A DNA stretch of 64,000 nucleotides from Streptomyces sp. NBC_01571 (GTDB lineage Bacteria > Actinomycetota > Actinomycetes > Streptomycetales > Streptomycetaceae): the NCBI RefSeq assembly GCF_026339875.1, contig NZ_JAPEPZ010000001.1, positions 7,936,001-8,000,000 of the forward strand, written 5' to 3'. Below are positions 1-64,000 of this stretch, piece after piece. The notes below the pieces were generated by a model. The model saw only the letters and a program-made list of their open reading frames with translations. It was not told the origin of the DNA and ran no database searches. The translations under genes and the position numbers were made by a program. Positions within the stretch are counted from its first letter, which is position 1; every line of letters begins with the position of its first letter.

Positions 1-548
1 AGGCGGCCGTGAACCGTGTCCGGCCCGCCCGCGCCTTCCTCGCCGCGGCCGGAGTCTCGGTACTCGGCGTGGTCCTGCTGACCCAGAGCGGTGGCTTCAC
101 CCGCCCCTCGCCGGGCGATCTGCTGATGCTGCTCGCGGCCGTCGCCCGGACCGGGCACGTACTCGTCATGTCCCGCAGCAAGGCGGTCCGGGGTGCCGGC
201 GCGCTGCCGCTGACCACGGTGCAACTGGGTACCGCGGTGCTGGTGTTCGCGCTGCTGTCGGCCGGCGCCGACACCACGCCCTGGGCCGCGGCCGCGGACT
301 TCGGGGCGCGGGAGTGGGCCGGGCTGCTGTTCCTCGCCGTGTGCTGCACGCTCTTCGCCTTCTTCGTGCAGATGTGGGCCGTGCGCCGGACCTCGCCGTC
401 CCGGGTCGGCCTGCTGCTCGGCACCGAGCCGCTGTGGGCCGCCGCCGCGGGCATCGCGCTCGGCGGCGAACGGCTGGGCGCGGTGGGCCTGCTGGGCGGC
501 GTTCTCGTCATCGCCGGGACCGTGTGGGGACGCCGGGCGGCAGGTTAA
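1..548 (+). CDS. EamA/DMT-family transporter, 3' part
   Basis: This is the C-terminal half of a drug/metabolite-transporter (EamA) permease, an inner-membrane exporter. The frame is open from the left window edge, so the true start lies upstream; the GTG at 9 is probably internal. About 180 residues are visible against a usual 290-320. Several hydrophobic segments can be seen, such as LLMLLAAVARTGHVLVMS, LGTAVLVFALLSAG, AGLLFLAVCCTLFAFFVQMWA and the closing LLGGVLVIAGTVWG. The pattern 'RTSPSRVGLLLGTEPLWAA..AG..LGGERLG' is characteristic of the second EamA repeat. The substrate cannot be inferred. Confidence 0.85.
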   Translation, partial: AAVNRVRPARAFLAAAGVSVLGVVLLTQSGGFTRPSPGDLLMLLAAVARTGHVLVMSRSKAVRGAGALPLTTVQLGTAVLVFALLSAGADTTPWAAAADFGAREWAGLLFLAVCCTLFAFFVQMWAVRRTSPSRVGLLLGTEPLWAAAAGIALGGERLGAVGLLGGVLVIAGTVWGRRAAG

Positions 549-591
549 CTCGCGGATAACTCATCGGACTCGACGGGAGAAATCATCGACC

Positions 592-628
592 TTGACATTG
601 ACATGTCACTGTCTACGCGCGTCATCCT
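592..628 (+). promoter_or_regulatory. Candidate promoter of the secreted RNase gene
   Basis: Two consensus -35 hexamers TTGACA lie back to back at 592-597 and 598-603. A weak -10 (TCATCC/CATCCT, 622-628) follows the second at 18-19 bp. The RNase ATG is at 635, so the leader would be very short or absent. Only the hexamers and spacing support this. Confidence 0.4.
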
Positions 629-634
629 AGGGCC

Positions 635-1027
635 ATGAGATTCCCCCCACGAATCACTCGCATCGGTTCCCTGGTCGCTCTCATGTCCGCGCTGCTCATC
701 GGCGGGAGCACGGTCGTCCCCGCCAACGCCGCGGCGACCGCCGTCGGCAGCATCTGTTACGGGCAGCTGCCGTCGCAGGCGTACGACACGCTGGACCTGA
801 TCGCCTCCGGAGGCCCCTTCCCGTACTCGCAGGACGGGGTCGTCTTCCAGAACCGCGAAGGTGTCCTGCCCACCCAGTCCACCGGCTACTACCACGAGTA
901 CACCGTCATCACGCCGGGCTCCTCGACGCGGGGCGCCAAGCGCATCGTGACCGGCAAGAAGACGCGGGAGGACTACTACACCTCGGACCACTACGTCACG
1001 TTCAAGCTGATCAACTTCGGCTGCTGA
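635..1027 (+). CDS. Secreted guanyl-specific ribonuclease (RNase Sa type)
   Basis: Secreted microbial ribonuclease of the N1/T1/Sa family, which cleaves RNA 3' of guanosine through a 2',3'-cyclic intermediate. The 130-aa product has a Sec signal (residues 1-33, cleavage near ANAAA) and a mature domain of about 95 residues, the size of RNase Sa. The mature part follows RNase Sa closely, including GPFPYSQDGVVFQNRE and YYHEYTVITPG. Applying RNase Sa numbering (+34), the catalytic set maps to Glu88, Arg99, Arg103 and His119, and the structural disulfide to Cys41-Cys130. All are present, so the enzyme should be active. No barstar-like inhibitor gene is seen nearby. Tandem TTGACA hexamers lie just upstream. 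Confidence 0.93.
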   Translation: MRFPPRITRIGSLVALMSALLIGGSTVVPANAAATAVGSICYGQLPSQAYDTLDLIASGGPFPYSQDGVVFQNREGVLPTQSTGYYHEYTVITPGSSTRGAKRIVTGKKTREDYYTSDHYVTFKLINFGC

Positions 1028-1066
1028 TCCGAGGGTGACGCGGTTGCCCGGGAGTCCGGTCCGTGT

Positions 1067-1285
1067 TCAGCCGGACTCCCGGCTCCCGGCGGCGGCGAAC
1101 AACGCGAACGAGAGGACGAGGAGCGCGACGCTCGTGCAGCTCTCGTAGCCGTCGAGGACGCCGAGCCGCCGTACGAGGCCCCACCCTCGTAGGCGGCCGG
1201 TCGTCCCGTGCACCAGGCCGAGAGCGCCCTGCACCAGCGCGACGACACCCAGCGCCTCCAGGAACCGCTTCACCGTTCGCTTCAT
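1067..1285 (-). CDS. Small hypothetical membrane protein
   Basis: A 72-aa protein with two hydrophobic stretches (ALGVVALVQGALGLVHG near the N terminus and TSVALLVLSFALFAAAG near the C terminus), so probably a two-pass membrane protein. The ATG at 1285 has a GGCGAGGGT ribosome site and is preferred over an in-frame ATG 12 codons upstream. No family is recognised. It lies convergent to the RNase gene and divergent from the histidine kinase. Confidence 0.55.
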   Translation of the reverse strand: MKRTVKRFLEALGVVALVQGALGLVHGTTGRLRGWGLVRRLGVLDGYESCTSVALLVLSFALFAAAGSRESG

Positions 1286-1463
1286 GGCAAGACCCTCGCC
1301 CCGCGGACCCCCCACGTTCATCGGCCGCGGGGCGGGGCATGCCGGTCCGGAGTTCCGTCCCGGGGCGAGAGGGAGGGACGAAAGTCCTCGCCCTTGCGAC
1401 TTTGGTCGGAGATGGCGGGCGGGAAGACCTCACGACGGACCCGACTGCGTAGATTTGTCGACC

Positions 1464-2756
1464 GTGAGTGCTGACCATCCCCCGCCCATACCGGGGAACC
1501 TGTCCGCGCCGGGCCTGCCGGTGTCCCCGGCGCTGCTCCTGCCCGGGCCGCGCTGGCTGCTGCCGTCGGCCGTGGCGGCCGAGCTCGACCCCGGACAGAC
1601 CGGCAGAGGCGGGCGGCCCCGGCGTACCGTGCGCGACTGGATCGTCGACTTCGGCTGGTTTCTGCTGGCCGTCGTCATCGGAGTGCTCGCCGCGGACACG
1701 CTGACGGGTGACCCGAACACCCCGCACGGCCTGGCCGTCGCCGACCAGTGGATCGGCGCGCTCGCCTGCGCCGCGGTCTGGCTGCGACGGCGCTGGCCGG
1801 TGGGGCTGGCCGTGGCGATGATCCCCGTCGGACTGGTGTCGAACACCGCGGGGGGTGCCGGGCTGGTCGCCCTCTTCACCCTCGCCGTGCACCGGCCCTT
1901 CCCGTACGTGGCCTGGATCGCCGGCAGCCAGCTCGCCCTGCTCCCCGCCTACTTCTGGCTGCGCCCCGACCCCGATCTGCCGTACCTCGCCGCGGTGCTG
2001 GTCACCGCGCTGCTGACCGCCGCGGTGGTCGGCTGGGGCATGTTCGTACGGTCCAAGCGGCAGCTGATGCTGAGTCTGCGGGACCGGGCGCGGCGGGCCG
2101 AGACGGAGGCCGCGCTGCGGGCCGAGCAGGCGCAGCGGCTGGCCCGCGAGGCCATCGCGCGCGAGATGCACGACGTGCTGGCCCACCGGCTGACGCTGCT
2201 GAGCGTGCACGCGGGGGCGCTGGAGTTCCGGCCGGACGCGCCCCGCGCGGAGGTCGCGCGGGCCGCCGGGGTGATCCGGGAGAGCGCGCACGAGGCGCTG
2301 CAGGACCTGCGGGAGATCATCGGCGTGCTGCGGGCGGGGGACGCCGACGACGCGGGGCGGCCGCAGCCGACGCTCGCCGCGCTCGACGCGTTGGTCGCGG
2401 AGTCGCGGGAGGCGGGCATGAGGGTGGTCCTCGATCTGGTCGTCGCGGACCCTGTGGGCGTGCCCGCTTCCGTCGGCCGAACCGCCTATCGCATCGCCCA
2501 GGAAGGGCTGACCAACGCCCGCAAGCACGCGCCGGGCGCGGAGGTCACCGTCCGGGTCTCGGGTGGGTTCGGGGACGGTCTGACCGTGTCCGTGCGCAAT
2601 CCGGCACCGTCGGGGGAGGTGCCGCACGTGCCGGGGTCCGGGCAGGGGCTGATCGGACTGACCGAGCGTGCCGCCCTCGCGGGTGGGCGGTTGTCGCACG
2701 GGGCCGAGCGGGACGGGGGGTTCGAGGTGCGGGCGTGGTTGCCTTGGGGCGGGTGA
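1464..2756 (+). CDS. Two-component sensor histidine kinase (NarL/DesK type)
   Basis: Membrane histidine kinase of the HisKA_3 class, 430 aa. The N-terminal 190 residues hold 4-6 transmembrane helices (for example FGWFLLAVVIGVLA and LAAVLVTALLTAAVVGWGMF). A coiled linker rich in R, A and E follows. The dimerisation box is REMHDVLAHRLTLLSVHAG with the phospho-acceptor His near residue 236. The ATPase domain shows an N-box (RIAQEGLTNARKHAPG) and a G-box (GSGQGLIGLTERA). I chose GTG 1464, a likely leaderless start; an open frame extends further upstream but reads as low-complexity sequence. Its probable partner is the NarL-type regulator at 4238, separated from it by an inverted aldo/keto reductase gene. 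Confidence 0.88.
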   Translation: MSADHPPPIPGNLSAPGLPVSPALLLPGPRWLLPSAVAAELDPGQTGRGGRPRRTVRDWIVDFGWFLLAVVIGVLAADTLTGDPNTPHGLAVADQWIGALACAAVWLRRRWPVGLAVAMIPVGLVSNTAGGAGLVALFTLAVHRPFPYVAWIAGSQLALLPAYFWLRPDPDLPYLAAVLVTALLTAAVVGWGMFVRSKRQLMLSLRDRARRAETEAALRAEQAQRLAREAIAREMHDVLAHRLTLLSVHAGALEFRPDAPRAEVARAAGVIRESAHEALQDLREIIGVLRAGDADDAGRPQPTLAALDALVAESREAGMRVVLDLVVADPVGVPASVGRTAYRIAQEGLTNARKHAPGAEVTVRVSGGFGDGLTVSVRNPAPSGEVPHVPGSGQGLIGLTERAALAGGRLSHGAERDGGFEVRAWLPWGG

Positions 2757-2786
2757 GGGGTGGCCCTGGGCGGGCGGTGGTGGGGC

Positions 2787-2967
2787 GGGGCCGTGCTGGT
2801 ACGTCGGGCCCGTCGCCGCCGTATGTGGGCGGCGTTGGGCGGGCGGTGGGGGCGGGGCCGTGCCGGTACGTCGAGCCCGTCGCCGCTGGATCAGACGTGG
2901 GCCGGGCAGGGGAGCCGCTGCTCGATCCGGGCGTAAGCGACGGGCTGCGACGTACCGGCACGGCCCC
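2787..2967. repeat. 20-bp inverted and direct repeats between convergent genes
   Basis: GGGGCCGTGCCGGTACGTCG at 2854-2873 is repeated as a perfect inverted copy at 2948-2967. A direct copy with one mismatch lies at 2787-2806, inside a roughly 67-bp degenerate tandem repeat. The 296-bp gap 2757-3052 holds no gene. The long-range inverted pair, 74 bp apart, could fold into a cruciform or terminate the convergent kinase and reductase transcripts. Confidence 0.7.
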
Positions 2968-3052
2968 TCGCGTGCGTCGGCGGGTGCGGGTTCGGGGTGT
3001 GGTCGGCTTGTTCGGGCGTGGGTTGGGGGTTGCGGTGGTTTCGGGGCGGGGC

Positions 3053-4081
3053 TCAGTGCGTGCGGGGGATCACTCGGTGGCCCGCCGTTCCGTACACCCA
3101 TGCCGATGTCTCGTCGATGAAGTCGGTCGGGAAGCCGGTGCGGAAACCGGTGACCTCCTCCAAGGTGGTCACCAGCTCCGTGGGCAGGGTCAGTTCGGCC
3201 GCGCCGAGGTTGTCGACGAGCTGGGTGACGTGGCGGGCGCCCACGATGGGGTGGACGGCGGGGGAGCGGGCCATGGTCCAGGCGATGGCGACCTGGGCGG
3301 GAGAGGCGCCGAGTTCGTCGGCCGCCGTCTGGACGGCCCCGGCCACGGTCCGCTCCAGTTCTCCGATCGCCTCCGGGGAGAGCCGGGTCGCCTCGCCCGG
3401 GAGCACCCCGCCCGGCCGGGTGTACTTGCCGGACAGGATGCCGTTCTGCAAAGGGCTCCACGCCGCGACCGACATGCCGAACGCCTCGGCCATCGGCAGG
3501 AGTTCGCGCTCGGCGTCCCGGCTCAGCAGGCTGTACGGCACCTGGAGCGCCGAGAACGGTGACCAACCCCGCCACTCGGCGAGCGTGTTGGCCCGTGACA
3601 CCACCCAGGCCGGGGCGTCCGAGATGCCCACGTACAGGACCTTCCCGGACCGTACGGCGTCGTCGAGGGCACGCATCGTTTCTTCGACCGGGGTGTTCCG
3701 GTCCCAGATGTGCACCCAGTAGATGTCGATGTAGTCGGTTCCCAGCCGCCGCAGGCTCGTCTCCAGGGAGAGCGCGAGGTTCTTGCGGTGGTTCCCGGCG
3801 GCGTTCGGGTCCGCGCCGTCACGGGATATCGTGTACTTGGTGGACAGCACGAAGCGGTCGCGGCGCCCCTTCAGCAACTCGCCCACGATCTCCTCGCTGG
3901 CCCCGCCACGGTAGTTGACGGCGGTGTCGACCACGTTGCCGCCGGCCTCCGCGTAGGCGTCGAGGATCCGCGCGCACTCCTCCTTCGGCGCGCCCACCCC
4001 GTCCTGCTCCCCGAACGTCATCGCACCGAGGAACAGTTCGGAGACACGAAGGCCGGTCCGACCCAAGAGCCGATAGCGCAC
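3053..4081 (-). CDS. Aldo/keto reductase
   Basis: NADPH-dependent oxidoreductase of the AKR superfamily, 342 aa, cytosolic (beta/alpha)8 barrel. The catalytic tetrad is visible: Asp and Tyr in NVVDTAVNYRGG, Lys in LSTKY and His in YWVHIWD. The NADPH-binding end has IVGARHVTQLVDNLGA. The GTG at 4081 is chosen because GGAGGAG sits seven bases upstream; an ATG ten codons earlier lacks a site. The gene lies inverted between the kinase (1464-2756) and the response regulator (4238-4957). The substrate is unknown. Confidence 0.9.
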   Translation of the reverse strand: MRYRLLGRTGLRVSELFLGAMTFGEQDGVGAPKEECARILDAYAEAGGNVVDTAVNYRGGASEEIVGELLKGRRDRFVLSTKYTISRDGADPNAAGNHRKNLALSLETSLRRLGTDYIDIYWVHIWDRNTPVEETMRALDDAVRSGKVLYVGISDAPAWVVSRANTLAEWRGWSPFSALQVPYSLLSRDAERELLPMAEAFGMSVAAWSPLQNGILSGKYTRPGGVLPGEATRLSPEAIGELERTVAGAVQTAADELGASPAQVAIAWTMARSPAVHPIVGARHVTQLVDNLGAAELTLPTELVTTLEEVTGFRTGFPTDFIDETSAWVYGTAGHRVIPRTH

Positions 4082-4237
4082 TGGGAAACTCCTCCGGAGG
4101 TCTGCTGTCACAACGTCACACGGTCGGCCGGCGTGGTGCGCCGGCTCCCGGTCAACCGACCGTAGTCGCCGGACGCGGGCCGGGGGGCGGAATCGTCACG
4201 CCGGACGCGCCGCGGCGGAATCACTACGGTAGGCGGC

Positions 4238-4957
4238 ATGAAGGCGATCCGACTGCTTCTGGTCGACGACGATCCGCTGGTGAGGGCCGGCCTGTCCTTC
4301 ATGATGGGCGGCGCCGACGACATCGAGATCGTCGGTGAGGCCGCCGACGGCAGCGAGGTCGAGGCGCTCGTCGACCGCACCCGCCCGGACGTCGTCCTGA
4401 TGGACATCCGGATGCCGACGGTCGACGGCCTCGCGGCCACCGAGCGGCTGCGCGGCCGTCGGGACGCCCCGCAGGTCGTGGTCCTCACCACCTTCCACGC
4501 CGACGAGCAGGTACTGCGGGCGCTGCGCGCGGGCGCCGCCGGGTTCGTCCTCAAGGACACCCCGCCCGCCGACATCGTCGACGCGGTCCGCCGGGTCGCG
4601 GCCGGCGACCCGGTGCTGTCACCCACCGTCACCCGCCGGCTGATGGAGCAGGCGGCCGGCGGCCCCGCCGACACCCGCCGCAGCACCGCCCGCGACCGGA
4701 TCGCCGTCCTCAACGACCGCGAACGCGAGGTCGCCGTCGCCGTCGGCCGCGGCGCCTCCAACGCGGCGATCGCCACCGAGCTCTACATGAGCGTGGCGAC
4801 CGTCAAGACCCATGTCTCCCGCATCCTCGCCAAGCTCGGACTCAACAACCGTGTCCAGATCGCCCTGCTGGCGTACGACGCCGGGCTTCTGGAGGAGGAC
4901 GGGCACCGAGCGCGGACCCCGCGCGTTGTCCAGGGCAACGGGAGGGCGGAGCCATGA
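4238..4957 (+). CDS. NarL/FixJ-type response regulator
   Basis: Cytosolic DNA-binding regulator, 239 aa. The receiver domain (1-120) has the acidic pocket DDD at 10-12, the phospho-acceptor Asp56 in VVLMDIRMP, the switch Thr in VLTTFHAD and the Lys in VLKDTPP. A LuxR-type helix-turn-helix follows (about 160-225: LNDREREVAVAVGRGASNAA, ATVKTHVSRILAKLGL). The stop overlaps the P450 start (ATGA, 4954-4957), so the two are translationally coupled. The cognate kinase is probably the one at 1464-2756. Confidence 0.92.
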   Translation: MKAIRLLLVDDDPLVRAGLSFMMGGADDIEIVGEAADGSEVEALVDRTRPDVVLMDIRMPTVDGLAATERLRGRRDAPQVVVLTTFHADEQVLRALRAGAAGFVLKDTPPADIVDAVRRVAAGDPVLSPTVTRRLMEQAAGGPADTRRSTARDRIAVLNDREREVAVAVGRGASNAAIATELYMSVATVKTHVSRILAKLGLNNRVQIALLAYDAGLLEEDGHRARTPRVVQGNGRAEP

Positions 4958-6126
4958 TCGACCTGGGTGAGTACGGCACGCGGTTCATGAAGGACCCCTA
5001 TCCGGTGTACGCGGAGCTGCGCGAGCGGGGCCCCGTCCACTGGGTGCGCATGCCGGCCCCCGGCGCGTACGAGTGCTGGCTCGTCGTCGGGTACGACGAG
5101 GCGCGGGCCGCCCTCGCCGACCCGAGACTGTCCAAGGACAGCACCAAGACGGGGCTGACCTCCCTCGAGGACGAGCTGATGGGCCGCCATGTGCTCGTCA
5201 CCGACCCGCCCGAGCACACCCGGCTGCGCTCACTCGTCGCCGGCGCGTTCACCATGCGCCGGGTGGCGGCGCTGCGGCCCCGTGTCCAGCGGATCACCGA
5301 CGACCTGCTGGACGCGATGCTCCCCGCGGGGCGCGCCGACCTCGTGGACTCCTTCGCCTATCCGCTGCCGATCACCGTCATCTGCGAGCTGTTGGGGGTG
5401 CCCGACATCGACCGGGCCGCGTTCCGCAGGATGTCGAACGAGATCGTGACCCCGACGGACGGCGTCGGCGAGTTCGCCGCCGTGAAGGAACTGGCCGGGT
5501 ATCTGGACGAGTTGATCGAGGACAAACGCTGCACGGCCCCGGCCGGCGATCTGCTCGGCGACCTCATCCGCACCAGGGCCGAGGACGGCGACCGGCTCTC
5601 CCGCGGCGAGCTGCGCGGGATGGCGTTCATCCTGCTGGTCGCGGGCCATGAGACGACGGTCAACCTGATCACGAACGGGGTGCACACGCTGCTCGCCCAC
5701 CCGGGCCAACTCGCCGCGCTGCGCTCCGACATGACCCTGCTGGACGGGGCGGTGGAGGAGGTGCTGCGCTTCGAGGGACCGGTCGAGACGGCGACCTACC
5801 GCTACGCGGCGGAGCCGATGGAGATCGGCGGCCGGGCCATCGCGGTGGGTGACCCGGTGATGATCGGACTCGACGCCGCCAACCGCGACGGGGCGCACTG
5901 CCCCGACCCGCACCGCTTCGACATCCGCCGCGCCCCGCGCGGCCATCTCGCCTTCGGGCACGGCGTCCACTACTGCCTGGGCGCGCCGCTGGCCCGGCTG
6001 GAGGCGCGGGTCGCGCTGCGCTCGCTGGTCGAGCGCTGCCCGGACCTCGCTCTCGACGGACCCCCGGGCGAGCCGCTGCCCGGGATGCTGATGCGCGGCG
6101 TACGCAGTCTGCCGGTGCGTTGGTGA
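4954..6126 (+). CDS. Cytochrome P450
   Basis: Soluble bacterial class I P450 monooxygenase, 390 aa, needing separate ferredoxin and reductase partners that are not in this window. It shows the I-helix oxygen-activation motif AGHETT (about 230-235), the ExxR motif in EEVLRFEGPVE and the heme loop FGHGVHYCLGAPLA with Cys341 as axial ligand. The substrate is unknown and no biosynthetic cluster surrounds it. Coupling by ATGA to the response regulator suggests that the two-component system controls or accompanies it. A terminator-like hairpin follows. Confidence 0.93.
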   Translation: MIDLGEYGTRFMKDPYPVYAELRERGPVHWVRMPAPGAYECWLVVGYDEARAALADPRLSKDSTKTGLTSLEDELMGRHVLVTDPPEHTRLRSLVAGAFTMRRVAALRPRVQRITDDLLDAMLPAGRADLVDSFAYPLPITVICELLGVPDIDRAAFRRMSNEIVTPTDGVGEFAAVKELAGYLDELIEDKRCTAPAGDLLGDLIRTRAEDGDRLSRGELRGMAFILLVAGHETTVNLITNGVHTLLAHPGQLAALRSDMTLLDGAVEEVLRFEGPVETATYRYAAEPMEIGGRAIAVGDPVMIGLDAANRDGAHCPDPHRFDIRRAPRGHLAFGHGVHYCLGAPLARLEARVALRSLVERCPDLALDGPPGEPLPGMLMRGVRSLPVRW

Positions 6127-6141
6127 GGGCTCCGGTCGTCC

Positions 6142-6170
6142 CGGTGCGGCCCGGACCGGGAGCCGCACCG
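6142..6170. terminator. Hairpin between convergent P450 and oxidoreductase genes
   Basis: A perfect 9-bp stem (CGGTGCGGC 6142-6150, GCCGCACCG 6162-6170) with an 11-base loop lies 16 bp after the P450 stop, in the convergent gap. There is no T-run, as is usual for Streptomyces terminators. Confidence 0.55.
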
Positions 6171-6214
6171 CACGCGCCGGGCTCGGCGCACCCCGGATTC
6201 AGCGCACCCGGGGC

Positions 6215-7225
6215 TCAGTCCCGTCCGGCGGGGATCTCCGCCAGCCGCACCGGGCGGCGCTCCAGCCGCGACAGTTCGCAGGCCTCCGCGATCCGCAGCG
6301 CGTGCAGGGCCTCGCGCCCGTCGCACGGGTTGGCGCGTTCACCGCGGACGACCTCGACGAACGCGGCGAGCTCGGCCTCGTACGCGGGGCCGAAGCGTTC
6401 CAGGAAGCCGGTCCACGGCTTGTCGGCGGGCGGTGGCCCGGCCGGTTCGGTGGAGGCGATCGGCGTGCGGTCGTCCAGGCCGACGCCGATCTGGTCCAGG
6501 TCACCGGCCAGTTCCATGCGGACGTCGTAGCCCGCGCCGTTCATCCGGGTCGCGGTCGCCGTGGCGAGGGTGCCGTCGTCGAGGGTGAGGACGGCCGCGG
6601 CGGTGTCGATGTCCCGCGCCTCGCGGAACATCGCGGGACCGGCGTCGGAACCCATCGCGTACACCTCGACGACCTCGTGGCCCGTCACCCAGCGCAGCAT
6701 GTCGAAGTCGTGGACCAGACAGTCCCGGTAGAGCCCGCCCGACAGCGGCAGATAGGCGGCCGGCGGCGGCGACTGGTCGGACGTCATCGCCCGGACGGTG
6801 TGCAGTCGTCCGAGCCGCCCCGACCGCACGGCCTCGCGCGCGGCCGTGTACCCCGCGTCGAAGCGGCGCTGGAAGCCCAGTTGCAGGACCGTTCCGGCCG
6901 CCTCGACCTCGGCGAGCGCGGCCAGTGTGCCCGGCAGGTCGAGGGCGATGGGCTTCTCGCAGAACACCGGGAGTCCGGAGCGCGCCGCCCGGCCGATCAG
7001 TTCCGCGTGGGCGGAGGTGGCCGCGGTGATGACCACGGCGTCCACGCCCCAGGTGAAGATCTCGTCCACGGTGGGTGCCGCGGTGGCGCCGAGACGGTCC
7101 GCGAGCTCATGGGCGCGCGCGGGGTCCGCGTCCGTGACGATGAGGGAGCCGACTTCGCGGTGGCGGTCAAGAGCGGTCGCGTGAAATGTGCCGATACGAC
7201 CCGTTCCGATAAGTCCGATGCGCAT
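6215..7225 (-). CDS. Gfo/Idh/MocA oxidoreductase, inositol 2-dehydrogenase-like
   Basis: NAD(P)-dependent sugar/polyol dehydrogenase, 336 aa. The N-terminal Rossmann fold has GLIGTGRIGTFHA and the family Lys in FCEKPIALD. The C-terminal domain has LVHDFDMLRWVTG, which supplies the catalytic Asp/His region. Length and motifs match inositol 2-dehydrogenases (IolG), but the family covers many substrates. The ATG at 7225 begins the Rossmann strand directly; an upstream in-frame ATG adds 21 unlikely residues. It is divergent from the GntR regulator, with a palindromic operator between them, and sits beside a sugar ABC importer. Confidence 0.87.
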   Translation of the reverse strand: MRIGLIGTGRIGTFHATALDRHREVGSLIVTDADPARAHELADRLGATAAPTVDEIFTWGVDAVVITAATSAHAELIGRAARSGLPVFCEKPIALDLPGTLAALAEVEAAGTVLQLGFQRRFDAGYTAAREAVRSGRLGRLHTVRAMTSDQSPPPAAYLPLSGGLYRDCLVHDFDMLRWVTGHEVVEVYAMGSDAGPAMFREARDIDTAAAVLTLDDGTLATATATRMNGAGYDVRMELAGDLDQIGVGLDDRTPIASTEPAGPPPADKPWTGFLERFGPAYEAELAAFVEVVRGERANPCDGREALHALRIAEACELSRLERRPVRLAEIPAGRD

Positions 7226-7265
7226 GGGAACAAACTGAGGGCCCACCAGGCACTGTGTCAATGGT

Positions 7266-7277
7266 TTGTCCGGACAA
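7266..7277. promoter_or_regulatory. Putative GntR operator TTGTCCGGACAA
   Basis: A perfect 12-bp palindrome in the divergent gap between the dehydrogenase (start 7225) and the GntR gene (start 7327). A related site, TGTTCTGACA, occurs at 8264-8273 ahead of the ABC transporter operon. This suggests one regulator for both. Confidence 0.6.
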
Positions 7278-7326
7278 TCGAACTTCACAACTTCCCGTCA
7301 ACATCTCCCGGAGCTACGCTCGGCGC

Positions 7327-8091
7327 GTGCCGAAACCAGATGTGGATCCGACCGTGTCGCTCCAGCTCAGCGTCGACCGCAGCAGTCCGGTCCCGCTGTA
7401 CTTCCAGTTGTCCCAGCAGCTGGAGGCCGCGATCGAGCACGGAACCCTGACCCCGGGCAGCCTCCTCGGCAACGAGATCGAGCTCGCCGGACGACTCGGC
7501 CTGTCCCGGCCGACCGTCCGTCAGGCCATTCAGTCCCTTGTCGACAAGGGACTGCTGGTGCGGCGCAGAGGCGTCGGCACCCAGGTCGTGCACAGTCAGG
7601 TCAAGCGGCCGCTGGAGCTCAGCAGCCTGTACGACGACCTGGAGGCGGCCGGGCAGCGCCCCGCGACCCGGGTGCTCGTCAATACCGTCGTGCCGGCGTC
7701 CGCCGAGGTCGCGGCCGCGCTGGGCGTGGCCGAGGGCAGCGACGTCCACCGGGTGGAACGCCTCCGTCTCGCCCACGGGGAGCCGATGGCGTACCTCTGC
7801 AACTACCTGCCGCCCGCCCTGCTGGAGTTGGACAGCGCCCGGATGGAGGCCACCGGGCTGTACCGGCTGATGCGTGCCGCGGGCATCACCCTGCACAGCG
7901 CCCGTCAGTCCGTCGGTGCCCGCGCGGCCACCGAGGAGGAGGGCGAGCGGCTCGGCGAGCCCGCCGGGGCGCCGCTGCTCACCATGCAGCGCACCACCTT
8001 CGACGACACCGGGCGCGCCGTGGAGTTCGGCACCCACACATACCGTGCCTCCCGCTACTCCTTCGAGTTCCAGCTCCTCGTACGCCCGTGA
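7327..8091 (+). CDS. GntR/HutC-family transcriptional regulator
   Basis: Ligand-responsive repressor of the HutC subfamily, 254 aa from GTG 7327 (an open frame extends 24 codons upstream across the operator and is not preferred). The winged helix spans about 15-80: PLYFQLSQQLEAAIEHG, LAGRLGLSRPTVRQAIQSL, LLVRRRGVGTQVV. A UTRA effector domain fills the rest (VHRVERLRLAHGEPMAYL, FEFQLL). It is divergent from an inositol-dehydrogenase-like gene and upstream of the sugar ABC operon, so it probably senses a polyol or its catabolite. Degenerate 18-bp repeats begin at its stop codon. Confidence 0.9.
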   Translation: MPKPDVDPTVSLQLSVDRSSPVPLYFQLSQQLEAAIEHGTLTPGSLLGNEIELAGRLGLSRPTVRQAIQSLVDKGLLVRRRGVGTQVVHSQVKRPLELSSLYDDLEAAGQRPATRVLVNTVVPASAEVAAALGVAEGSDVHRVERLRLAHGEPMAYLCNYLPPALLELDSARMEATGLYRLMRAAGITLHSARQSVGARAATEEEGERLGEPAGAPLLTMQRTTFDDTGRAVEFGTHTYRASRYSFEFQLLVRP

Positions 8092-8177
8092 ATCCGCTTA
8101 TACCGGTGAATCCGTGTACGGCGGTGAATTGTCGTACGGCCGTGAATCCCCGTGCCGATGTGAATGTTTGGATCTTC
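8088..8177. repeat. Five degenerate 18-bp tandem repeats
   Basis: GTGAAT recurs at 8088, 8106, 8124, 8142 and 8160, exactly 18 bp apart, with partly conserved following bases (CCNYGTACGG). A sixth GTGAAT at 8186 is out of phase. The first unit overlaps the regulator's stop codon; the array lies in the leader region of the ABC operon. Confidence 0.75.
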
Positions 8178-8263
8178 ATGGGGCGGTGAATTCCACTCGT
8201 GATCGGAAAGTGCCTGGTGGGGGAGTGAACCGTCGGGGCGTGGCCGAATCTCAATCGTAAGAA

Positions 8264-8273
8264 TGTTCTGACA
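8264..8273. promoter_or_regulatory. Second GntR-like operator upstream of the ABC operon
   Basis: TGTTCTGACA matches the core TGTCCGGACA of the palindrome at 7266-7277 at eight of ten positions, and lies 82 bp before the first lipoprotein start. Inferred to be a regulator site. Confidence 0.45.
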
Positions 8274-8354
8274 AACCCATTGACTGGTGTGCGGACCCGG
8301 AGCTAGAACTCCCCTCAGCCGCGAAGGAGCGGCGGGAGAGAGGGTGGTCCCACC

Positions 8355-9350
8355 ATGCGTACAGCCCGAACAGCAGCAGCGGTGATAGCTGTGATCGCGC
8401 TCGCGGCCGGGTGCAGCAGCTCCGGCGGCAAGGACTCGGAGGACAAGGCGAGCGGCAGCGGGAGCGGCGGCGGCAAGGCCGCCGGTACACCCCGTCTGAA
8501 GATCGCGATGGTGACGCACTCCGGCGAGGGCGACACCTTCTGGGACATCGTCCAGAGCGGCGCCAAGGCGGCGGCCGGCAAGGACAACGTCGACTTCCTG
8601 TACTCGAACGACAAGGAAGCCAACGGGCAGGCCCAGCTCGTCCAGGCCGCGATCGACAAGAAGGTCGACGGAATCGTCGTCACCCTGGCCAAGCCCGAGG
8701 CGATGAAGGACGTACTCGCCAAGGCCGAGGCGGCAGGCATCCCGGTCGTCACGATCAACTCCGGCGCCGAGTTCTCCAAGCAGTTCGGGGCGCTCGCGCA
8801 CTTCGGCCAGGACGAGTCGGTCGCCGGTGAGGCCATTGGTGACGAACTCAACAAACGCGGTCTCAAGAAGGCCGTCTGTGTCATCCACGAGCAGGGCAAC
8901 GTCTCCCTGGAGCAGCGCTGCGCCGGCGTGAAGAAGACCTTCGACGGCTCGGTCGAGAATCTCAACGTCGACGGGACCAACGCCCCCGCCAGCCAGTCCT
9001 CCATCGAGGCGAAGCTGCAGGCGACCAAGGGCATCGACGCCGTCATCACGCTGGGCGCCCCGATCGCCGCCGTCGCGGTGAAGGCCAAGGCGGACGCGGG
9101 CAGCAAGGCCGAGATCGACACCTTCGACCTGAACGCCGAAGTGGTCAAGCGGCTCAAGGCCAAGGAGGTCGGCTTCGCCGTCGACCAGCAGCCCTACCTC
9201 CAGGGCTACGAGGCCATCGACATGCTGTGGCTCTACAAGAACAACGGCGACGTGCTCGGCGGCGGCAAGACGGTCCTCACCGGCCCGGCCATCGTCACCG
9301 AGAAGGACGCGCCGCAGCTCGAGAAGTACACCGCGCGCGGGACCCGCTGA
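8355..9350 (+). CDS. Sugar ABC transporter substrate-binding lipoprotein 1
   Basis: Extracytoplasmic binding lipoprotein of the RbsB type (periplasmic-binding protein 4 fold), 331 aa. The signal ends in the lipobox LAAGC (Cys20). A Gly/Ser-rich tether follows, then the ligand-binding domain (IAMVTHSGEGDTFWDIVQSG, GIVVTLAKPEAMKD, GFAVDQQPYLQGYEAIDMLW). A GGAGAGAGGG site precedes the ATG. It is the first gene of an operon with a paralogous binding protein, permease, ATPase and ROK protein. The adjacent inositol-dehydrogenase-like gene makes myo-inositol or a related polyol a plausible ligand. Confidence 0.9.
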   Translation: MRTARTAAAVIAVIALAAGCSSSGGKDSEDKASGSGSGGGKAAGTPRLKIAMVTHSGEGDTFWDIVQSGAKAAAGKDNVDFLYSNDKEANGQAQLVQAAIDKKVDGIVVTLAKPEAMKDVLAKAEAAGIPVVTINSGAEFSKQFGALAHFGQDESVAGEAIGDELNKRGLKKAVCVIHEQGNVSLEQRCAGVKKTFDGSVENLNVDGTNAPASQSSIEAKLQATKGIDAVITLGAPIAAVAVKAKADAGSKAEIDTFDLNAEVVKRLKAKEVGFAVDQQPYLQGYEAIDMLWLYKNNGDVLGGGKTVLTGPAIVTEKDAPQLEKYTARGTR

Positions 9351-9388
9351 TGGAGTGCATGCTCCCCGTGTTCGATACTTGGGCGTTT

Positions 9389-9411
9389 GGGGCCGGCGAG
9401 AGGCCGGCCCC
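9389..9411 (+). other. Intercistronic stem-loop
   Basis: A perfect 9-bp stem GGGGCCGGC/GCCGGCCCC with a 5-base loop lies between the two binding-protein genes. It could stabilise the upstream mRNA end or attenuate downstream transcription, keeping lipoprotein 1 in excess over the membrane subunits. Confidence 0.6.
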
Positions 9412-9490
9412 CGGGGCCTACGGAACGGCCCGCCGGGCCGCTCCGCGGGCCCCGGCGCACCAAGGAGCACAGCAAGAAGGGCACGGCCTC

Positions 9491-10495
9491 GTGGCACGGA
9501 CTCGGACCTGGGTAAGCATCGCGCTCGCAGGGGCGCTGGGAGCGTCCCTCGCGGGATGCAGCAGCACCGGCGGGAAGCGGGCCGAGGATGCCCGCAAGGC
9601 GGCGTCCGCCCAGGGCAGGGCCGCGGTGAACACGCCCAGGTGGACCTTCGCGATGGTCACCCATTCGGGCGATGGCGACACGTTCTGGGACATCGTGCAG
9701 AGCGGCGCCAAGCAGGCAGCCGTCAAGGACAACATCAACTTCCTGTACTCGCACAACGCCGAGGCGCAGCAGCAGGCGCAGCTCGTCGACGCCGCTGTGG
9801 ACAAGGGGGTCGACGGCATCATCGTCACGCTGGCCAAGCCGGACGCGATGAAGGCGGCCGTGGCGCGCGCGGAGAAGGCCGGGATCCCCGTGATCACGGT
9901 GAACTCCGGCTCCGGGCAGTCCAAGGCGTTCGGCGCGCTCACCCACATCGGCCAGGACGAGACCATCGCCGGCGAGGCGGTCGGCGACGAGCTGAACAAG
10001 CGGGGCCGCAAGAAGGCCCTGTGCATCCTGCACGAGCAGGGCAACGTCGGTCACGAGCAGCGCTGCGCCGGCGTCAAGAAGACCTTTCACGGCACCGTGC
10101 AGAACCTCTACGTCCAGGGCACCAGCATGCCGGACGTGCAGTCCTCCATCGGTGCCAAGCTCCAGGCGGACAAGTCCATCGATTCGGTCGTCACGCTCGG
10201 TGCCCCCTACGCGGACACCGCGGTCAAGGCCAGGAAGGACGCCGGCAGCGACGCCGAGGTGGACACCTTCGACCTGAACGCGAAGGTGGCCGCGGAGCTC
10301 AAGGACGGCACGCTCGGCTTCGCCGTCGACCAGCAGCCGTACCTCCAGGGATACGAGGCCGTGGACCTGCTCTGGCTCTACAAGTACAACGCCGATGTCC
10401 TCGGCGGCGGCAAGCCGGTACTCACCGGACCGCAGATCATCACCAAGGATCAGGCCGCCGCGCTGGAGGAGTACACGAAGCGGGGGACCCGATGA
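9491..10495 (+). CDS. Sugar ABC transporter substrate-binding lipoprotein 2
   Basis: A second RbsB-type binding lipoprotein, 334 aa from GTG 9491, clearly paralogous to the preceding gene: both share MVTHSG(E/D)GDTFWDIVQSG, HEQGNV and GFAVDQQPYLQGYEA. The lipobox is LAGC (Cys22). An AAGGAG-type sequence lies upstream. Its stop overlaps the permease start at 10492. Two binding proteins for one permease/ATPase pair suggests a widened ligand range or recent duplication. Confidence 0.88.
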   Translation: MARTRTWVSIALAGALGASLAGCSSTGGKRAEDARKAASAQGRAAVNTPRWTFAMVTHSGDGDTFWDIVQSGAKQAAVKDNINFLYSHNAEAQQQAQLVDAAVDKGVDGIIVTLAKPDAMKAAVARAEKAGIPVITVNSGSGQSKAFGALTHIGQDETIAGEAVGDELNKRGRKKALCILHEQGNVGHEQRCAGVKKTFHGTVQNLYVQGTSMPDVQSSIGAKLQADKSIDSVVTLGAPYADTAVKARKDAGSDAEVDTFDLNAKVAAELKDGTLGFAVDQQPYLQGYEAVDLLWLYKYNADVLGGGKPVLTGPQIITKDQAAALEEYTKRGTR

Positions 10496-11559
10496 CCGCG
10501 ACCGCACCTGCACCCGCACCCGCGCCGTCGCCCGGCACCAAGGTCGACGAGCGCCTCGTGAAGACCTCGCCGCTGCGCAAGCTCATGGGCCGGCCGGAGC
10601 TCGGCTCCGTGGTCGGCGCGATCGCGGTCTTCCTCTTCTTCGCGATCTTCGCGGACAGCTTCGTACGGGCCGCCAGCCTGAGCACGGTCCTGTACGCCTC
10701 GTCGACCATCGGCATCATGGCCGTACCGGTCGCGCTGCTGATGATCGGCGGCGAGTTCGACCTCTCCGCGGGCGTCATGGTGACCAGCTCCGCGCTGATC
10801 TCCTCGATGCTCAGCTACCAGATGACGGCGAACGTCTGGGTCGGCGTCCTCGTCTCGCTGGTCGTCACGCTCGGCATCGGCGTCTTCAACGGCGTCATGC
10901 TGACCCGCACCGACCCGCCCAGCTTCATCATCACGCTCGGCACCTTCCTGATGCTGACCGGTATGAACCTCGGCTTCACCAAGCTGATCAGCGGCACGGT
11001 CTCCACCAAGTCGATCGCCGACATGCAGGGCTTCTCCTCGGCCAAGGACGTCTTCGCCTCGACGATCACGATCGGCGGCGTCGACTTCAAGATCACCATC
11101 CTGTGGTGGCTGGCCCTGGTCGTCGTGGCCACCTGGATCCTGCTGCGCACCCGCGTCGGCAACTGGATCTACGCCGTCGGCGGCGGCGAGATGGCCGCCC
11201 GCGCGGTCGGCGTACCGGTCAACAAGACCAAGATCGGCCTCTACATGGGCGTCGCCTTCGGCGCCTGGATCTCCGGTCAGCACCTGCTGTTCTCGTTCGA
11301 CGTCGTGCAGTCCGGTGAGGGCGTCGGCAACGAGCTGATCTACATCATCGCGGCGGTCATCGGCGGCTGTCTGATCACCGGCGGCTACGGCTCCGCGGTC
11401 GGCGCGGCGGTCGGCGCGCTGATCTTCGGCATGGTGAGCAAGGGCATCGTGTTCGCCGAATGGAACCCGGACTGGTTCAAGTTCTTCCTCGGAGTGATGC
11501 TGCTCCTGGCGACCCTGCTCAACCACTGGGTCCGCAAGCGCGCGGAGGTGACGAAATGA
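10492..11559 (+). CDS. Sugar ABC transporter permease
   Basis: Integral membrane subunit of a CUT2-type (ribose/inositol-like) importer, 355 aa. A Pro/Ala-rich N terminus is followed by 8-10 transmembrane helices. The family core [12 protein letters not shown] and the loop near [16 protein letters not shown] mark the BPD_transp_2 fold. The ATG at 10492 overlaps the upstream stop (ATGA) and the end overlaps the ATPase start. One permease gene implies a homodimer. Confidence 0.92.
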
Positions 11560-12374
11560 CGACGGACGCGGAGAAGACGGAAGCGGCCTCCACGGAGGGC
11601 ACGGCACTCGTCGAGCTCGACGACGTCAGTAAGTACTACGGCAACATCCGCGCCCTCGAAGGAGTCTCGCTGGTGGTGCACGCGGGAGAGATCTCCTGCG
11701 TGCTCGGCGACAACGGCGCGGGCAAGTCCACACTGATCAAGATCATCGCGGGGCTGCACCAGCACGACGCGGGCACGCTGCGCATCGAGGGCGAGGAGAC
11801 CCGGCTGTCGTCCCCGCGCGAGGCGCTGGACCGCGGGATCGCCACGGTCTACCAGGATCTCGCCGTCGTCCCGCTCATGCCGGTGTGGCGGAACTTCTTC
11901 CTCGGCTCCGAGCCGTCGAAGGGCACGGGACCCTTCAAGCGCATGGACGTCGAGTTCATGCGCAGGACCACCCACGCGGAGCTGCTGCGCATGGGCATCG
12001 ACCTGCGCGACGTGGACCAGCCCATCGGCACGCTGTCCGGTGGTGAGCGCCAGTGCGTGGCGATCGCCCGCGCCGTGTACTTCGGCGCCAAGGTCCTCGT
12101 CCTGGACGAGCCCACCGCCGCGCTCGGCGTGAAGCAGTCCGGCGTCGTCCTCAAGTACGTCGCCGCCGCCCGGGACGCCGGACTGGGCGTCGTCCTGATC
12201 ACCCACAACCCGCACCACGCCTACCTGGTGGGCAACCGCTTCGTCCTCCTCAAGCGCGGCACCATGTTCGGCAGCCACACCCGCGAGGAGATCACCCTCG
12301 ACGAGCTCACCCGCCAGATGGCGGGCGGCAGCGAGCTCGACGACCTCCGCCACGAACTGGAACGCACGACGTAG
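11556..12374 (+). CDS. Sugar ABC transporter ATP-binding protein
   Basis: Cytoplasmic ATPase, 272 aa, with one nucleotide-binding domain: Walker [11 protein letters not shown]-loop in [12 protein letters not shown], signature LSGGERQ, Walker [10 protein letters not shown] and the switch His in LITHNPHHA. Most CUT2 importers (RbsA type) have two fused domains. This single-domain form matches the FrcA/actinobacterial subtype and must act as a dimer. The start overlaps the permease stop. Confidence 0.92.
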
Positions 12375-12875
12375 CCGACACGTCAGCTCCCCTCGCCCCC
12401 GGCCCGGCCCAGTGACAAGGGGCGGGGGCGAGGGGAGGCGCCCCTTCTCGGACGGGGCCGGCGGGTCCTTCCTCGGGCGGGCGTGGCAACTACGACGGGG
12501 CCGGCGGGTCCTTCCTCGGGGGCGCGGGGAACTGCGCGACAGGCCACATCGGGCCGGCGCTGGGGGACGGCCCGCGGTTTTCGTCGGGCGGGCGTGGCAT
12601 CTACGACGGGGCTGGCCCGTCCCTCCTCGGGGGCGCGGGGAACTGCGCGACAAGCCACATCGGGCCGGCGCTCGGGGGACGGCCCGCGGTTGTTCGTCGA
12701 GCGCCGCCGCCCACCCCACCGCCCCGGCCGGGCCCGCGGGGAACCGCGCGACAAGCCACAACGCGCCCCCGCCTCACAGACCGCCACCGAGGGTAACCGC
12801 ACGCAACAGCCACCCCCCGCTCCCCACGCCTCCCCGGCGAAGCAAAGCACGGCGGCGTGAGGCAGAATCGGCCCG
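12375..12875. repeat. Gene-free gap with two ~111-bp tandem repeats
   Basis: No convincing gene. Two copies of a 111-bp unit start at 12490 and 12601, each containing GGGGGCGCGGGGAACTGCGC, then GACARGCCACATCGGGCCGG and GACGGCCCGCGGTT. Partial copies lie before (about 12450) and after (GCGGGGAACCGCGCGACAAG near 12740). The GGGGCGCGGGGAACTGCGCGA core is, from general knowledge, widespread in Streptomyces intergenic DNA. A CAGAAT hexamer at 12861-12866 may be a leaderless -10 for the next gene. Confidence 0.75.
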
Positions 12876-14021
12876 ATGAGCACCTACCGCGACCTCGCAC
12901 ACCGCGGCTCCGCGCGGGCCACCGTCCTGCGGACCGTCGGGACGCGCGAGCGCCGTTCCCACCTGACGGCGCCCCGCGTCCCCACCGTCGGTATCGACAT
13001 CGGCGGTACGAAGGTGATGGCGGGCGTCGTCGACGCCGACGGCAACATCCTGGAGAAGCTCCGCGCCGAGACGCCGGACAAGTCCAAGAGCCCGAAGGTC
13101 GTCGAGGACACCATCGTGGAACTGGTCCTGGACCTCTCCGACCGGCACGACGTGCACGCGGTCGGCATCGGCGCGGCAGGCTGGGTCGACGCGGAGCGCA
13201 ACCGCATCCTCTTCGCCCCCCACCTGTCCTGGCGCAACGAACCCCTGCGCGACCGCCTCGCCGGCCGCCTCGCCGTACCGGTCCTCGTCGACAACGACGC
13301 CAACACCGCCGCCTGGGCGGAATGGCGCTTCGGCGCGGGCCGCGGCGAGGACAACCTCGTCATGATCACACTCGGCACCGGCATCGGCGGCGCGCTCCTC
13401 GAGGACGGCCAGGTCAAGCGCGGCAGGTTCGGCGTCGCGGGAGAGTTCGGCCACATGCAGGTGGTCCCCGGCGGCCACCGCTGCGCGTGCGGCAACCGCG
13501 GCTGCTGGGAGCAGTACAGCTCCGGCAACGCGCTGGTCCGCGAGGCCCGCGAACTCGCCGCCGCGGACTCCCCGGTCGCGTACGGGATCATCGAGCACGT
13601 CAAGGGCAACATCGCCGACATCACCGGCCCGATGATCACCGAGCTGGCCCGTGAGGGCGACGCCATGTGCATCGAGCTGCTCCAGGACATCGGCCAGTGG
13701 CTCGGCGTCGGCATCGCCAACCTGGCGGCCGCCCTCGACCCCTCCTGCTTCGTCATCGGCGGCGGCGTCAGCGCGGCCGACGACCTCCTGATCGGCCCGG
13801 CCCGCGACGCCTTCCGCCGCCACCTGACCGGCCGCGGCTACCGCCCCGAGGCACGCATCGCCCGCGCCCAGCTCGGCCCCGAGGCCGGCATGGTCGGCGC
13901 CGCCGACCTCGCACGCCTCGTCGCCCGCCGCTTCCGCCGCGCCAAGCGCCGCCGCGTGGAGCGCTACGAGCGGTACGAGCGCTACACCGAGTCCCGTCGC
14001 ACGACCCAGGGCACGCCGTGA
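12876..14021 (+). CDS. ROK-family sugar kinase (glucokinase-like)
   Basis: ROK (repressor, ORF, kinase) protein, 381 aa, without a DNA-binding domain and therefore probably a sugar kinase. The ATP-binding motif is GIDIGGTKVMAG (from about residue 38). The catalytic Asp is in VLVDNDANTAAW, and the ROK zinc signature is CACGNRGCWEQ with an upstream His in GHRC. A 35-residue basic N-terminal extension and a C-terminal Arg/Tyr-rich tail (ERYERYERYTESRR) are longer than in standard glucokinases. It follows the sugar ABC operon and overlaps the next gene by GTGA. Confidence 0.88.
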   Translation: MSTYRDLAHRGSARATVLRTVGTRERRSHLTAPRVPTVGIDIGGTKVMAGVVDADGNILEKLRAETPDKSKSPKVVEDTIVELVLDLSDRHDVHAVGIGAAGWVDAERNRILFAPHLSWRNEPLRDRLAGRLAVPVLVDNDANTAAWAEWRFGAGRGEDNLVMITLGTGIGGALLEDGQVKRGRFGVAGEFGHMQVVPGGHRCACGNRGCWEQYSSGNALVREARELAAADSPVAYGIIEHVKGNIADITGPMITELAREGDAMCIELLQDIGQWLGVGIANLAAALDPSCFVIGGGVSAADDLLIGPARDAFRRHLTGRGYRPEARIARAQLGPEAGMVGAADLARLVARRFRRAKRRRVERYERYERYTESRRTTQGTP

Positions 14022-14599
14022 CCGCCTCGCTGCCGCGCCAGGCGTCACCGCCGGACGAGCCGCGGCGGCCGCCGGAGGACCCGCGCCGCAAGTTCCGCCG
14101 CCGGGCCCTGACCCTGCTGATCATCGTGCTGCTCATCGGTGTCCCGGCCGGGTACCTGGTGATCTCCGCCAACCAGAGCCGCGACAGCGGCAAGCAGAAG
14201 GAGGACAAGTACTCGGCGACCGGTCTCACGGCAGGCTGGCCGTCGAAGGTCCAGCGCCGTCTCTACCAGGTGGAGATCCCGCACCCGGCCGCCAAGGTCG
14301 CGTTCTACGAGACGAACAACTGGAAGACCAGCCGCCTCTACGCGCAGTTCCAGCTCACCAACGCGGGCCTGGACACCTTCCTCGCCAGCCTGGGAGCCGA
14401 CCGGCAGGCGCTGACGAAGGACGACATCGCCATCAGCGCCCGCGACCAGAAGGTCACCGGCTGGAAGTTCTCGGTCCCCGGTCAGTGGTGGGGGCTCACC
14501 CGCAAGCAGAAGGACCCGGCGCCCACGCAGGACGTCGTGGTCAACCTGACCAATCCGACGTACCCCATGGTGTACGTCGTCTCGCGCACGGTCCCGTGA
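14018..14599 (+). CDS. Conserved membrane-anchored hypothetical protein
   Basis: A 193-aa protein with a Pro/Arg-rich cytoplasmic N terminus (1-30), one transmembrane helix (ALTLLIIVLLIGVPAGYLVI, about 31-50) and an outward soluble domain with no motif I recognise. The GTG start overlaps the ROK stop, so it belongs to that transcript. Topology suggests an envelope-associated role, but the function is unknown. Confidence 0.75.
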   Translation: MTASLPRQASPPDEPRRPPEDPRRKFRRRALTLLIIVLLIGVPAGYLVISANQSRDSGKQKEDKYSATGLTAGWPSKVQRRLYQVEIPHPAAKVAFYETNNWKTSRLYAQFQLTNAGLDTFLASLGADRQALTKDDIAISARDQKVTGWKFSVPGQWWGLTRKQKDPAPTQDVVVNLTNPTYPMVYVVSRTVP

Positions 14600-14696
14600 C
14601 GAGCTGGTCCCGGCCTTCACCGGGACCCGTTGTCAGACCCCGCCCGTAGAGTCGAAGACAACTGATTCGACCGAGGGGCGGGAGGTGACCGGACGT

Positions 14697-17636
14697 ATGG
14701 GCGAGGGAGTCCCGAGGACCGACATGACCGTGCCGGTGCGGCTCGCCGCCGTGTTCCTGCCCGCACCCCTGCCGCGTGACGGACGGATCGCTTTCTGGGA
14801 CCCGGACGGCGGGTCCCTGCCCGCCCTGGACGGCGGACCGCAGGCCTCCGCGGACAGGGGACCGTCGGCTTCCCTGGACAGGGGATCGCCCGCCTCCCCG
14901 GACACGACGGGAGCCCCGGCCTCCGCGGCCGGCCCCGCGAGTGAGCCGCCGCACGACCCGACCCGGCTCACGGTGGTACGACCGCATGGTTCCGGGGTCC
15001 GCCGGAGCACCGTCCCCGCGCTCACCCTGCCGATCGCCGACGCCCTCCCGCTGCTCGCCGGAGCCCGCCGCGACCGCGCCGCCCACCCCGCCACGGCCTG
15101 CTGGGGCGCGGCGACCCTGCACGCGCTGCGCCTCGTCGCGCGGGGCCGGCTGCTGCCCGGGCTGACACCGGAGGGCCTCGACGCCTGGCGCGCGGGCCCC
15201 CTCGACCCGGACGACATCGCCCACCTCCGCGCGGTGGCCGCAGCGCTCCCGTACGAGGGGCACGCCGCCCCCCTCCCCGGCAAGGGCCCCCTGCGGCTGC
15301 CCGAACCGGAAGCGCTGATCCGCGCCTTCCTGGACGCGGTCGCCGACACCCTGCCCCGTACCCCCGCGGCCCCCCACACCTCGGGGAAGCCCTTCGCGGC
15401 CCGCGAACCGCAGCGGCTGCCCGCCGCCCACGACTGGGCCGCAGAGGTCGCCGCGGGCATGGACGCGGGCGTACGGATCTCGCTCCGCCTTGACCTGTCC
15501 GCGTACCAGCTCTTCGACGACGGCGGGGGAGCGCGCCGCGCGGGCGCCGCCGTCGTCCAGGTGCACAGCCTCGCCGACCCCACGCTCGTCGTCGACGCCG
15601 CGGCGCTGTGGGCGGGAGAGGCCGACGCGGCCTTCGGCCCCCGCGCCCGGGTGGACGCGGCACTCGCCGTACGCCGCGCGGCCCGCGTCTGGCCACCCCT
15701 GGACCGCCTCTCCGAACAGGACGTGCCCGACGTCCTCGCGCTCTTCGAGGAGGAGCTGTCCGACCTGCTCGGCGTCGCGGCGACCCGCCTCGGCGCGGCC
15801 GGCGTCGCCGTGCACTGGCCCCGGGACCTCGCCCACGACCTGAGCGCGGCCGCGGTGGTGCGCTCCGCCCCCGGGTCGGCCACGGACGGCACGGGGTTCT
15901 TCGAGAGCGAGGAACTCCTTCAGTTCCGCTGGCAGTTGGCGCTCGGCGGGGATCCGCTCACCGAGGCCGAGATGGACGCGCTCGCCGAGGCCCACCGTCC
16001 GGTCGTCCGGCTGCGCGACCAGTGGGTGCTGGTCGACCCGGCCCTCGTACGGAAGGCCCGCAAGCGCGAACTGGGCCTGCTGGACCCGGTCGACGCGCTC
16101 TCCGTGGCGCTGGCCGGCACCGCGGAGGTCGACGGCGAGACGGTCGAGGCCGTACCGGTCGGCGCGCTCGCCGTGCTGCGCGACCGCCTGACGGCCGGCA
16201 TCACCCCCGTGGAGCCGCCACCGGGTCTCCGGGCGCGCCTGCGGGACTACCAGCTCAGAGGCCTGGCCTGGCTGGATCTCATGACCTCGCTCGGCCTCGG
16301 CGGCTGCCTCGCCGACGACATGGGGCTGGGCAAGACCATCACCGTCATCGCCCTGCACCTGCGCCGGGCCCACGCCGAACCGACCCTGGTCGTCTGCCCG
16401 GCCTCCCTGCTGGGCAACTGGCAGCGGGAGATCACCCGCTTCGCCCCGGGCGTCCCCGTCCGCCGCTTCCACGGACCCGACCGCACCCTCGACGGCCTCG
16501 ACGGAGGCTTCGTCCTCACCACCTACGGCACGATGCGCTCGGCCGCGCCCCGGCTCGCCCAGCAGGCCTGGGGCATGGTCGTCGCGGACGAGGCGCAGCA
16601 CGTCAAGAACCCCTACTCGGCGACGGCGAAGGCCCTGCGGACCATCCCGTCCCCCGCGCGGGTCGCCCTGACCGGCACCCCCGTGGAGAACAACCTCTCC
16701 GAGCTGTGGGCCCTCCTGGACTGGACGACCCCCGGCCTGCTCGGCCCCCTGAAGTCCTTCCGCGCCCGGCACGCACGCGCGGTGGAGAACGGCGAGGACG
16801 AGGAGGCGGTGGTCCGCCTGGCCCGGCTGATCCGCCCCTTCCTGCTCCGCCGCAAGAAGTCCGACCCCGGGATCGTCCCCGAGCTCCCGCCCAAGACGGA
16901 GACGGACCATCCGGTGCCGCTGACCCGTGAACAGGCCTCCCTCTACGAGGCGGTGGTCCGTGAGTCGTTGCTCGCGATCGAGACCGCCGAGGGCATCGCC
17001 CGGCGCGGCCTCGTCCTCAAGCTGCTGACCTCCCTCAAGCAGGTGTGCAATCATCCGGCGCTGTTCCTGAAGGAGGACGCGCAGACCGCCGCCCACGGGC
17101 CCGCCGCCCGCTCCGGGAAGCTGGCCCTGCTCGACGAGCTCCTGGACACCCTGCTCGCGGAGGACGGCTCGGCACTCGTCTTCACCCAGTACGTGGGGAT
17201 GGCCCGTCTGATCACCGCCCACCTCGCCGCACGCGCCGTCCCGGTGGAACTCCTGCACGGCGGCACCCCGGTTGCCGAACGCGAACGCATGGTGGACCGC
17301 TTCCAGAGCGGCGAGACCCCGGTCCTGGTGCTGTCCCTCAAGGCCGCAGGCACCGGTCTGAACCTCACCCGGGCCGGTCATGTCGTCCACTTCGACCGCT
17401 GGTGGAACCCCGCGGTCGAGGAGCAGGCGACCGACCGCGCGTACCGCATCGGCCAGACCCAGCCCGTCCAGGTCCACCGCCTCATCACCGAGGGCACGGT
17501 GGAGGACCGCATCGCCGAGATGCTCGAAGCGAAGCGGGCGCTGGCCGACGCGATCCTCGGCTCCGGAGAGGCCTCCCTGACCGAGCTGACCGACCGCGAG
17601 CTGTCGGACCTGGTCTCACTCCGGAGGTCCGAGTGA
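14697..17636 (+). CDS. SNF2-family DEAD/DEAH helicase (HepA-like)
   Basis: Large SNF2 ATPase, 979 aa, probably a nucleic-acid translocase. The N-terminal 500 residues are a poorly conserved bacterial SNF2-associated region. The ATPase core starts with the Q-like LRDYQLRGLAWL, Walker A DDMGLGKTI (about 540), DEAQHVKN (about 630), ALTGTPVENNLSELW, then helicase C with LSLKAAGTGLNLTRAG and DRAYRIGQTQPVQVHR. ATG 14697 is preferred because GGAGGTGA ends eight bases upstream; a GTG at 14685 is part of that site. It overlaps the SWIM gene by GTGA, a common bacterial pairing. Confidence 0.92.
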   Translation: MGEGVPRTDMTVPVRLAAVFLPAPLPRDGRIAFWDPDGGSLPALDGGPQASADRGPSASLDRGSPASPDTTGAPASAAGPASEPPHDPTRLTVVRPHGSGVRRSTVPALTLPIADALPLLAGARRDRAAHPATACWGAATLHALRLVARGRLLPGLTPEGLDAWRAGPLDPDDIAHLRAVAAALPYEGHAAPLPGKGPLRLPEPEALIRAFLDAVADTLPRTPAAPHTSGKPFAAREPQRLPAAHDWAAEVAAGMDAGVRISLRLDLSAYQLFDDGGGARRAGAAVVQVHSLADPTLVVDAAALWAGEADAAFGPRARVDAALAVRRAARVWPPLDRLSEQDVPDVLALFEEELSDLLGVAATRLGAAGVAVHWPRDLAHDLSAAAVVRSAPGSATDGTGFFESEELLQFRWQLALGGDPLTEAEMDALAEAHRPVVRLRDQWVLVDPALVRKARKRELGLLDPVDALSVALAGTAEVDGETVEAVPVGALAVLRDRLTAGITPVEPPPGLRARLRDYQLRGLAWLDLMTSLGLGGCLADDMGLGKTITVIALHLRRAHAEPTLVVCPASLLGNWQREITRFAPGVPVRRFHGPDRTLDGLDGGFVLTTYGTMRSAAPRLAQQAWGMVVADEAQHVKNPYSATAKALRTIPSPARVALTGTPVENNLSELWALLDWTTPGLLGPLKSFRARHARAVENGEDEEAVVRLARLIRPFLLRRKKSDPGIVPELPPKTETDHPVPLTREQASLYEAVVRESLLAIETAEGIARRGLVLKLLTSLKQVCNHPALFLKEDAQTAAHGPAARSGKLALLDELLDTLLAEDGSALVFTQYVGMARLITAHLAARAVPVELLHGGTPVAERERMVDRFQSGETPVLVLSLKAAGTGLNLTRAGHVVHFDRWWNPAVEEQATDRAYRIGQTQPVQVHRLITEGTVEDRIAEMLEAKRALADAILGSGEASLTELTDRELSDLVSLRRSE

Positions 17637-20305
17637 GCGCTTCCACGGACGAGGGGCGACCGGAGCCGGGAGGACCGGACGATCGGCTCCGGCAGACCGG
17701 GGCCCCGGACGACACGGGCGCGGTGAGCGCACCGGCCGGCCCTGACGGACCGGCGGGATCCACCGGATCCACCGGATCCACGGGATCGGCGGGACCGGCG
17801 GAGCCTGAGACGCCGAGCGGATCGGCGGGACCGGCGGGGCCTGAGACGCCGGGCGGATCGGCGGGACAGGCGGGACCGGCGGAGCCTGAGACGCCGGGCG
17901 GACCGGCGGGACCGGCGGGACCGGCGGGACCGGCGGGGCCTGAGACGCCGGGCGGATCGGCGGGACAGGCCGAGACCGCGGGAGCGGACGGACCGGGAGA
18001 AGCCCGCGCCGGAGGATCCTCACGCCCCGCGATCGAAGGCGCGCGCCCCGCCGACGCGGCCCGCCGTGCCCTGCGGGCCGCGCGGGAGCGCGAAGGACGG
18101 GGCGCGGCGGCCGGGGACGAGCCGGGCCCGCCGACCGAGGCGACTGCGGTCACCCCGGTCACTCCGACCGGCCGACCGGGCGACGCGGCCCGTCAGGCGC
18201 TGCGCCGCGCCGCCGCCAGGGGCAGCGTCCCTGGTGCCGGTGCCGGTGCCGGTGCCGGTGCCGGTGCCGGTGAAGCGTCGGCTGCCGAGGGCACTTCCGG
18301 GCCGACCCCGGAGCCCGCGGCGGCGGAGCCCACGTCCGGTGAACAATTTGCGGTGCGTGGGTCCACCGCCACGGACGCGACCGGACCGGACGGCCGGATC
18401 GGTACGGCCCCGGGCGGCACGCGTCCCGGTGATGCCGCCCGCCAGGCCCTGCGCGCCGCACGCGGCGAAGCACGGCAGGCGCGGACGGAGGCCGAGGGCG
18501 AGGCGGCCAAGGCCCGACGCCGGTTCGCCGACCGCACACCGCCGACCGGTTCTCCGGCCCGGCGGACCCCGCCTGCCCACGACCCGGGAGCGCGGACCCG
18601 GGACGTACGGGACCTCCTCGCCGGAGCCTTCGAGCTGCCCGACACCGATCCCCGACCCCGTACGACGCGACCGCCGAGCCGCGACGCCACGCAGCTGCCC
18701 GGCGTGCCTTCCGCCGCGCGTCCGGAGACGCCCGACGCAGGGACGCGAAACCGCCGGCCCGCGCCCTCGGCAGCCCCTCGGGAGGACATCGCGGGGGTCG
18801 AGCCCGCGGGGCCTGCCGAGCCCGCCGAGGACACGGAGGCCGCCGAGAACACGGAGGCCGCCGGGTCGACCGCCCCGGCCACGGAGACCGGTGGGACGAC
18901 CGCGGAGAGCACACGGCCCACCCGGGCGATCCGGGCGACTTCCCGGAATGCGCGGGCCTTCGCGACGACGGAGCCCCCCGAGGGCGATTCCGCCGTGCCG
19001 GGGGAGCGGAGCGCCCCCGGCACGGGCCGGCTGCCGCGGTCCATGGGGTCCCCTGGGCGGGACGGGGAGCTGCGCCGTACGTTCCCCACCCTCCCGGCAC
19101 GTACGCCGGACGATGAGGCGTTCGCGCGGACGTGGTGGGGCAATGCCTGGGTGAGCGCCCTGGAGGATGGCGCGCTCGACGCGGCTCGGCTGGCGCGGGG
19201 GCGGGCCTACGCGGACAAGGGGCGGGTCGACGCCATCACGGTCACCCCGGGGCTGGTGCTGGCGTACGTGCACGGGAGCCGTCCGCGGCCCTACCGCGTG
19301 CAGGTGACCCTGCGGACGCTGGACGACGGGGACTGGGACCGCTTCCTCGACGCGGCCGCCGAGCGGCCCGGCCACATCGCGGCGCTGCTCGACAAGGAGA
19401 TGCCCCGCTCCCTCGCCGACTGCGGGATCGACCTGCTTCCCGGCCCCGGCGACCTCGCACCGCACTGCAGCTGCCCCGACTCCGGCCACCCCTGCAAACA
19501 CGCGGCGGCGCTCTGCTACGAGACGGCACGTCTGCTGGACGAGGACCCGTTCGTCCTGCTTCTGCTGCGCGGCCGGGGCGAGCGTGAGCTGCTCGACGGA
19601 CTCTCCCGCCGCAACGCGGCCCGTGCGGCCCGCGCCGCCCAGGAGCAGGAGCCTGCGTCCCTCCCCGGCGTACGAGCCCGGGACGCCCTCGCCCGCCGGA
19701 GCCTGCCGCCCCTTCCGGCCCCCCTCCCCGCGCCCGCGCACCCCGAGCAGCCGCCGACCTACCCGGGTGCACCGGGCGGTCCGGACCCGTTCGCGCTGGA
19801 CCAGTTGGCCACGGACGCGGCGGCCCGCGCACACGCGCTGCTGACCGCGGGCCGTGACCCGGTTGCGGAGCTGACCCTCTGGCAGGACGCGGTTCGGCTC
19901 GCCGCCGCCCGCCCCGGTTCCGGACTCACCGCGGCCACGCGCGCCCTCTACTCCTCGCTCGCCTCGGCCGCCGGCCGCACCCCGGCCGACCTGGCGCGTG
20001 CGGTCGCCGCCTGGCGCCAGGGCGGACTCGAGGGGCTGAGCGTCCTCGAGGAGCCGTGGGACCCGCCCGCGGGCCGCTTCGACCGAGCCCGCCCGCTCCT
20101 GCTCGCCGCCGACCTCCCCGCCTTCCGCCCCTGGCGCAACCACCTCACGCACCCCCGCGGCCACGCCCAACTGCGCCTGGGCCACGACGGTCTCTGGTAT
20201 GCGTACGAATCGGAGCCCGGTCAGGACGACTGGTGGCCGCGCGGCACCCCCGACCTCGACCCCGTCGGCGCCCTCACGGGCCTCGGCGCACCCGGGGAGT
20301 TCTGA
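17633..20305 (+). CDS. SWIM zinc-finger protein with repeat-rich linker
   Basis: Partner of the SNF2 helicase, 890 aa. Residues 1-500 are low-complexity and probably disordered. They include a collagen-like Gly-Pro-Ala/ETPGG repeat (about 40-118), a GAGAGA run (near 203-214) and three copies of a (R)PxDAARxALRxAR motif at about 137, 180 and 263. The conserved domain starts near residue 485 (FARTWWGNAWVSALED) and carries the SWIM motif CSCPDSGHPCKH (about 612), a zinc-binding fold for nucleic acid or protein contact. The C-terminal 200 residues follow the family's pattern. The start overlaps the helicase stop (GTGA). Confidence 0.88.
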   Translation: MSASTDEGRPEPGGPDDRLRQTGAPDDTGAVSAPAGPDGPAGSTGSTGSTGSAGPAEPETPSGSAGPAGPETPGGSAGQAGPAEPETPGGPAGPAGPAGPAGPETPGGSAGQAETAGADGPGEARAGGSSRPAIEGARPADAARRALRAAREREGRGAAAGDEPGPPTEATAVTPVTPTGRPGDAARQALRRAAARGSVPGAGAGAGAGAGAGEASAAEGTSGPTPEPAAAEPTSGEQFAVRGSTATDATGPDGRIGTAPGGTRPGDAARQALRAARGEARQARTEAEGEAAKARRRFADRTPPTGSPARRTPPAHDPGARTRDVRDLLAGAFELPDTDPRPRTTRPPSRDATQLPGVPSAARPETPDAGTRNRRPAPSAAPREDIAGVEPAGPAEPAEDTEAAENTEAAGSTAPATETGGTTAESTRPTRAIRATSRNARAFATTEPPEGDSAVPGERSAPGTGRLPRSMGSPGRDGELRRTFPTLPARTPDDEAFARTWWGNAWVSALEDGALDAARLARGRAYADKGRVDAITVTPGLVLAYVHGSRPRPYRVQVTLRTLDDGDWDRFLDAAAERPGHIAALLDKEMPRSLADCGIDLLPGPGDLAPHCSCPDSGHPCKHAAALCYETARLLDEDPFVLLLLRGRGERELLDGLSRRNAARAARAAQEQEPASLPGVRARDALARRSLPPLPAPLPAPAHPEQPPTYPGAPGGPDPFALDQLATDAAARAHALLTAGRDPVAELTLWQDAVRLAAARPGSGLTAATRALYSSLASAAGRTPADLARAVAAWRQGGLEGLSVLEEPWDPPAGRFDRARPLLLAADLPAFRPWRNHLTHPRGHAQLRLGHDGLWYAYESEPGQDDWWPRGTPDLDPVGALTGLGAPGEF
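17752..17985 (+). repeat. Intragenic minisatellite in the SWIM gene
   Basis: Tandem imperfect units of 27-60 bp built from GGATCGGCGGGACCGGCGG and CCTGAGACGCCGGGCGG encode Gly-Ser-Ala-Gly-Pro-Ala and PETPGG blocks. A hexanucleotide run (GGTGCC, about seven copies) lies at 18233-18275. All units are multiples of three, so length changes keep the frame. Confidence 0.8.
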
Positions 20306-20315
20306 CGCGAACCCG

Positions 20316-20347
20316 CGCGAGGCCGTCTCCCAGGCGGCGGCCTCGCG
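20316..20347. terminator. Bidirectional hairpin between SWIM and LysR genes
   Basis: A perfect 10-bp stem CGCGAGGCCG/CGGCCTCGCG with a 12-base loop, 11 bp after the SWIM stop and 42 bp after the LysR stop. Confidence 0.6.
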
Positions 20348-20388
20348 GGTGGAGCACTCACGCCGGAGTGGGGCGTGCTCGTCGCGAC

Positions 20389-21276
20389 TCAGGTCCGCAC
20401 GCACTGTTCGATGATCGAGGCGACGTGCTGTACCGCGGGTGGGTTGCGGTGTGCCCGGCGGGCCAGGACGAGGTCGATGGTCTCCGTCTCGGCGAGCGGC
20501 ACGTAGGTCACGCCGTCGAGCCGCAGGCTCCGCACCGACTGCGGCACGAGCGCGACGCCGTGCCCCGCGGCCACGAGGACGACGAGGGTCGCGGTCTCGC
20601 CGACCTCGATGAGGGACGAGGGCTGGAAACCGGCCCGGGCGCAGGCTGACAGGACGCGGTCGTACATGGCGGACCGCGGCTGCGAGGGGTGGACGACGAA
20701 GGGCTCGTCGGCCAGCGCGCTCAGCGCGATGCGCTGGTCGGCCGCGAGCGGATGGTGGGCCGGCAGCACGGCCATCAGGGGTTCGGTGCGCAGTGGCGTG
20801 ATGCGCACCCCTTCGGCCCCGGCCGCGCCCGCACGGGACACGGCGAGATCGTAGACGCCGGTGAGCAGGCCGTCCACGAGCTCCGGGGTGATCAGTTCAC
20901 CGCGCAGGTCAAGGGTGAGGCGAGGCAGCTCGGACCGTACGGTGCGGGCGACACGGGGCAGGACGTCGTAGGTGGCGGTTCCGATGAACCCGACGGAGAC
21001 GCGGCCGGCGTGGCCGGTGGCGAGCTCCGCCATGTGGACGCGTGCGCGTTCGGCCTCGGTGACCAGCGTGCGGGCGTACGGGGTCAGGTGACGGCCCGCC
21101 TCGGTGAGTTCCACGTGCCGGGTCGAGCGGTGGAAGAGGGCGATGCCGAGCTCGCGTTCCAGCGCCTTGATCTGCTGGGAGAGGGCCGGCTGGGCGACGT
21201 GCAGGCGGGCCGCCGCGCGCCCGAAGTGGCACTCCTCCGCGAGAGTGAGGAAATAGCGGGCCTGACGCAGTTCCAT
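20389..21276 (-). CDS. LysR-family regulator of the aromatic pathway
   Basis: LysR-type regulator, 295 aa. The N-terminal winged helix (MELRQARYFLTLAEECHFGR, AARLHVAQPALSQQIKALER) is followed by a periplasmic-binding-like effector domain (VSVGFIGTATYDVLP, GVALVPQSVRSL). The ATG at 21276 gives the canonical MELRQ start. It is divergent from the thiolase gene of the 3-oxoadipate branch, with a palindrome in the gap, the usual arrangement for a LysR activator that responds to a pathway intermediate. Confidence 0.92.
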   Translation of the reverse strand: MELRQARYFLTLAEECHFGRAAARLHVAQPALSQQIKALERELGIALFHRSTRHVELTEAGRHLTPYARTLVTEAERARVHMAELATGHAGRVSVGFIGTATYDVLPRVARTVRSELPRLTLDLRGELITPELVDGLLTGVYDLAVSRAGAAGAEGVRITPLRTEPLMAVLPAHHPLAADQRIALSALADEPFVVHPSQPRSAMYDRVLSACARAGFQPSSLIEVGETATLVVLVAAGHGVALVPQSVRSLRLDGVTYVPLAETETIDLVLARRAHRNPPAVQHVASIIEQCVRT

Positions 21277-21288
21277 GGACCCCAGCTT

Positions 21289-21303
21289 ATAAGGCCACCT
21301 TAT
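21289..21303. promoter_or_regulatory. Putative LysR box ATAAGG-N3-CCTTAT
   Basis: A perfect 6+3+6 palindrome between the LysR start (21276) and the thiolase start. It resembles the ATAACC-N4-GGTTAT type of site known for PcaQ-like LysR regulators, but with different inner bases and a 3-bp spacer. AT-richness is unusual for the region. Confidence 0.6.
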
Positions 21304-21359
21304 TAATCGCTCGATACTGTGTCTTGGACGCGATGAAGCGGGCGACCTACCGTGAAGAC

Positions 21360-22565
21360 GTGACCGACAGTTATGTGTACGCAGCGGCAAGGACACCCTT
21401 CGGACGGTTCTCCGGCGCCCTCGCCGGCATCCGGCCCGACGATCTCGCGGCGCTCGCCGTGAACGGCGTCCTGGCCAAGGTGCCGGGGCTCGATCCGAGC
21501 GCTATCGACGACGTGGTCTGGGGAAACGCCAACGGCGCCGGCGAGGACAACCGCAACGTCGGCCGGATGGCCGTGCTCCTGGCCGGGCTGCCCACCTCGG
21601 TGCCCGCCACGACCGTCAACCGGCTGTGCGGCTCCTCCCTGGACGCGGCGATCATCGCCTCCCGGGCCATCGAGACCGGTGACGCCGACATCGTGCTCAC
21701 CGGCGGCGTGGAATCGATGACCCGGGCTCCGTGGGTGCTGCCCAAGCCCGAGCGCGGCTATCCCGTCGGCGACGTGACCGCCGTGTCCACGGCGGTCGGC
21801 TGGCGGCTGGTCAACGAGCGCATGCCGAAGGAGTGGACGGTCTCCCTGGGCGAGGCCAACGAGCAGTTGGCCGACCGTTTCCACGTCCCGCGGCAGCGGC
21901 AGGACGAGTTCGCCGTCCGCTCCCACAACCTCGCCGACGCCGCCTGGGAGGCAGGCTTCTACGACGACCTGGTGACGCCGGTCGCGACCGACGGCAAAGG
22001 CGGCACGCTCGCCCGCGACGAGGGCATCAGGCCCGGGTCCACGATCGACAAGCTGGCCGCTCTCAGGCCGGCCTTCCGCCCCGACGGGGTGATCACGGCG
22101 GGCAACTCCTCGCCGCTGAACGACGGCGCCTCCGCCGTGCTGCTCGGGTCAGGGGCCGCCGCCCCACGTATCGGTGCCGATCCGCTGGCCCGCATAGCCG
22201 GGCGCGGAGTGTTCGCACTGGATCCGCAGATGTTCGGCTTCGCGCCGGTGGAGGCGGCGAACCGGGCCCTGAAGAGCGCGGGCATCACCTGGTCCGACGT
22301 GTCCGCGGTCGAACTCAACGAGGCGTTCGCGGTGCAGGCGGTGGCCTGCGTGGACGCCTGGAAGATCGACCCCGCGATCGTCAACGCCAAGGGCGGGGCC
22401 ATCGCCCTCGGCCACCCGCTGGGCGCTTCCGGCGGCAGGCTCCTGGGCACGCTCGCCCACCGGCTGAAGGAGTCCGGCGGGAGATGGGGCGTCGCGGCGA
22501 TCTGCATCGGCGTGGGCCAGGCGCTCACCGTCGTCCTGGAGAACGTCACGGAGACCGGCCGATGA
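21360..22565 (+). CDS. pcaF: Thiolase, 3-oxoadipyl-CoA type
   Basis: Thiolase that in this context cleaves 3-oxoadipyl-CoA to succinyl-CoA and acetyl-CoA, the last step of the pathway. From GTG 21360 it is 401 aa and the nucleophile Cys in NRLCGSSLDAA falls at residue 90, as in standard thiolases; an ATG at 21333 is an alternative. The other catalytic residues are His in IALGHPLGASG and Cys in ICIGVGQ, where GVGQ replaces the common GGGQ. It overlaps the CoA-transferase gene by ATGA. Family alone cannot exclude another acyl-CoA substrate; the neighbours support PcaF. Confidence 0.87.
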   Translation: MTDSYVYAAARTPFGRFSGALAGIRPDDLAALAVNGVLAKVPGLDPSAIDDVVWGNANGAGEDNRNVGRMAVLLAGLPTSVPATTVNRLCGSSLDAAIIASRAIETGDADIVLTGGVESMTRAPWVLPKPERGYPVGDVTAVSTAVGWRLVNERMPKEWTVSLGEANEQLADRFHVPRQRQDEFAVRSHNLADAAWEAGFYDDLVTPVATDGKGGTLARDEGIRPGSTIDKLAALRPAFRPDGVITAGNSSPLNDGASAVLLGSGAAAPRIGADPLARIAGRGVFALDPQMFGFAPVEAANRALKSAGITWSDVSAVELNEAFAVQAVACVDAWKIDPAIVNAKGGAIALGHPLGASGGRLLGTLAHRLKESGGRWGVAAICIGVGQALTVVLENVTETGR

Positions 22566-23230
22566 CCATGCGGGTGTGTGACCACGCCGACGAGGCCGTC
22601 GCCGGGATCGAGGACGGCTCGACGGTGCTCGTCGGCGGCTTCGGGATGGCCGGAATGCCGGTCGATCTGATCGACGCGCTCATCCGCCAGGGCGCGAAGG
22701 ACCTGACGGTCGTCTCCAACAACGCCGGCAACGGCGACACGGGGCTGGCCGCGCTGCTGGCGAAGGGACGGGTCCGTAAAGTCGTCTGTTCCTTCCCCCG
22801 ACAGTCCGACTCGTACGTCTTCGACGGCCTCTACCGGGCCGGCAAGCTGGAGCTGGAAGTGGTGCCGCAGGGCAACCTCGCGGAGCGGATCAGGGCGGCC
22901 GGTGCGGGTATCGGCGCCTTCTTCTGCCCCACCGGTGCCGGGACCCTGCTGGCCGAGGGCAAGGAGACCCGCGTCATCGACGGCCGTACCTACGTCCTGG
23001 AGTACCCGATCAAGGGCGACGTCGCGTTGATCGGCGCCCACCGGGCCGATCGCATGGGCAACCTCGTCTACCGCAAGACCGCCCGCAACTTCGGGCCCGT
23101 CATGGCCACCGCCGCGACCACCGTGGTCGCACAGGTCCGCGAGATCGTCGACACCGGCATGATCGACCCCGAGACCGTGGTGACGCCGAGCATCTATGTC
23201 GACCGCGTGGTGCAGGAGGCGACCGCATGA
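22562..23230 (+). CDS. pcaI: 3-oxoadipate CoA-transferase subunit A
   Basis: Alpha subunit (222 aa) of a class I CoA-transferase that moves CoA from succinyl-CoA to 3-oxoadipate. Motifs include VLVGGFGMAGMP (glycine-rich CoA loop), VSNNAG and GAFFCPTGAGTLLAEGKE. It overlaps the thiolase upstream (ATGA) and subunit B downstream (ATGA), giving strict coupling of the three genes. Confidence 0.88.
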   Translation: MTMRVCDHADEAVAGIEDGSTVLVGGFGMAGMPVDLIDALIRQGAKDLTVVSNNAGNGDTGLAALLAKGRVRKVVCSFPRQSDSYVFDGLYRAGKLELEVVPQGNLAERIRAAGAGIGAFFCPTGAGTLLAEGKETRVIDGRTYVLEYPIKGDVALIGAHRADRMGNLVYRKTARNFGPVMATAATTVVAQVREIVDTGMIDPETVVTPSIYVDRVVQEATA

Positions 23231-23901
23231 ACCCGATCCGACGCACGACGGACAGTGAGCGCGGCCCGCTGGACAAGTCCGAGATCGCCGCCCTGGTGGC
23301 CCGCGACATTCCCCACGGCTCGTTCGTCAATCTCGGCATCGGCCAGCCGACACTCGTGGCCGACCACCTGCCGGCCGACTCCGGTGTGGTGCTCCACACC
23401 GAGAACGGCATGCTCAACATGGGTCCCGCCGCCCAGGGCGAGGAGATCGACCACGACCTCACCAACGCCGGCAAGGTTCCCGTGACCGAACCGCCCGGAG
23501 CGGCCTACTTCCACCACGCGGACTCCTTCGCCATGATGCGCGGCGGACACCTGGACATCTGTGTCCTGGGCGCCTTCCAGGTCTCCGCGGCCGGAGACCT
23601 CGCCAACTGGCACACCGGCGCGCCCGACGCCATCCCCGCCGTCGGCGGAGCCATGGACCTGGCGATCGGTGCCAAGAAGGTCTTCGTCATGATGACGCTG
23701 TTCACGAAGAGCGGCGCCAGCAAGCTGGTTCCCCGGTGCACCTACCCGCTGACCGGGCTGGGCTGCGTCGACCGCGTCTACACCGACCTCGCGGTCTTCG
23801 ACATCACCCCGGCGGGCGTCGCGGTGCGCGAGACCTTCGGCATCACCGTCGACGACCTCGCGGGCCGCCTCGAACTGCCGCTCCTGCCCGCCGCGGCCTG
23901 A
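23227..23901 (+). CDS. pcaJ: 3-oxoadipate CoA-transferase subunit B
   Basis: Beta subunit (224 aa) with the active-site glutamate in HTENGMLNMGP, which forms the glutamyl-CoA thioester, plus FVNLGIGQPTLVADHL and GGHLDICVLGAFQV. Distinction from acetoacetate CoA-transferase rests on context: the hydroxyquinol pathway genes next door produce 3-oxoadipate. Confidence 0.88.
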   Translation: MNPIRRTTDSERGPLDKSEIAALVARDIPHGSFVNLGIGQPTLVADHLPADSGVVLHTENGMLNMGPAAQGEEIDHDLTNAGKVPVTEPPGAAYFHHADSFAMMRGGHLDICVLGAFQVSAAGDLANWHTGAPDAIPAVGGAMDLAIGAKKVFVMMTLFTKSGASKLVPRCTYPLTGLGCVDRVYTDLAVFDITPAGVAVRETFGITVDDLAGRLELPLLPAAA

Positions 23902-24291
23902 CGCCCACTCAAAATCCGTACGACGCCCGGCTTCCGGGTCGGATCCGGCTGCCCCGGCGGTCCTGGCCGGCCGGTGATCCGAGCCGGAGAACACCGTCTC
24001 CGCCGGCCCCCACCGCAAGGCCGTGTTCGGGGGCGGCGGGGCGGACAGGGACCTCTCCGACACGGACCCGACACGGACCCGACGGACTCGGCGCGGACCC
24101 GACACCGACCGGAACGGACCCGACACCGACCGGCGCGGACCCGGCGCGCCCGCGGCCCGCCGGTCCTTCCCGAATCCGCCACTCCTTGGCATTCCCGCCG
24201 ACATCGCCGCACGCCATTCCGTGCCCGCCCGCCCGGTCCCACACTGACGTCTCCGGCAGTGCCGCCGGATTCACGAAAGGCCATCACGAAC
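23902..24291 (+). other. 390-bp gap with short tandem repeats
   Basis: No gene recognised. From 24055 to 24150 the sequence is built of CGGACCCGACACNGACC-type repeats with a period near 22 bp (for example CGGACCCGACACCGACCGG twice). The gap separates the coupled thiolase/CoA-transferase genes from the ring-cleavage genes. A separate promoter may lie before 24292, but none is clear. Confidence 0.5.
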
Positions 24292-26085
24292 ATGCCGGAA
24301 TTCAACGACGGGACCCCAGAGACCGAACTGCCCTCCGACTCCATCGTGACCACAGAGGTCGTCGTCGTAGGCTCCGGGCCGGCGGGCGCCTCCGCCGCAC
24401 TGCTGCTGTCGACACTGGGCGTCGACACCATCATGATCACCAAGTACCGGTGGACCGCGAACACGCCCCGCGCGCACATCACCAACCAGCGCGCCATGGA
24501 GGTCTTCCGCGACCTCGGCATCGAGTCCCAGGTCCTCGCGGACGCGACCGAGCACGGCCTCGTCGGGGACACCGTGTTCTGCACGAGCATCACCGGAGAG
24601 GAGATCGGCCGCATCCACACCTGGGGGACCCGCCCCGACCGTGAGGCCGACTACCGGCTCGCTTCCCCCTGCCTGACCGTGGACATCCCCCAGACCTACC
24701 TGGAACCGATCCTGGTACGGAACGCGACACAGCGCGGTGCCCACACACGGTTCTCCACCGAGTACCTCTCCCACACCCAGGACGCCGACGGCGTCACCGT
24801 CGAGGTTCTCGACCGTCTGACCGGCGCGCGGTACAGCATTCGCGCCAAGTACCTGATCGGCGCCGACGGCGCCCGCTCGAAGGTGGCCGCCGACATCGGT
24901 CTGCCGTTCGAGGGCGCGATGGACATCGCCGGATCGATGAACATCACCTTCAAGGCGGACATCTCCCGGTACGTCTCGCACCGGCCCTCCGTCCTGTACT
25001 GGGTCGTACAGCCGGGTTCCGACGTGGGCGGCATCGGCGCGGGCCTGGTTCGCATGATCCGCCCCTGGAACGAGTGGCTGATCGTGTGGGGCTACGACAT
25101 CGCCGACGAGCCCCCCGTCGTCGACGAGCGGGCGGCGATCCAGATCGTACGGAATCTCCTCGGCATGCCGGACCTGGACGTCGAGATCACGGGCACCAGC
25201 CTCTGGGGCAACAACGAGATGTACGCGACCCGCCTGCACCTCGGCCGGGTGTTCTGCGCCGGCGACGCCGTGCACCGGCACCCGCCGAGCAACGGCCTGG
25301 GCTCCAACACCTCGGTCCAGGACGCCTACAACCTCGCCTGGAAGCTGGCCGCCGTGCTCAGAGGCCAGGCCGCTCCGGCGCTGCTGGACACCTACACCGA
25401 CGAACGCGCCCCCGTCGCGGAACGCATCGTGAAGCGGGCCAACCGGTCCGGCCGGGAGTTCGTGGACATCTTCCGGTCCCTCGGCGTCCTCGACGCGCGG
25501 ACCGAGGCGGAAATGACCGCCGCGATCGAGGAACGCAAGGACAACACCCCCGCCGGCGCCGCCAAACGGGCCGCGCTCGTACGAGCCATGGACCTGAAGA
25601 ACTACGAGTTCAACGCGCACGGCGTCGAACTGGGCCAGTTCTACGCCTCCTCGGCCGTCCTGTCCGACGGGTCCGCTCGCCCCGCCCCCACCCGGGACAC
25701 CGACCTCTACTACGAGATGTCCACGGTTCCCGGCTCCCATCTGCCGCACGCCTGGGTCGGCGACAGCAGCCGCCGCCTCGCGCTGATGGACCTGGCCCCC
25801 TACACCCGGTGGACACTGCTCACCGGCATCGCCGGCGAGGCGTGGTCACAGGCGGGCGAGAAGATAGCCCAGGAACTCGGCGTCCCGCTCGAGACCGTCG
25901 TCATCGGGCCGGGCCGTGAGGTCACCGACCTGTACTACGACTGGGCGAAGCTGCGCGAGGTCGAGGAGAGCGGAGTGCTGCTGGTGCGCCCGGACAAGCA
26001 CATCGCGTGGCGCGCCACGACCCTGCCCGAAAACCCCGAGGACCAACTGCGACAGGTCCTGCTCTCGATCCTGGGAAGGGACTGA
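24292..26085 (+). CDS. FAD-dependent aromatic hydroxylase (phenol/resorcinol monooxygenase)
   Basis: Single-component flavoprotein hydroxylase, 597 aa, matching TfdB/phenol-monooxygenase-type enzymes in length. FAD-binding motifs are VVVVGSGPAGASAALLLS (residues about 22-39), YLIGADGARSKVA and the GD motif VFCAGDAVHRHPPSNGLGSN. A thioredoxin-like C-terminal domain follows. Together with the hydroxyquinol dioxygenase and maleylacetate reductase downstream, the likely reaction is hydroxylation of resorcinol (or a related phenol) to hydroxyquinol with NAD(P)H and O2. The substrate is inferred from context. The ATG at 24292 was chosen; six bases separate the gene from the reductase. Confidence 0.85.
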   Translation: MPEFNDGTPETELPSDSIVTTEVVVVGSGPAGASAALLLSTLGVDTIMITKYRWTANTPRAHITNQRAMEVFRDLGIESQVLADATEHGLVGDTVFCTSITGEEIGRIHTWGTRPDREADYRLASPCLTVDIPQTYLEPILVRNATQRGAHTRFSTEYLSHTQDADGVTVEVLDRLTGARYSIRAKYLIGADGARSKVAADIGLPFEGAMDIAGSMNITFKADISRYVSHRPSVLYWVVQPGSDVGGIGAGLVRMIRPWNEWLIVWGYDIADEPPVVDERAAIQIVRNLLGMPDLDVEITGTSLWGNNEMYATRLHLGRVFCAGDAVHRHPPSNGLGSNTSVQDAYNLAWKLAAVLRGQAAPALLDTYTDERAPVAERIVKRANRSGREFVDIFRSLGVLDARTEAEMTAAIEERKDNTPAGAAKRAALVRAMDLKNYEFNAHGVELGQFYASSAVLSDGSARPAPTRDTDLYYEMSTVPGSHLPHAWVGDSSRRLALMDLAPYTRWTLLTGIAGEAWSQAGEKIAQELGVPLETVVIGPGREVTDLYYDWAKLREVEESGVLLVRPDKHIAWRATTLPENPEDQLRQVLLSILGRD

Positions 26086-26091
26086 GCCACG

Positions 26092-27147
26092 ATGCGTTTC
26101 CACCACGACACCCTGCCGCAGAGGGTGCACTTCGCCTCCGGCGAGGCGGCGGAGAGCCTCACGGACGAGATCGCCTCCCTCGGCGCCCGCCGCGTGATGG
26201 TGATCGCCGGCGCGGGTGAGCGCGAGATCGCCGAGCGCGTCACGGGCGGCCTGCCCGTCGTCCACCGGCACGACGACGTCGTGATGCACGTCCCCGTCGA
26301 GGTCGCCGAACGAGCCCGCGAGGCAGCCGCCGCGCACGACGCCGACGTCCTGGTCAGCATCGGCGGAGGCTCGACCACCGGTCTGGCCAAAGCGGTCGCG
26401 CTCACCACCGGGCTGCCGATCGTCGCCGTTCCCACCACCTACGCCGGTTCCGAGGCCACCCCCGTCTGGGGACTGACCGAGGGCTCCGCCAAGACCACCG
26501 GCACCGACCACAAGGTCCTGCCGCGTGCGATCGTCTACGACGCCACGCTGACGCTGACCCTGCCCGCCGGCCTGAGCGCCGCCTCCGGCCTCAACGCCGT
26601 GGCGCACTGCGTCGACTCCCTGTGGGCCCCTCGCACCGACCCCGTCAACCAGACCCTCGCCGCCGAGGGGGTCCGGGCGCTCCGCACCGGACTGCCCATG
26701 GTCGTCAAGGAACCCGACGCACTGCCCGGCCGTGAGCAGGCGCTCTACGGCGCCTACCTGTCGGCCCTGGCCTTCGCGTCCGCCGGATCAGGGCTCCACC
26801 ACAAGATCTGCCACGTACTGGGAGGCATGTTCAACCTCCCGCACGCCGCCACCCACGCCGTCGTCCTCCCGTACGTCCTCGCCTTCAACGGGGCCGCGGC
26901 CCCCGAAGCCGAGACACGCCTCGCCGCGGCCTTCGGCACACCCACCGCCCGGGAGGGGCTCGCCCGGCTGCGCGACCAGCTCGACGCACCGCGCTCGCTG
27001 CGCGACCTCGGCATGCCGTCCGGCGGCATCGCCTCAGCGGCCGAGGCCGTGGTCGCCGCCGCCCCGGCCGGCAACCCGAGCCCGGTCACCCTGCCGGCGA
27101 TCACCGACCTGCTCCGTACGGCCTGGGAAGGAGCCGAACCGCGATGA
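26092..27147 (+). CDS. Maleylacetate reductase
   Basis: Iron-alcohol-dehydrogenase-fold enzyme, 351 aa, reducing maleylacetate to 3-oxoadipate with NAD(P)H. It starts with [18 protein letters not shown], has the dinucleotide loop [16 protein letters not shown] and [15 protein letters not shown], and metal-region histidines in [18 protein letters not shown] and [14 protein letters not shown]. It overlaps the dioxygenase by ATGA and performs the step between ring cleavage and CoA activation. Confidence 0.92.
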
Positions 27148-28055
27148 CCCACACCCCCGACACCACCGAAGACGTACCCGACGACAAGCAGCAGGGCATC
27201 GAAGCGGAGGTCACACGCCGAGTCCTGGAGTCCTTCGCCGACTGCACCGACCCACGACTGCGTCAGGTGCTGGAGTCCCTCGTCCAGCACCTGCACGCCT
27301 TCGTCCGGGACGTCCGGCTCACCGAGAGGGAATGGGACCTGGGCATCGACTTCCTCACCCGCACCGGCCACATCACCGACGACCGGCGCCAGGAGTTCAT
27401 CCTCCTGTCGGACGTCCTCGGTGTCTCGATGCAGACCGTCGCCGTCAACAACGAGGCGTACGGCGAGGCCACGGAAGCCACCGTGTTCGGGCCGTTCTTC
27501 GTCGAGGACAGCCCCGAGATCGAGCCGGGGGGCGACATGTCCTTCGGCGCGGGTGGTGAACCGTGCTGGGTCGAGGGCACCGTGACCGACACCGCGGGCG
27601 CACCGGTCCCCGGAGCACGCGTCGAGGTGTGGGAGGCCGACGAGGACGGCTTCTACGACACCCAGTACGACGACGACCGCACCGCCGCGCGAGCCCACCT
27701 GTTCACCGACTCCGACGGGCGCTACCGCTTCTGGGGCCTGACCCCCACCCCGTACGCCATCCCCCACGACGGCCCGGTGGGGCAGCTCCTGGCAGCGACC
27801 GGCCGGTCACCCATGCGTGCCTCGCACCTCCACTTCATGGTCAGTGCCCCCGCTCAGCGCACCCTCGTCACCCACATCTTCGTCCGCGGCGACGAACTCC
27901 TCGACAGCGACGCCGTCTTCGGTGTGAAGGAGTCCCTCGTCAAGGACTTCCACACGCAGGAACCGGGCAGTCCGACACCCGACGGACGTGACCTCGGGGA
28001 CCGGGTCTGGTCCCGTGTGCGGTTCGACATCGTGCTCGCCCCCGACGGCACCTGA
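27144..28055 (+). CDS. Hydroxyquinol 1,2-dioxygenase
   Basis: Intradiol ring-cleavage dioxygenase (non-heme Fe(III)), 303 aa, opening hydroxyquinol to maleylacetate. The N-terminal helical dimerisation domain spans 1-110. The iron ligands are Tyr171 (DGFYDTQ), Tyr204 (TPYAIP), His228 and His230 (ASHLHF), a constant +7 offset from the ligand numbering I recall for the Nocardioides simplex enzyme. Adjacent maleylacetate reductase favours hydroxyquinol over catechol. Confidence 0.92.
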
Positions 28056-28093
28056 CCGTCCCGGACGGCCCGGGGCGGACCGCTCCGACCGGT

Positions 28094-28114
28094 CGCCGGC
28101 ACTCCTTGCCGGCG
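28094..28114. terminator. Hairpin between dioxygenase and AraC genes
   Basis: A perfect 8-bp stem CGCCGGCA/TGCCGGCG with a 5-base loop in the 71-bp convergent gap, probably terminating both transcripts. Confidence 0.6.
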
Positions 28115-28126
28115 GCCCGGTCGCGT

Positions 28127-29068
28127 TCATCCCCCGACGCGTCCGCCACGCAGGACATCAGCGGCCCCCACGCCGTGTCGCTCCTTGAACCGGTGCGAGA
28201 AATAGGAGGCCGACCCGAACCCACAGGCCGCTCCCGCCTCGGCGACGCTCCCGGTCCATCCCGCGGCGAGCATCGAGCGGGCGCGGTCGAGACGGCGGCC
28301 GAGGAGGTACTGCGGAAGGCTTTCACCGCCGTGGGCGAACACACGTGACAGATGCCGCTCGCTGACCCCGATCCCCCGGGCGACGTGCGCCGCTGACAGC
28401 CCCGGCTCCGTCAGGTGTTCGTCGATGTAGGCCCGGGCGGTCGCGAGGTGAACGGCCGCCGTGGTCGGCGGGCGCCCCGACACCACGCTGCCGAGCAACT
28501 CCAGCACGATGTCCTCCTCCACGGCCTCGGACGACTTCGGCAGCACCGCCCGGTCGACCATCCGGGCCAGAACCCTGGCCTGTGCGGCGCCCTCGTCGAC
28601 GTCGAAGACCATGGGCTGGGAGAGCTGCGGGCCGCCGAGATCCCGCCAGACCGACCGGGGTACCTTCACGGCCAACTCTTCCAGCCCCTGCGAGAAACCC
28701 CGTATGAAGGGCCGGTCCGCGTCGCAGACGATCAGCTGTCCCGGGTGCAGCACCCGTACCCCGTCGTCGTGGTAGAAGAAGGCGTCCCCGGTGAGCGCGA
28801 AGTAGCACGCGATCGCATCCGACGGCAGGTTCCGGACCACCGAGCGGGACCGTTCCACGACATGGGGACTGCCCGCGACACGGGCCAGGTGGACGTGGGG
28901 CAGCTGGAGGTTGATCTCCGTCGCCTCGAGCGCGTCATCACGCAACGAGCGACAGTGCACGCCTATGAGGGCTGCCGCGTTGTGCGCCTCCCACAGGGCG
29001 ACTCGCTGGCCCTCCGGGAGGCCGACCGTGCTGAACAGAACAGGGCCGGTTCCCATCCCGCTTGTCAT
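28127..29068 (-). CDS. AraC-family regulator with AraC-binding-like N-domain
   Basis: Regulator of 313 aa from ATG 29068. The N-terminal 200 residues form an AraC/FeaR-type ligand-binding-like domain (FYHDDGVRVLHPGQLIVCDA). The C terminus has two helix-turn-helix motifs (AAHVARGIGVSERHLSRVF and VAEAGAACGFGSASYFSHRF). It is convergent with the hydroxyquinol operon and probably a second control input, perhaps sensing the initial aromatic substrate. Regulation of that operon is inferred from position only. Confidence 0.85.
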   Translation of the reverse strand: MTSGMGTGPVLFSTVGLPEGQRVALWEAHNAAALIGVHCRSLRDDALEATEINLQLPHVHLARVAGSPHVVERSRSVVRNLPSDAIACYFALTGDAFFYHDDGVRVLHPGQLIVCDADRPFIRGFSQGLEELAVKVPRSVWRDLGGPQLSQPMVFDVDEGAAQARVLARMVDRAVLPKSSEAVEEDIVLELLGSVVSGRPPTTAAVHLATARAYIDEHLTEPGLSAAHVARGIGVSERHLSRVFAHGGESLPQYLLGRRLDRARSMLAAGWTGSVAEAGAACGFGSASYFSHRFKERHGVGAADVLRGGRVGG

Positions 29069-29281
29069 CCCACCAGGGTAACGGCGTTCCAGGCAGAAGC
29101 TCAGGGCCGCCGGAACACTGTTCCACCGCGCTGGACGACGGAGTGCCGTCCGGCTCCGGCGGCGGCCGAGCGCAAGGGCGGCGCGGGCGCCGGGGGAGGC
29201 GGGTGGGGGCCCCACGATGGCCGGTCTGCCGGTCTGCCGGTCTGCCGGTGAGCCCGGTCAGTCCGTCGGCCGGCCGGTCCG

Positions 29282-30373
29282 TCAGCCGGTCAGGGCGGGG
29301 TAGTCGGTGTATCCGGTGGCGTCGCCGCCGGAGATGACCTCGGGCCGCAGTTCGTTGAGCGGGGAACCGTCGGCGAGGCGGCGCGGCAGGTCGGGATTGG
29401 CGATGAAGAGGCGCCCGAAAGCGATGGCGTCGGCCCAGCCCGCGCGCAGTACGCGGGCGCTCTTGTCGGGGGTGTAGTTGCCGGCGGCGATGATGACGCC
29501 GTCGAACGCCTCGCGGAGTTTGATGCGGAAGTCGTCGTCGAGTTCCGGGCCGCCGACCCAGTCGGGCTCGCACAGGTGGAGGTAGCCCAGCTCACGCCGG
29601 CCGAGTTCACCGGCGATGTGCAGGCCCATCTCCAGGCCGTCGCTGTCGTCGAGGCCACCGACTTTGATCAGCGGAGAGATGCGCATGCCGACGTGGGCCG
29701 GATCCCAGGTCTCCACAACGGCGTCGACGACCTCCAGGGGGAAACGAGCGCGGTTGTCGACGCTGCCGCCGTACCGGTCCTCGCGGTGGTTGCTGCTGCT
29801 GGACATGAATTGCTGGAGAAGGTAACCGTTGGCGCCGTGGATCTCGACCATGTCGAAGCCCGCGGCACGGGCGTTGAGGGTCGCCCGGCGGTAGTCGTCG
29901 AGGACGCGGGGCAGTTCACCGGCGGCCAGGGCACGCGGGGTGGGTGCCTCGACGGGCACGAGGCCGCCGTCGGGGCCCTGGATCCTGGTGGCGCCCTCGA
30001 ACGGCAGGGCGCTGGCCGAGACGCCCGGCTCACCGCCGTGGACGGCAGGGTGGGTGATGCGTCCGACGTGCCACAGCTGGAGGACGATCCTGCCCCCCGC
30101 CTCGTGGACGGCGTCGGTGATACGGCGCCACCCGGCGACCTGGTCGTCGGAGTAGATGCCCGGGGTGGCGTGGCAGCCCTTGCCTTCGGGGCTGATCTGG
30201 GTGCCCTCGGTGACGATCAGGCCCGCGCCGGCGCGCTGGGTGTAGTGCTCGCGCATGAGGTCGGTGGGGACGTCGCCGGGCTGGGCGGCGCGCATGCGCG
30301 TCAGGGGCGCCATGAACACGCGATTGCGGGTGGTGAAGGCGGGCAGGGCAAGGTGATGGGTCAGACGGGGCAT
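29282..30373 (-). CDS. Old Yellow Enzyme-family ene-reductase
   Basis: FMN-dependent alkene reductase (NemA/OYE class), 363 aa. Visible features are the N-terminal FMN strand RVFMAPLTRMRA, the substrate-binding His/Asn pair in EIHGANGYLLQQF, REDRYGGSVDNRARF and the C-terminal FGRLFIANPDL. ATG 30373 is chosen for its GGAGGG site. It uses NAD(P)H to reduce activated C=C bonds. It is transcribed in the same direction as the chimeric regulator upstream, 80 bp away. Short CGGTCTGC repeats lie just beyond its stop (29220-29250). Confidence 0.92.
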   Translation of the reverse strand: MPRLTHHLALPAFTTRNRVFMAPLTRMRAAQPGDVPTDLMREHYTQRAGAGLIVTEGTQISPEGKGCHATPGIYSDDQVAGWRRITDAVHEAGGRIVLQLWHVGRITHPAVHGGEPGVSASALPFEGATRIQGPDGGLVPVEAPTPRALAAGELPRVLDDYRRATLNARAAGFDMVEIHGANGYLLQQFMSSSSNHREDRYGGSVDNRARFPLEVVDAVVETWDPAHVGMRISPLIKVGGLDDSDGLEMGLHIAGELGRRELGYLHLCEPDWVGGPELDDDFRIKLREAFDGVIIAAGNYTPDKSARVLRAGWADAIAFGRLFIANPDLPRRLADGSPLNELRPEVISGGDATGYTDYPALTG

Positions 30374-30453
30374 GGTTGTCCCTCCTGCCGGCAACGACCG
30401 GCTGTGATCGGGTGTTCTCGTGGACGTGCCCGGCGCCGGGCGACGGGTCTGCT

Positions 30454-31269
30454 TCAGTCGATGCCGTGCGTGGCCAGCAGGACGTCGACCGCCTTGCCCA
30501 CGGAGTCCGGGTAGCGCCGGGTGCGCAGGACGTGATCGGCCGCGCCGGTGTACAGCATGACGAGCTGCTCCGCGAGCGCCTCCGGCTCACGCGCCCCGGC
30601 GCGTTCGGCCTGGCGGCACACGTAGCCGTACAGCCGGTCCTTGTGGAAGCGCGCCTGCCGCGCCCCGGGGTACGTCGGGGCGCGGAACTCGCCGGCGATG
30701 TCCACCGAGAAGCCGCCCGGGGACTCGGGAGCCTCGCAGGAGAGACGCTGCGCCTCGAAGACTCCCTGCAACCGCTCACGTGGTGTGGCGTCGTCGGTCT
30801 CGTCGGGGAAGTCCTGCACGTCCCTGTCGCGGCGGTTGCGGGTTTCGACGTCCTCGGGGCTCAGGACGCGGCCGTCGTGGGCGCGCAGTTCGAGGCGGGC
30901 CACGGGCAGGCCGTCGCGCTTGTCGACGAGGCCGAGGCGTTCCTCGGCCGCGTCGAACAGGTGGTCCTCGCCCCACTGGCGCAGCGCGACGAGGGGTACG
31001 CGCAGCGTCTTCCCCTTCTCGGTCAGCCGGTATTCGGTGTAGGCGCTGCCGTCGGATGCCGGAGCCACGGCGAGGACGTCGCGTTCGACGAGCTTGGCGA
31101 GGCGGGCGCTGAGGATGTTCCTGGCACAGCCGAGGCTGCGCTGGAACTCGCTGAACCGGGTCATGCCGGACAGGGCGTCCCGGACGATGAGCAGCGACCA
31201 CCAGTCGCCGATGTCACTCAGTGAACGAGCGATGGGGCAGGAGGCCCCGCTGAGATCTGTCTTGCGCAC
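30454..31269 (-). CDS. Chimeric HxlR-type regulator with TetR-like C-terminal domain
   Basis: A 271-aa regulator of unusual build. Residues 1-110 are an HxlR winged helix with the hallmark N-terminal Cys11 (SGASCPIARSLSDIGDWWSL, MTRFSEFQRSLG). Residues about 115-150 complete the HxlR part. Residues about 162-271 (TPRERLQGVFEAQ, FSVDIAGEF, ARFHKDRLYGYV, EPEALAEQLVMLYTGAADHV) read as a TetR-family C-terminal ligand/dimerisation domain without the TetR HTH. It is divergent from an MFS exporter, with two near-identical palindromes between them. Confidence 0.85.
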   Translation of the reverse strand: MRKTDLSGASCPIARSLSDIGDWWSLLIVRDALSGMTRFSEFQRSLGCARNILSARLAKLVERDVLAVAPASDGSAYTEYRLTEKGKTLRVPLVALRQWGEDHLFDAAEERLGLVDKRDGLPVARLELRAHDGRVLSPEDVETRNRRDRDVQDFPDETDDATPRERLQGVFEAQRLSCEAPESPGGFSVDIAGEFRAPTYPGARQARFHKDRLYGYVCRQAERAGAREPEALAEQLVMLYTGAADHVLRTRRYPDSVGKAVDVLLATHGID

Positions 31270-31291
31270 CTGCGTCCTCCCTCCCGACCAT

Positions 31292-31310
31292 TGGTTTCAT
31301 TATTAAACCA
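31292..31310. promoter_or_regulatory. Operator 1, TGGTTT-N7-AAACCA
   Basis: A perfect palindrome TGGTTTCATTATTAAACCA placed 23 bp upstream of the regulator start, AT-rich against its surroundings. It probably mediates autoregulation. Confidence 0.75.
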
Positions 31311-31375
31311 CCTGGCTCGAGTGTGGCCACGTATAGGCCGTAACGCCGCACGTTACATGTATGGTACCCCTATAT

Positions 31376-31394
31376 TGGTTGCATTATGAAACCG
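31376..31394. promoter_or_regulatory. Operator 2, near-identical to operator 1
   Basis: TGGTTGCATTATGAAACCG shares 16 of 19 bases with operator 1. Centre-to-centre distance is 84 bp, eight helical turns, and the site is 79 bp before the MFS start. It covers an in-frame ATG at 31386, an argument for the later start. Confidence 0.7.
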
Positions 31395-31472
31395 TGGCTG
31401 GCCTGCCCTGCGGCGGCCGACGAGTACCGACCAGGGATGTCCGGGGGCTTGCCTGGACTGGAGGCGCGAACG

Positions 31473-32984
31473 ATGACAGAGCTCATAGGTGATGGCCTGC
31501 TGCCCAGCGGCCGTCTGTCGGGGGAGGTCCGGAGTCGACGGGACGACGAGCACCGGCCGTCCGGCTCGGCGGCTCTGCTGACTGCCATGTGTCTCGGCCT
31601 GCTGCTGTCGATGTTCAACGCGACAGTCGTCAACGTGATGCTGCCCACCATGCGCGGGGCACTTCACGTCTCCGGGACCAGTCTGCAGTGGGTCGCCGCC
31701 CTGTTCACACTCTGCAACGCCGCGCTGCTCCTGGCCGGCGGCGCGCTCGGTGAGCTGATCGGCAAGCGGATGACCTTTCTGAGCGGGGTCGCGGTGTTCA
31801 CCGTCGGATCGGCAGCCTGCGCCGCAGCGCCGAGCCTCGGTGTACTGCTTGCCGCTCGTACGGTCCAGGCCATCGGCGTGGCGGTGACGACGCCCCAGAC
31901 CCTTTCGATCCTGGTGACCGAATACACGGACCGGACGCGCCGGGCGCGCGCGGTCGGGATCTGGGCCGGCATGGCCAGTCTCGGGCTCGCCGCGGGTCCC
32001 GTGGTAGGTGGCGTGGTCATCGACGTGGGCAGCTGGCGCGGCGGCTTCATGGTGAGCGCCGTCCTCGGCGCGGTCACTCTCGTGCTCGGCCTCCGCGTCA
32101 TCTCCCGCGCCCGCTACGGCCGGCCCGCCCACGCGCCGACACCTGACTTCGCGGGGGCGGCGTTGTCGGTGCTGGCGCTGGCGGCGCTCGTGTTCGGTCT
32201 CATCGAGTCCGCCACGCTGGGCTGGAACTCGCCGTTCATCGTCGGCGCCTTCGCCCTCGCGGCGTCGGCCACCGCCGCGTTCGTCCTCACGCAGCGCGCT
32301 GCGAGCGGCCGCGGCCGCTCGCCACTCATGCCGCTGGAACTATGGCGCAGCCGCGGCTTCGTCGCCGCGAACACCGCCGGACTGGCCTATTTCTTCGCAC
32401 TGTTCGGAATCCTCTATTTCTGCAGCGTCTACTTGCAGCAGTACAGGAATTTCTCGACGCTGGAAGCGGGCCTGACGTTCCTGCCGATGACGATCGTCAT
32501 GGCGCTGGTCGGCCCGGTCAGCGGTCGGCTGTCCGCCCGGTTCACCACGACATCACTCACGGTCGCCGGGCTTCTCGTGGCCTCGGCGGGAACCTTGTCG
32601 CTGGCGCTGCTGGCGGCAGGCGGGGCCGTCGGCGTGGTGTGCAGCCTCGCCCTCTTCGGACTCGGTGCCGGTCTGATGAGTTCGCCCATGAGCAACATGG
32701 CGGTCTCCAGTGCGGCTGCGCGTCACAGTGGGGCCGCGTCCGCGACCCATAACGCGTTCCGGCAGATCGGCAGCACCCTCGGCGTCGCCGCGCTGGGCAC
32801 CATGGTCGTGGCCGGACACCATGCGGCAGGTGAAACGAAGGCGGCGTTCAGTACCGGACTCAGCCATGCCATGGTGGCCGTCGCCGTCGTTCTCGTCGTC
32901 TGCGCGATCGCCGTCGCCATGCTCGGAAGGCGTCGACGCGGCTTCACGCCGGAGGCTCTTCGACTGGTGCCGCGGCGTCGATGA
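31473..32984 (+). CDS. DHA2-family MFS exporter (14 TM)
   Basis: Drug:H+ antiporter of the EmrB/QacA class, 503 aa from ATG 31473 (GGAGG site). Features include the first helix with LLLSMFNATVVNVMLPTMRG, motif A-like GGALGELIGKRMTF, motif B-like LLAARTVQAIGVAV and motif C AGMASLGLAAGPVVGG. About 14 hydrophobic helices can be counted. Twin operators shared with the divergent HxlR/TetR-C gene suggest an inducible efflux system for the regulator's ligand. Confidence 0.9.
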   Translation: MTELIGDGLLPSGRLSGEVRSRRDDEHRPSGSAALLTAMCLGLLLSMFNATVVNVMLPTMRGALHVSGTSLQWVAALFTLCNAALLLAGGALGELIGKRMTFLSGVAVFTVGSAACAAAPSLGVLLAARTVQAIGVAVTTPQTLSILVTEYTDRTRRARAVGIWAGMASLGLAAGPVVGGVVIDVGSWRGGFMVSAVLGAVTLVLGLRVISRARYGRPAHAPTPDFAGAALSVLALAALVFGLIESATLGWNSPFIVGAFALAASATAAFVLTQRAASGRGRSPLMPLELWRSRGFVAANTAGLAYFFALFGILYFCSVYLQQYRNFSTLEAGLTFLPMTIVMALVGPVSGRLSARFTTTSLTVAGLLVASAGTLSLALLAAGGAVGVVCSLALFGLGAGLMSSPMSNMAVSSAAARHSGAASATHNAFRQIGSTLGVAALGTMVVAGHHAAGETKAAFSTGLSHAMVAVAVVLVVCAIAVAMLGRRRRGFTPEALRLVPRRR

Positions 32985-33072
32985 CGAGGGCCCGCGAGGC
33001 CGCGATGTGGGCGTCGAAGGCGTCCCCGCCGCAGACGGCCGTCCGGCCGCTACCTGGAAAGGTCGTGAACGA

Positions 33073-34020
33073 GTGACCCGTGTGCTGACCCGCAGCGACC
33101 TGCAGACCGTGCTGGAGCCGGGGCCTTGCCTCGCCGCGCTGCGCGACGGCTTCCGCGCCGCCCTCGACTCCCCGGTGGCCGGCCAACGGATACGCACCGA
33201 CCTTCCGTTCCCCGGAACGGCCACGGCCCTGATCCCTGGTGTGCTGCCTGGCATCGAGGCGTACACGGTGAAGGCCAACGCCAAATTCCCGGGAGCCAGA
33301 CCCGCGCTGCGCGGAGTGATCTGCCTTCACAGCGGTCACGACGGCGAGCTGCTCGCGCTGATGGATTCCGCCACCGTCACCGCATGGCGTACCGGACTGG
33401 CTGCGGCCCTGGGAACCCACCTGCTGGCCGGCCCCGCGCCTGCGGAAGGCTCGGTGCTCGGAGTGATCGGCGCGGGCGCGCAGGCCGAGCTCATGGTGCG
33501 AGGCCTGAGCACCCTGCGACGCCGTCGCGAGCTCGTGGTTCACGACCTGGATCGGGACCGCGCCGACGCCTTCGCGTCACGCCACGGTGGTCGTCTCCTG
33601 ACGTCTGCCGCGGAGGTCGCCGCGGCAGCCGACATCGTCCTGCTCGCCACCTGGTCACGCTCACCGTTGCTCAGGCTGGCGGATACGCGGCCGGGGCAGC
33701 ATGTCACGAGCCTGGGAGCCGACGAACCCGGCAAACAGGAACTCTCCGCCGACTTGCTGGAATCCTCACTCCTGGTCGTCGACGACCGGGAACTCGCCGC
33801 GGCCATGGGCGCTCTGGCGGCCGCCGGCCTTCCGGCCTCGGCTGCCGAGACCACACTCGGCGAGGTTCTGCACGGCGCCCATCCCGGACGTACCAGCGCG
33901 ACCAGCCGCTCCGTCTACGCACCGGTCGGACTTCCCTGGCAAGACCTCGCGCTGGCCTGGATCGCCTACCGGCAGGCAGAGCGGCATGACATCGGCCAGA
34001 AGATCGACCTGCTCTCCTGA
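33073..34020 (+). CDS. Ornithine cyclodeaminase/mu-crystallin family enzyme
   Basis: NAD(P)-binding protein of 315 aa. The family pattern is clear: KANAKFPGARPALRGVICLH, the substrate-side MDSATVTAWRTGLAAALGTH, Rossmann GVIGAGAQAELMVRGL and VTSLGADEPGKQEL. Members deaminate ornithine or reduce imino and keto acids; which applies here is unknown. It follows the exporter by 88 bp and may share its transcript. Confidence 0.87.
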   Translation: MTRVLTRSDLQTVLEPGPCLAALRDGFRAALDSPVAGQRIRTDLPFPGTATALIPGVLPGIEAYTVKANAKFPGARPALRGVICLHSGHDGELLALMDSATVTAWRTGLAAALGTHLLAGPAPAEGSVLGVIGAGAQAELMVRGLSTLRRRRELVVHDLDRDRADAFASRHGGRLLTSAAEVAAAADIVLLATWSRSPLLRLADTRPGQHVTSLGADEPGKQELSADLLESSLLVVDDRELAAAMGALAAAGLPASAAETTLGEVLHGAHPGRTSATSRSVYAPVGLPWQDLALAWIAYRQAERHDIGQKIDLLS

Positions 34021-34155
34021 CTCCTACGCGACCCACGCGCTGCGCGGGAGGGGCTGTGGACGCCGGCCGCGCGGTCAGTGAGGGCGTCGACGACGAGGGG
34101 GCGGTGCCGGTGATCGCCCACTGAGGCACCGGGCCCGTCCCCCGACATGTGGAAG

Positions 34156-34674
34156 CTACTGGGCGACGGCACCGCCGGGGCAGTCCTGCTGCTCCCGGCG
34201 GTCGATCCTCTCGCTGATCTTCTCGGCGGCGGTGCGCAGACTGTCCAGTAGCGCGGGGTCGAGAACGTCGAAGACGAGGTCGCGCACCCGGGCCACGTGT
34301 CCTGGGGCGGCCTCGACGAGATGGGCGTGGCCGGCTTCGGTCAGGATCGCGTGGGTGTAGCGGCCGTTGGTGGGGTCGGGCTCGCGGCGGACGAACCCCC
34401 GGCGTTCCAGCCTGCTGATCAGGTGCGAGAGCCGGGACAGCTCGGAGTTGGCGAGGACGGCAAGTTCGCTCATGCGCATGCGGTGTCCCGGCTGGTCGGA
34501 CAGCCCGGCGAGAACGTAGTACTCGACGTAACGCAGGCCCGAGTCCTGCTGCAGCTGCGTCTCCAGGGCGGTGGGCAGCTTGTGCAGCATCAGGCTGAAT
34601 CGCTGCCATGCCTCCAGCTCCACGGGGGTCAGCCAGCGGTGCTGATCGTTCGGGTGCGGAGGCTGCTCAGACAT
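34156..34674 (-). CDS. MarR-family regulator
   Basis: Winged-helix regulator of 172 aa. The DNA-binding core is MRMSELAVLANSELSRLSHL, then ISRLERRGFVRREPDPTNGR and the wing YTHAILTEAG. It is divergent from the YceI/flavin-reductase gene, and three copies of a TTGAAYCTTCATG-like sequence lie between them, as expected for an autoregulated repressor. A Cys in the C-terminal tail (QQDCPGG) could be redox-active, but this is speculative. Confidence 0.9.
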   Translation of the reverse strand: MSEQPPHPNDQHRWLTPVELEAWQRFSLMLHKLPTALETQLQQDSGLRYVEYYVLAGLSDQPGHRMRMSELAVLANSELSRLSHLISRLERRGFVRREPDPTNGRYTHAILTEAGHAHLVEAAPGHVARVRDLVFDVLDPALLDSLRTAAEKISERIDRREQQDCPGGAVAQ

Positions 34675-34692
34675 GTACCGAGTCTATCCGGC

Positions 34693-34766
34693 GTGAACGT
34701 TCATGCGTCGAGGCTCACACTTGAATCTTCATGAGTGTCGTTCTAGGGTGGGACATGAAGGTTCAA
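34693..34766. promoter_or_regulatory. Three MarR operator-like sites
   Basis: GTGAACGTTCATG (34693-34705), TTGAATCTTCATG (34721-34733) and, inverted, CATGAAGGTTCAA (34754-34766; reverse complement TTGAACCTTCATG). Site 1 contains the perfect palindrome TGAACGTTCA. Centres are 28 and 33 bp apart. Confidence 0.7.
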
Positions 34767-34783
34767 GCGAAAGGGAGTCCTGC

Positions 34784-35905
34784 GTGACTGCCGAAGGTTT
34801 CCCCCAGGGCGAGTACGTCATCGACCCGTCCCGTTCCAGCATCGATTTCTCCGCCAGGCACCTGTTCGGCCTGGGTGGCGTCCGCGGCAGCTTCGCGCTG
34901 CGCTCGGGGGCCGTCTCCATCGCCGAACCCGCCACCGACTCCCACGTGGGGGCCGTCGCCGACGCGACCAGCTTCAGCAGCGGTAGCGCGGCGCGTGACC
35001 GGAAGGTGCTGTCGCGGACGTTCCTGGACACCGACAGCCACCCGGACATCACCTTCACCTCGACCGGCGCCCGTCGCGACGACCACGGCACGTGGCGGCT
35101 GGACGGCCTCCTCACGGCCCGCGGCGTCCGGGCCCCGGTCGTGTTCACCGTGACGCGAGCCCAGATCCTCGACGAGGAACTCGAGCTGACGGCCACGGCG
35201 ACGGTGGACCGATACGCGCACCACATCACCGCCATGAAAGGCATGGCAGGCCGGTACCTGTGGCTCAGCGCCACGATCCGCGCCCGCCGCGCACCCGCCG
35301 GCCCGGCCTCGGACCGGCCGGCCCATCAAGGAGAAGACCTCATGAGTGATCTGAAGATCGCCGTCATCCTCGGCAGCACCCGGCCCGGCCGCAACGGGAA
35401 GGCTGTCGCGGACTGGGTGGTGGACCGGTCCGGCGCCCGCACCGGCGTCGAGTACGAGCTGGTCGACCTGGCCGACTACCCGCTGCCCCACCTGGACGAG
35501 GCCATGCCGCCGGCCATGGGTCAGTACCAGGGTGAGCACACCAAGACCTGGGCGGCCAAGATCGCCGAGTTCGACGGGTACATCTTCGTGACGCCCGAGT
35601 ACAACCACTCCACCTCCGGTGTGCTCAAGAACGCGATCGACTACCTGTACGGCGAGTGGAACAACAAGGCCGCCGCCTTCGTCTCCTACGGTTCTCTCGG
35701 CGGTGCGCGGGCCATCGAGCACCTGCGGGCCGTGGCCAGCGAACTGCAGCTGGCCCATGTGCGTCAGCAGCTGTCCTTCTCGCTGTTCACCGACTTCGAG
35801 AACTTCTCCGTCTTCAAGCCGGGTGAGCAGCACGACGCTTCGGCGACCGCGCTGTTCGAGCAGCTGGAGTCCTGGGCCCGCGCCCTCAAGACGGTCCGGG
35901 TCTGA
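34784..35905 (+). CDS. YceI domain and NADPH-dependent FMN reductase in one frame
   Basis: One uninterrupted 373-aa frame from GTG 34784 (AGGGAG site). Residues 1-170 are a YceI-like lipocalin fold (YVIDPSRSSIDFSARHLFG, SHPDITFTSTG, WRLDGLLTARGVRAPV), normally binding isoprenoid-type ligands. Residues 187-373 are an NADPH-dependent FMN/quinone reductase (AVILGSTRPGRNGKAVADW, FVTPEYNHSTSGVLKNAIDY). An internal ATG at 35342 with AAGGAG eight bases upstream would start the reductase alone. The locus may make a fusion, a free reductase, or both. The MarR neighbour suggests induction by electrophiles, quinones or oxidants. Confidence 0.85.
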   Translation: MTAEGFPQGEYVIDPSRSSIDFSARHLFGLGGVRGSFALRSGAVSIAEPATDSHVGAVADATSFSSGSAARDRKVLSRTFLDTDSHPDITFTSTGARRDDHGTWRLDGLLTARGVRAPVVFTVTRAQILDEELELTATATVDRYAHHITAMKGMAGRYLWLSATIRARRAPAGPASDRPAHQGEDLMSDLKIAVILGSTRPGRNGKAVADWVVDRSGARTGVEYELVDLADYPLPHLDEAMPPAMGQYQGEHTKTWAAKIAEFDGYIFVTPEYNHSTSGVLKNAIDYLYGEWNNKAAAFVSYGSLGGARAIEHLRAVASELQLAHVRQQLSFSLFTDFENFSVFKPGEQHDASATALFEQLESWARALKTVRV

Positions 35906-36041
35906 CACCCCGGCCCTCGCTGGACGGGTGACGGGCGACAGGCGTCGCGTCGGGCATCGGGCGTCGCGTCGGGAAGACCGCCCACCTGAGGTGAGTCCCG
36001 GAACGGGCTGCGGTCAGGTTCCGGGACCACGTGCACCCCCG

Positions 36042-36086
36042 GGCCGGGTGGGGTTCCTCCTGTGTGGAGAGGGACCCCACCCGGCC
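36042..36086. terminator. Strong hairpin between convergent genes
   Basis: A 16-bp stem with one G-U pair (GGCCGGGTGGGGTTCC / GGGACCCCACCCGGCC) and a 13-base loop, between the flavin reductase stop and the DHFR-family stop. Two GGCGTCGCGTCGGG copies at about 35940-35975 precede it. Confidence 0.75.
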
Positions 36087-36154
36087 GAACGGCCCGCGCC
36101 GGAGCAACCCCGACACCCGCCCCCGGAGCAGCCTGAACTCGCTGGGTCCTCGCG

Positions 36155-36799
36155 TCACCTTCGCCAGAACAGGTGGTGCGTCACACCGCTCGGGCTGGGC
36201 ACGACCTCCAGGTGGAACCGGTCGAGCAGCTCGTCGGGGGACTCCCAGAGTTTGAGCCCGGGCCCGAGCTTCACCGGCGAGACCGCCACGTGCATGGTGT
36301 CGACGAGGCCGGCATCAAGGAACTGCCGGATGGTGGTGACCCCGCCGCCGAGCCGGACGTCCTTGCCCTGTGCCACTCCACGCGCCGATTCGAGGACCGT
36401 GGCAGGGTCGTCGTCGACGAAGTGGAACGTGGTGTCGGAGAGCGTGAACGACGGACGCCCGTGGTGAGTCATGACGAACACCGGCGTGTGGAACGGGGGC
36501 TCCTCCCCCCACCAGCCGCGCCACTCATGGTCCTGCCAGGGCCCGCGCTGGGGCCCGAACTTGTTGCGGCCCATGATCTCGGCACCGATGTTGTGTGCGA
36601 AGTCCCGGGTGAAATAGTCGTCGAGGCCCCGGCTCCCCCCAGGATCCGTGCGCATGGGCCAGCTCGCCGTCGCTCCGGCCCAGGCGAACAGTCTCTCGGG
36701 ATGGTCGTAGCCGAACGGTCTCTCGAGACTCTGGTGCTCACCGGCAGCGATTCCGTCGCTCGAGACGTTGAAGTTCATGACTCTGAGCAGTTGATCCAT
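36155..36799 (-). CDS. Dihydrofolate reductase-family (RibD C-terminal-like) protein
   Basis: A 214-aa protein of the DHFR/RibD-C fold, probably an NADPH-dependent reductase. ATG 36799 has a GAGGAAAC site. Motifs are the N-terminal strand LLRVMNFNVSSDGIAAG, GRNKFGP, PVFVMTHHGRP, the NADPH-binding VRLGGGVTTIRQFLDAGLVD and the C-terminal VAPVKLGPG-like stretch HVAVSPVKLGPGLKLW. Substrate unknown. Such proteins are common stand-alone paralogues that are neither folate nor riboflavin enzymes. Confidence 0.87.
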   Translation of the reverse strand: MDQLLRVMNFNVSSDGIAAGEHQSLERPFGYDHPERLFAWAGATASWPMRTDPGGSRGLDDYFTRDFAHNIGAEIMGRNKFGPQRGPWQDHEWRGWWGEEPPFHTPVFVMTHHGRPSFTLSDTTFHFVDDDPATVLESARGVAQGKDVRLGGGVTTIRQFLDAGLVDTMHVAVSPVKLGPGLKLWESPDELLDRFHLEVVPSPSGVTHHLFWRR

Positions 36800-37054
36800 G
36801 TGTTTCCTCGTCAGGTCCTGTCGCGTCATCGTGTGGCGAGGTGCCCCACATCATGACGTCGAACGGGACGCGGCCGGATCGACAGCGGCCCCAAATTTTT
36901 CCAAGGCGCGTCGCGTCCGCGCCGAGCCGCGCTGCGGGCCGTACCGCTCACAAGGTCCCCGCCCCGTCGGCCGCCCACGGCGGCGCGCGGCGGGATCGGT
37001 GAGGATTCCGCCGCGCGCCGTCATCCGCTGAGCGGATTCACTGCGGGGTGTCGT

Positions 37055-38389
37055 CTAGCCCTCGTAGCCCTTGGCGTGGTCGAGGGCGGCCTCGCGGCCG
37101 TGGGGGACGTCGGCGTAGCCGTAGTTCTCCTCGGGCTGCTCGCCGTAGGAGGGCTTGCCGTGGTCCATGTCGTGCCCGTGCTGGGGCTTCTCGCCGTGGT
37201 GGGGCTTCTCGTCGTGGTGGGGCTTCTCGTCGTGGTGCGGGCGGGCGGGCTTGTTGTGGTGGTGCGGCTTTTCGGGTTTTCCGCCGTGTCCGGATCCGCC
37301 GGTGGTGTTGCCGCCGACGGTGTTTCCGGCGGTGCCGTTCCCGGCGGTGTTGCCCTGGGTGTTCCCGGAGGTGGTGTTCCCGGCGGTGTTGCCCGCGGTG
37401 TTCCCGGACGTGTTGCCGGCGATGTTGCCCGAGGTGTCACCGCTGGTGACGCTGCCGACGGATCCGCCCAGGAGGCCGCCACTGACCAGGCCACCCGTGA
37501 CCAGACCACCGCTGGTGGTCGTGCCGGTGGTGGTACCGGTCGTCGTGCCCGTGGTGGTACCGGTGGTGGTGCCCGTCGTCGTGCCGGTGGTGGTACCGGT
37601 GGTGGTACCGGTCGTCGTGCCGGTGGTGGTGCCGCCGGTGGTGGTGGTCGCGCAGTTGTTGAGGAAGATCTTGTTGCTGTCCAGGGTCACGGCGCCGTTG
37701 CGGGCCAGGGCCCGGCCCTCGATGTTCGTGCCGGTGGTCACGCTGATCGAGGTGAGGGCCATCAGGGTGCCCACGAACGTGGAGGTGGTGCCGAGGGTGG
37801 CCGAACTCCCGATCTGCCAGTACACGTTGCAGGCCGATGCGCCGTTGGTCAGCAGCACGCGGCTGGACGATGCCGTCGTGAGGGCTTCGGGGATCTGGAA
37901 CACCCAGACGGCGTTCGGGTTTCCTCCGGCGTCCAGGATCAGGTCGCCGGTGAGTCCGACGCCGGACGTGGCGGTGTAGACACCCGGGATCAACGTGGTG
38001 CCCGTGGTGATGGCCGCCGGCAGTGCGAAGTCCGTGGCCTGGCCGGCCGCCTGGTTGTAGGCCGTCACCAGGTCGGACTTGGCCTGGAGCGCGACAGCGT
38101 CGGCGGGGTGCACGGCGCCGAGTACCAGGCCGGGCGGGAATCCGGTGATGGCCGGGTTCGGGCTCGTGCCGAGGTCGTGGCTGAGCACCGACGGGCCGGT
38201 GTTCATGACGCCCTGACCGGAGAGGACGGAGAAACTCGCGGCGGTGGCCAACGGCACGGGTGTGGCAATGGCCATCGCCTGTGTCGGGGTCAGGGCGACC
38301 ATCGTGGCGGCAACCGTCGCGGCGAGAGCCGAGGCCAGCAAGCCGGACAAATTACGGCCGCGAGCCGCTTGAGGGAACTTCAGCTTCAT
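37055..38389 (-). CDS. Secreted DUF3494 ice-binding-like protein with repeat tail
   Basis: A secreted 444-aa protein. The signal peptide (about 1-41) ends at AMA. Residues about 45-245 are the DUF3494 ice-binding-like beta-solenoid (ATAASFSVLSGQGVMNTGPS, GDLGTSP-type HDLGTSPNP, GVYTATSGVGLTGDLILDAGG, NAVWVFQIPEAL, GRALARNGAVTLDSNKIF). The C terminus is all repeats: about ten TTTG units, a GNT/AGN-rich stretch, then a His-rich segment (HHDEKPHHDEKPHHGEKP). No LPXTG sorting signal is seen. The fold binds ice in some microbes; in soil actinomycetes it may be an adhesive or surface protein. A 23-bp palindrome lies 114 bp upstream. Confidence 0.85.
   Translation of the reverse strand: MKLKFPQAARGRNLSGLLASALAATVAATMVALTPTQAMAIATPVPLATAASFSVLSGQGVMNTGPSVLSHDLGTSPNPAITGFPPGLVLGAVHPADAVALQAKSDLVTAYNQAAGQATDFALPAAITTGTTLIPGVYTATSGVGLTGDLILDAGGNPNAVWVFQIPEALTTASSSRVLLTNGASACNVYWQIGSSATLGTTSTFVGTLMALTSISVTTGTNIEGRALARNGAVTLDSNKIFLNNCATTTTGGTTTGTTTGTTTGTTTGTTTGTTTGTTTGTTTGTTTGTTTSGGLVTGGLVSGGLLGGSVGSVTSGDTSGNIAGNTSGNTAGNTAGNTTSGNTQGNTAGNGTAGNTVGGNTTGGSGHGGKPEKPHHHNKPARPHHDEKPHHDEKPHHGEKPQHGHDMDHGKPSYGEQPEENYGYADVPHGREAALDHAKGYEG
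37512..37640 (-). repeat. 12-bp tandem repeats encoding TTTG units
   Basis: About ten 12-bp units of the GGTGGTACCGGT / CGTCGTGCCGGT type code for Thr-Thr-Thr-Gly on the minus strand. Unit length keeps the frame, so copy number can change the stalk length without inactivating the protein. Confidence 0.8.
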
Positions 38390-38502
38390 CTAGGGGCCAT
38401 TTTCTGTGGGGGCCGTGGCGTACCGGGCCCTACCGATCGCCCGGGAAGCCATGTTGCTGATGTGGCATATTACGCAGGAAAATCAGCCCGGAAGCTATGG
38501 AG

Positions 38503-38525
38503 AGGGTAAGGGAAGTGCTTACCCT
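38503..38525. promoter_or_regulatory. Palindrome AGGGTAAG-N7-CTTACCCT
   Basis: A perfect 8-bp inverted repeat upstream of the ice-binding-like gene. It could be an operator or an mRNA hairpin. No regulator gene is adjacent. Confidence 0.55.
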
Positions 38526-39117
38526 TCGGATGGCGCAATGAGCAGTTGAATAATTCACCTTCTCGATTCAGATCATCCGACATTCTCTCTGAGTGCATGC
38601 CCATGATTGCGCGTCATAGGGGCGTCGAACAATTCGCATCAAATTTATTCTGCTCGGACAGGGGGAGGTGGCGATATCGCCTTTGTGGGTGCCCCGCGCA
38701 ATGCCGCACTCTCGTTGGAATTCCCGGCATGCGAGCGGGGCGGTGTCCCGTAATCCCCGGTGGACCGGTGCGCGGCGTCAGATGCGGTGTCTTCGCAGGC
38801 CCCTTGAGAGCAAGTGCTCCAGAAGTATCGGGGCCCTGGAGGGAGCGTTGGAGCTCCAGGGCCCCGACGGGCGGGAGCCATGCGCATCACGATATAGCTC
38901 GCGCGCTGCGACGACTCGCACCGTGGGCGGGAGTGTCATCCATGGTGCTCCGGCGAGGACCAGTGCGGAGGGGGCCGCCGAGAGGGGCATGGTGGGAGCC
39001 GCGGATCGCGGATCGCTTGGGAAGTCGTGGACGGCCCGACCGCCTCTCGCATGGCGCGAAGCGCGCATGCACCCTGGAAGAGGAGTATCAGCAAAGGGCA
39101 GGCGAAGGGAAATTCAT
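38526..39117. other. 592-bp gap with a 14-bp stem-loop
   Basis: No convincing gene: the open frames here lack third-position G/C bias and recognisable domains. At 38828-38867 a perfect 14-bp stem (TCGGGGCCCTGGAG / CTCCAGGGCCCCGA) with a 12-base loop resembles a strong terminator or structured RNA. Base composition to its left (38460-38650) is unusually AT-rich. Confidence 0.5.
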
Positions 39118-39390
39118 ATGTGTGCAACGCTCCCGCGGCGAAGGCGTAGCGGCACCGAGCCGAGTACCGCCCGCAGCGCCCTCAAGCTGCGATTCCTTCT
39201 CGCGCTGACCTTTACGCCGTTGTTCGCCGCGGCCACCATCGGGTTCGCCCTCTGGGCTTCTCACGCTCACTCCGGAGACACCGTCGGCCCCACCACCCTG
39301 GCCGTCCTGGCCGCGCTCTTCGGGCTGCTCACCGCGATTGCCGCAATCGACCTGTGGGTCGTCGTACGCCGACGCCGCACCAATGTCTGA
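39118..39390 (+). CDS. Small two-helix membrane protein (DUF6343-like)
   Basis: A 90-aa protein with a basic N terminus (RRRRSGTEPSTARSALKLR) and two transmembrane helices (FLLALTFTPLFAAATIGFAL; LAVLAALFGLLTAIAAIDLW), ending in VVRRRRTNV. The pattern resembles the Streptomyces DUF6343 proteins, which I recall only in outline. A GAAGGGA site precedes ATG 39118. Function unknown. Confidence 0.65.
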   Translation: MCATLPRRRRSGTEPSTARSALKLRFLLALTFTPLFAAATIGFALWASHAHSGDTVGPTTLAVLAALFGLLTAIAAIDLWVVVRRRRTNV

Positions 39391-39581
39391 GCCGCCGCTC
39401 CATATGTGAGCCGCCGCACCGACAGGTGAGCCAGGCGGACCGGAAGCAGGTGCCCGCGGATCCCGTGTGGCGCCCGTGGAGAGCGCCACGCAGGCGTTGT
39501 CGACGTCCGGGGTCAAGTCGACCTGGATGGCTCCGATCGTTCGGCTGCCGGGGGCCCGAGGCCCGGGCCGCGCAGGACGGG

Positions 39582-40067
39582 TCAGCGGTCGTAGCGCCCT
39601 GGGGTCATGGTGCGCCCGTCGTCGGGGCTGGCGGTGCCGTGGCCGGTGCGGTCGTGCGCTGTGAAGGCGGCGGCGACGGCGATCAGGGTCGCTACGGCGC
39701 CGGCGATCAGGTTGCTGGTGATGGAGCGGGTGTGGGCGACGTCGCCGGCGACGACCCAGGGGGCCACGCAGGTCCAGATGCCGATGACGGCGGCGGCCCA
39801 GGCCATGGAGTGGGTGCGCTCGTAGGAGTTGCCGAGGCCTCCCAGGAGCAGCATGTAGGCGATGCCGACGATGAGGTTGGTGACGGCGAGCTGGGTGGCG
39901 CCGAGGAAGCCGCATATCCAGGGGGACGCGGCGATGTACAGGCCGGCGAGGAGGGCCAGGGCCTCGATCATCTGGGCGCGTGGGGTGGTGGCGGCGCGGT
40001 CGTGCCGGGCGCGCAGGCCCATCAGGTCGGGGTGCTCTTCGATGGGTGCGCGGTGGGTTGACGCCAT
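39582..40067 (-). CDS. SPW-repeat membrane protein
   Basis: A 161-aa, four-helix membrane protein of the SPW family. Each helix pair starts with an SPW-like motif (ASPWICGF, APWVVAG), spaced about 60 residues apart, and sits near NLIVGIAYMLLLGG and NLIAGAVATLIAVA. ATG 40067 has a GGAGG site. Family function is not known. It lies downstream of the Asp23/AmaP operon on the same strand, but about 600 bp away. Confidence 0.82.
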   Translation of the reverse strand: MASTHRAPIEEHPDLMGLRARHDRAATTPRAQMIEALALLAGLYIAASPWICGFLGATQLAVTNLIVGIAYMLLLGGLGNSYERTHSMAWAAAVIGIWTCVAPWVVAGDVAHTRSITSNLIAGAVATLIAVAAAFTAHDRTGHGTASPDDGRTMTPGRYDR

Positions 40068-40665
40068 GATGGCCTCCGAGGAGAGATGTCTGTCCACTAC
40101 CTACCTATAAAGGGTACATAAACACCCATAGGGCGTACTGATGTGCTAAACGGTGCGGCGGGGGCTCGGGTGGGGTGGCGGCTCCGGTGGGCCGGCGGAT
40201 CGGGCGCGCATCCATGGTCTGTCGTGCCGTGGTGCCGCGATCCGGCGCACGGGCGGCGAGGCCGCACTCGGTCGGTCACCCGATTGCCGTATGCAGGGCT
40301 CACCCTTCGACGCCGATATTGCGGTGATGCAGGCACAACCCTCAGCGCTGGGGGGCCGCCGTTCACCTGGCGCGCGCGACTCCTCCCGCCCGGCCGTCGG
40401 ACCCACCGGGACGGACACCTCATGGGGCCCGCCCATGGACGAACACCATTACCTGTTCCGCGTCGTCGAGGAACTGTGCACCCGCGGGCTGCTCGCGTCG
40501 GTACACGTATACCCGCCGACCGCTTCGTGACGGACCTCGGCCCGCGAACACCTCGCGGGTGCTTCTCCGTCGCGTTGTTCCGGGGGAGAGCGCCGGTGTG
40601 TGCGGCTCGTCGCGCCGCTCGGTGCCCTCGGTGCCGTCGGCTCAGTGCCCTCGGCGGCAGCGTTC
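40068..40665. other. 598-bp gap upstream of the SPW gene
   Basis: No gene supported. Bases 40098-40145 are AT-rich (CCTATAAAGGGTACATAAAC) and probably hold the SPW promoter. A 31-codon frame at 40435-40530 (MDEHHYLFRVVEELCTRG) is preceded by no clear ribosome site and matches nothing I know. Direct GTGCCCTCGG copies near 40620-40655 lie just past the amaP stop. Confidence 0.4.
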
Positions 40666-41271
40666 CTATTCGGCGCGGTGCGCCTTGTGCCTGTCGATGT
40701 GCAGGTGTGCCTGGGTGGGCAGGTGGGCCAACCCCGTGGACTGGCGTGCGTGTGCCACCGGGCCTTGACACAGGGCTCGTAGGACGGGGGCGGGAAGTCC
40801 GTGATCCGTCAGCGTGAGGGCCACGTGGAGCCGGGGACCGGTCGCCCGTCCGGTGAGGCGGGCGCTGGCCTGCTTGACGTCGGGCAGAGCACGCGCTTCG
40901 GAGGTCACGGCATCGCTCAGGGCACGGCCCCGCAGTTCGACACTTTCGGGCGGGGGCGTCCCGCCCAGGTGTACCGCGCCGGGACGGTGGCGCAGCTGGG
41001 TGAGAAGCCACATGAGGGCCAGGACGGCCGCCAGCACCAGGACGGCGATGACGGCGGGCCACCACCACCAGCCCTGGTCGCTCCAGCGGAGGCGGTCGGC
41101 GTTGCTGACGAGGACGTCGTGGGGCGTGGCCACGGGCCACCCGGCGGGCGGGATCACGTCGAGCCGGCGATAGAGGTCGAAACCGGCGAAGAGGATCAGC
41201 AGGCCGCCTCCCAGCAGCACGAGGCCGCAAAGAGCCAACAGGAGACGGTTGAGAGTGGATCGACCGTTCAT
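40666..41271 (-). CDS. amaP: AmaP-like alkaline-shock membrane anchor protein
   Basis: A 201-aa protein with two N-terminal transmembrane helices (LLLALCGLVLLGGGLLILFAG and WPAVIAVLVLAAVLALMWLL) and a cytoplasmic domain with an Asp23-like pattern (LSDAVTSEARALPDVKQASA). In Staphylococcus aureus AmaP tethers Asp23 to the membrane; a similar role is inferred here. Last gene of the leftward operon Asp23, DUF2273-like, Asp23, DUF6286, AmaP. A GGGAG site precedes the ATG; the gap to the upstream gene is 18 bp. Confidence 0.8.
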   Translation of the reverse strand: MNGRSTLNRLLLALCGLVLLGGGLLILFAGFDLYRRLDVIPPAGWPVATPHDVLVSNADRLRWSDQGWWWWPAVIAVLVLAAVLALMWLLTQLRHRPGAVHLGGTPPPESVELRGRALSDAVTSEARALPDVKQASARLTGRATGPRLHVALTLTDHGLPAPVLRALCQGPVAHARQSTGLAHLPTQAHLHIDRHKAHRAE

Positions 41272-41289
41272 GGCGAGCTCCCGGGCCTG

Positions 41290-41940
41290 TCAGTGGGTGT
41301 GGTGTCGTAGGCGGACCGTCAGCCGCGGGGTGTGCGCCAGGGCGAGCTGACGGCACTGCTCCTGCAGGGCCCGGGTGAGGTCGCTGCGGACGGTCGCGGT
41401 GTCGCGGAAGCGGACCTCCGCGCGGGCGATCACGCGGCGACGTCCGACCCGGACCACGGCACGGCTGATGCCGGGGACCCGCATCGCGGCATCGCGCAGC
41501 ACCATGGCGGCACCCTTGCGATCCAGCCAGGCCCCTGTCTCCGTGGACTCCTCGGGTGCCCGCAGCGGCAGGAGCCGGCGCAGTCCGGGCGTGAGGGCGA
41601 GGATGAGGAGCCACAAGCCGAGAACGACGGCGACGGCGCCCGTGGCCAGCAGCCAGGGGTCGTCGACCGGGCGGGCGGTCACCTCCTCGGCGATGCGGGT
41701 GCGCCATGCCTCGGCGCGGTGCCCGGCGCGCACGGCGATCACGTCGTACAGGAGCGCTCCGACGGCGCAGAACGCCACCAGCGCGACCAGGGCGGCCGGG
41801 ACGCGGCGCTCCGACCACAGGCGCGGTGATCTCGCCCCCCGTTCCTCGTGCCTCGGAGGCTTGGTCGCGGGGGCGCGGCTGTCGGGCCGGTCCGTTCCTG
41901 TTGCCTGCTCGGTCGAGGCGGCCCGGTGTGAGAGTGCCAT
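41290..41940 (-). CDS. DUF6286 membrane protein of the Asp23 operon
   Basis: A 216-aa protein: a polar N terminus (1-45), two transmembrane helices (ALVALVAFCAVGALLYDVI, WLLATGAVAVVLGLWLLILA) and a basic cytoplasmic domain (GISRAVVRVGRRRVIARAEV) of the type found in actinobacterial DUF6286 proteins. Always seen beside Asp23 and AmaP genes as far as I recall. A GGAGGGCG site precedes the ATG. Confidence 0.78.
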   Translation of the reverse strand: MALSHRAASTEQATGTDRPDSRAPATKPPRHEERGARSPRLWSERRVPAALVALVAFCAVGALLYDVIAVRAGHRAEAWRTRIAEEVTARPVDDPWLLATGAVAVVLGLWLLILALTPGLRRLLPLRAPEESTETGAWLDRKGAAMVLRDAAMRVPGISRAVVRVGRRRVIARAEVRFRDTATVRSDLTRALQEQCRQLALAHTPRLTVRLRHHTH

Positions 41941-42031
41941 GGTGTCCGCCCTCCGTCGTCGGTCGGTGGGGTTTCGCCGGCCTCGGTCACGGCCGGTGCT
42001 GTGCTCGGTGCGGGTGGCTCGGGCTGGGGGG

Positions 42032-42445
42032 TCAGCGGACGCGTCCTGGCTGACCCGCGACGACCAGACGCCGTACCGTCAGCATCACCTCGCTGATGTC
42101 CAGGCCGGTCAGGCGGGCCACCTTCTCGGTGACCTCGTGTTGCAGTTGCCGGCAGGTGGCGGTGATGTCCGTGGGATAGGGGAGGTCCACGGACAGCGCC
42201 AGTCGCGCGGTCCCGTCGTGCGTGGTCGCGCGGGCGCCGGGTGCGGCCAGATCAGTGAGTTGCTGCCGCGGACCGGTGATCCGGTGCAGTGCTGTGCCGG
42301 CCGCTCGCGCGGCGATGCGGGCCACGACCCGGTCAGGTATCACCGTCGCGCCGCGTTCCGCGGGCGGTGGGGCGCCGCGTGCGTCGTTCGCACGCCCGTC
42401 GCCGGGGCGCTCGGTCGAGTCGTCGGTACGGGCGTCGGGGCTCAC
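42032..42445 (-). CDS. Asp23/Gls24 family protein (second copy)
   Basis: A 137-aa cytosolic Asp23-type protein starting at GTG 42445, which overlaps the upstream DUF2273-like stop (GTGA). After a polar N terminus come IPDRVVARIAARAAGTALHR and the beta core LALSVDLPYPTDITATCRQL, EKVARLTGLDISEVMLTVRR. Asp23 proteins form a membrane-associated layer linked to cell-wall homeostasis. A longer in-frame reading to 42616 is rejected because it crosses the overlapping 55-aa gene. Confidence 0.82.
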   Translation of the reverse strand: MSPDARTDDSTERPGDGRANDARGAPPPAERGATVIPDRVVARIAARAAGTALHRITGPRQQLTDLAAPGARATTHDGTARLALSVDLPYPTDITATCRQLQHEVTEKVARLTGLDISEVMLTVRRLVVAGQPGRVR

Positions 42446-42609
42446 CGTTGCCGCCGGGTGAATATGTCGGCGTCGCCCTGCAGGATGAGACCTAGGACCA
42501 GGCCCACCGCGCCCAGGACCGCCACGAGGAGGAAGGCCCAGAAGCCGCCGAAGTATCCGGCGAATCCCAGTGCCATTCCGGCCGCCAGGCCTACTGTTGC
42601 TGTGTTCAT
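42442..42609 (-). CDS. DUF2273-like 55-aa membrane protein
   Basis: A very short gene coding for MNTATVGLAAGMALGFAGYF followed by a second hydrophobic run (GGFWAFLLVAVLGAVGLVLG) and a polar end (DADIFTRRQR). The two-helix, Gly-rich hairpin resembles DUF2273 proteins in other Asp23 operons. Its stop overlaps the start of the next Asp23 gene (GTGA), good evidence that it is real. It may help place Asp23 at the membrane. Confidence 0.8.
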   Translation of the reverse strand: MNTATVGLAAGMALGFAGYFGGFWAFLLVAVLGAVGLVLGLILQGDADIFTRRQR

Positions 42610-42696
42610 CGCTCACTCACTTGTCCCTCGGGGTGTTCTGACACCTCGGGCGCGCGTCGTCCCCGGGGGGAGCGGAGCGCTGCCCGCGACCGGGAT

Positions 42697-43182
42697 TCAT
42701 TGGACGCGGCCCTCTGCCGGCTCCTCGTCGTCATCGTCGGGCAGGTTCACGTCGTCGACGACGAGGTTGACCTCGACGACCTCGAGCCCCGTCATGCGTT
42801 CCACGGCGGAGATGACGTTGACGCGCACCTCGGCCGCCACATCGACGATGGCGAAGCCGTACTCGACGACGACGTCGATGTCCAGAGCGGCCTGGCGTTC
42901 GCCCACCTCGACCTTCACACCGCGGCTGACGCCGCCGGTCCCACCACCCGGGACGCGCTCCCGAACGGCTCCGATGGCACGGGTCATGCCCGCGCCGAGG
43001 TTGTGGATACCGGGGACCTCGCGTGCGGCCGTCCCCGCGATCTTGGCTACGACGCCGTCGGCGATGGTGGTCTTGCCCCGCGTCTCGGGAGAGGTGCCGG
43101 CACCGGTCGGCCCCTTCAGCATGGTCGCGGGTTCAGTCGGGCCGTCCTGTCCGGAGGAGGGACGGGCGGTGGTGTCCGTCAT
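42697..43182 (-). CDS. Asp23/Gls24 family protein (first copy)
   Basis: A 161-aa Asp23 protein from ATG 43182 (GAGGTGAC site). A polar N terminus is followed by TTIADGVVAKIAGTAAREVPG, GVSRGVKVEVGERQAALDID, VVVEYGFAIVDVAAEVRVNV and TGLEVVEVNLVVDDVNLPDD, the canonical Asp23 core, with an acidic C-terminal tail (DDDDEEPAEG). First gene of the leftward envelope-stress operon and divergent from an ECF sigma gene across a 152-bp gap. Confidence 0.9.
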   Translation of the reverse strand: MTDTTARPSSGQDGPTEPATMLKGPTGAGTSPETRGKTTIADGVVAKIAGTAAREVPGIHNLGAGMTRAIGAVRERVPGGGTGGVSRGVKVEVGERQAALDIDVVVEYGFAIVDVAAEVRVNVISAVERMTGLEVVEVNLVVDDVNLPDDDDEEPAEGRVQ

Positions 43183-43334
43183 GACAGTCACCTCGATCAC
43201 TCGATGCGGGCACCGGCGCAGTGCCCGTCACAGGATTCGACACACCTGGGCGGCGAATCGTCACATAATTCCGCGAAACGACATCAGATATCTCAGGCCG
43301 GGCACCCGTATCACGGCAGGGAGGAGGTGCGGTC

Positions 43335-43955
43335 GTGCAACACATCGCCGGCCCTTCCCCGCCTCGGGCGGCCCGCCGCGACCCCACTCCCGGAGCCCCC
43401 GTCTGCGACGGATTGTTCACCGCACCGGACGGACTGCTGGCGACGCGCGCCGGTGAGGGCGACGAGGAGGCCTTCACCATCCTCATGCGGCGCCACAGCC
43501 GCCCCCTGCTCGCGCTGGCCCTGCACACTCTGGGCAACCTCCCGGACGCCGAGGACGCGGTCCAGGACGCCTTCATCAGCGCCTGGAGGCGCCTTCCCGA
43601 ATTCCGTCACGCCTGCGCGTTCAGCACCTGGATGTACCGCATCACGGTCAACCGCTGCCTGAACTCCCTGCGCCGCCGGCCGGCACCGGTACCGTTGAAC
43701 GCAGTGGCCGAACCCGCCGCCGAGGTGGACAGCTCGCCGGCACAGGCGGCTGAAGAGGACGCCCTCGCCGACGCCCTGGCCGACGCGCTCGGCGCTCTCG
43801 ACCCCGGTCAGCGGGTGTGCTGGATCCTGCGGGAACTGCACGGCCTGCCTTACGAACAGATCGCCCAGGTGACCGGCACCTCCGAGCAGACGGTCCGCGG
43901 AAGGCTGTACCGGGCACGCCGATCCCTGAAGGAGATGATGGGCCCGTGGCGCTAG
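43335..43955 (+). CDS. ECF-family RNA polymerase sigma factor
   Basis: Sigma factor of 206 aa. Region 2 spans about 45-110 (EEAFTILMRRHSRPLLALAL, DAEDAVQDAFISAWRRLPEF, FSTWMYRITVNRCLNSLRRR). Region 4 spans about 145-200 (LGALDPGQRVCWILRELHGL, YEQIAQVTGTSEQTVRGRLY). GTG 43335 has GGAGGAGGTG upstream. The following Asp23-type gene starts inside its end. The divergent Asp23 operon and downstream gvp cluster are candidate targets. Confidence 0.92.
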   Translation: MQHIAGPSPPRAARRDPTPGAPVCDGLFTAPDGLLATRAGEGDEEAFTILMRRHSRPLLALALHTLGNLPDAEDAVQDAFISAWRRLPEFRHACAFSTWMYRITVNRCLNSLRRRPAPVPLNAVAEPAAEVDSSPAQAAEEDALADALADALGALDPGQRVCWILRELHGLPYEQIAQVTGTSEQTVRGRLYRARRSLKEMMGPWR

Positions 43956-44527
43956 ACGACCAACCCGCCCGGCCGCCGCCCCCCGACCGTCCGCACATGC
44001 CGTCCCACCGGCGGCCCCCGGACGGGAGCCGTCGGCCGGAAGAGGCAGGCGGCACCGGTCCGGCCGCCGGCCATCACGTCGCCTGCCCCTGCTGTCGCGA
44101 CACCTTCGAAGACCCGGCACTGGACACGGCGACGGAGGCCCTGCAGAACCGCGAACCACCCAGCACGCAGTGCCTCGTGGCCCGCGTCATGACCATCGTC
44201 CACGACCAGATGTGGCCAGGGCCGACGCTGCCCTTGGACGATCCCACGCGCACCCTGCACATAGTCGAGCGCGCCGCGTCCGCCGTACTGCGGCGCGCGG
44301 CGGACGAGGTGCCCGGTGTCACCGCCGTCAGTTGCCGCCTTGCCCGATCCGACCACCTCACGGGCGTGCGAGTGAGCATGACCCTGACCGCCGGTATGAA
44401 CCGTCCCCTGCCGGAGACGGCCGGACTGGTGCGCCGCTCAGTAGTGGACATCTCCGGCCATGACCTGGGCCTGGCGGTGACCGCCGTCGACATCACGGTG
44501 ATCGAGGCCCACCACACGTCCGGGTAG
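43946..44527 (+). CDS. Asp23-like protein with HX3CX2C motif, coupled to ECF sigma
   Basis: A 193-aa protein overlapping the sigma gene by 10 bp. Near residues 53-60 it has HHVACPCCR, fitting the H-x3-C-x2-C signature of zinc-associated anti-sigma domains. The remainder reads as an Asp23-like domain (LHIVERAASAVLRRAADEVP, GVRVSMTLTAGMNRPLPE, ISGHDLGLAVTAVDITVIEA). It has no transmembrane helix. Position and motif suggest a soluble anti-sigma factor or redox sensor; the Asp23 half may link it to the envelope proteins encoded opposite. The function is inferred. Confidence 0.72.
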   Translation: MALDDQPARPPPPDRPHMPSHRRPPDGSRRPEEAGGTGPAAGHHVACPCCRDTFEDPALDTATEALQNREPPSTQCLVARVMTIVHDQMWPGPTLPLDDPTRTLHIVERAASAVLRRAADEVPGVTAVSCRLARSDHLTGVRVSMTLTAGMNRPLPETAGLVRRSVVDISGHDLGLAVTAVDITVIEAHHTSG

Positions 44528-44659
44528 CCGTCCCCACCGCGCCGGACCAGGCGGCGTCCCATGCCCATGCCCGCGTGGCCCCTCCGCCCTCCGCCCGATG
44601 TATACGCCGTCTGCTCTGCTCGACGTGCGCTATGGCTGAGATTGATCAGACTTGTAGGC

Positions 44660-44980
44660 ATGGCAGAAGAACGTCGGCCGCGCGCCGGGAAATCCTCGAC
44701 GACAGCCGCTCGCCGCCCACCACCCGTGCGGGGGGCAGGCCAAGCCGCGAAGGCTGCCTGCCGGAGCCTGGAGGGGCTGATCGGCCATCCCACGGAGGGC
44801 GTGTCAGCGGTGAAGCGTGTCGATGACGGCTGGTGTGTCGTCGTGGACGTCCTTGAGCTGCCCCGGATTCCGGACACGACGAGCCTTCTCGCCTCGTACG
44901 AGGTCCAGCTCGACCAGGACGGCGAACTCCTGGAGTACTGCAGGGTCCGCCGCTATCGGCGGGGGTCCGCCGATGAGTGA
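44660..44980 (+). CDS. gvpO: Gas vesicle protein GvpO
   Basis: First gene of the gas vesicle cluster, 106 aa. A basic N terminus is followed by the GvpO domain ([60 protein letters not shown]). GvpO is an accessory protein of actinobacterial and haloarchaeal gas vesicles of uncertain role. ATG 44660 begins [10 protein letters not shown]; there is no strong ribosome site. Confidence 0.9.
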
Positions 44981-45012
44981 CCCAGGTTTGCCGACGATCG
45001 GAAGGACGCCAC

Positions 45013-45477
45013 ATGCCTGCGACCACCTACTCCGATGAGGTAGTGGCGTGCCCGCCGCGCGCCGGCACGTTGTACGACGTGCTGGAACTCATCCTCGATC
45101 GGGGCATGGTGATCGACGTGTTCGTCCGGGTCTCCCTGGTCGGCATCGAGATCCTCAAGATCGACGCGCGCATCGTCATCGCGAGTGTGGACACCTACCT
45201 GCGGTTCGCCGAGGCGTGCAACCGGCTGGACCTGGAACGGGACTCCGGCAGCACCACCGTTCCCGAACTGCTCAGCGGCAGTGCTGCCAAGTCCATCGGG
45301 AAACGCAAGGTCCGCAAGGCCGCGGAGAGCGTGGGGGACACCGTACGCAAGGCAGTCGGGGGCCGCAGCGACGACTCCGACGACCACGACGAGGACGAGG
45401 ACGAGCAGCAGGAACGACCGAGGAAGCGGCGTGCTCCTGCCCGAAGCCGCACGAGTCGACGACCGGTGGAGGCCTGA
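45013..45477 (+). CDS. gvpA: Gas vesicle structural protein GvpA
   Basis: Main shell protein, 154 aa from ATG 45013 (GGAAGGA site). Residues about 18-66 are the GvpA core ([57 protein letters not shown]), which packs into the hydrophobic-lined wall. A long extension follows with a Lys-rich amphipathic segment ([20 protein letters not shown]), an Asp/Glu run and a basic end. Classical GvpA proteins are about 70-75 aa, so half of this protein is extra tail, which could decorate or block the shell. Confidence 0.9.
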
Positions 45478-45480
45478 GTC

Positions 45481-46230
45481 GTGGCAACCGACGGGGTGTA
45501 CGTGTACGCGATCATCCGGGCGGGGAATCCGTTGCCGACAGACACAAACGGTGTGGGCAGCCCCGCCGCCCCGCTGCGAACGGTCCGGCAGGGCCGGGTC
45601 GCCGCCGTCGTCAGCGAGGCGCCCCCGAACCTTCGCGCCAGACGACGGGACCTTCTGGCTCACCAGGAACTGTTGCTGCGCCTTTCGGACCAAGGCCCGG
45701 TCCTGCCCATGCGATTCGGGATGGTGGCACCGGACGAGGAGTTGGTGCGCGGTCAACTGGCGGCCCGCGAGGCGGAGCACCTGGCTGTGCTGGAACTCCT
45801 CGACGACGGGGTCGAGGTCAACGTCAAGGCGTTTCCGGCACAGAACGCGCTGGGAAGCCTCGTCGCGGAGGACAAGCACGTCCGGCGGCTGCGGGACGAG
45901 GCACGTCGAAGGCCCGGTTATGAAGCCAACGTCCGATTGGGCGAAGCCGTCGCGACCGCTCTGGACAGCAGGGCCGCCGAAGCGGGCCGGCGAGTACTGC
46001 GTGAACTCACACCCAGGGCGCGCGCCGTGGCCACCGGACCGGAAGTCCAGGGATGCGTGCTCAACGTGTCGTTCCTCGTCGATCGGGCCGACAGCGACGG
46101 CTTCCTAGACGCGGCGGAGAAGTTCGCCGAAGCACACCGCGACCGCGTCGAACTGCGCATGGCAGGCCCGCTGCCCTGCTACAGCTTTGTCTCCGCCGAA
46201 GGCACCTCTGTGCGGACGGCGGGAGTCTGA
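45481..46230 (+). CDS. gvpF: Gas vesicle protein GvpF
   Basis: GvpF/GvpL family accessory protein, 249 aa, which in characterised systems binds GvpA before assembly. Motifs are VYVYAIIRAGNPLPTD, GRVAAVVSEAP, DLLAHQELLLRLSDQGPVLP, MRFGMV and the C-terminal VELRMAGPLPCYSFVSAEG. GTG 45481 lies three bases after the gvpA stop. Confidence 0.92.
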   Translation: MATDGVYVYAIIRAGNPLPTDTNGVGSPAAPLRTVRQGRVAAVVSEAPPNLRARRRDLLAHQELLLRLSDQGPVLPMRFGMVAPDEELVRGQLAAREAEHLAVLELLDDGVEVNVKAFPAQNALGSLVAEDKHVRRLRDEARRRPGYEANVRLGEAVATALDSRAAEAGRRVLRELTPRARAVATGPEVQGCVLNVSFLVDRADSDGFLDAAEKFAEAHRDRVELRMAGPLPCYSFVSAEGTSVRTAGV

Positions 46231-46231
46231 C

Positions 46232-46501
46232 ATGGGTCTGATCACCGGAATTCTCACACTCCCCATCGCACCGGTCCGTGGCGTCATCTGGGTGGCAGAA
46301 AAGCTCAATGACGCGGCCGATCGCGAGTTGCACGACCCAGGGGTGCTCCGCGCCCAGTTGGCTCTGCTGAACCGCGAACTCGAGGACGGGGACATCAGCT
46401 TGGAGGAGTTCGAACGAGAAGAGGAACGACTGCTCGATCGGCTGTATGCCACACAGGTCGCTCCCGCACCGAATGACCGAAGGGGACACGCTCATGGATG
46501 A
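46232..46501 (+). CDS. gvpG: Gas vesicle protein GvpG
   Basis: Small helical accessory protein, 89 aa: MGLITGILTLPIAPVRGVIW, VAEKLNDAADRELHDPG, LRAQLALLNRELEDGDISLE, EFEREEERLLDRL. It matches the GvpG family in length and helix pattern. The ATG follows the gvpF stop immediately and the end overlaps gvpY. Confidence 0.92.
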   Translation: MGLITGILTLPIAPVRGVIWVAEKLNDAADRELHDPGVLRAQLALLNRELEDGDISLEEFEREEERLLDRLYATQVAPAPNDRRGHAHG

Positions 46502-47414
46502 GAAGGAAAAGGTCACCCTCGCAGCCGCTGTGGTGGGCGGTTATGTGCTGGGCCGAACGAAGAAGGGCCGCCTGGCTCTGTCCATCGCGACCTATCTGGC
46601 GGGCCGACGATTCGGCCTCGAGCCTCGCCAGCTCGCAGCCGAGGGTATGCGGAGACTGGGGGAGATTCCCCAGTTCGCCGAGTTGCAGGAGCAGTTGCGG
46701 GGCGAAGTCCTCCAAGCGGGACGTAAGGCAGTGGCAGCCGCTGCCGACCGGGGGATGAGCACGCTTGCCGACGCCATCAGCGACCGTACGGCCCGGCTCG
46801 GTGAGGTCGCGGGCGAGGACGAGGAGGAAGAGGAGGAGTACGCGCCGGAGGACGAAGACGCCGAGTACGAGGAAGAGGAAGAGCCGGAGGCCGAGGAGGA
46901 AGAGGAGGAGGAAGAGGGAGAGCCGGAGGCGGAGTACGAGGACGAGGAAGAAGAGGACGAGCCGGAGGCCGAGGAGGAAGAGGAGGAGCCGGAGGCCGAG
47001 GAGGAAGAAGAGGAAGAAGAGGAAGAGCCGGAAGAGCCGGAAGAGGGGCGGCCGCAGCCGCGACGCAGCCCATCCCGATCGGCACGGTCCCGCAGGGCAT
47101 CCGCACCGGCGACACCCAAGAAGACAGCTCCCTCCCGCGCGGAGAAGAGGAGCCGGACGGCCAAGGCCGCGCCTCGGAAGGCCGCGCCGGCCAAGAAGGC
47201 GGCGGCGAAGAAGTCCGCCCCGGCGAAGAAGTCCGCACCGGCGAAAAAGGCCGCGCCGGCCAAGAAGGCGGCGGCAAAGAAGTCCGCCCCGGCGAAGAAG
47301 TCCGCGCCCAGGAGCGCGACGGCGAAGAAGTCCGCACCCGCCAAGAAGACCGCGGCCAAGAAGACGACGTCATCGAAGCGAGCAGGATCCAAGCGCGCCG
47401 ATCGTCGGAGGTAG
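46494..47414 (+). CDS. gvpY: GvpY-like gas vesicle cluster protein with polyampholyte tail
   Basis: A 306-aa protein. Residues 1-90 hold the conserved part (KVTLAAAVVGGYVLGRTKKG, LAGRRFGLEPRQLAAEGM). Residues about 105-200 are almost pure Glu/Asp with Tyr and Pro-Glu-Ala breaks. Residues about 200-306 are a Lys/Ala/Pro histone H1-like tail (AAPAKKAAAKKSAPAKKSAP). Such charge-block sequences often drive phase separation or wrap polyanions. Assigned GvpY by its place between gvpG and an SRPBCC-type gvpZ, as in other Streptomyces gvp loci. Automated tools may mislabel it by low complexity. Confidence 0.78.
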   Translation: MDEKEKVTLAAAVVGGYVLGRTKKGRLALSIATYLAGRRFGLEPRQLAAEGMRRLGEIPQFAELQEQLRGEVLQAGRKAVAAAADRGMSTLADAISDRTARLGEVAGEDEEEEEEYAPEDEDAEYEEEEEPEAEEEEEEEEGEPEAEYEDEEEEDEPEAEEEEEEPEAEEEEEEEEEEPEEPEEGRPQPRRSPSRSARSRRASAPATPKKTAPSRAEKRSRTAKAAPRKAAPAKKAAAKKSAPAKKSAPAKKAAPAKKAAAKKSAPAKKSAPRSATAKKSAPAKKTAAKKTTSSKRAGSKRADRRR

Positions 47415-47420
47415 CCAGCC

Positions 47421-48509
47421 ATGACCAAGACGGAGAAAGATCAACCCGCCGAGGAAACCTCGGGTATGGACCGGATCCGCGAAGAGCTGTCCAAGTTCCT
47501 CTCCGCGCAGGTGGAGAATCTCGCCGAGAAGGCGGGGGAAAAACTGACGGACGTCACCGGAAAGCTTTCCGAAGCGTCCGAGTCCGGCTCACTTCCGGCG
47601 ATCGGGTCGCGCATCCTGCAGGGTGACTCCCCGCTGAAGGCCTTCGTCTCGGAAAAGGCCAAAGGCGTCAAGGACAACGTCGTAGGGAAGGTCAAGGACG
47701 CGTTCGGCGGGGGGAAGGGGAAACGCAAGTCCAGCGGCGGCAAGGTCATGAACATCATCGAGGTCCTCGATGTCGGCGTGCCGCTGCGCGATGCTTACGA
47801 CTACTGGACGCAGTACGACCAGTTCAGCAGCTTCGCGAAGGGCGTTCGCGACGTCTCGAAGACCGACGAGGTCGGGAGCGACTGGAAGGTCAAAGTCGGT
47901 CCTTCTTCGCGCAGTTACAAAGCGACTGTTCAGGAACAGATTCCCGACGACCGCATTGTCTGGACCTCCGAAGGAGCAAAGGGCACCACTCGAGGCGCGG
48001 TCAGTTTCCATGAACTGGCACCTACCCTGACCCGAATCGTCCTGGTCGTGGAGTACTACCCGTCCGGGTTCTTCGAGAAGACCGGCAACCTGTGGCGGGC
48101 CCAAGGGCGCCGCCTGCGACTGGACTTCAAGAACTTCCAGCGGTACGTCAGCCTCACCAACGAAGAGCCCGAAGGCTGGCGCGGTGAAATCCGCGACGGT
48201 GAAGTCGTCGTGTCCCACGAGGACGCCATGGAGGAAGAGGAAGCCGAGCAGGAGGAGTCGGAGGGCGAGGAGCCCGAGGGCGACGACGAGGACGAGGCCG
48301 CGGAAGGCGCCGACTCCGCCTACGAGGACGAAGCCGAGGACGCCTACGAGGACGAGCCCGAGGACGAAGAGGAGGACGAGGAGGAGGAAGAGGGAGCGGA
48401 GGACGAAGAAGGCGAAGGCGCGTACGAGGACGAAGAGGAGGACGGCGAGGAGGATGAGGACGCGTCCGCCTCCAAGAAGCGGCGAGGGCAGAGGCGGCGC
48501 CGTGACTGA
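47421..48509 (+). CDS. gvpZ: GvpZ-like SRPBCC protein with acidic tail
   Basis: A 362-aa protein. Residues 1-105 are an amphipathic helical region (FLSAQVENLAEKAGEKLTDV, KAFVSEKAKGVKDNVVGKVK). Residues about 110-250 are an SRPBCC/START-like hydrophobic-pocket domain (IEVLDVGVPLRDAYDYWTQY, DQFSSFAKGVRDVS, WTSEGAKGTTRGAVSFHEL, VLVVEYYPSGFFEKTGNLWR). Residues 260-350 are an acidic Glu/Asp tail ended by SKKRRGQRRRRD. It shares the charge-block plan of GvpY. Overlaps gvpJ by 8 bp. Role in vesicles not established. Confidence 0.82.
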   Translation: MTKTEKDQPAEETSGMDRIREELSKFLSAQVENLAEKAGEKLTDVTGKLSEASESGSLPAIGSRILQGDSPLKAFVSEKAKGVKDNVVGKVKDAFGGGKGKRKSSGGKVMNIIEVLDVGVPLRDAYDYWTQYDQFSSFAKGVRDVSKTDEVGSDWKVKVGPSSRSYKATVQEQIPDDRIVWTSEGAKGTTRGAVSFHELAPTLTRIVLVVEYYPSGFFEKTGNLWRAQGRRLRLDFKNFQRYVSLTNEEPEGWRGEIRDGEVVVSHEDAMEEEEAEQEESEGEEPEGDDEDEAAEGADSAYEDEAEDAYEDEPEDEEEDEEEEEGAEDEEGEGAYEDEEEDGEEDEDASASKKRRGQRRRRD

Positions 48510-48837
48510 CGTCGACTTCCGGCAGAGGTCCTATCCCGTATCCGGCCCCCAGACCACCAACCTTGCCGACATCCTCGAACGTGTTCTCGACAAAGGGATC
48601 GTGATCGCCGGGGACATCAAGGTCGACCTCCTCGACATCGAGCTGCTCACCATCCGGATCCGCCTGTTCGTGGCCTCCGTGGATACCGCGAAGAAGGCGG
48701 GAATCGACTGGTGGGAGACCGATCCGGCACTCAGCTCGCGCGCTTCCCGCAACGCCCTGCAGGACGAGAATCGCGCGTTGCGTGAGCGTCTGGAGGCGCT
48801 CGAATCCAAGACGGAGGACGACTCGCCCGAGCGGTGA
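48502..48837 (+). CDS. gvpJ: Gas vesicle protein GvpJ (GvpA paralogue)
   Basis: A 111-aa minor structural protein of the GvpA/J fold: NLADILERVLDKGIVIAGDI, KVDLLDIELLTIRIRLFVAS, VDTAKKAGIDWWETDP, then a short coiled tail (DENRALRERLEALESK). GTG 48502 lies inside the gvpZ end. GvpJ-type proteins are thought to help nucleate or cap the vesicle. Confidence 0.9.
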   Translation: MTDVDFRQRSYPVSGPQTTNLADILERVLDKGIVIAGDIKVDLLDIELLTIRIRLFVASVDTAKKAGIDWWETDPALSSRASRNALQDENRALRERLEALESKTEDDSPER

Positions 48838-48927
48838 CCCCAGAGCGGCAATCCCGCCTCACCCACTCCATCCACCTCATCCATCGCATTCACCTCATCC
48901 AGCAAGGACCAAGGAGAACCGAGGAAC

Positions 48928-49731
48928 ATGACGGAGCGCGGCCCTGGGCATTCGGACGCCAACGCCACCTACGTGTTCGCCGTCTGCTGGAACCCGGAAC
49001 CGTCGGCCCTCGTCGGTCTGCGAGGGGTCACCGACGAGGCGCCCGTGAGCACACTGCCGCTGGAGACGCTGACAGCGATCGTCCAGACCGTCCGAGCCCG
49101 CGACTTCACCGACGAGGCATGGCAGGCACGCCTGTCCGACCAGCGGGAACTCGAACGTTACGCCCGCGCCCACCACGATGTCGTCAGCGCGGCTGCCGCC
49201 TGCTGCCCCACCGTCCCGCTGCCCATGGCCACGCTGTACCACGGTGAGCAGAGGGCGCGGGACGCGCTGAGCAGCGAGGCCGACCGGTTTCATACGGCGC
49301 TCCAGCGCATTGCTCACCATGCCGAGTGGGGCGTGAAGGTGTACGCACCACCCTGCCCACCGGACGATTCGATCCGCAGTGCCACCCCGGCAGGCCGGTC
49401 CCGCCCGGCACCCGGAGCCGGCCTCGCCTACCTGGAGCGCAAGCGCGGAGTGCAGGAGCGTCGCGAGCGGAGCCAGGACGAGGCACTGCGGGTCGCCGAA
49501 TCGGTGGATGCCGAAATCAGTCTCCTCGCCGCCGCGTCCCGCAGGTTGCGACCGCACGGTCAGCAGCTCTCCGGGGAACGGCGGATCCAGGTCCTCAACG
49601 CAACGTATCTGGTAGCGGAGCACCGCGCCGGCGAGCTCACCCTGCTGGCACAGTCGCTGCGCGAACGGACCGGGGTACAGATCGAGCTGTCCGGGCCGTG
49701 GGTGCCCTATTCCTTCGTCGGCGAGGTGTAG
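48928..49731 (+). CDS. gvpL: Gas vesicle protein GvpL
   Basis: Second GvpF/L-family protein, 267 aa: TYVFAVCWNPEPSALVGLRG, LPLETLTAIVQTVRARDFTD, LERYARAHHDVVSAAAACCP, TVPLPMATLYH and the end LSGPWVPYSFVGEV. An AAGGAG site precedes the ATG after a 90-bp gap, the longest inside the cluster. Confidence 0.9.
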   Translation: MTERGPGHSDANATYVFAVCWNPEPSALVGLRGVTDEAPVSTLPLETLTAIVQTVRARDFTDEAWQARLSDQRELERYARAHHDVVSAAAACCPTVPLPMATLYHGEQRARDALSSEADRFHTALQRIAHHAEWGVKVYAPPCPPDDSIRSATPAGRSRPAPGAGLAYLERKRGVQERRERSQDEALRVAESVDAEISLLAAASRRLRPHGQQLSGERRIQVLNATYLVAEHRAGELTLLAQSLRERTGVQIELSGPWVPYSFVGEV

Positions 49732-49734
49732 ACC

Positions 49735-49962
49735 GTGACACGCGACGTGGTGCCTTGGGACAACCCCGGGCCGCTGCAGGGCCCCATCGGGGTGCCTCTC
49801 GTCGACCTGCTGGACCGCGTCCTGGCCACCGGGGTGGTCATCAGCGGTGACCTGGTCATCGCCATCGCCGACGTTCCGTTGGTGCGGGTGTCGCTTCATG
49901 CTCTGTTGTCGTCCGTCAACGAACGCGTTCCCGCTCCCTGGGCGGACGGAGGCCCACTGTGA
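49735..49962 (+). CDS. gvpS: Gas vesicle protein GvpS (GvpA-like)
   Basis: A 75-aa GvpA-fold protein: PLVDLLDRVLATGVVISGDL, VIAIADVPLVRVSLHALLSS. It is the third GvpA-like protein in the cluster. GTG 49735 lies three bases after gvpL, and the stop overlaps gvpK (GTGA). Confidence 0.87.
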   Translation: MTRDVVPWDNPGPLQGPIGVPLVDLLDRVLATGVVISGDLVIAIADVPLVRVSLHALLSSVNERVPAPWADGGPL

Positions 49963-50237
49963 CGCGATCCCGGGTCGACCTCGACTCCGAGAAGATGGGG
50001 CGTGACCTCGTCGCCCTGGTGCTCACGGTGGTCGAGCTCCTCAGGCAACTGATGGAGCGGCAGGCGATTCGCCGTGTCGAGCAGGGCGATCTCAGCGATG
50101 CGCAGGTGGACGAGATCGGGACCACTCTGATGCTGCTGGACCAGCGGATGACCGAGCTCTGCGAGCAGTACGGAGTCCGGCCGGAGGATCTCAACCTCGA
50201 CCTCGGGCCCCTCGGAACCCTTCTGCCGCAGAGCTGA
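49959..50237 (+). CDS. gvpK: Gas vesicle protein GvpK
   Basis: Last gvp gene, 92 aa: RVDLDSEKMGRDLVALVLTV, VELLRQLMERQAIRRVEQGD, ARVDEIGTTLM-like QVDEIGTTLMLLDQRM, GVRPEDLNLDLGPLGTLL. This is the conserved GvpK pattern at full length, so the cluster is complete from O to K with no broken gene. Confidence 0.92.
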   Translation: MTRSRVDLDSEKMGRDLVALVLTVVELLRQLMERQAIRRVEQGDLSDAQVDEIGTTLMLLDQRMTELCEQYGVRPEDLNLDLGPLGTLLPQS

Positions 50238-50404
50238 TACGGCAGGCCTGTAGCAGGGCGTCGCGCGATTCGACACAGGACCTGGTCGCTCAGGATGACG
50301 CAGGACCTGGTCGCTCAGGAGGGGTGGCTGGGCGGGCGCCGCTCGCCGGAGCGGGCCGAGAGTGGCGTGTGCGGAAGCTCCTGGGCGGCAATGTCGTGGT
50401 TGCG

Positions 50405-50578
50405 TCAGCGCTTGAAGGTGCCCTTGGAGCTTTCCTTCGCACCCCGCATCATGCCTCGTGCTTCGAGGGCGGCACCTTTTGCCGCGAGGGTTTCCTTGTG
50501 TGCCGCGTGGGCCGCCTTGCGAACGGTCTTCCCGATGACCTGTTCGGCCTTTGCCTTCGCTCTTTCTCCGGCAGTCAT
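50405..50578 (-). CDS. CsbD-like stress protein
   Basis: A 57-aa helical, Lys/Ala-rich protein: MTAGERAKAKAEQVIGKTVR, AAHKETLAAKGAALEARGMM, RGAKESSKGTFKR. It fits the CsbD family of small general-stress proteins, though divergent. ATG 50578 has GGAGGTACCGAG upstream and a sigma-B-like promoter before it. It converges on gvpK. Confidence 0.72.
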   Translation of the reverse strand: MTAGERAKAKAEQVIGKTVRKAAHAAHKETLAAKGAALEARGMMRGAKESSKGTFKR

Positions 50579-50609
50579 CTCGGTACCTCCACGGAGTCTC
50601 ACTGATCGT

Positions 50610-50634
50610 GTGCCCGCGAGGCAGGGAGCAAAAC
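50610..50634 (-). promoter_or_regulatory. Sigma-B-like promoter GTTT-N15-GGGCAC
   Basis: On the minus strand GTTT (50634-50631) and GGGCAC (50615-50610) are separated by 15 bp, near the Streptomyces sigma-B consensus GNNT-N14-16-GGGTAY, 32 bp before the CsbD-like start. One base of the -10 differs. Confidence 0.45.
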
Positions 50635-50736
50635 CACAACCGTCACAGGGGCCCCGCAGGTCCCCCCAGAAGCATCCGCCGACGAGTCACGCCATGCCGC
50701 AGGTCGGACGGGTGCCGCGACGCGAAGAAGAACCCC

Positions 50737-51161
50737 GTGACGGCGGTTACCGACAAGATCCAGAAAGTCGTCCATCCCGGTAACGAGATCCCGGGCGCGC
50801 CGGGCCCGGTGCCGCCACCCGTCGACGAGCCGACCGAGCCGGTCGAGCCGCTGCCACCCAAGCCCGACCAGCACGGCCCGGACACGTACAGCCCCACAGG
50901 ACAGGCGACGGGCGTCCCTCAGGACAAGGTCGTGCAGGGCGGTGAGTACCTGACCACGGCTCAAGGCACGCGACTGTACGAGACCGACCACTCGCTGAAG
51001 GCCGGTGCCTGGGCCGGGGGAATGGACGTGTTGGAAGCCACCGGCATCGTCCCCGACGCCCCCGGTGTGGTGACCGCCGACAGCGCCGACGTGACCGTGC
51101 AAGGCGTCACCGACCTGCCGGCCGGCCGCCGCGCACGGACCGCTTCACCCCGTCGGTCTGA
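50737..51161 (+). pseudogene. katE: Large catalase (KatE type) remnant with internal deletion
   Basis: The first ~86 codons match the N terminus of Streptomyces large-subunit catalases (VTDKIQKVVHPGNEIPG-like start, DTYSPTGQATGVPQ, EYLTTAQGTRLYETDHSLKAG). In a whole enzyme SLKAG is followed by the heme-binding catalase core. Here the frame runs directly into GAWAGGMDVLEATGIVPDAP and GVVTADSADVTVQGVTDL, which matches the extreme C-terminal flavodoxin-like domain. Some 550-600 codons, including every catalytic and heme residue, are gone. The expected end (DRFTPSV, stop 51159-51161) is one base out of frame, a further lesion. No catalase activity is possible. Confidence 0.82.
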
Positions 51162-51426
51162 TTCCCGGCCCCGCGGATCCCGCCTGCGCTGGGCAGGAGC
51201 CGCGGGACGGCCGACGTGTCCCACCCGCCACCCCTCAGTCGCCCGGCACCAGGCCGGACGCGGGACGAAGCTGTTGGCCACCGCATCCGCTGATGCGCCG
51301 CAGGCGGCCGACCCCGAGTATCAATGGGCCGGCGCACCCGTCCTACGCTTGCCCGCCCCAAGAACGGCAGCGGAGTCACCGGTAGCAGTACTTGGCAGGT
51401 GAGAGTGGCGTTGAGTGCTCGGTAGC

Positions 51427-51861
51427 TCATGCGCCGGATTCGACGCCGGGGGATTCGATGTACTGCTTGAAGCTCTTGAGGTCGCCGGTGACTCGCCGCT
51501 TGACGAAGCCGAGCCGGTCGCCGAGGGTCTCGCTGAAGCCGGTGGGTTCGTAGTCCAGCCGGAGCGTGACCTTGGACTTGACGTCGTCCAGGTGATCGAA
51601 GGTGACGAGGCCGGCCCACTTCGCCTCACCGCCGACGGTCGTCCAGGCAACGCGCTCGTCGGGGATCTGCTGGGTGACCTCGGCATCGAATTCCCGTTCG
51701 ACCCCGGCGACCCTCGTCTTCCAGTGGGTGAGGGTGTCGTTGACCCGAGTGACCCTCTCAACGCCTTCCATGAAGTGAGGGAACGTCTCGAACCGCGTCC
51801 ACTGGGTGTAGGCGGTACGGAGGGGAACGTCGACCTCGATGGACTTCTCGACCTGCGACAC
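51427..51861 (-). CDS. SRPBCC-family protein (cyclase/dehydrase-like)
   Basis: A 144-aa START/SRPBCC fold: VEKSIEVDVPLRTAYTQWTR, FETFPHFMEGVERVTRVND, DAEVTQQIPDERVAWTTVGG, GLVTFDHLDD, LRLDYEPTGFSETLGDRLGF. GTG 51861 with GAGGAGAAGGG upstream is preferred over a longer frame. The core is clearly related to the central domain of GvpZ 3 kb away, here without the helical and acidic extensions. A lipid or hydrophobic ligand is likely; function unknown. Confidence 0.85.
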   Translation of the reverse strand: MSQVEKSIEVDVPLRTAYTQWTRFETFPHFMEGVERVTRVNDTLTHWKTRVAGVEREFDAEVTQQIPDERVAWTTVGGEAKWAGLVTFDHLDDVKSKVTLRLDYEPTGFSETLGDRLGFVKRRVTGDLKSFKQYIESPGVESGA

Positions 51862-52498
51862 GTGACGACCCTTCTCCTCGCATGGCCACACCGGCGGGAA
51901 CCAGGTGCTGGGGACGGTTTCATGAATGCCCCTCGCCCCGATGCCGAGCACATCGGCGCAGTTCGTGCCCCTCGAACGGATGCCTGGACTTCGCACGGGA
52001 ACGGTGCGTGACGACAACGGGCCGACGCGGGAGCACACGCTTCCGCCGGTGAATGGAACGAGATGTAGCGGTGTGTGACACTTTGGTTTCAGGCCTGGTC
52101 TGTCGCTACCCCCTTCGTGGCGGACCAGGCCTCATCGCGTACCGGCAGTCGGCGTGTTCGCCGCTGTCGCGGGTGAGGCGCCGGGTGGCCCGGTCGGTGG
52201 GGCGAAGGGCATCGGCGCGCGGTGCGATGCTGCCGAGTACCTCGCTACCCGGGCCGAGGACCTGAAGGACGTCTGGTGGCGACCGCCGATGAGGGCACGA
52301 TTCGTGCTGCGGCCGGCCGATCGATAAGGTGCCGGATCACGACCGCACCCGTTGCACCCACGGGCCGGTCAGGGCTCTGCCGCAGTGTGTGGCACCTCCA
52401 CGGCTGCCTTGCCGACCCCTGCCTGCCCGGACCCTGGGACACGGGGGCGATCTTCACGGCGGGGCAGCCGGGCCCCGGCCGACGGTCAGGAGGAACGA
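51862..52498. other. 637-bp divergent gap with a hairpin
   Basis: No gene recognised. AGGCCTGGTC (52091-52100) and GACCAGGCCT (52123-52132) form a perfect 10-bp stem with a 22-base loop. A 35-codon open stretch at about 52215-52327 (DAAEYLATRAEDLKDVWWRP) has coding-like composition but no start or known family. Promoters of the SRPBCC and IMP dehydrogenase genes should lie here. Confidence 0.4.
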
Positions 52499-53995
52499 GT
52501 GGCACAGATCATCGCCGAGGTCTCACGGACGTTCAACGAGTTTCTGCTCCTGCCCAACCGGACCCGGACCGACTGCTCGCCCGCGACGGTCGAGCTGCGC
52601 ACGCCCCTGGTGCGGCACATCGCGGGCGAGCCGTCGGCGATCGAACTGCACTCCCCGTTCACGTCCGCGATCATGCAGGCCGTCAGTACTCCGGAACTCG
52701 CGATCGCGCTCGCCCGCAACGGCGGTCTGAGCTTTCTGCACCACAACCAGTCGATCCAGGACCAGGTCGCCGCGGTCTGCCAGGTGAAGAACTTCAAGGC
52801 CGGATTCGTCACCAGCGATACGAACGTCCGGCCTGACGACAGCCTGGGTCTCCTGGTCGACGTCATGCGACGCACAGGTCACAGCACCGCCGCGGTCACC
52901 CACGACGGGACCGCCACCGGACGCCTGCTCGGCCTGGTGACCTCCCGCGACTTCCACCCGCAACGCCACGACCTGGCCGAACCGGTCGGCGAGCGGATGA
53001 CCACCATCGCGGACCTGCCCCATGCCGGGCCTGACGCCACGCTCTCCGAGGCCAACGCCCGGCTGTGGGACGAGCGGCTGGACTGTCTCCCGGTGCTGGA
53101 CGGCGCGGGCAACCTGCAGTATCTGGTGTTCCGGTCCGACTACACGGACAACAAGCGATTCCCGAACCAGGTCGTGGACGCCGCCAAGCGCCTGCGCGTG
53201 GGCGCGGGCGTCAACACCCATGACTACCAGGAGCGGATCCCGGCCCTGGTGGAGGCCGGCGCGGACGCGTTGTGCTTCGACTCGTCCGACGGCTACAGCG
53301 ACTGGCAGGCACAGGCCCTGACTTGGGTGAAGAAGCACTATCCCGAGGTCCCGGTCGGCGGAGGCAACGTGGTGGACGGCGAGGCGTTCACCTTCCTCGC
53401 CGAGGCGGGGGCGGACTTCGTCAAGGTCGGTGTGGGCGGAGGGTCCATCTGCATCACTCGTGACCAGAAGGGCATCGGCCGTGGCCAGGCCAGCGCTGTG
53501 CTGGACGTCGCGAGGGCCCGCGATGCCTTCCGCGAGCGCACCGGTGAGTATGTGCCGATCTGCTCCGACGGCGGTCTGGTCCACGACTACCACGTGGCCC
53601 TGGCGCTCGCGATGGGGGCCGACTTCGTCATGATGGGGCGCTACTTCGCGCGCTTCGACCAAGCGGCCGGCGCGAAACTGCCCACCCGCGACGGCTTCGT
53701 GAAGGAGTACTGGGGTGAGGGCTCGAACCGCGCCCGAAACTGGCAGCGCTACGGGCAGGGCGGTCAGGGGCTGGTCTTCGAGGAAGGCGTGGACGGTTAC
53801 GTCCCCTACGCGGGCGACCTCGACGAAGGGCTCGCCCTGACGGTCGCCAAGCTCAAGACCACGATGGTCTCCTGCGGTTCCGCCACCCTTCCGGAGTTCC
53901 AGTCCACGGCCCGGCTGACGCTCGTCTCGGACCAGAGCTTCCAGGAGAGCCACGCCAACGTCACCCCGCGGGACACCCCGACGACGGTCTCCTGA
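52499..53995 (+). CDS. guaB: IMP dehydrogenase, atypical paralogue
   Basis: NAD-dependent IMP dehydrogenase (IMP to XMP, guanine nucleotide synthesis), 498 aa from GTG 52499 with AGGAGG upstream. The TIM barrel is split by a CBS pair (about 95-220). The catalytic loop is VGGGSICITRDQKGIGRGQ with Cys318, where standard bacterial enzymes have GPGSICTTR. The flap region has KEYWGEGSNRARN and RYGQ, then EEGVDGYVPYAG. Loop and flap resemble the subgroup seen in some protists and scattered bacteria. A housekeeping GuaB is presumably elsewhere; this one may be a specialised or inhibitor-tolerant copy (inference). Confidence 0.87.
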   Translation: MAQIIAEVSRTFNEFLLLPNRTRTDCSPATVELRTPLVRHIAGEPSAIELHSPFTSAIMQAVSTPELAIALARNGGLSFLHHNQSIQDQVAAVCQVKNFKAGFVTSDTNVRPDDSLGLLVDVMRRTGHSTAAVTHDGTATGRLLGLVTSRDFHPQRHDLAEPVGERMTTIADLPHAGPDATLSEANARLWDERLDCLPVLDGAGNLQYLVFRSDYTDNKRFPNQVVDAAKRLRVGAGVNTHDYQERIPALVEAGADALCFDSSDGYSDWQAQALTWVKKHYPEVPVGGGNVVDGEAFTFLAEAGADFVKVGVGGGSICITRDQKGIGRGQASAVLDVARARDAFRERTGEYVPICSDGGLVHDYHVALALAMGADFVMMGRYFARFDQAAGAKLPTRDGFVKEYWGEGSNRARNWQRYGQGGQGLVFEEGVDGYVPYAGDLDEGLALTVAKLKTTMVSCGSATLPEFQSTARLTLVSDQSFQESHANVTPRDTPTTVS

Positions 53996-54179
53996 CAAGC
54001 CGTCGAGGCCCAACGAGGACTACTGTCCCGGCACGTGATCGACGTACCCAGGTACCCGCCGGCGGTGCGCCCGTCGATCATTCGCCGGGCGCCCGGTGGC
54101 GGGTGGCGGGTGGCCGGCCGCCGTGGCTGCCTCGTCGCGGCGACCTGTGCGCCGCGGCCGGTGCGGTCCGAGTGATGCG

Positions 54180-55289
54180 TCAGCCTGCCTGCGGTGCCGG
54201 TGTCAGCTGCTGGGCGGCGCTGAACTTCCGCCGCCAGGCCAGGGAGACGTGGACGAGCGCGACCAGGACCGGGACCTCGATGAGCGGGCCGACGACGCCG
54301 GCGAGTGCCTGGCCGCTGGTGACTCCGAAGGTGGCGACGGCGACCGCGATGGCCAGCTCGAAGTTGTTGCCCGCGGCGGTGAAGGCGAGGGTGGCGGTGC
54401 GTTCGTAGGCGAGGCCGATGACCTTGCCGAGGGCGAAGGTGCCGAACCACATGACCGCGAAGTACACCAGCAGCGGCAGGGCGACGCGGGCCACGTCCAG
54501 CGGCTGCGAGGTGATCGTCCTCCCTTGCAGGGCGAAGAGGATGACGATCGTGAAGAGCAGGCCGTAGAGGGCCCACGGGCCGATCTTCGGAAGGAAGCCC
54601 GTCTCGTACTTCCGGCGGCCGAGCCTGCGTTCGCCGAAGCGGCGGGTGAGGAAGCCGGCCAGCAGCGGGACGCCGAGGAAGATGACGACGTTCAGGGCGA
54701 TCTTCCACAGGGGGATGTCCAGGTGCCGGCCGTCGCCCAGGCCGAGCCAGTTGGGCAGCAGGTCGAGGTAGAACCAGCCGAGCAGGCCGAACGCCAGTAC
54801 CTGGAACACCGAGTTCAGGGCGACGAGGACGGCGGCGGCCTCGCGGTCGCCGCAGGCCAGGTCGTTCCAGATGATGACCATGGCGATGCACCGGGCCAGG
54901 CCGACGATGATCAGGCCGGTACGGTACTCCGGCAGGTCCGGCAGGAAGATCCAGGCCAGCGCGAACATGACCGCCGGGCCGACGAGCCAGTTGATGACCA
55001 GCGACGAGACCATGAGCCTGCGGTCGCCGGTGACGGCGTCGAGTCTGTCGTAGCGGACCTTGGCCAGGACCGGGTACATCATGATCAGCAGGCCGACGGC
55101 GATCGGCAGGGAGATACCGCCGATCTCGACCTTCGCCAGGGTGTCGCCCAGACCGGGGATGAGCCTACCGAGCCCCAGGCCGACGGCCATCGCGACGAGG
55201 ATCCAGACGGCGAGGTATCGGTCGAGCGTCGACAGCCTCGCGACGACGGAGGACTCCTCGGCGGTCGCGGGTGACGGGGTGGGGGTCAC
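54180..55289 (-). CDS. ACR3-type arsenite efflux permease
   Basis: Arsenite/H+ antiporter of the ACR3 (BART) family, 369 aa, about ten transmembrane helices. Signature segments are LSTLDRYLAVWILVAMAVGL, LPIAVGLLIMMYPVLAKVRY, GLARCIAMVIIWNDLACGD with the family Cys in GLARC, and AFTAAGNNFELAIAVAVATF. GTG 55289 overlaps the arsR stop (GTGA), coupling the two. Confidence 0.93.
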   Translation of the reverse strand: MTPTPSPATAEESSVVARLSTLDRYLAVWILVAMAVGLGLGRLIPGLGDTLAKVEIGGISLPIAVGLLIMMYPVLAKVRYDRLDAVTGDRRLMVSSLVINWLVGPAVMFALAWIFLPDLPEYRTGLIIVGLARCIAMVIIWNDLACGDREAAAVLVALNSVFQVLAFGLLGWFYLDLLPNWLGLGDGRHLDIPLWKIALNVVIFLGVPLLAGFLTRRFGERRLGRRKYETGFLPKIGPWALYGLLFTIVILFALQGRTITSQPLDVARVALPLLVYFAVMWFGTFALGKVIGLAYERTATLAFTAAGNNFELAIAVAVATFGVTSGQALAGVVGPLIEVPVLVALVHVSLAWRRKFSAAQQLTPAPQAG

Positions 55290-55594
55290 GGGCAGGCCCT
55301 CTTGTTCTCGGCGGTGTTGCGAGCGGACTCGGCCAGGTCGGCGAACTGCCCGGCGAGGCGGGCGATGACATCGGCACGCAGCTTGTAGTACGTGAAGCGG
55401 CCGCACGGCTCCGTTTCCACGACCCCGGCCTCGCGCAGCACTCTCATGTGGTTGGAGAGGTTGGTCTGCTTCGCCCCCGTCTCCTCGATGAGGTGCGTGG
55501 TGCAGAGGGTCTCCTCGGCCAGCAGGGAGACGATCCGGAGGCGGAGCGGGTCGGCCAGAACCCGCATCAGATCAGCGTCGACTGACATCAGCAT
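55286..55594 (-). CDS. arsR: ArsR-family arsenic-responsive repressor
   Basis: A 102-aa winged-helix repressor: VLADPLRLRIVSLLAEETLC, GAKQTNLSNHMRVLREAGVV, EPCGRFTYYKL. Cys residues in ETLC and EPCGR and the C-terminal RACP are candidate As(III) ligands; the classical CVC pair is absent. A second ATG two codons in is an alternative start. It overlaps the ACR3 gene and is divergent from arsC, with two ATCAG-type palindromes around its start. Confidence 0.92.
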   Translation of the reverse strand: MLMSVDADLMRVLADPLRLRIVSLLAEETLCTTHLIEETGAKQTNLSNHMRVLREAGVVETEPCGRFTYYKLRADVIARLAGQFADLAESARNTAENKRACP

Positions 55595-55627
55595 GGGCTG
55601 ATATTGTCACATCAGTCCGAGCTGATG
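55587..55627. promoter_or_regulatory. Two ArsR operator-like palindromes
   Basis: ATCAGC-ATGG-GCTGAT (55587-55602) covers the arsR start, and CATCAG-TCCGAG-CTGATG (55610-55627) lies in the gap. Shared half-site ATCAG; centres are 24 bp apart. This fits autoregulation and control of the divergent arsC. Confidence 0.7.
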
Positions 55628-55720
55628 CCAGTCCGGCTGATCCCTGGACCGCCGGTCACGGACCCCGAGGGCGTGCCGCCGACCGCTCCACCTGCTCGTC
55701 CACTCGCAAAGGAAGAACCG

Positions 55721-56140
55721 ATGGCTTCGAGCCCTCTCGCCTCCGTACTGTTCGTCTGTGTCCACAACGCCGGGCGCTCGCAGATGGCCGCCGGATTCCT
55801 CGACCACCTCGCGGGCGACCGGATCGAGGTCCGCTCCGCGGGCTCCGTCCCCGGCGAGCGGGTCAACCCCTCCGCCGTCGAGGCGATGAAGGAAGTCGGC
55901 GTCGACATCGCCGACCAGAAGCCGAAGATCCTCACCACCGAGGCGGTTCAGGCGTCCGACTACGTCATCACCATGGGCTGCGGCGACGCCTGCCCCGTCT
56001 TCCCCGGCAAGAAGTACCTCGACTGGGACCTGGAGGACCCGGCCGGCAAGGGCGTCGGGGCCGTCCGCCCCATCCGCGACGAGATCCGGACCCGCATCGA
56101 GGCCCTGATCGCCGAGATCGACGCCCAGCAAGGGGCGTGA
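55721..56140 (+). CDS. arsC: Arsenate reductase (LMW-phosphatase fold)
   Basis: Low-molecular-weight phosphatase-type arsenate reductase, 139 aa, reducing As(V) to As(III) for export by ACR3. The P-loop is VCVHNAGRSQ with nucleophile Cys13; resolving Cys candidates are Cys87 and Cys91 in MGCGDACPVFPG, followed by the Asp loop LDWDLEDP. Actinobacterial members use mycothiol or thioredoxin. ATG 55721 has an AAAGGAAG site. Confidence 0.92.
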   Translation: MASSPLASVLFVCVHNAGRSQMAAGFLDHLAGDRIEVRSAGSVPGERVNPSAVEAMKEVGVDIADQKPKILTTEAVQASDYVITMGCGDACPVFPGKKYLDWDLEDPAGKGVGAVRPIRDEIRTRIEALIAEIDAQQGA

Positions 56141-56207
56141 CCTCCGGGACGGACAACCGGTACGCGCGAGGCGGTGTCCGGTGCGGAGCGCGTGCCCCCG
56201 CGCCGTC

Positions 56208-57134
56208 CTACGCGCCTCGCCGGTGCCGGACTGCCTTCTTCGCCGTCGCGGTCTTCTTCGCCGCCTTCTTGGCAGGCGCCTTCTTCGTCGTCTTCCTGGC
56301 CGTCTTCTTCGGGATCTCGTGGACCGTGGCATCCTTCGCGTCGTCCTCGCCGCGTGCGGACCGTGCTTTGCGGACACTCTCCTGCAGGGCGGCCATCAGC
56401 TCGACGACCTGCCCGCTCGGCTCGTCGTCGCCGGTACTCGGCTTCGCCGGCTGCCGCCCCCCGGATTTCGCCTCGATCACCGCTTCCAGGGCCTCCCGGT
56501 AGGTGTCCCGGTAGCCGGAGATGTCGTCCGTCGTCATCGACTCGACCAGGTGCACGGCCGCGTCGATCTCGGAGTCCGTGACCTCGATGTCCTTCGGGGC
56601 GAGCTCGGCGGGGTCACGGATCTCGTCGTCCCACTTGAGCACGTGCGCGATCAGCGCCCCGTCCCGCACCCGCAGCAGCACCAGGCGCTCTCGCCCGTGC
56701 CAGGCCAGCTTCGCGACGGCCACCTTCGTGTTGCGGGCCAACGCCTTCGCGATCAGGGCGTACGGTTTCGCCGCGACCTGGCCGTCGTACTGCAGGAAGT
56801 AGCTGTCACCGCTCAGCCGCACCGGATCGATCGAGGCGGCCGGCACGAACGCGACGATCTCGATCGCTTTCGCGGTCGGCAGCGGCATCTCCTCCAGCTC
56901 CGCGTCCGTGACCGCGACCAGCGTGTCCTTGGAGACCTCGAAGCCCTTGCCGATCTCGCCCGCGGACACCTCGCGGTCCTCCGCCTCGCAGTACTTGCGC
57001 ACCCGCACCCGGCTCAGGTCCTCGGTATGGATCTGGTGGAAGTGGACCGAACGGTCCTCGGTAGCGCTCACCAGCTTCACGGGAATGGTCACCAGACCGA
57101 AGCTGATGGCACCGCTCCACAAGGGTCGGGGCAT
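56208..57134 (-). CDS. ku: Ku DNA end-binding protein
   Basis: Bacterial Ku homodimer subunit for non-homologous end joining, 308 aa. The core is PLWSGAISFGLVTIPVKLVS, KYCEAEDREVSAGEIGKGFE, AYFLQYDG-like DSYFLQYDGQVAAKPYALIA, LVLLRVRDGALIAHVLKWDD. A Lys/Ala-rich tail (TARKTTKKAPAKKAAKKTAT) extends the actinobacterial Ku C terminus and probably binds DNA. A GGAGGTCC site precedes the ATG. No ligase D gene is in the window. Confidence 0.93.
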   Translation of the reverse strand: MPRPLWSGAISFGLVTIPVKLVSATEDRSVHFHQIHTEDLSRVRVRKYCEAEDREVSAGEIGKGFEVSKDTLVAVTDAELEEMPLPTAKAIEIVAFVPAASIDPVRLSGDSYFLQYDGQVAAKPYALIAKALARNTKVAVAKLAWHGRERLVLLRVRDGALIAHVLKWDDEIRDPAELAPKDIEVTDSEIDAAVHLVESMTTDDISGYRDTYREALEAVIEAKSGGRQPAKPSTGDDEPSGQVVELMAALQESVRKARSARGEDDAKDATVHEIPKKTARKTTKKAPAKKAAKKTATAKKAVRHRRGA

Positions 57135-57185
57135 GACGGACCTCCATGAAGGCCCCGAGCCCCACCAGCTGCGGGACCTCAGGGA

Positions 57186-57380
57186 TCACTTCACATTCTC
57201 AGCGGCAACTGCGTGGCCGCACCACTTGTGGAATGACACGGGGCTGCCCAGCAGGTACATGTCGCGGTCGATGAGGTCGCGGATCTTGCGGGCCATGACC
57301 TCGGCGTCGCCGACCTTCAGGGTGGTGGGATCGCCGTGGTAGTAGCTCTCGCCAGGCCCGGAGAAAGAGGCGAGCAGCAC
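57186..57380 (-). pseudogene. Flavodoxin-family gene remnant
   Basis: The frame starts like a flavodoxin (LLASFSGPGESYYHGDPTTL, KVGDAEVMARKIRDLIDRDM) but jumps from IDRDM straight to YLLGSPVSFHKW, a motif that normally lies about 45-50 residues further on (…D.VLLGSP). It then ends after 15 unrelated residues. An internal deletion and loss of the C-terminal half are inferred. Total length is 64 codons against about 160-190. Confidence 0.6.
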
Positions 57381-57513
57381 CCGGCTGGTTCAGAGATGAG
57401 CCCTTCGCGAGTGGTCCGGAAGGGGAAAGGGGCGAGCGACGGCCGGCGGCGCGGGCTGTCGCTCGCCCCTCAGACGGACGTGAGGAGCGGCATCTCGACG
57501 CCGTTGTTCAAGG

Positions 57514-59220
<1,707 letters not shown>

Positions 59221-59430
59221 GTCGTCCTCTCCACGTCGTGGCGCCGCCCGGCATCTTCACTCCCGCCGGCCCGGTAGGTCGTGTCCGCGGTGGCCGCCGG
59301 GGCGCCGGCGTCCTGTCTCCTTCAGCCTCGCCCGGATCACGGCGGTGTGGCAGGGCGGGCTCTTCGGGGGTAACGACAGGGCTCCCCTCGGCGCCTGCGC
59401 CCGAGGCCATGTGCGGGTGAGACTGGAGTC

Positions 59431-60348
59431 ATGGCATCCGAGAGCGCGCACAGTGAAGGCGCCGAGCTGGGCCGCTATCTGCGTGCCCGCCGCACCCAGA
59501 CCAGCCCCGCACACGTCGGCCTCACCGTCGGCGCCGGAATCCGCCGCACCCCGGGGCTGCGCCGCGAGGAACTCGCCACGCTCGCCGGCATCAGCATCGA
59601 CTACTACGTGCGTCTGGAGCGCGGCAAGGAGACCCGTCCCAGCCCCGCCGTCCTCGATGCGCTCGCCCGCGCGCTGCACATGGACGACCAGGAGCACCAG
59701 CACCTGCGTGAGCTCGCCGCCCGCGCCGCCCGTTACGCCCCTGAGCCGCCGCCCGCCCCCAGCCGTACGGTGCGCCCCCACCTCAAGCTGCTGCTGGAAT
59801 CGCTCCGCCCGAACCCGGCGTACGTGATCAGCCGCAGCATGGACGTGCTGGCCTGGAACCCCGGGGGTCTCGCCCTGTACGCGGGCTTGGAGGACTGGCC
59901 GGCCAAGCACCGCAACCTCGCGCGCTACCTGTTCCTGCACCCGGCCGCCCAGGACCTGTTCCCCGACTGGGACCGTCAGATCACCACATGCGTCGCCCGC
60001 CTGCGTGCCGTCGCCGGCACCGCCCCCGACGCATCAGACCTCACCCACCTGGTCGGCGAACTCCTCCTCAAAAGCCCGGACTTCGCCGGCCTCTGGGAAC
60101 GCTACGAAGTGACCGGACGCAAGCCCGCTCAGAAGACGTTCCAGCACCCGCAGGTCGGCACGCTCACCCTCACCTCCCAGTCCCTGCACGTGGAAGGCAC
60201 CCCGGGTCAGCGCGTCGGCGTCTACACCGCCGAGCCCGGCAGCCCCGACCACGACGCCCTGCTCCTGCTCGACATGACCGCACCGCAGCCGGCGGAACGC
60301 CCTGCGTCTGCCCCGGAGGCCACTGGTCGGCAGACCCGCCGGGACTGA
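59431..60348 (+). CDS. XRE-family regulator with MmyB-like ligand domain
   Basis: Regulator of 305 aa. The helix-turn-helix is at about 10-75 (LGRYLRARRTQTSPAHVGL, IRRTPGLRREELATLAGISI, DYYVRLERGKETRPSPAVLD). An MmyB-type C-terminal domain follows (NPAYVISRSMDVLAWNPGGL, HPQVGTLTLTSQSLHV). Members frequently control a divergent short-chain or aldo/keto reductase, which fits here. Confidence 0.9.
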   Translation: MASESAHSEGAELGRYLRARRTQTSPAHVGLTVGAGIRRTPGLRREELATLAGISIDYYVRLERGKETRPSPAVLDALARALHMDDQEHQHLRELAARAARYAPEPPPAPSRTVRPHLKLLLESLRPNPAYVISRSMDVLAWNPGGLALYAGLEDWPAKHRNLARYLFLHPAAQDLFPDWDRQITTCVARLRAVAGTAPDASDLTHLVGELLLKSPDFAGLWERYEVTGRKPAQKTFQHPQVGTLTLTSQSLHVEGTPGQRVGVYTAEPGSPDHDALLLLDMTAPQPAERPASAPEATGRQTRRD

Positions 60349-61002
60349 CTGGCCGGCCGCCCAGGAGGCAGGGATCCGCAGGCTGTCGCGGGCGGGGAGG
60401 GGGAACGTGTCCTCCGCCTTCAGTCGGCACCTGGCACCAGGGGAGCGGAGACACCGGACAGGGACATGTCGTGAGACACGTCCGAAAGGTCCCGGTCAGA
60501 GCCATGCTCCATGCCATGAGTCGCGAGATCCCACGCCAGCCCGGAGCCCCGGACGCGGTGTGCCCGCTGAAGTGTGGCCGAGCGTACGGACCGGCCCGGC
60601 GCCCCCGGAGCCCCTTTGCAGTTCGCCGGTGACCAGGACCGCGGCAGGGTTGAGAAGGACAGGGAAGGGCTACCCGCTTGGCATCGGGGTTCGGACGACA
60701 GCCCCGTAGGACTCTCCGAGGCGACGTTCGTCTCGGGGAGCCCTGGCGCCAGGAGACGTGGCGATCATGCCTCTCCTGGTGAAAGCCCGACGAAACTGCC
60801 GGGGCGGGGTCGGCTGGTCCACCTGGGTGCCGTCTGGTCGCCGGTATCCGGCCCAGCGGGTGTGATGGGGGGGTGCGGTCCTCCGTCCGTGCAGCGGACG
60901 ACGCCCCAGTCTTGGGGTCGAGCGCAGCGGGGTCGCCTGCGAAGCAGAGTGCGATGAAGCGCGCCGGCCGCTGCGAAGGCGGCGCCCGCGGAAGGAGTCA
61001 CT
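60349..61002. other. 654-bp gap without recognisable gene
   Basis: Several overlapping open frames of 70-130 codons exist, but none has a ribosome site, coherent G/C third-position bias or known motifs. The right end (GGAAGGAGTCACTGTG, 60989-61005) is the ribosome site and start of the YihY gene. Confidence 0.4.
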
Positions 61003-62070
61003 GTGACAACGCCCCCCTCCGACGGCCCCGACCGGCCATATCGCGATGTCAGCGGCGCCGACCACGGTGGCGGTCACCGGCGCCTGAACGGTGACAGTGG
61101 CAGCATGGATCGCCCGCCCCCCGACCGCGTGGGTGGCGACGGCCGCGACACCAGCCGTCCGGCCCGGAAGGGTGCCGGGGACGGTGATTCGTTCAAAGGC
61201 GTCGTGAAGCGCACGCTGCGGGAGTTCAAGGAGGACAACCTCACGGACTGGGCAGCCGCCCTGACCTACTACGGGGTCCTGGCGATCTTCCCGGCCCTGC
61301 TGGCCCTGGTGTCCATTCTGGGGCTGCTGGGCCCGTCCACCATCGACTCGCTGATCAAGAACCTCTCCAGCATGTCGCCCGGGTCGGTACGGGATCTCCT
61401 CACCACCGTGCTGGAGCAGCTCAAGGGCGGCCAGGGCAAGGCCCTGCTCGCGTTGATCATCGGTGTCGTCCTGGCGCTGTGGTCGGCCTCCGGCTACGTC
61501 GCCGCCTTCATGCGGGCGTCCAACATCGTCTACGACATCGGCGAGGGCCGGCCCGTCTGGAAGACGCTACCGGTCCGTCTCGGCATCACCGCGGCCGTGG
61601 TGATCCTCCTGGCCCTCACCGCGGTCGGCGTCGTCTTCACCGGAACGCTGGCCGAAAAGATGGGCTCCGTCCTGGGTCTGGGCGACACGGCGGTGACCGC
61701 CTGGGACATCGCCAAGTGGCCCGTCATGCTCCTCCTGGTCGTCGTGATCATCACGTTGCTCTACTGGGCCGCGCCGAACGTCAAGCGGCAGATCAGGCGG
61801 GTGATGCCGGGCGGTCTCCTGGCCGTGGTCATCTGGCTCATCGCCTCCGCGTTGTTCGCCCTCTACGTCGCCAACTTCAGCAGCTACAACAAGACCTACG
61901 GCGCCTTCGCCACCCCCATCGTCGCGCTCATCTGGCTGTGGATCACCAATATCGCGATCCTGCTCGGGCTGGAGTTCAACGCCGAACTCGAACGCGGACG
62001 TGCCATCAACAGCGGCCAGGCCCCGGGGGACGAGCCCTACGCCGAACCCCGCGACACCCGCAAGCTCTGA
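61003..62070 (+). CDS. YihY/BrkB-family membrane protein
   Basis: A 355-aa polytopic protein. A polar N terminus (1-65) is followed by six hydrophobic helices, including WAAALTYYGVLAIFPALLAL, LLALIIGVVLALWSASGYVA, LVVVIITLLYWAAPNVKRQI and TPIVALIWLWITNIAILLGL ending in EFNAELERGR, the YihY signature end. Despite the old name ribonuclease BN, it is not an RNase; function is uncertain. GTG 61003 has GGAAGGAG upstream. Confidence 0.92.
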   Translation: MTTPPSDGPDRPYRDVSGADHGGGHRRLNGDSGSMDRPPPDRVGGDGRDTSRPARKGAGDGDSFKGVVKRTLREFKEDNLTDWAAALTYYGVLAIFPALLALVSILGLLGPSTIDSLIKNLSSMSPGSVRDLLTTVLEQLKGGQGKALLALIIGVVLALWSASGYVAAFMRASNIVYDIGEGRPVWKTLPVRLGITAAVVILLALTAVGVVFTGTLAEKMGSVLGLGDTAVTAWDIAKWPVMLLLVVVIITLLYWAAPNVKRQIRRVMPGGLLAVVIWLIASALFALYVANFSSYNKTYGAFATPIVALIWLWITNIAILLGLEFNAELERGRAINSGQAPGDEPYAEPRDTRKL

Positions 62071-62180
62071 TCACGACCGGCACTTCGGTGCGGCGCTTGA
62101 ATCGCTGTCGGGACGCGAGCCGAACGCGGTGGTGGGCCGCCGGTCGAGGGCGTCATGGTGACCGGGCGGCGGCAGGTGCG

Positions 62181-62348
62181 TCAGTGGGCCGGACGCTGGC
62201 GGTGCAGTACCGATCTCACGGCGAGATAGAGCACATCGGCGATGAGGAGCAGTACGCCGGCGGAGAGCAGGTAGAGCATGCCTTCAGTGGTCGCGCCGAC
62301 GACGACCAGCGCGATCGCGGCGAGTAGCAGGAAGTAGAAGAGGATCAT
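62181..62348 (-). CDS. Small two-helix membrane protein
   Basis: A 55-aa protein, nearly all hydrophobic: MILFYFLLLAAIALVVVGAT, GMLYLLSAGVLLLIADVLYL, then a basic end RSVLHRQRPAH. ATG 62348 has GAGG upstream. No family recognised. A nine-copy heptanucleotide repeat begins 52 bp before its start, in its likely promoter/leader. Confidence 0.65.
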   Translation of the reverse strand: MILFYFLLLAAIALVVVGATTEGMLYLLSAGVLLLIADVLYLAVRSVLHRQRPAH

Positions 62349-62765
<417 letters not shown>

Positions 62766-63290
62766 ATGTCTGATGAGAGGCCGGGTCTCTGCGTCCGGCA
62801 GAGGGCTGATGGCGATGTCGAGGAGTGCGTGCGGGTTCTCGCGGAGGTCCATCAGCTCGACGGCTATCCGGTGAACTGGCCTGATCAGCCCGGCGAGTGG
62901 CTGTCACGCGGTCCGCTGCTGGGCTCCTGGGTCGTCGAACTCGAAGGCCGCCTGGTCGGGCATGTCAGTTTGTCGCAGAGCGGCGAAGGCGATCTGGCCC
63001 CGATGCTGTGGAGCGAGCGGAACGGGGCGACGCGGGGGATGACCGCCGTGGTCGGCAGACTGTTCGTTGCCCCGCAGGCGAGGGGACATCGGATCGGCGC
63101 GCTGCTGATCGGCCAAGCAGTGGACGAAGCGCGGCGTCGCGGGCTGCACCCGGTGCTCGACGTCGTCACCTCCGACACTGCCGCGGCAGCCTTGTACGAG
63201 CGGCTGGGCTGGGAGCTGATGGCCACGGTCGAGCAGGAGTGGAGCCCGCACCAGACGGTGGCGGTTCGTTGTTACGCAGCGCCCTGCTGA
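62766..63290 (+). CDS. GNAT-family N-acetyltransferase
   Basis: Acetyl-CoA-dependent acetyltransferase, 174 aa from ATG 62766. The fold is visible as LCVRQRADGDVEECVRVLAE, ELEGRLVGHVSLSQ, the CoA-binding VGRLFVAPQARGHRIGALLI and the C-terminal AALYERLGWELMAT. Acceptor substrate unknown. Confidence 0.9.
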   Translation: MSDERPGLCVRQRADGDVEECVRVLAEVHQLDGYPVNWPDQPGEWLSRGPLLGSWVVELEGRLVGHVSLSQSGEGDLAPMLWSERNGATRGMTAVVGRLFVAPQARGHRIGALLIGQAVDEARRRGLHPVLDVVTSDTAAAALYERLGWELMATVEQEWSPHQTVAVRCYAAPC

Positions 63291-63449
63291 CGTGACCAGT
63301 CCAGTGCTCGCCGATCCGGGCCTGGGTGAGTTCGTCGACGCCACCAGGTGCCGAGCGCTTCGACCGGCCTGGGGGCGATCTCCACGCTTGCGGATCTTAT
63401 GCATCTTTTAAATGGGTCAGGCGGCGGAAGTCCCGGCGGCAACCTTTGC

Positions 63450-63473
63450 GTTTGAAAATGGACTATGGGGTTA
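63450..63473 (+). promoter_or_regulatory. Sigma-B-like promoter GTTT-N14-GGGTTA
   Basis: GTTT at 63450-63453 and GGGTTA at 63468-63473 are 14 bp apart, close to the Streptomyces sigma-B consensus (GNNT-N14-16-GGGTAY), 47 bp before the CsbD start. Confidence 0.5.
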
Positions 63474-63519
63474 CTCGAGGAAAACAAATCGTTTTCGAGC
63501 GAGACAGGGGTGAGTTGTC

Positions 63520-63678
63520 GTGGCGGGCAAGGGAGATCAGGCCAAGGGCAAGGTGAAGAAGGTCGTCGGTGGTGCGGTCGGCAACGAGTCCCTGAAGGCC
63601 AAGGGAAAGGCCGAAGAGCGCAAGGGCGACCTGCGCGCGGCCAAGGAGAAGGCCAAGGATGCGATCAAGCCCAAGTAG
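63520..63678 (+). CDS. CsbD-family general stress protein
   Basis: A 52-aa protein from GTG 63520: AGKGDQAKGKVKKVVGGAVG, NESLKAKGKAEERKGDLRAA, KEKAKDAIKPK. This is the canonical CsbD pattern (K/G/A/E-rich, GNxxLxAKGKAEExKG). CsbD proteins belong to the sigma-B general stress regulon in Bacillus; a sigma-B-like promoter upstream fits that. Confidence 0.88.
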   Translation: MAGKGDQAKGKVKKVVGGAVGNESLKAKGKAEERKGDLRAAKEKAKDAIKPK

Positions 63679-63821
63679 GGCGCACCACTTCTGATCCCGG
63701 CGGCCCGTTGGCCGACCGGGATCAGTGCTGTTCGGTACCCGCGACGCGCCCCCGCCCGCAGCTGAACCGACGCGCCGCACCGCCTTGCCGCCCTCTCGCA
63801 ACGGGCGCTCACCGGCGCACG

Positions 63822-63862
63822 AGAAGTGGGGCCCCCGGAGAAGCTCCGGGGGCCCCACTTCT
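63822..63862. terminator. Perfect 19-bp bidirectional terminator
   Basis: AGAAGTGGGGCCCCCGGAG, a 3-base loop and its exact complement CTCCGGGGGCCCCACTTCT lie between the convergent CsbD and PRC-barrel genes. It is the strongest hairpin in the window, and its A/T-ended base can serve both strands. Confidence 0.85.
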
Positions 63863-63877
63863 GGGATGGCGCCGAGG

Positions 63878-64000
63878 TCACACGCCTCGGTGGTTCTGGT
63901 AGTAGCCGCCGACCTGCTCGTGGTAGCCCGCGTCGCCGACGTGCTTGTCCTTGTCGAACTCGGGGGAGTCCTTGATCTGGTCCTTGGTGAGATCGACGTA
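63878..64000 (-). CDS. PRC-barrel-type protein, C-terminal 40 residues
   Basis: The minus strand is open from the window edge to a TGA at 63880-63878. The visible end (YVDLTKDQIKDSPEFDKDKH, VGDAGYHEQVGGYYQNHRGV) matches the DQIKxSPEFD…YHxxxxxYY pattern that closes PRC-barrel-domain proteins of actinomycetes. The start lies beyond the window. Confidence 0.7.
   Translation of the reverse strand, partial: YVDLTKDQIKDSPEFDKDKHVGDAGYHEQVGGYYQNHRGV

Follow-up and report, generated by a model that had tools for sequence, protein, structure and literature searches.

Asp23 genes, a predicted ECF sigma factor and a gas vesicle cluster in a candidate envelope-stress locus of Streptomyces

Why soil streptomycetes retain gas vesicle genes is an old question, and the locus of Streptomyces sp. 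NBC_01571 described here suggests that the vesicle genes it carries are part of a cell-envelope stress response, not a means of floating, because the pairing of asp23 with gvp genes recurs in some relatives in which the genes are differently arranged. The locus lies within a stretch of 64,000 nucleotides of that genome (the window), and we give an even chance to its being an envelope or osmotic stress island of two allied modules. In the first of these an ECF sigma factor would be held by a translationally coupled, soluble anti-sigma factor that combines a zinc motif with an Asp23-like domain, the released sigma factor would transcribe a divergent asp23-DUF2273-asp23-DUF6286-amaP operon, and the products of this operon would form a membrane-anchored Asp23 layer. 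The second module would be the gvp cluster, under stress control of its own and, in the layout of the window, perhaps also reached by read-through from ecf. The recurrent and rearranged Asp23 neighbourhood, tightest for gvpY-gvpZ, provides a concrete candidate partnership between Asp23 and GvpY/GvpZ, and the predicted target site a direct handle on what the sigma factor controls.

In S. coelicolor the gvp1 cluster is reported to respond to cell-wall antibiotics, 8 of its 8 genes being induced by vancomycin and 7 of 8 each by bacitracin and moenomycin, in a paper that also cites its induction by salt (PMC3123327), and heat is a further inducer (PMC2687793). For asp23 the report from S. venezuelae is of one gene whose expression falls after ethanol shock instead of rising, in a paper that also describes Asp23 as membrane-tethered (PMC9769785). 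No paper linking Asp23 with gas vesicles, those of S. coelicolor gvp1 included, was found in the open-licence literature.

Gene content of the locus

A reading made from the sequence alone had placed a leftward asp23 operon here, divergent from an ecf gene with which a third asp23-like gene overlaps, with gvpO-A-F-G-Y-Z-J-L-S-K following, and Pfam matches and open reading frames put every one of these genes where that reading had them (Table 1). The operon has the make-up of an Asp23/AmaP envelope operon, with matches above cut-off for Asp23a, Asp23b and DUF6286 and below it for the AmaP-like and DUF2273-like proteins, an AmaP homologue being found at the same place in most loci of the module. 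The GTG start of Asp23b overlaps the stop of the DUF2273-like gene, and the probable start of Asp23a is the ATG at 43182, the distance from the target site to the start being kept in relatives. The ecf product has sigma-70 regions 2 and 4 only within about 200 aa, as expected of an ECF sigma factor, and at E<=1e-30 it is the only match in its own genome. It is overlapped by the third gene over 10 bp, and 132 bp separate the third gene from gvpO. The actinomycete gvp set is all there with open frames; the GvpY product matches no Pfam family above cut-off.

Table 1. Features of the locus, with positions in the window
Feature	Position	Strand	Evidence
AmaP-like membrane anchor	40666..41271	-	NF033218 44 bits, below cut-off 55
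DUF6286 protein	41290..41940	-	PF19803 107.5 bits
Asp23b (second Asp23 protein)	42032..42445	-	PF03780 28.6-30.2 bits, cut-off 28
DUF2273-like small membrane protein, 55 aa	42442..42609	-	PF10031 17.1 bits, E 0.0055, below cut-off 25.4
Asp23a	42697..43200	-	PF03780 94.6 bits
Predicted ECF sigma target site	43235..43264	-	equivalent in 51/51 loci
ECF sigma factor (ecf), 206 aa	43335..43955	+	Sigma70_r2 65.1 bits, r4_2 55.2 bits
Predicted anti-sigma factor (third Asp23-like gene)	43946..44527	+	HHVACPCC, ecf overlap, AlphaFold2 model
gvpO	44660..44980	+	PF05800 117.1 bits
gvpA	45013..45477	+	PF00741 (Gas_vesicle) 43.8 bits
gvpF	45481..46230	+	PF06386 198.7 bits
gvpG	46232..46501	+	PF05120 95.7 bits
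gvpY	46494..47414	+	sequence; hydrophobic N-terminus, acidic then lysine-rich tail; homologues adjoin asp23
gvpZ, SRPBCC (polyketide-cyclase-like) domain	47421..48509	+	PF03364 (Polyketide_cyc) 67.3 bits; homologues adjoin asp23
gvpJ	48502..48837	+	PF00741 58 bits
gvpL	48928..49731	+	PF06386 177.1 bits
gvpS	49735..49962	+	PF00741 52.5 bits
gvpK	49959..50237	+	PF05121 123.2 bits

A predicted zinc-motif anti-sigma factor

For the third Asp23-like gene the best reading is a predicted anti-sigma factor, which is more likely than its being a target of the sigma factor, because 68 of its 70 relatives carry an HxxxCxxC zinc motif and in all 70 the start codon overlaps the sigma stop (at -9 in 63 and at -3 in 7, the start being taken as the candidate codon nearest -9). 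CGR and HxxxCxxC occur together in 66/70. Zinc anti-sigma (ZAS) factors are defined by HxxxCxxC together with a fourth zinc ligand (Cys or His) further upstream; the window protein has the motif, as HHVACPCC, and no Cys at the aligned upstream place. Its predicted domains are a ZAS-like N-terminus with the zinc motif and an Asp23/DUF6286-like C-terminal domain, and the AlphaFold2 model shows a helical N-terminal part and a well-modelled C-terminal domain. The fold searches with this model took in the C-terminal domain only, and no ZAS structure was a clear match to the protein (3hug_B, which we take to be RslA, came at E 0.088).

The window protein has no Pfam Asp23 match, and its DUF6286 match is below threshold (22.1 bits vs 35). 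Among the 51 aligned members, the window's own included, 18 match Asp23 and 25 match DUF6286 at E<=0.01. Close relatives of the gene, matching at E<=1e-34, occur in 12/392 genomes of the genus; the stretches read cover the genome of the window and 6 of the remaining 11 (leaving G596, G562, G467, G647 and G535), two of them being contigs under 7 kb.

A candidate target site apparently facing asp23

Upstream of ecf a two-block site is found in 51/51 loci with at most 2 mismatches, which reads GTGACG-N16-TGTCGAA(T) toward asp23a and TTCGACAC-N15-CGTCAC on the + strand. The candidate site apparently faces asp23. A start candidate of asp23a (chosen among candidate codons) lies 48-60 bp from the site in 49/49 loci, and the distance to ecf, taken to the aligned ecf start and not to a start codon, varies. 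The site was first read toward ecf, which was countered by the fixed asp23a distance and by paired divergent copies in three loci (L011, L014 and L016). It may nevertheless be used by ecf, or both ways, given locus L114, in which the site is kept, asp23a is not adjacent and gvpO is in the divergent place. A locus of another family that has an ECF gene (L134) scores 25.7 bits for the site, nine asp23 loci without an ECF gene have nothing above 14.4, and in the sister ECF clade 7/20 loci are without a 15-bit site upstream of ecf.

No comparable site was found before the gvp genes when positions 38001-53000 of the window and 14 loci were scanned with the matrix. Outside the asp23a/ecf site no match scored above 14.1, the known sites scoring 22.9-31.7, and a promoter shared by asp23 and gvp was rejected on this ground. 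Since the candidate site appears to face asp23 and nothing like it stands before the gvp genes scanned, the sigma factor probably drives asp23, whilst control of gvp by it is unsupported. Pattern searches of the window's own genome gave 2 and 1 matches, not a large set of further sites, and the relaxed pattern read backward as a control also gave one genomic match. Short dyads occur in up to 17/41 (shuffle maximum 7) or 13/41 (shuffle maximum 6) of 41 gvpO upstream regions, which we set aside as a shared motif on the assumption that they reflect related copies and GC-rich sequence.

Linkage of asp23 and gvp genes

The linkage of asp23 and gvp is real, and the association proposed by the sequence-only reading was borne out, the genes being neighbours more often than chance would give, across several layouts and also in further families. 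Among 101 Streptomyces genomes at least 7/103 GvpO loci have an Asp23 gene within 10 kb, where about 0.4 are expected (P 2e-7, rising to 3e-4 if the density is tripled, by a Poisson term that takes about 1.7 copies of Asp23 as the mean for a genome, not by permutation). The Poisson inputs were tallied by hand, with 96 counts for 95 genomes and 24 GvpO loci entered where a recount gives 23, and the Asp23 counts, made by coordinates, are lower bounds, and asp23a of the window and one of the 12 GvpZ neighbours (G067) were added to them after reading the loci. Among the 50 clade loci of named relatives gvp genes are within 10 kb in 12/50, again in several layouts, with 38/50 below the linkage threshold and 14/50 cut by contig ends. 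The sequence-only reading was to be given up if linkage were confined to one or two genomes, and by this test the exact layout of the window is rare, being found in one other genome (L071 = G448) and in decayed form in G587. On the gvp tree the linked loci belong to three deep branches (the trees were made with FastTree from small samples, that of gvp being midpoint-rooted, and some nodes are weakly supported).

The tightest pairing is that of asp23 with gvpY-gvpZ. At least 12/86 GvpZ loci (E<1e-60, tallied by hand) are within 7 kb of Asp23, against 0.24 expected, and two genomes have asp23-gvpY-gvpZ with neither a GvpO nor a Gas_vesicle match. Among 12 gvpZ loci that were read, 5 have gvpYZ without asp23 and without other gvp genes. 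In the reading as two allied modules, gvp would often be kept near asp23 because its proteins GvpY and GvpZ act together with Asp23 at the membrane. A bolder proposal, less probable than not, is that GvpY and GvpZ are mainly partners of the Asp23-AmaP membrane layer and not of vesicle assembly, that through them actinomycetes have tied gvp to this layer as a device for envelope or turgor stress, and that asp23-gvpY-gvpZ also works alone where there is no shell protein.

Alternative explanations

It had been suggested that one sigma factor sets the expression of both systems, and direct activation of asp23 and gvp by the ECF sigma factor might be argued from the window, where ecf, the predicted anti-sigma gene and gvp are on one strand and no terminator was found in the 132-nt gap before gvpO, as well as from L134, where same-strand open frames run on from asp23, with its ECF-type site, to gvpY-K. 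We regard this as improbable: the gvp genes that were scanned have no comparable site, further genomic sites are few, the distance fixed is that to asp23a, gvpO lies on the opposite strand or kilobases off in other layouts, and several Asp23 genes beside gvp have no nearby ECF gene (L123-L126, and L130-L133 of another family). Another possibility, compatible with the other readings and rather less probable than not in our judgement, is that in this strain the anti-sigma gene is undergoing decay and the sigma factor is constitutive or governed only by its own transcription. Judged from its substitutions, the predicted anti-sigma gene is less constrained in the window's clade than nine of its neighbours (dN/dS 0.52, compared with 0.10-0.35), and its zinc motif is eroding there, as the window copy is without the first zinc-ligand Cys, the motif has been lost in L071, and in G587 the copy beside gvpO is split with no ecf matched next to it. 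Against decay, the frame in the window is open, with HxxxCxxC retained and the C-terminal domain well modelled, and ecf is still constrained in the same clade (dN/dS 0.23).

It is also conceivable, though unlikely, that there is no functional link, and that accessory asp23 modules and gvp clusters of variable chromosome regions were joined by rearrangement. This would suit the patchy linkage and its many layouts, a second Streptomyces set in which 0/23 GvpO loci are linked to Asp23 (17 genomes), and the duplication of modules close to gvp in G587 and G448. Chance neighbourhood does not sit well, however, with counts that exceed the Poisson null even at threefold density, with linkage in 4/4 of the g17 genomes where GvpO was found, or with a directly adjoining asp23-gvpY-gvpZ that recurs even where shell genes have no match. 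The reading as two allied modules, with vesicles that may serve under turgor or wall stress, is the one we prefer.

Comparison with known systems

The gvp1 cluster of S. coelicolor (SCO6499-6508) has the same set of genes as the window, gvpO-A-F-G-Y-Z-J-L-S-K (names from PMC5839063 and PMC2631018). For the sigma module the nearest description is of ECF286 and ECF292, in which the ECF sigma gene adjoins a soluble Asp23-family protein that is a predicted anti-sigma factor, with Streptomyces rimosus as an example of ECF286; in the description given there a zinc motif, a target site and linkage to gvp are not named (PMC8999054). What agrees with this description in the window is the soluble Asp23-like neighbour of the sigma gene.

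Among the ZAS zinc anti-sigma factors are RsrA and RslA. ChrR, RshA and RseA are also given as examples (PMC8999054). The third gene is like those of ZAS factors in its family's C...HxxxCxxC pattern, in the helical N-terminal part of the modelled protein and in its coupling to a sigma gene, and unlike them in that the protein has an alpha-beta C-terminal domain resembling Asp23/DUF6286, and in that the first Cys is missing from the window copy.

The staphylococcal Asp23-AmaP system has Asp23, DUF2273-like and AmaP-like proteins in common with the operon of the window. The two differ in their control, the system of S. aureus being under SigB, whereas the operon of the window is predicted to have a dedicated ECF sigma factor.

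Gene order at the locus

All of the genes named in the sequence-only reading were found where it had placed them. An asp23 operon runs leftward with asp23a, a 55-aa DUF2273-like gene, asp23b, a DUF6286 gene and an AmaP-like gene, and on the rightward side lie the ECF sigma gene (ecf), a 193-aa gene that overlaps the ecf stop by 10 bp, and then gvpO-A-F-G-Y-Z-J-L-S-K. Within the 132-nt gap 5' of gvpO no terminator-like or sigma-70-like site was found, and the folding of the gap is not unusual (z 0.55).

Features in the window and in loci of relatives (L-numbers)
Feature	Position	Strand	Remark
Window, contig C1	C1:7936001-8000000		within 11.5-Mb genome
Ice-binding-like protein (PF11999, 210 bits)	window:37055-38389	minus	near stress module
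SPW-repeat protein (PF03779, 57 bits)	window:39582-40097	minus	near AmaP-like gene
Inverted repeat GGGCAC..GTGCCC	window:43207-43227		between candidate sigma site and asp23a start; present by eye in several relatives; possible operator or hairpin
SRPBCC protein	window:51427-52038	minus	past gvpK; 34% identity to GvpZ across GvpZ residues 106-245
Second gvp cluster	L071:17780-20501 (L161:16946-19778)		follows the first cluster immediately, in convergent orientation; belongs to a different gvp-tree branch
gvpY and gvpZ, S. kronopolitis	L110: from 3859; from 4582		beside amaP; no other gvp genes over 30 bits found in this locus
asp23-linked gvp cluster	L124:11776-14431		gvpF, gvpJ and gvpL match as short pieces only; may be decaying, or frameshifted in assembly
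Small open frame with GAEDKIKNAAED	L134:8652-9008		between DUF6286 gene and gvpY; in our view resembles CsbD stress proteins

A predicted anti-sigma factor

The 193-aa gene, a third Asp23-like gene, begins its protein with HHVACPCC, giving the pattern H-x3-C-x2-C that we take to be the motif of zinc anti-sigma factors. Among 70 relatives whose partner is a sigma factor of the same type, 68 carry this motif, and 66 of those also have an upstream CGR. With the start candidate nearest -9 chosen throughout, all 70 have a start codon that overlaps the end of the sigma gene, at -9 in 63 and at -3 in 7. In L116, a canonical relative, AlphaFold2 (mean pLDDT 81.4, with lower values around residues 80-110) places helices between residues 39 and 102, followed by an alpha-beta domain at 113-201. 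The window protein's own model (79.8) agrees with it over residues 43-189. A profile search of PDB sequences ranked two zinc fingers above 3hug_B, presumably RslA, whose E value was only 0.088, a hint of likeness to zinc anti-sigma factors. According to a review (PMC8999054), the ECF groups ECF286 and ECF292 adjoin soluble Asp23 proteins for which an anti-sigma role is predicted. From the motif, the overlap, the models and this precedent we read the third gene as encoding a predicted anti-sigma factor.

The gene shows signs of erosion in the window's clade. In the window this protein lacks the first cysteine, and in L071 (strain CB01635), its nearest relative found, the zinc motif is lost. A comparison of these two loci gives the anti-sigma-like gene a dN/dS of 0.52, against values of 0.23 (ecf), 0.13 (asp23a) and 0.10 (gvpO). 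In another genome, G587, which has a decayed form of the window layout, the copy next to gvpO is split with no ecf matched beside it, and the module is present in intact form at a distance of about 12 kb. The genome of L071 has a second module, without gvp genes in the stretch read, and the window genome gives one match to the window's ECF protein at E<=1e-30.

The candidate sigma target site

Upstream of ecf a site that reads TTGGACAY-N13-15-CSTCAC on the ecf strand is present with at most 2 mismatches in 51/51 loci. It lies 48-60 bp from an asp23a start candidate in all 49 loci where asp23a adjoins, and 86-268 from the aligned start of ecf. In a sister ECF clade a match of at least 15 bits lies upstream of ecf in 13 of 20 loci, with none in 7 and two divergent copies in some; L134, of another family with an ECF gene, scores 25.7, and nine asp23 loci without ECF gave no match above 14.4. 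Across the window's own genome the first pattern matched twice (backward control 0) and a relaxed reversed pattern once, at the locus site (backward control 1), so the genome shows no large number of additional sites. Of the candidate targets of the sigma factor, the asp23 operon is the best supported. No comparable site was found before gvp genes in the part of the window and the 14 loci scanned, and the earlier proposal that the sigma factor controls both asp23 and gvp gains no support from the site evidence.

Linkage of Asp23 and gas vesicle genes

With about 1.5 kb of flank, gvpO stood beside the ecf pair in the window only among the first 30 loci, and L030 had gvpY. A scan of 50 loci from named genomes, with flanks of up to 10 kb and 14 of them shorter than 20 kb where contigs end, gave at least three gvp genes in 12 loci, in several layouts; L090 retains only a few gvp pieces.

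Layouts of gvp-linked loci
Layout	Arrangement	Loci
A	same as window	L071
B	gvpK..O leftward, gvpYZ, asp23 operon, ecf; some cut by contig ends	L075, L078, L096, L109, L115, L120
C		L073
D	gvpO replaces asp23a in position	L114
E		L116, L119
F		L118

The linked loci are dispersed across the sigma tree, and the gvp tree places their gvp clusters in three deep branches, so the linkage originated or was re-established on more than one occasion. Among the 103 GvpO loci of 101 Streptomyces genomes at least 7 have Asp23 within 10 kb, about 0.4 being expected; in a class-level sample the linked loci were 0/23 in further Streptomyces and 5/41 in other genera, four of these five from one genus. Close relatives of the third gene (E<=1e-34) occur in 12 of 392 genomes of the genus, and in the 7 of these 12 that were read the exact window layout was found in the window's own genome and that of L071 only. 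The association reaches further than the sequence-only reading stated, although its exact arrangement in the window is rare.

The Asp23-gvp neighbourhood does not require the ECF gene, and asp23 is most tightly paired with gvpY-gvpZ. In L123-L126 and L130-L133 Asp23 and gvp are neighbours and ECF is absent, with asp23 directly divergent from gvpY-gvpZ in the last four, and at least 12 of 86 GvpZ loci (E<1e-60, 101 genomes) lie within 7 kb of Asp23, against 0.24 expected. Two genomes carry asp23-gvpY-gvpZ-asp23 (G044) and asp23-gvpY-gvpZ (G100), with no Gas_vesicle (PF00741) or GvpO match in either. Counting against a tight pairing with asp23, five of 12 gvpZ loci read, chosen from the GvpZ search matches, have gvpYZ without asp23 or other gvp genes. 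The SRPBCC domain of GvpZ belongs to a family whose described functions include lipid transport, and GvpY has a hydrophobic N-terminus and no Pfam family over the cut-off, which would be compatible with a membrane role for the two proteins.

The original observation of the two adjoining systems stands. That the Asp23 layer and the gvp system are allied, probably via GvpY/GvpZ, is a better hypothesis than common sigma control, and we give about an even chance to the overall explanation, an envelope or osmotic stress island of two allied modules.

Comparison with published expression

No paper linking Asp23 and gas vesicles was found in the literature searched. As of 2016 no conditions were known under which S. 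coelicolor has vesicles (PMC4982088). In S. venezuelae ethanol shock lowers the expression of an Asp23 gene (PMC9769785), which is against a simple picture. In S. coelicolor the absence of ArgR leads to overexpression of gvp genes (PMC5839063), and acid shock raises 11 of 16 gvp genes and lowers 2 (PMC2631018), with three gvp genes raised by acid stress in S. albulus (PMC7317143). The gvp1 genes of S. coelicolor are induced by heat shock (PMC2687793) and by vancomycin, bacitracin and moenomycin (PMC3123327), the last report also citing their induction by salt.
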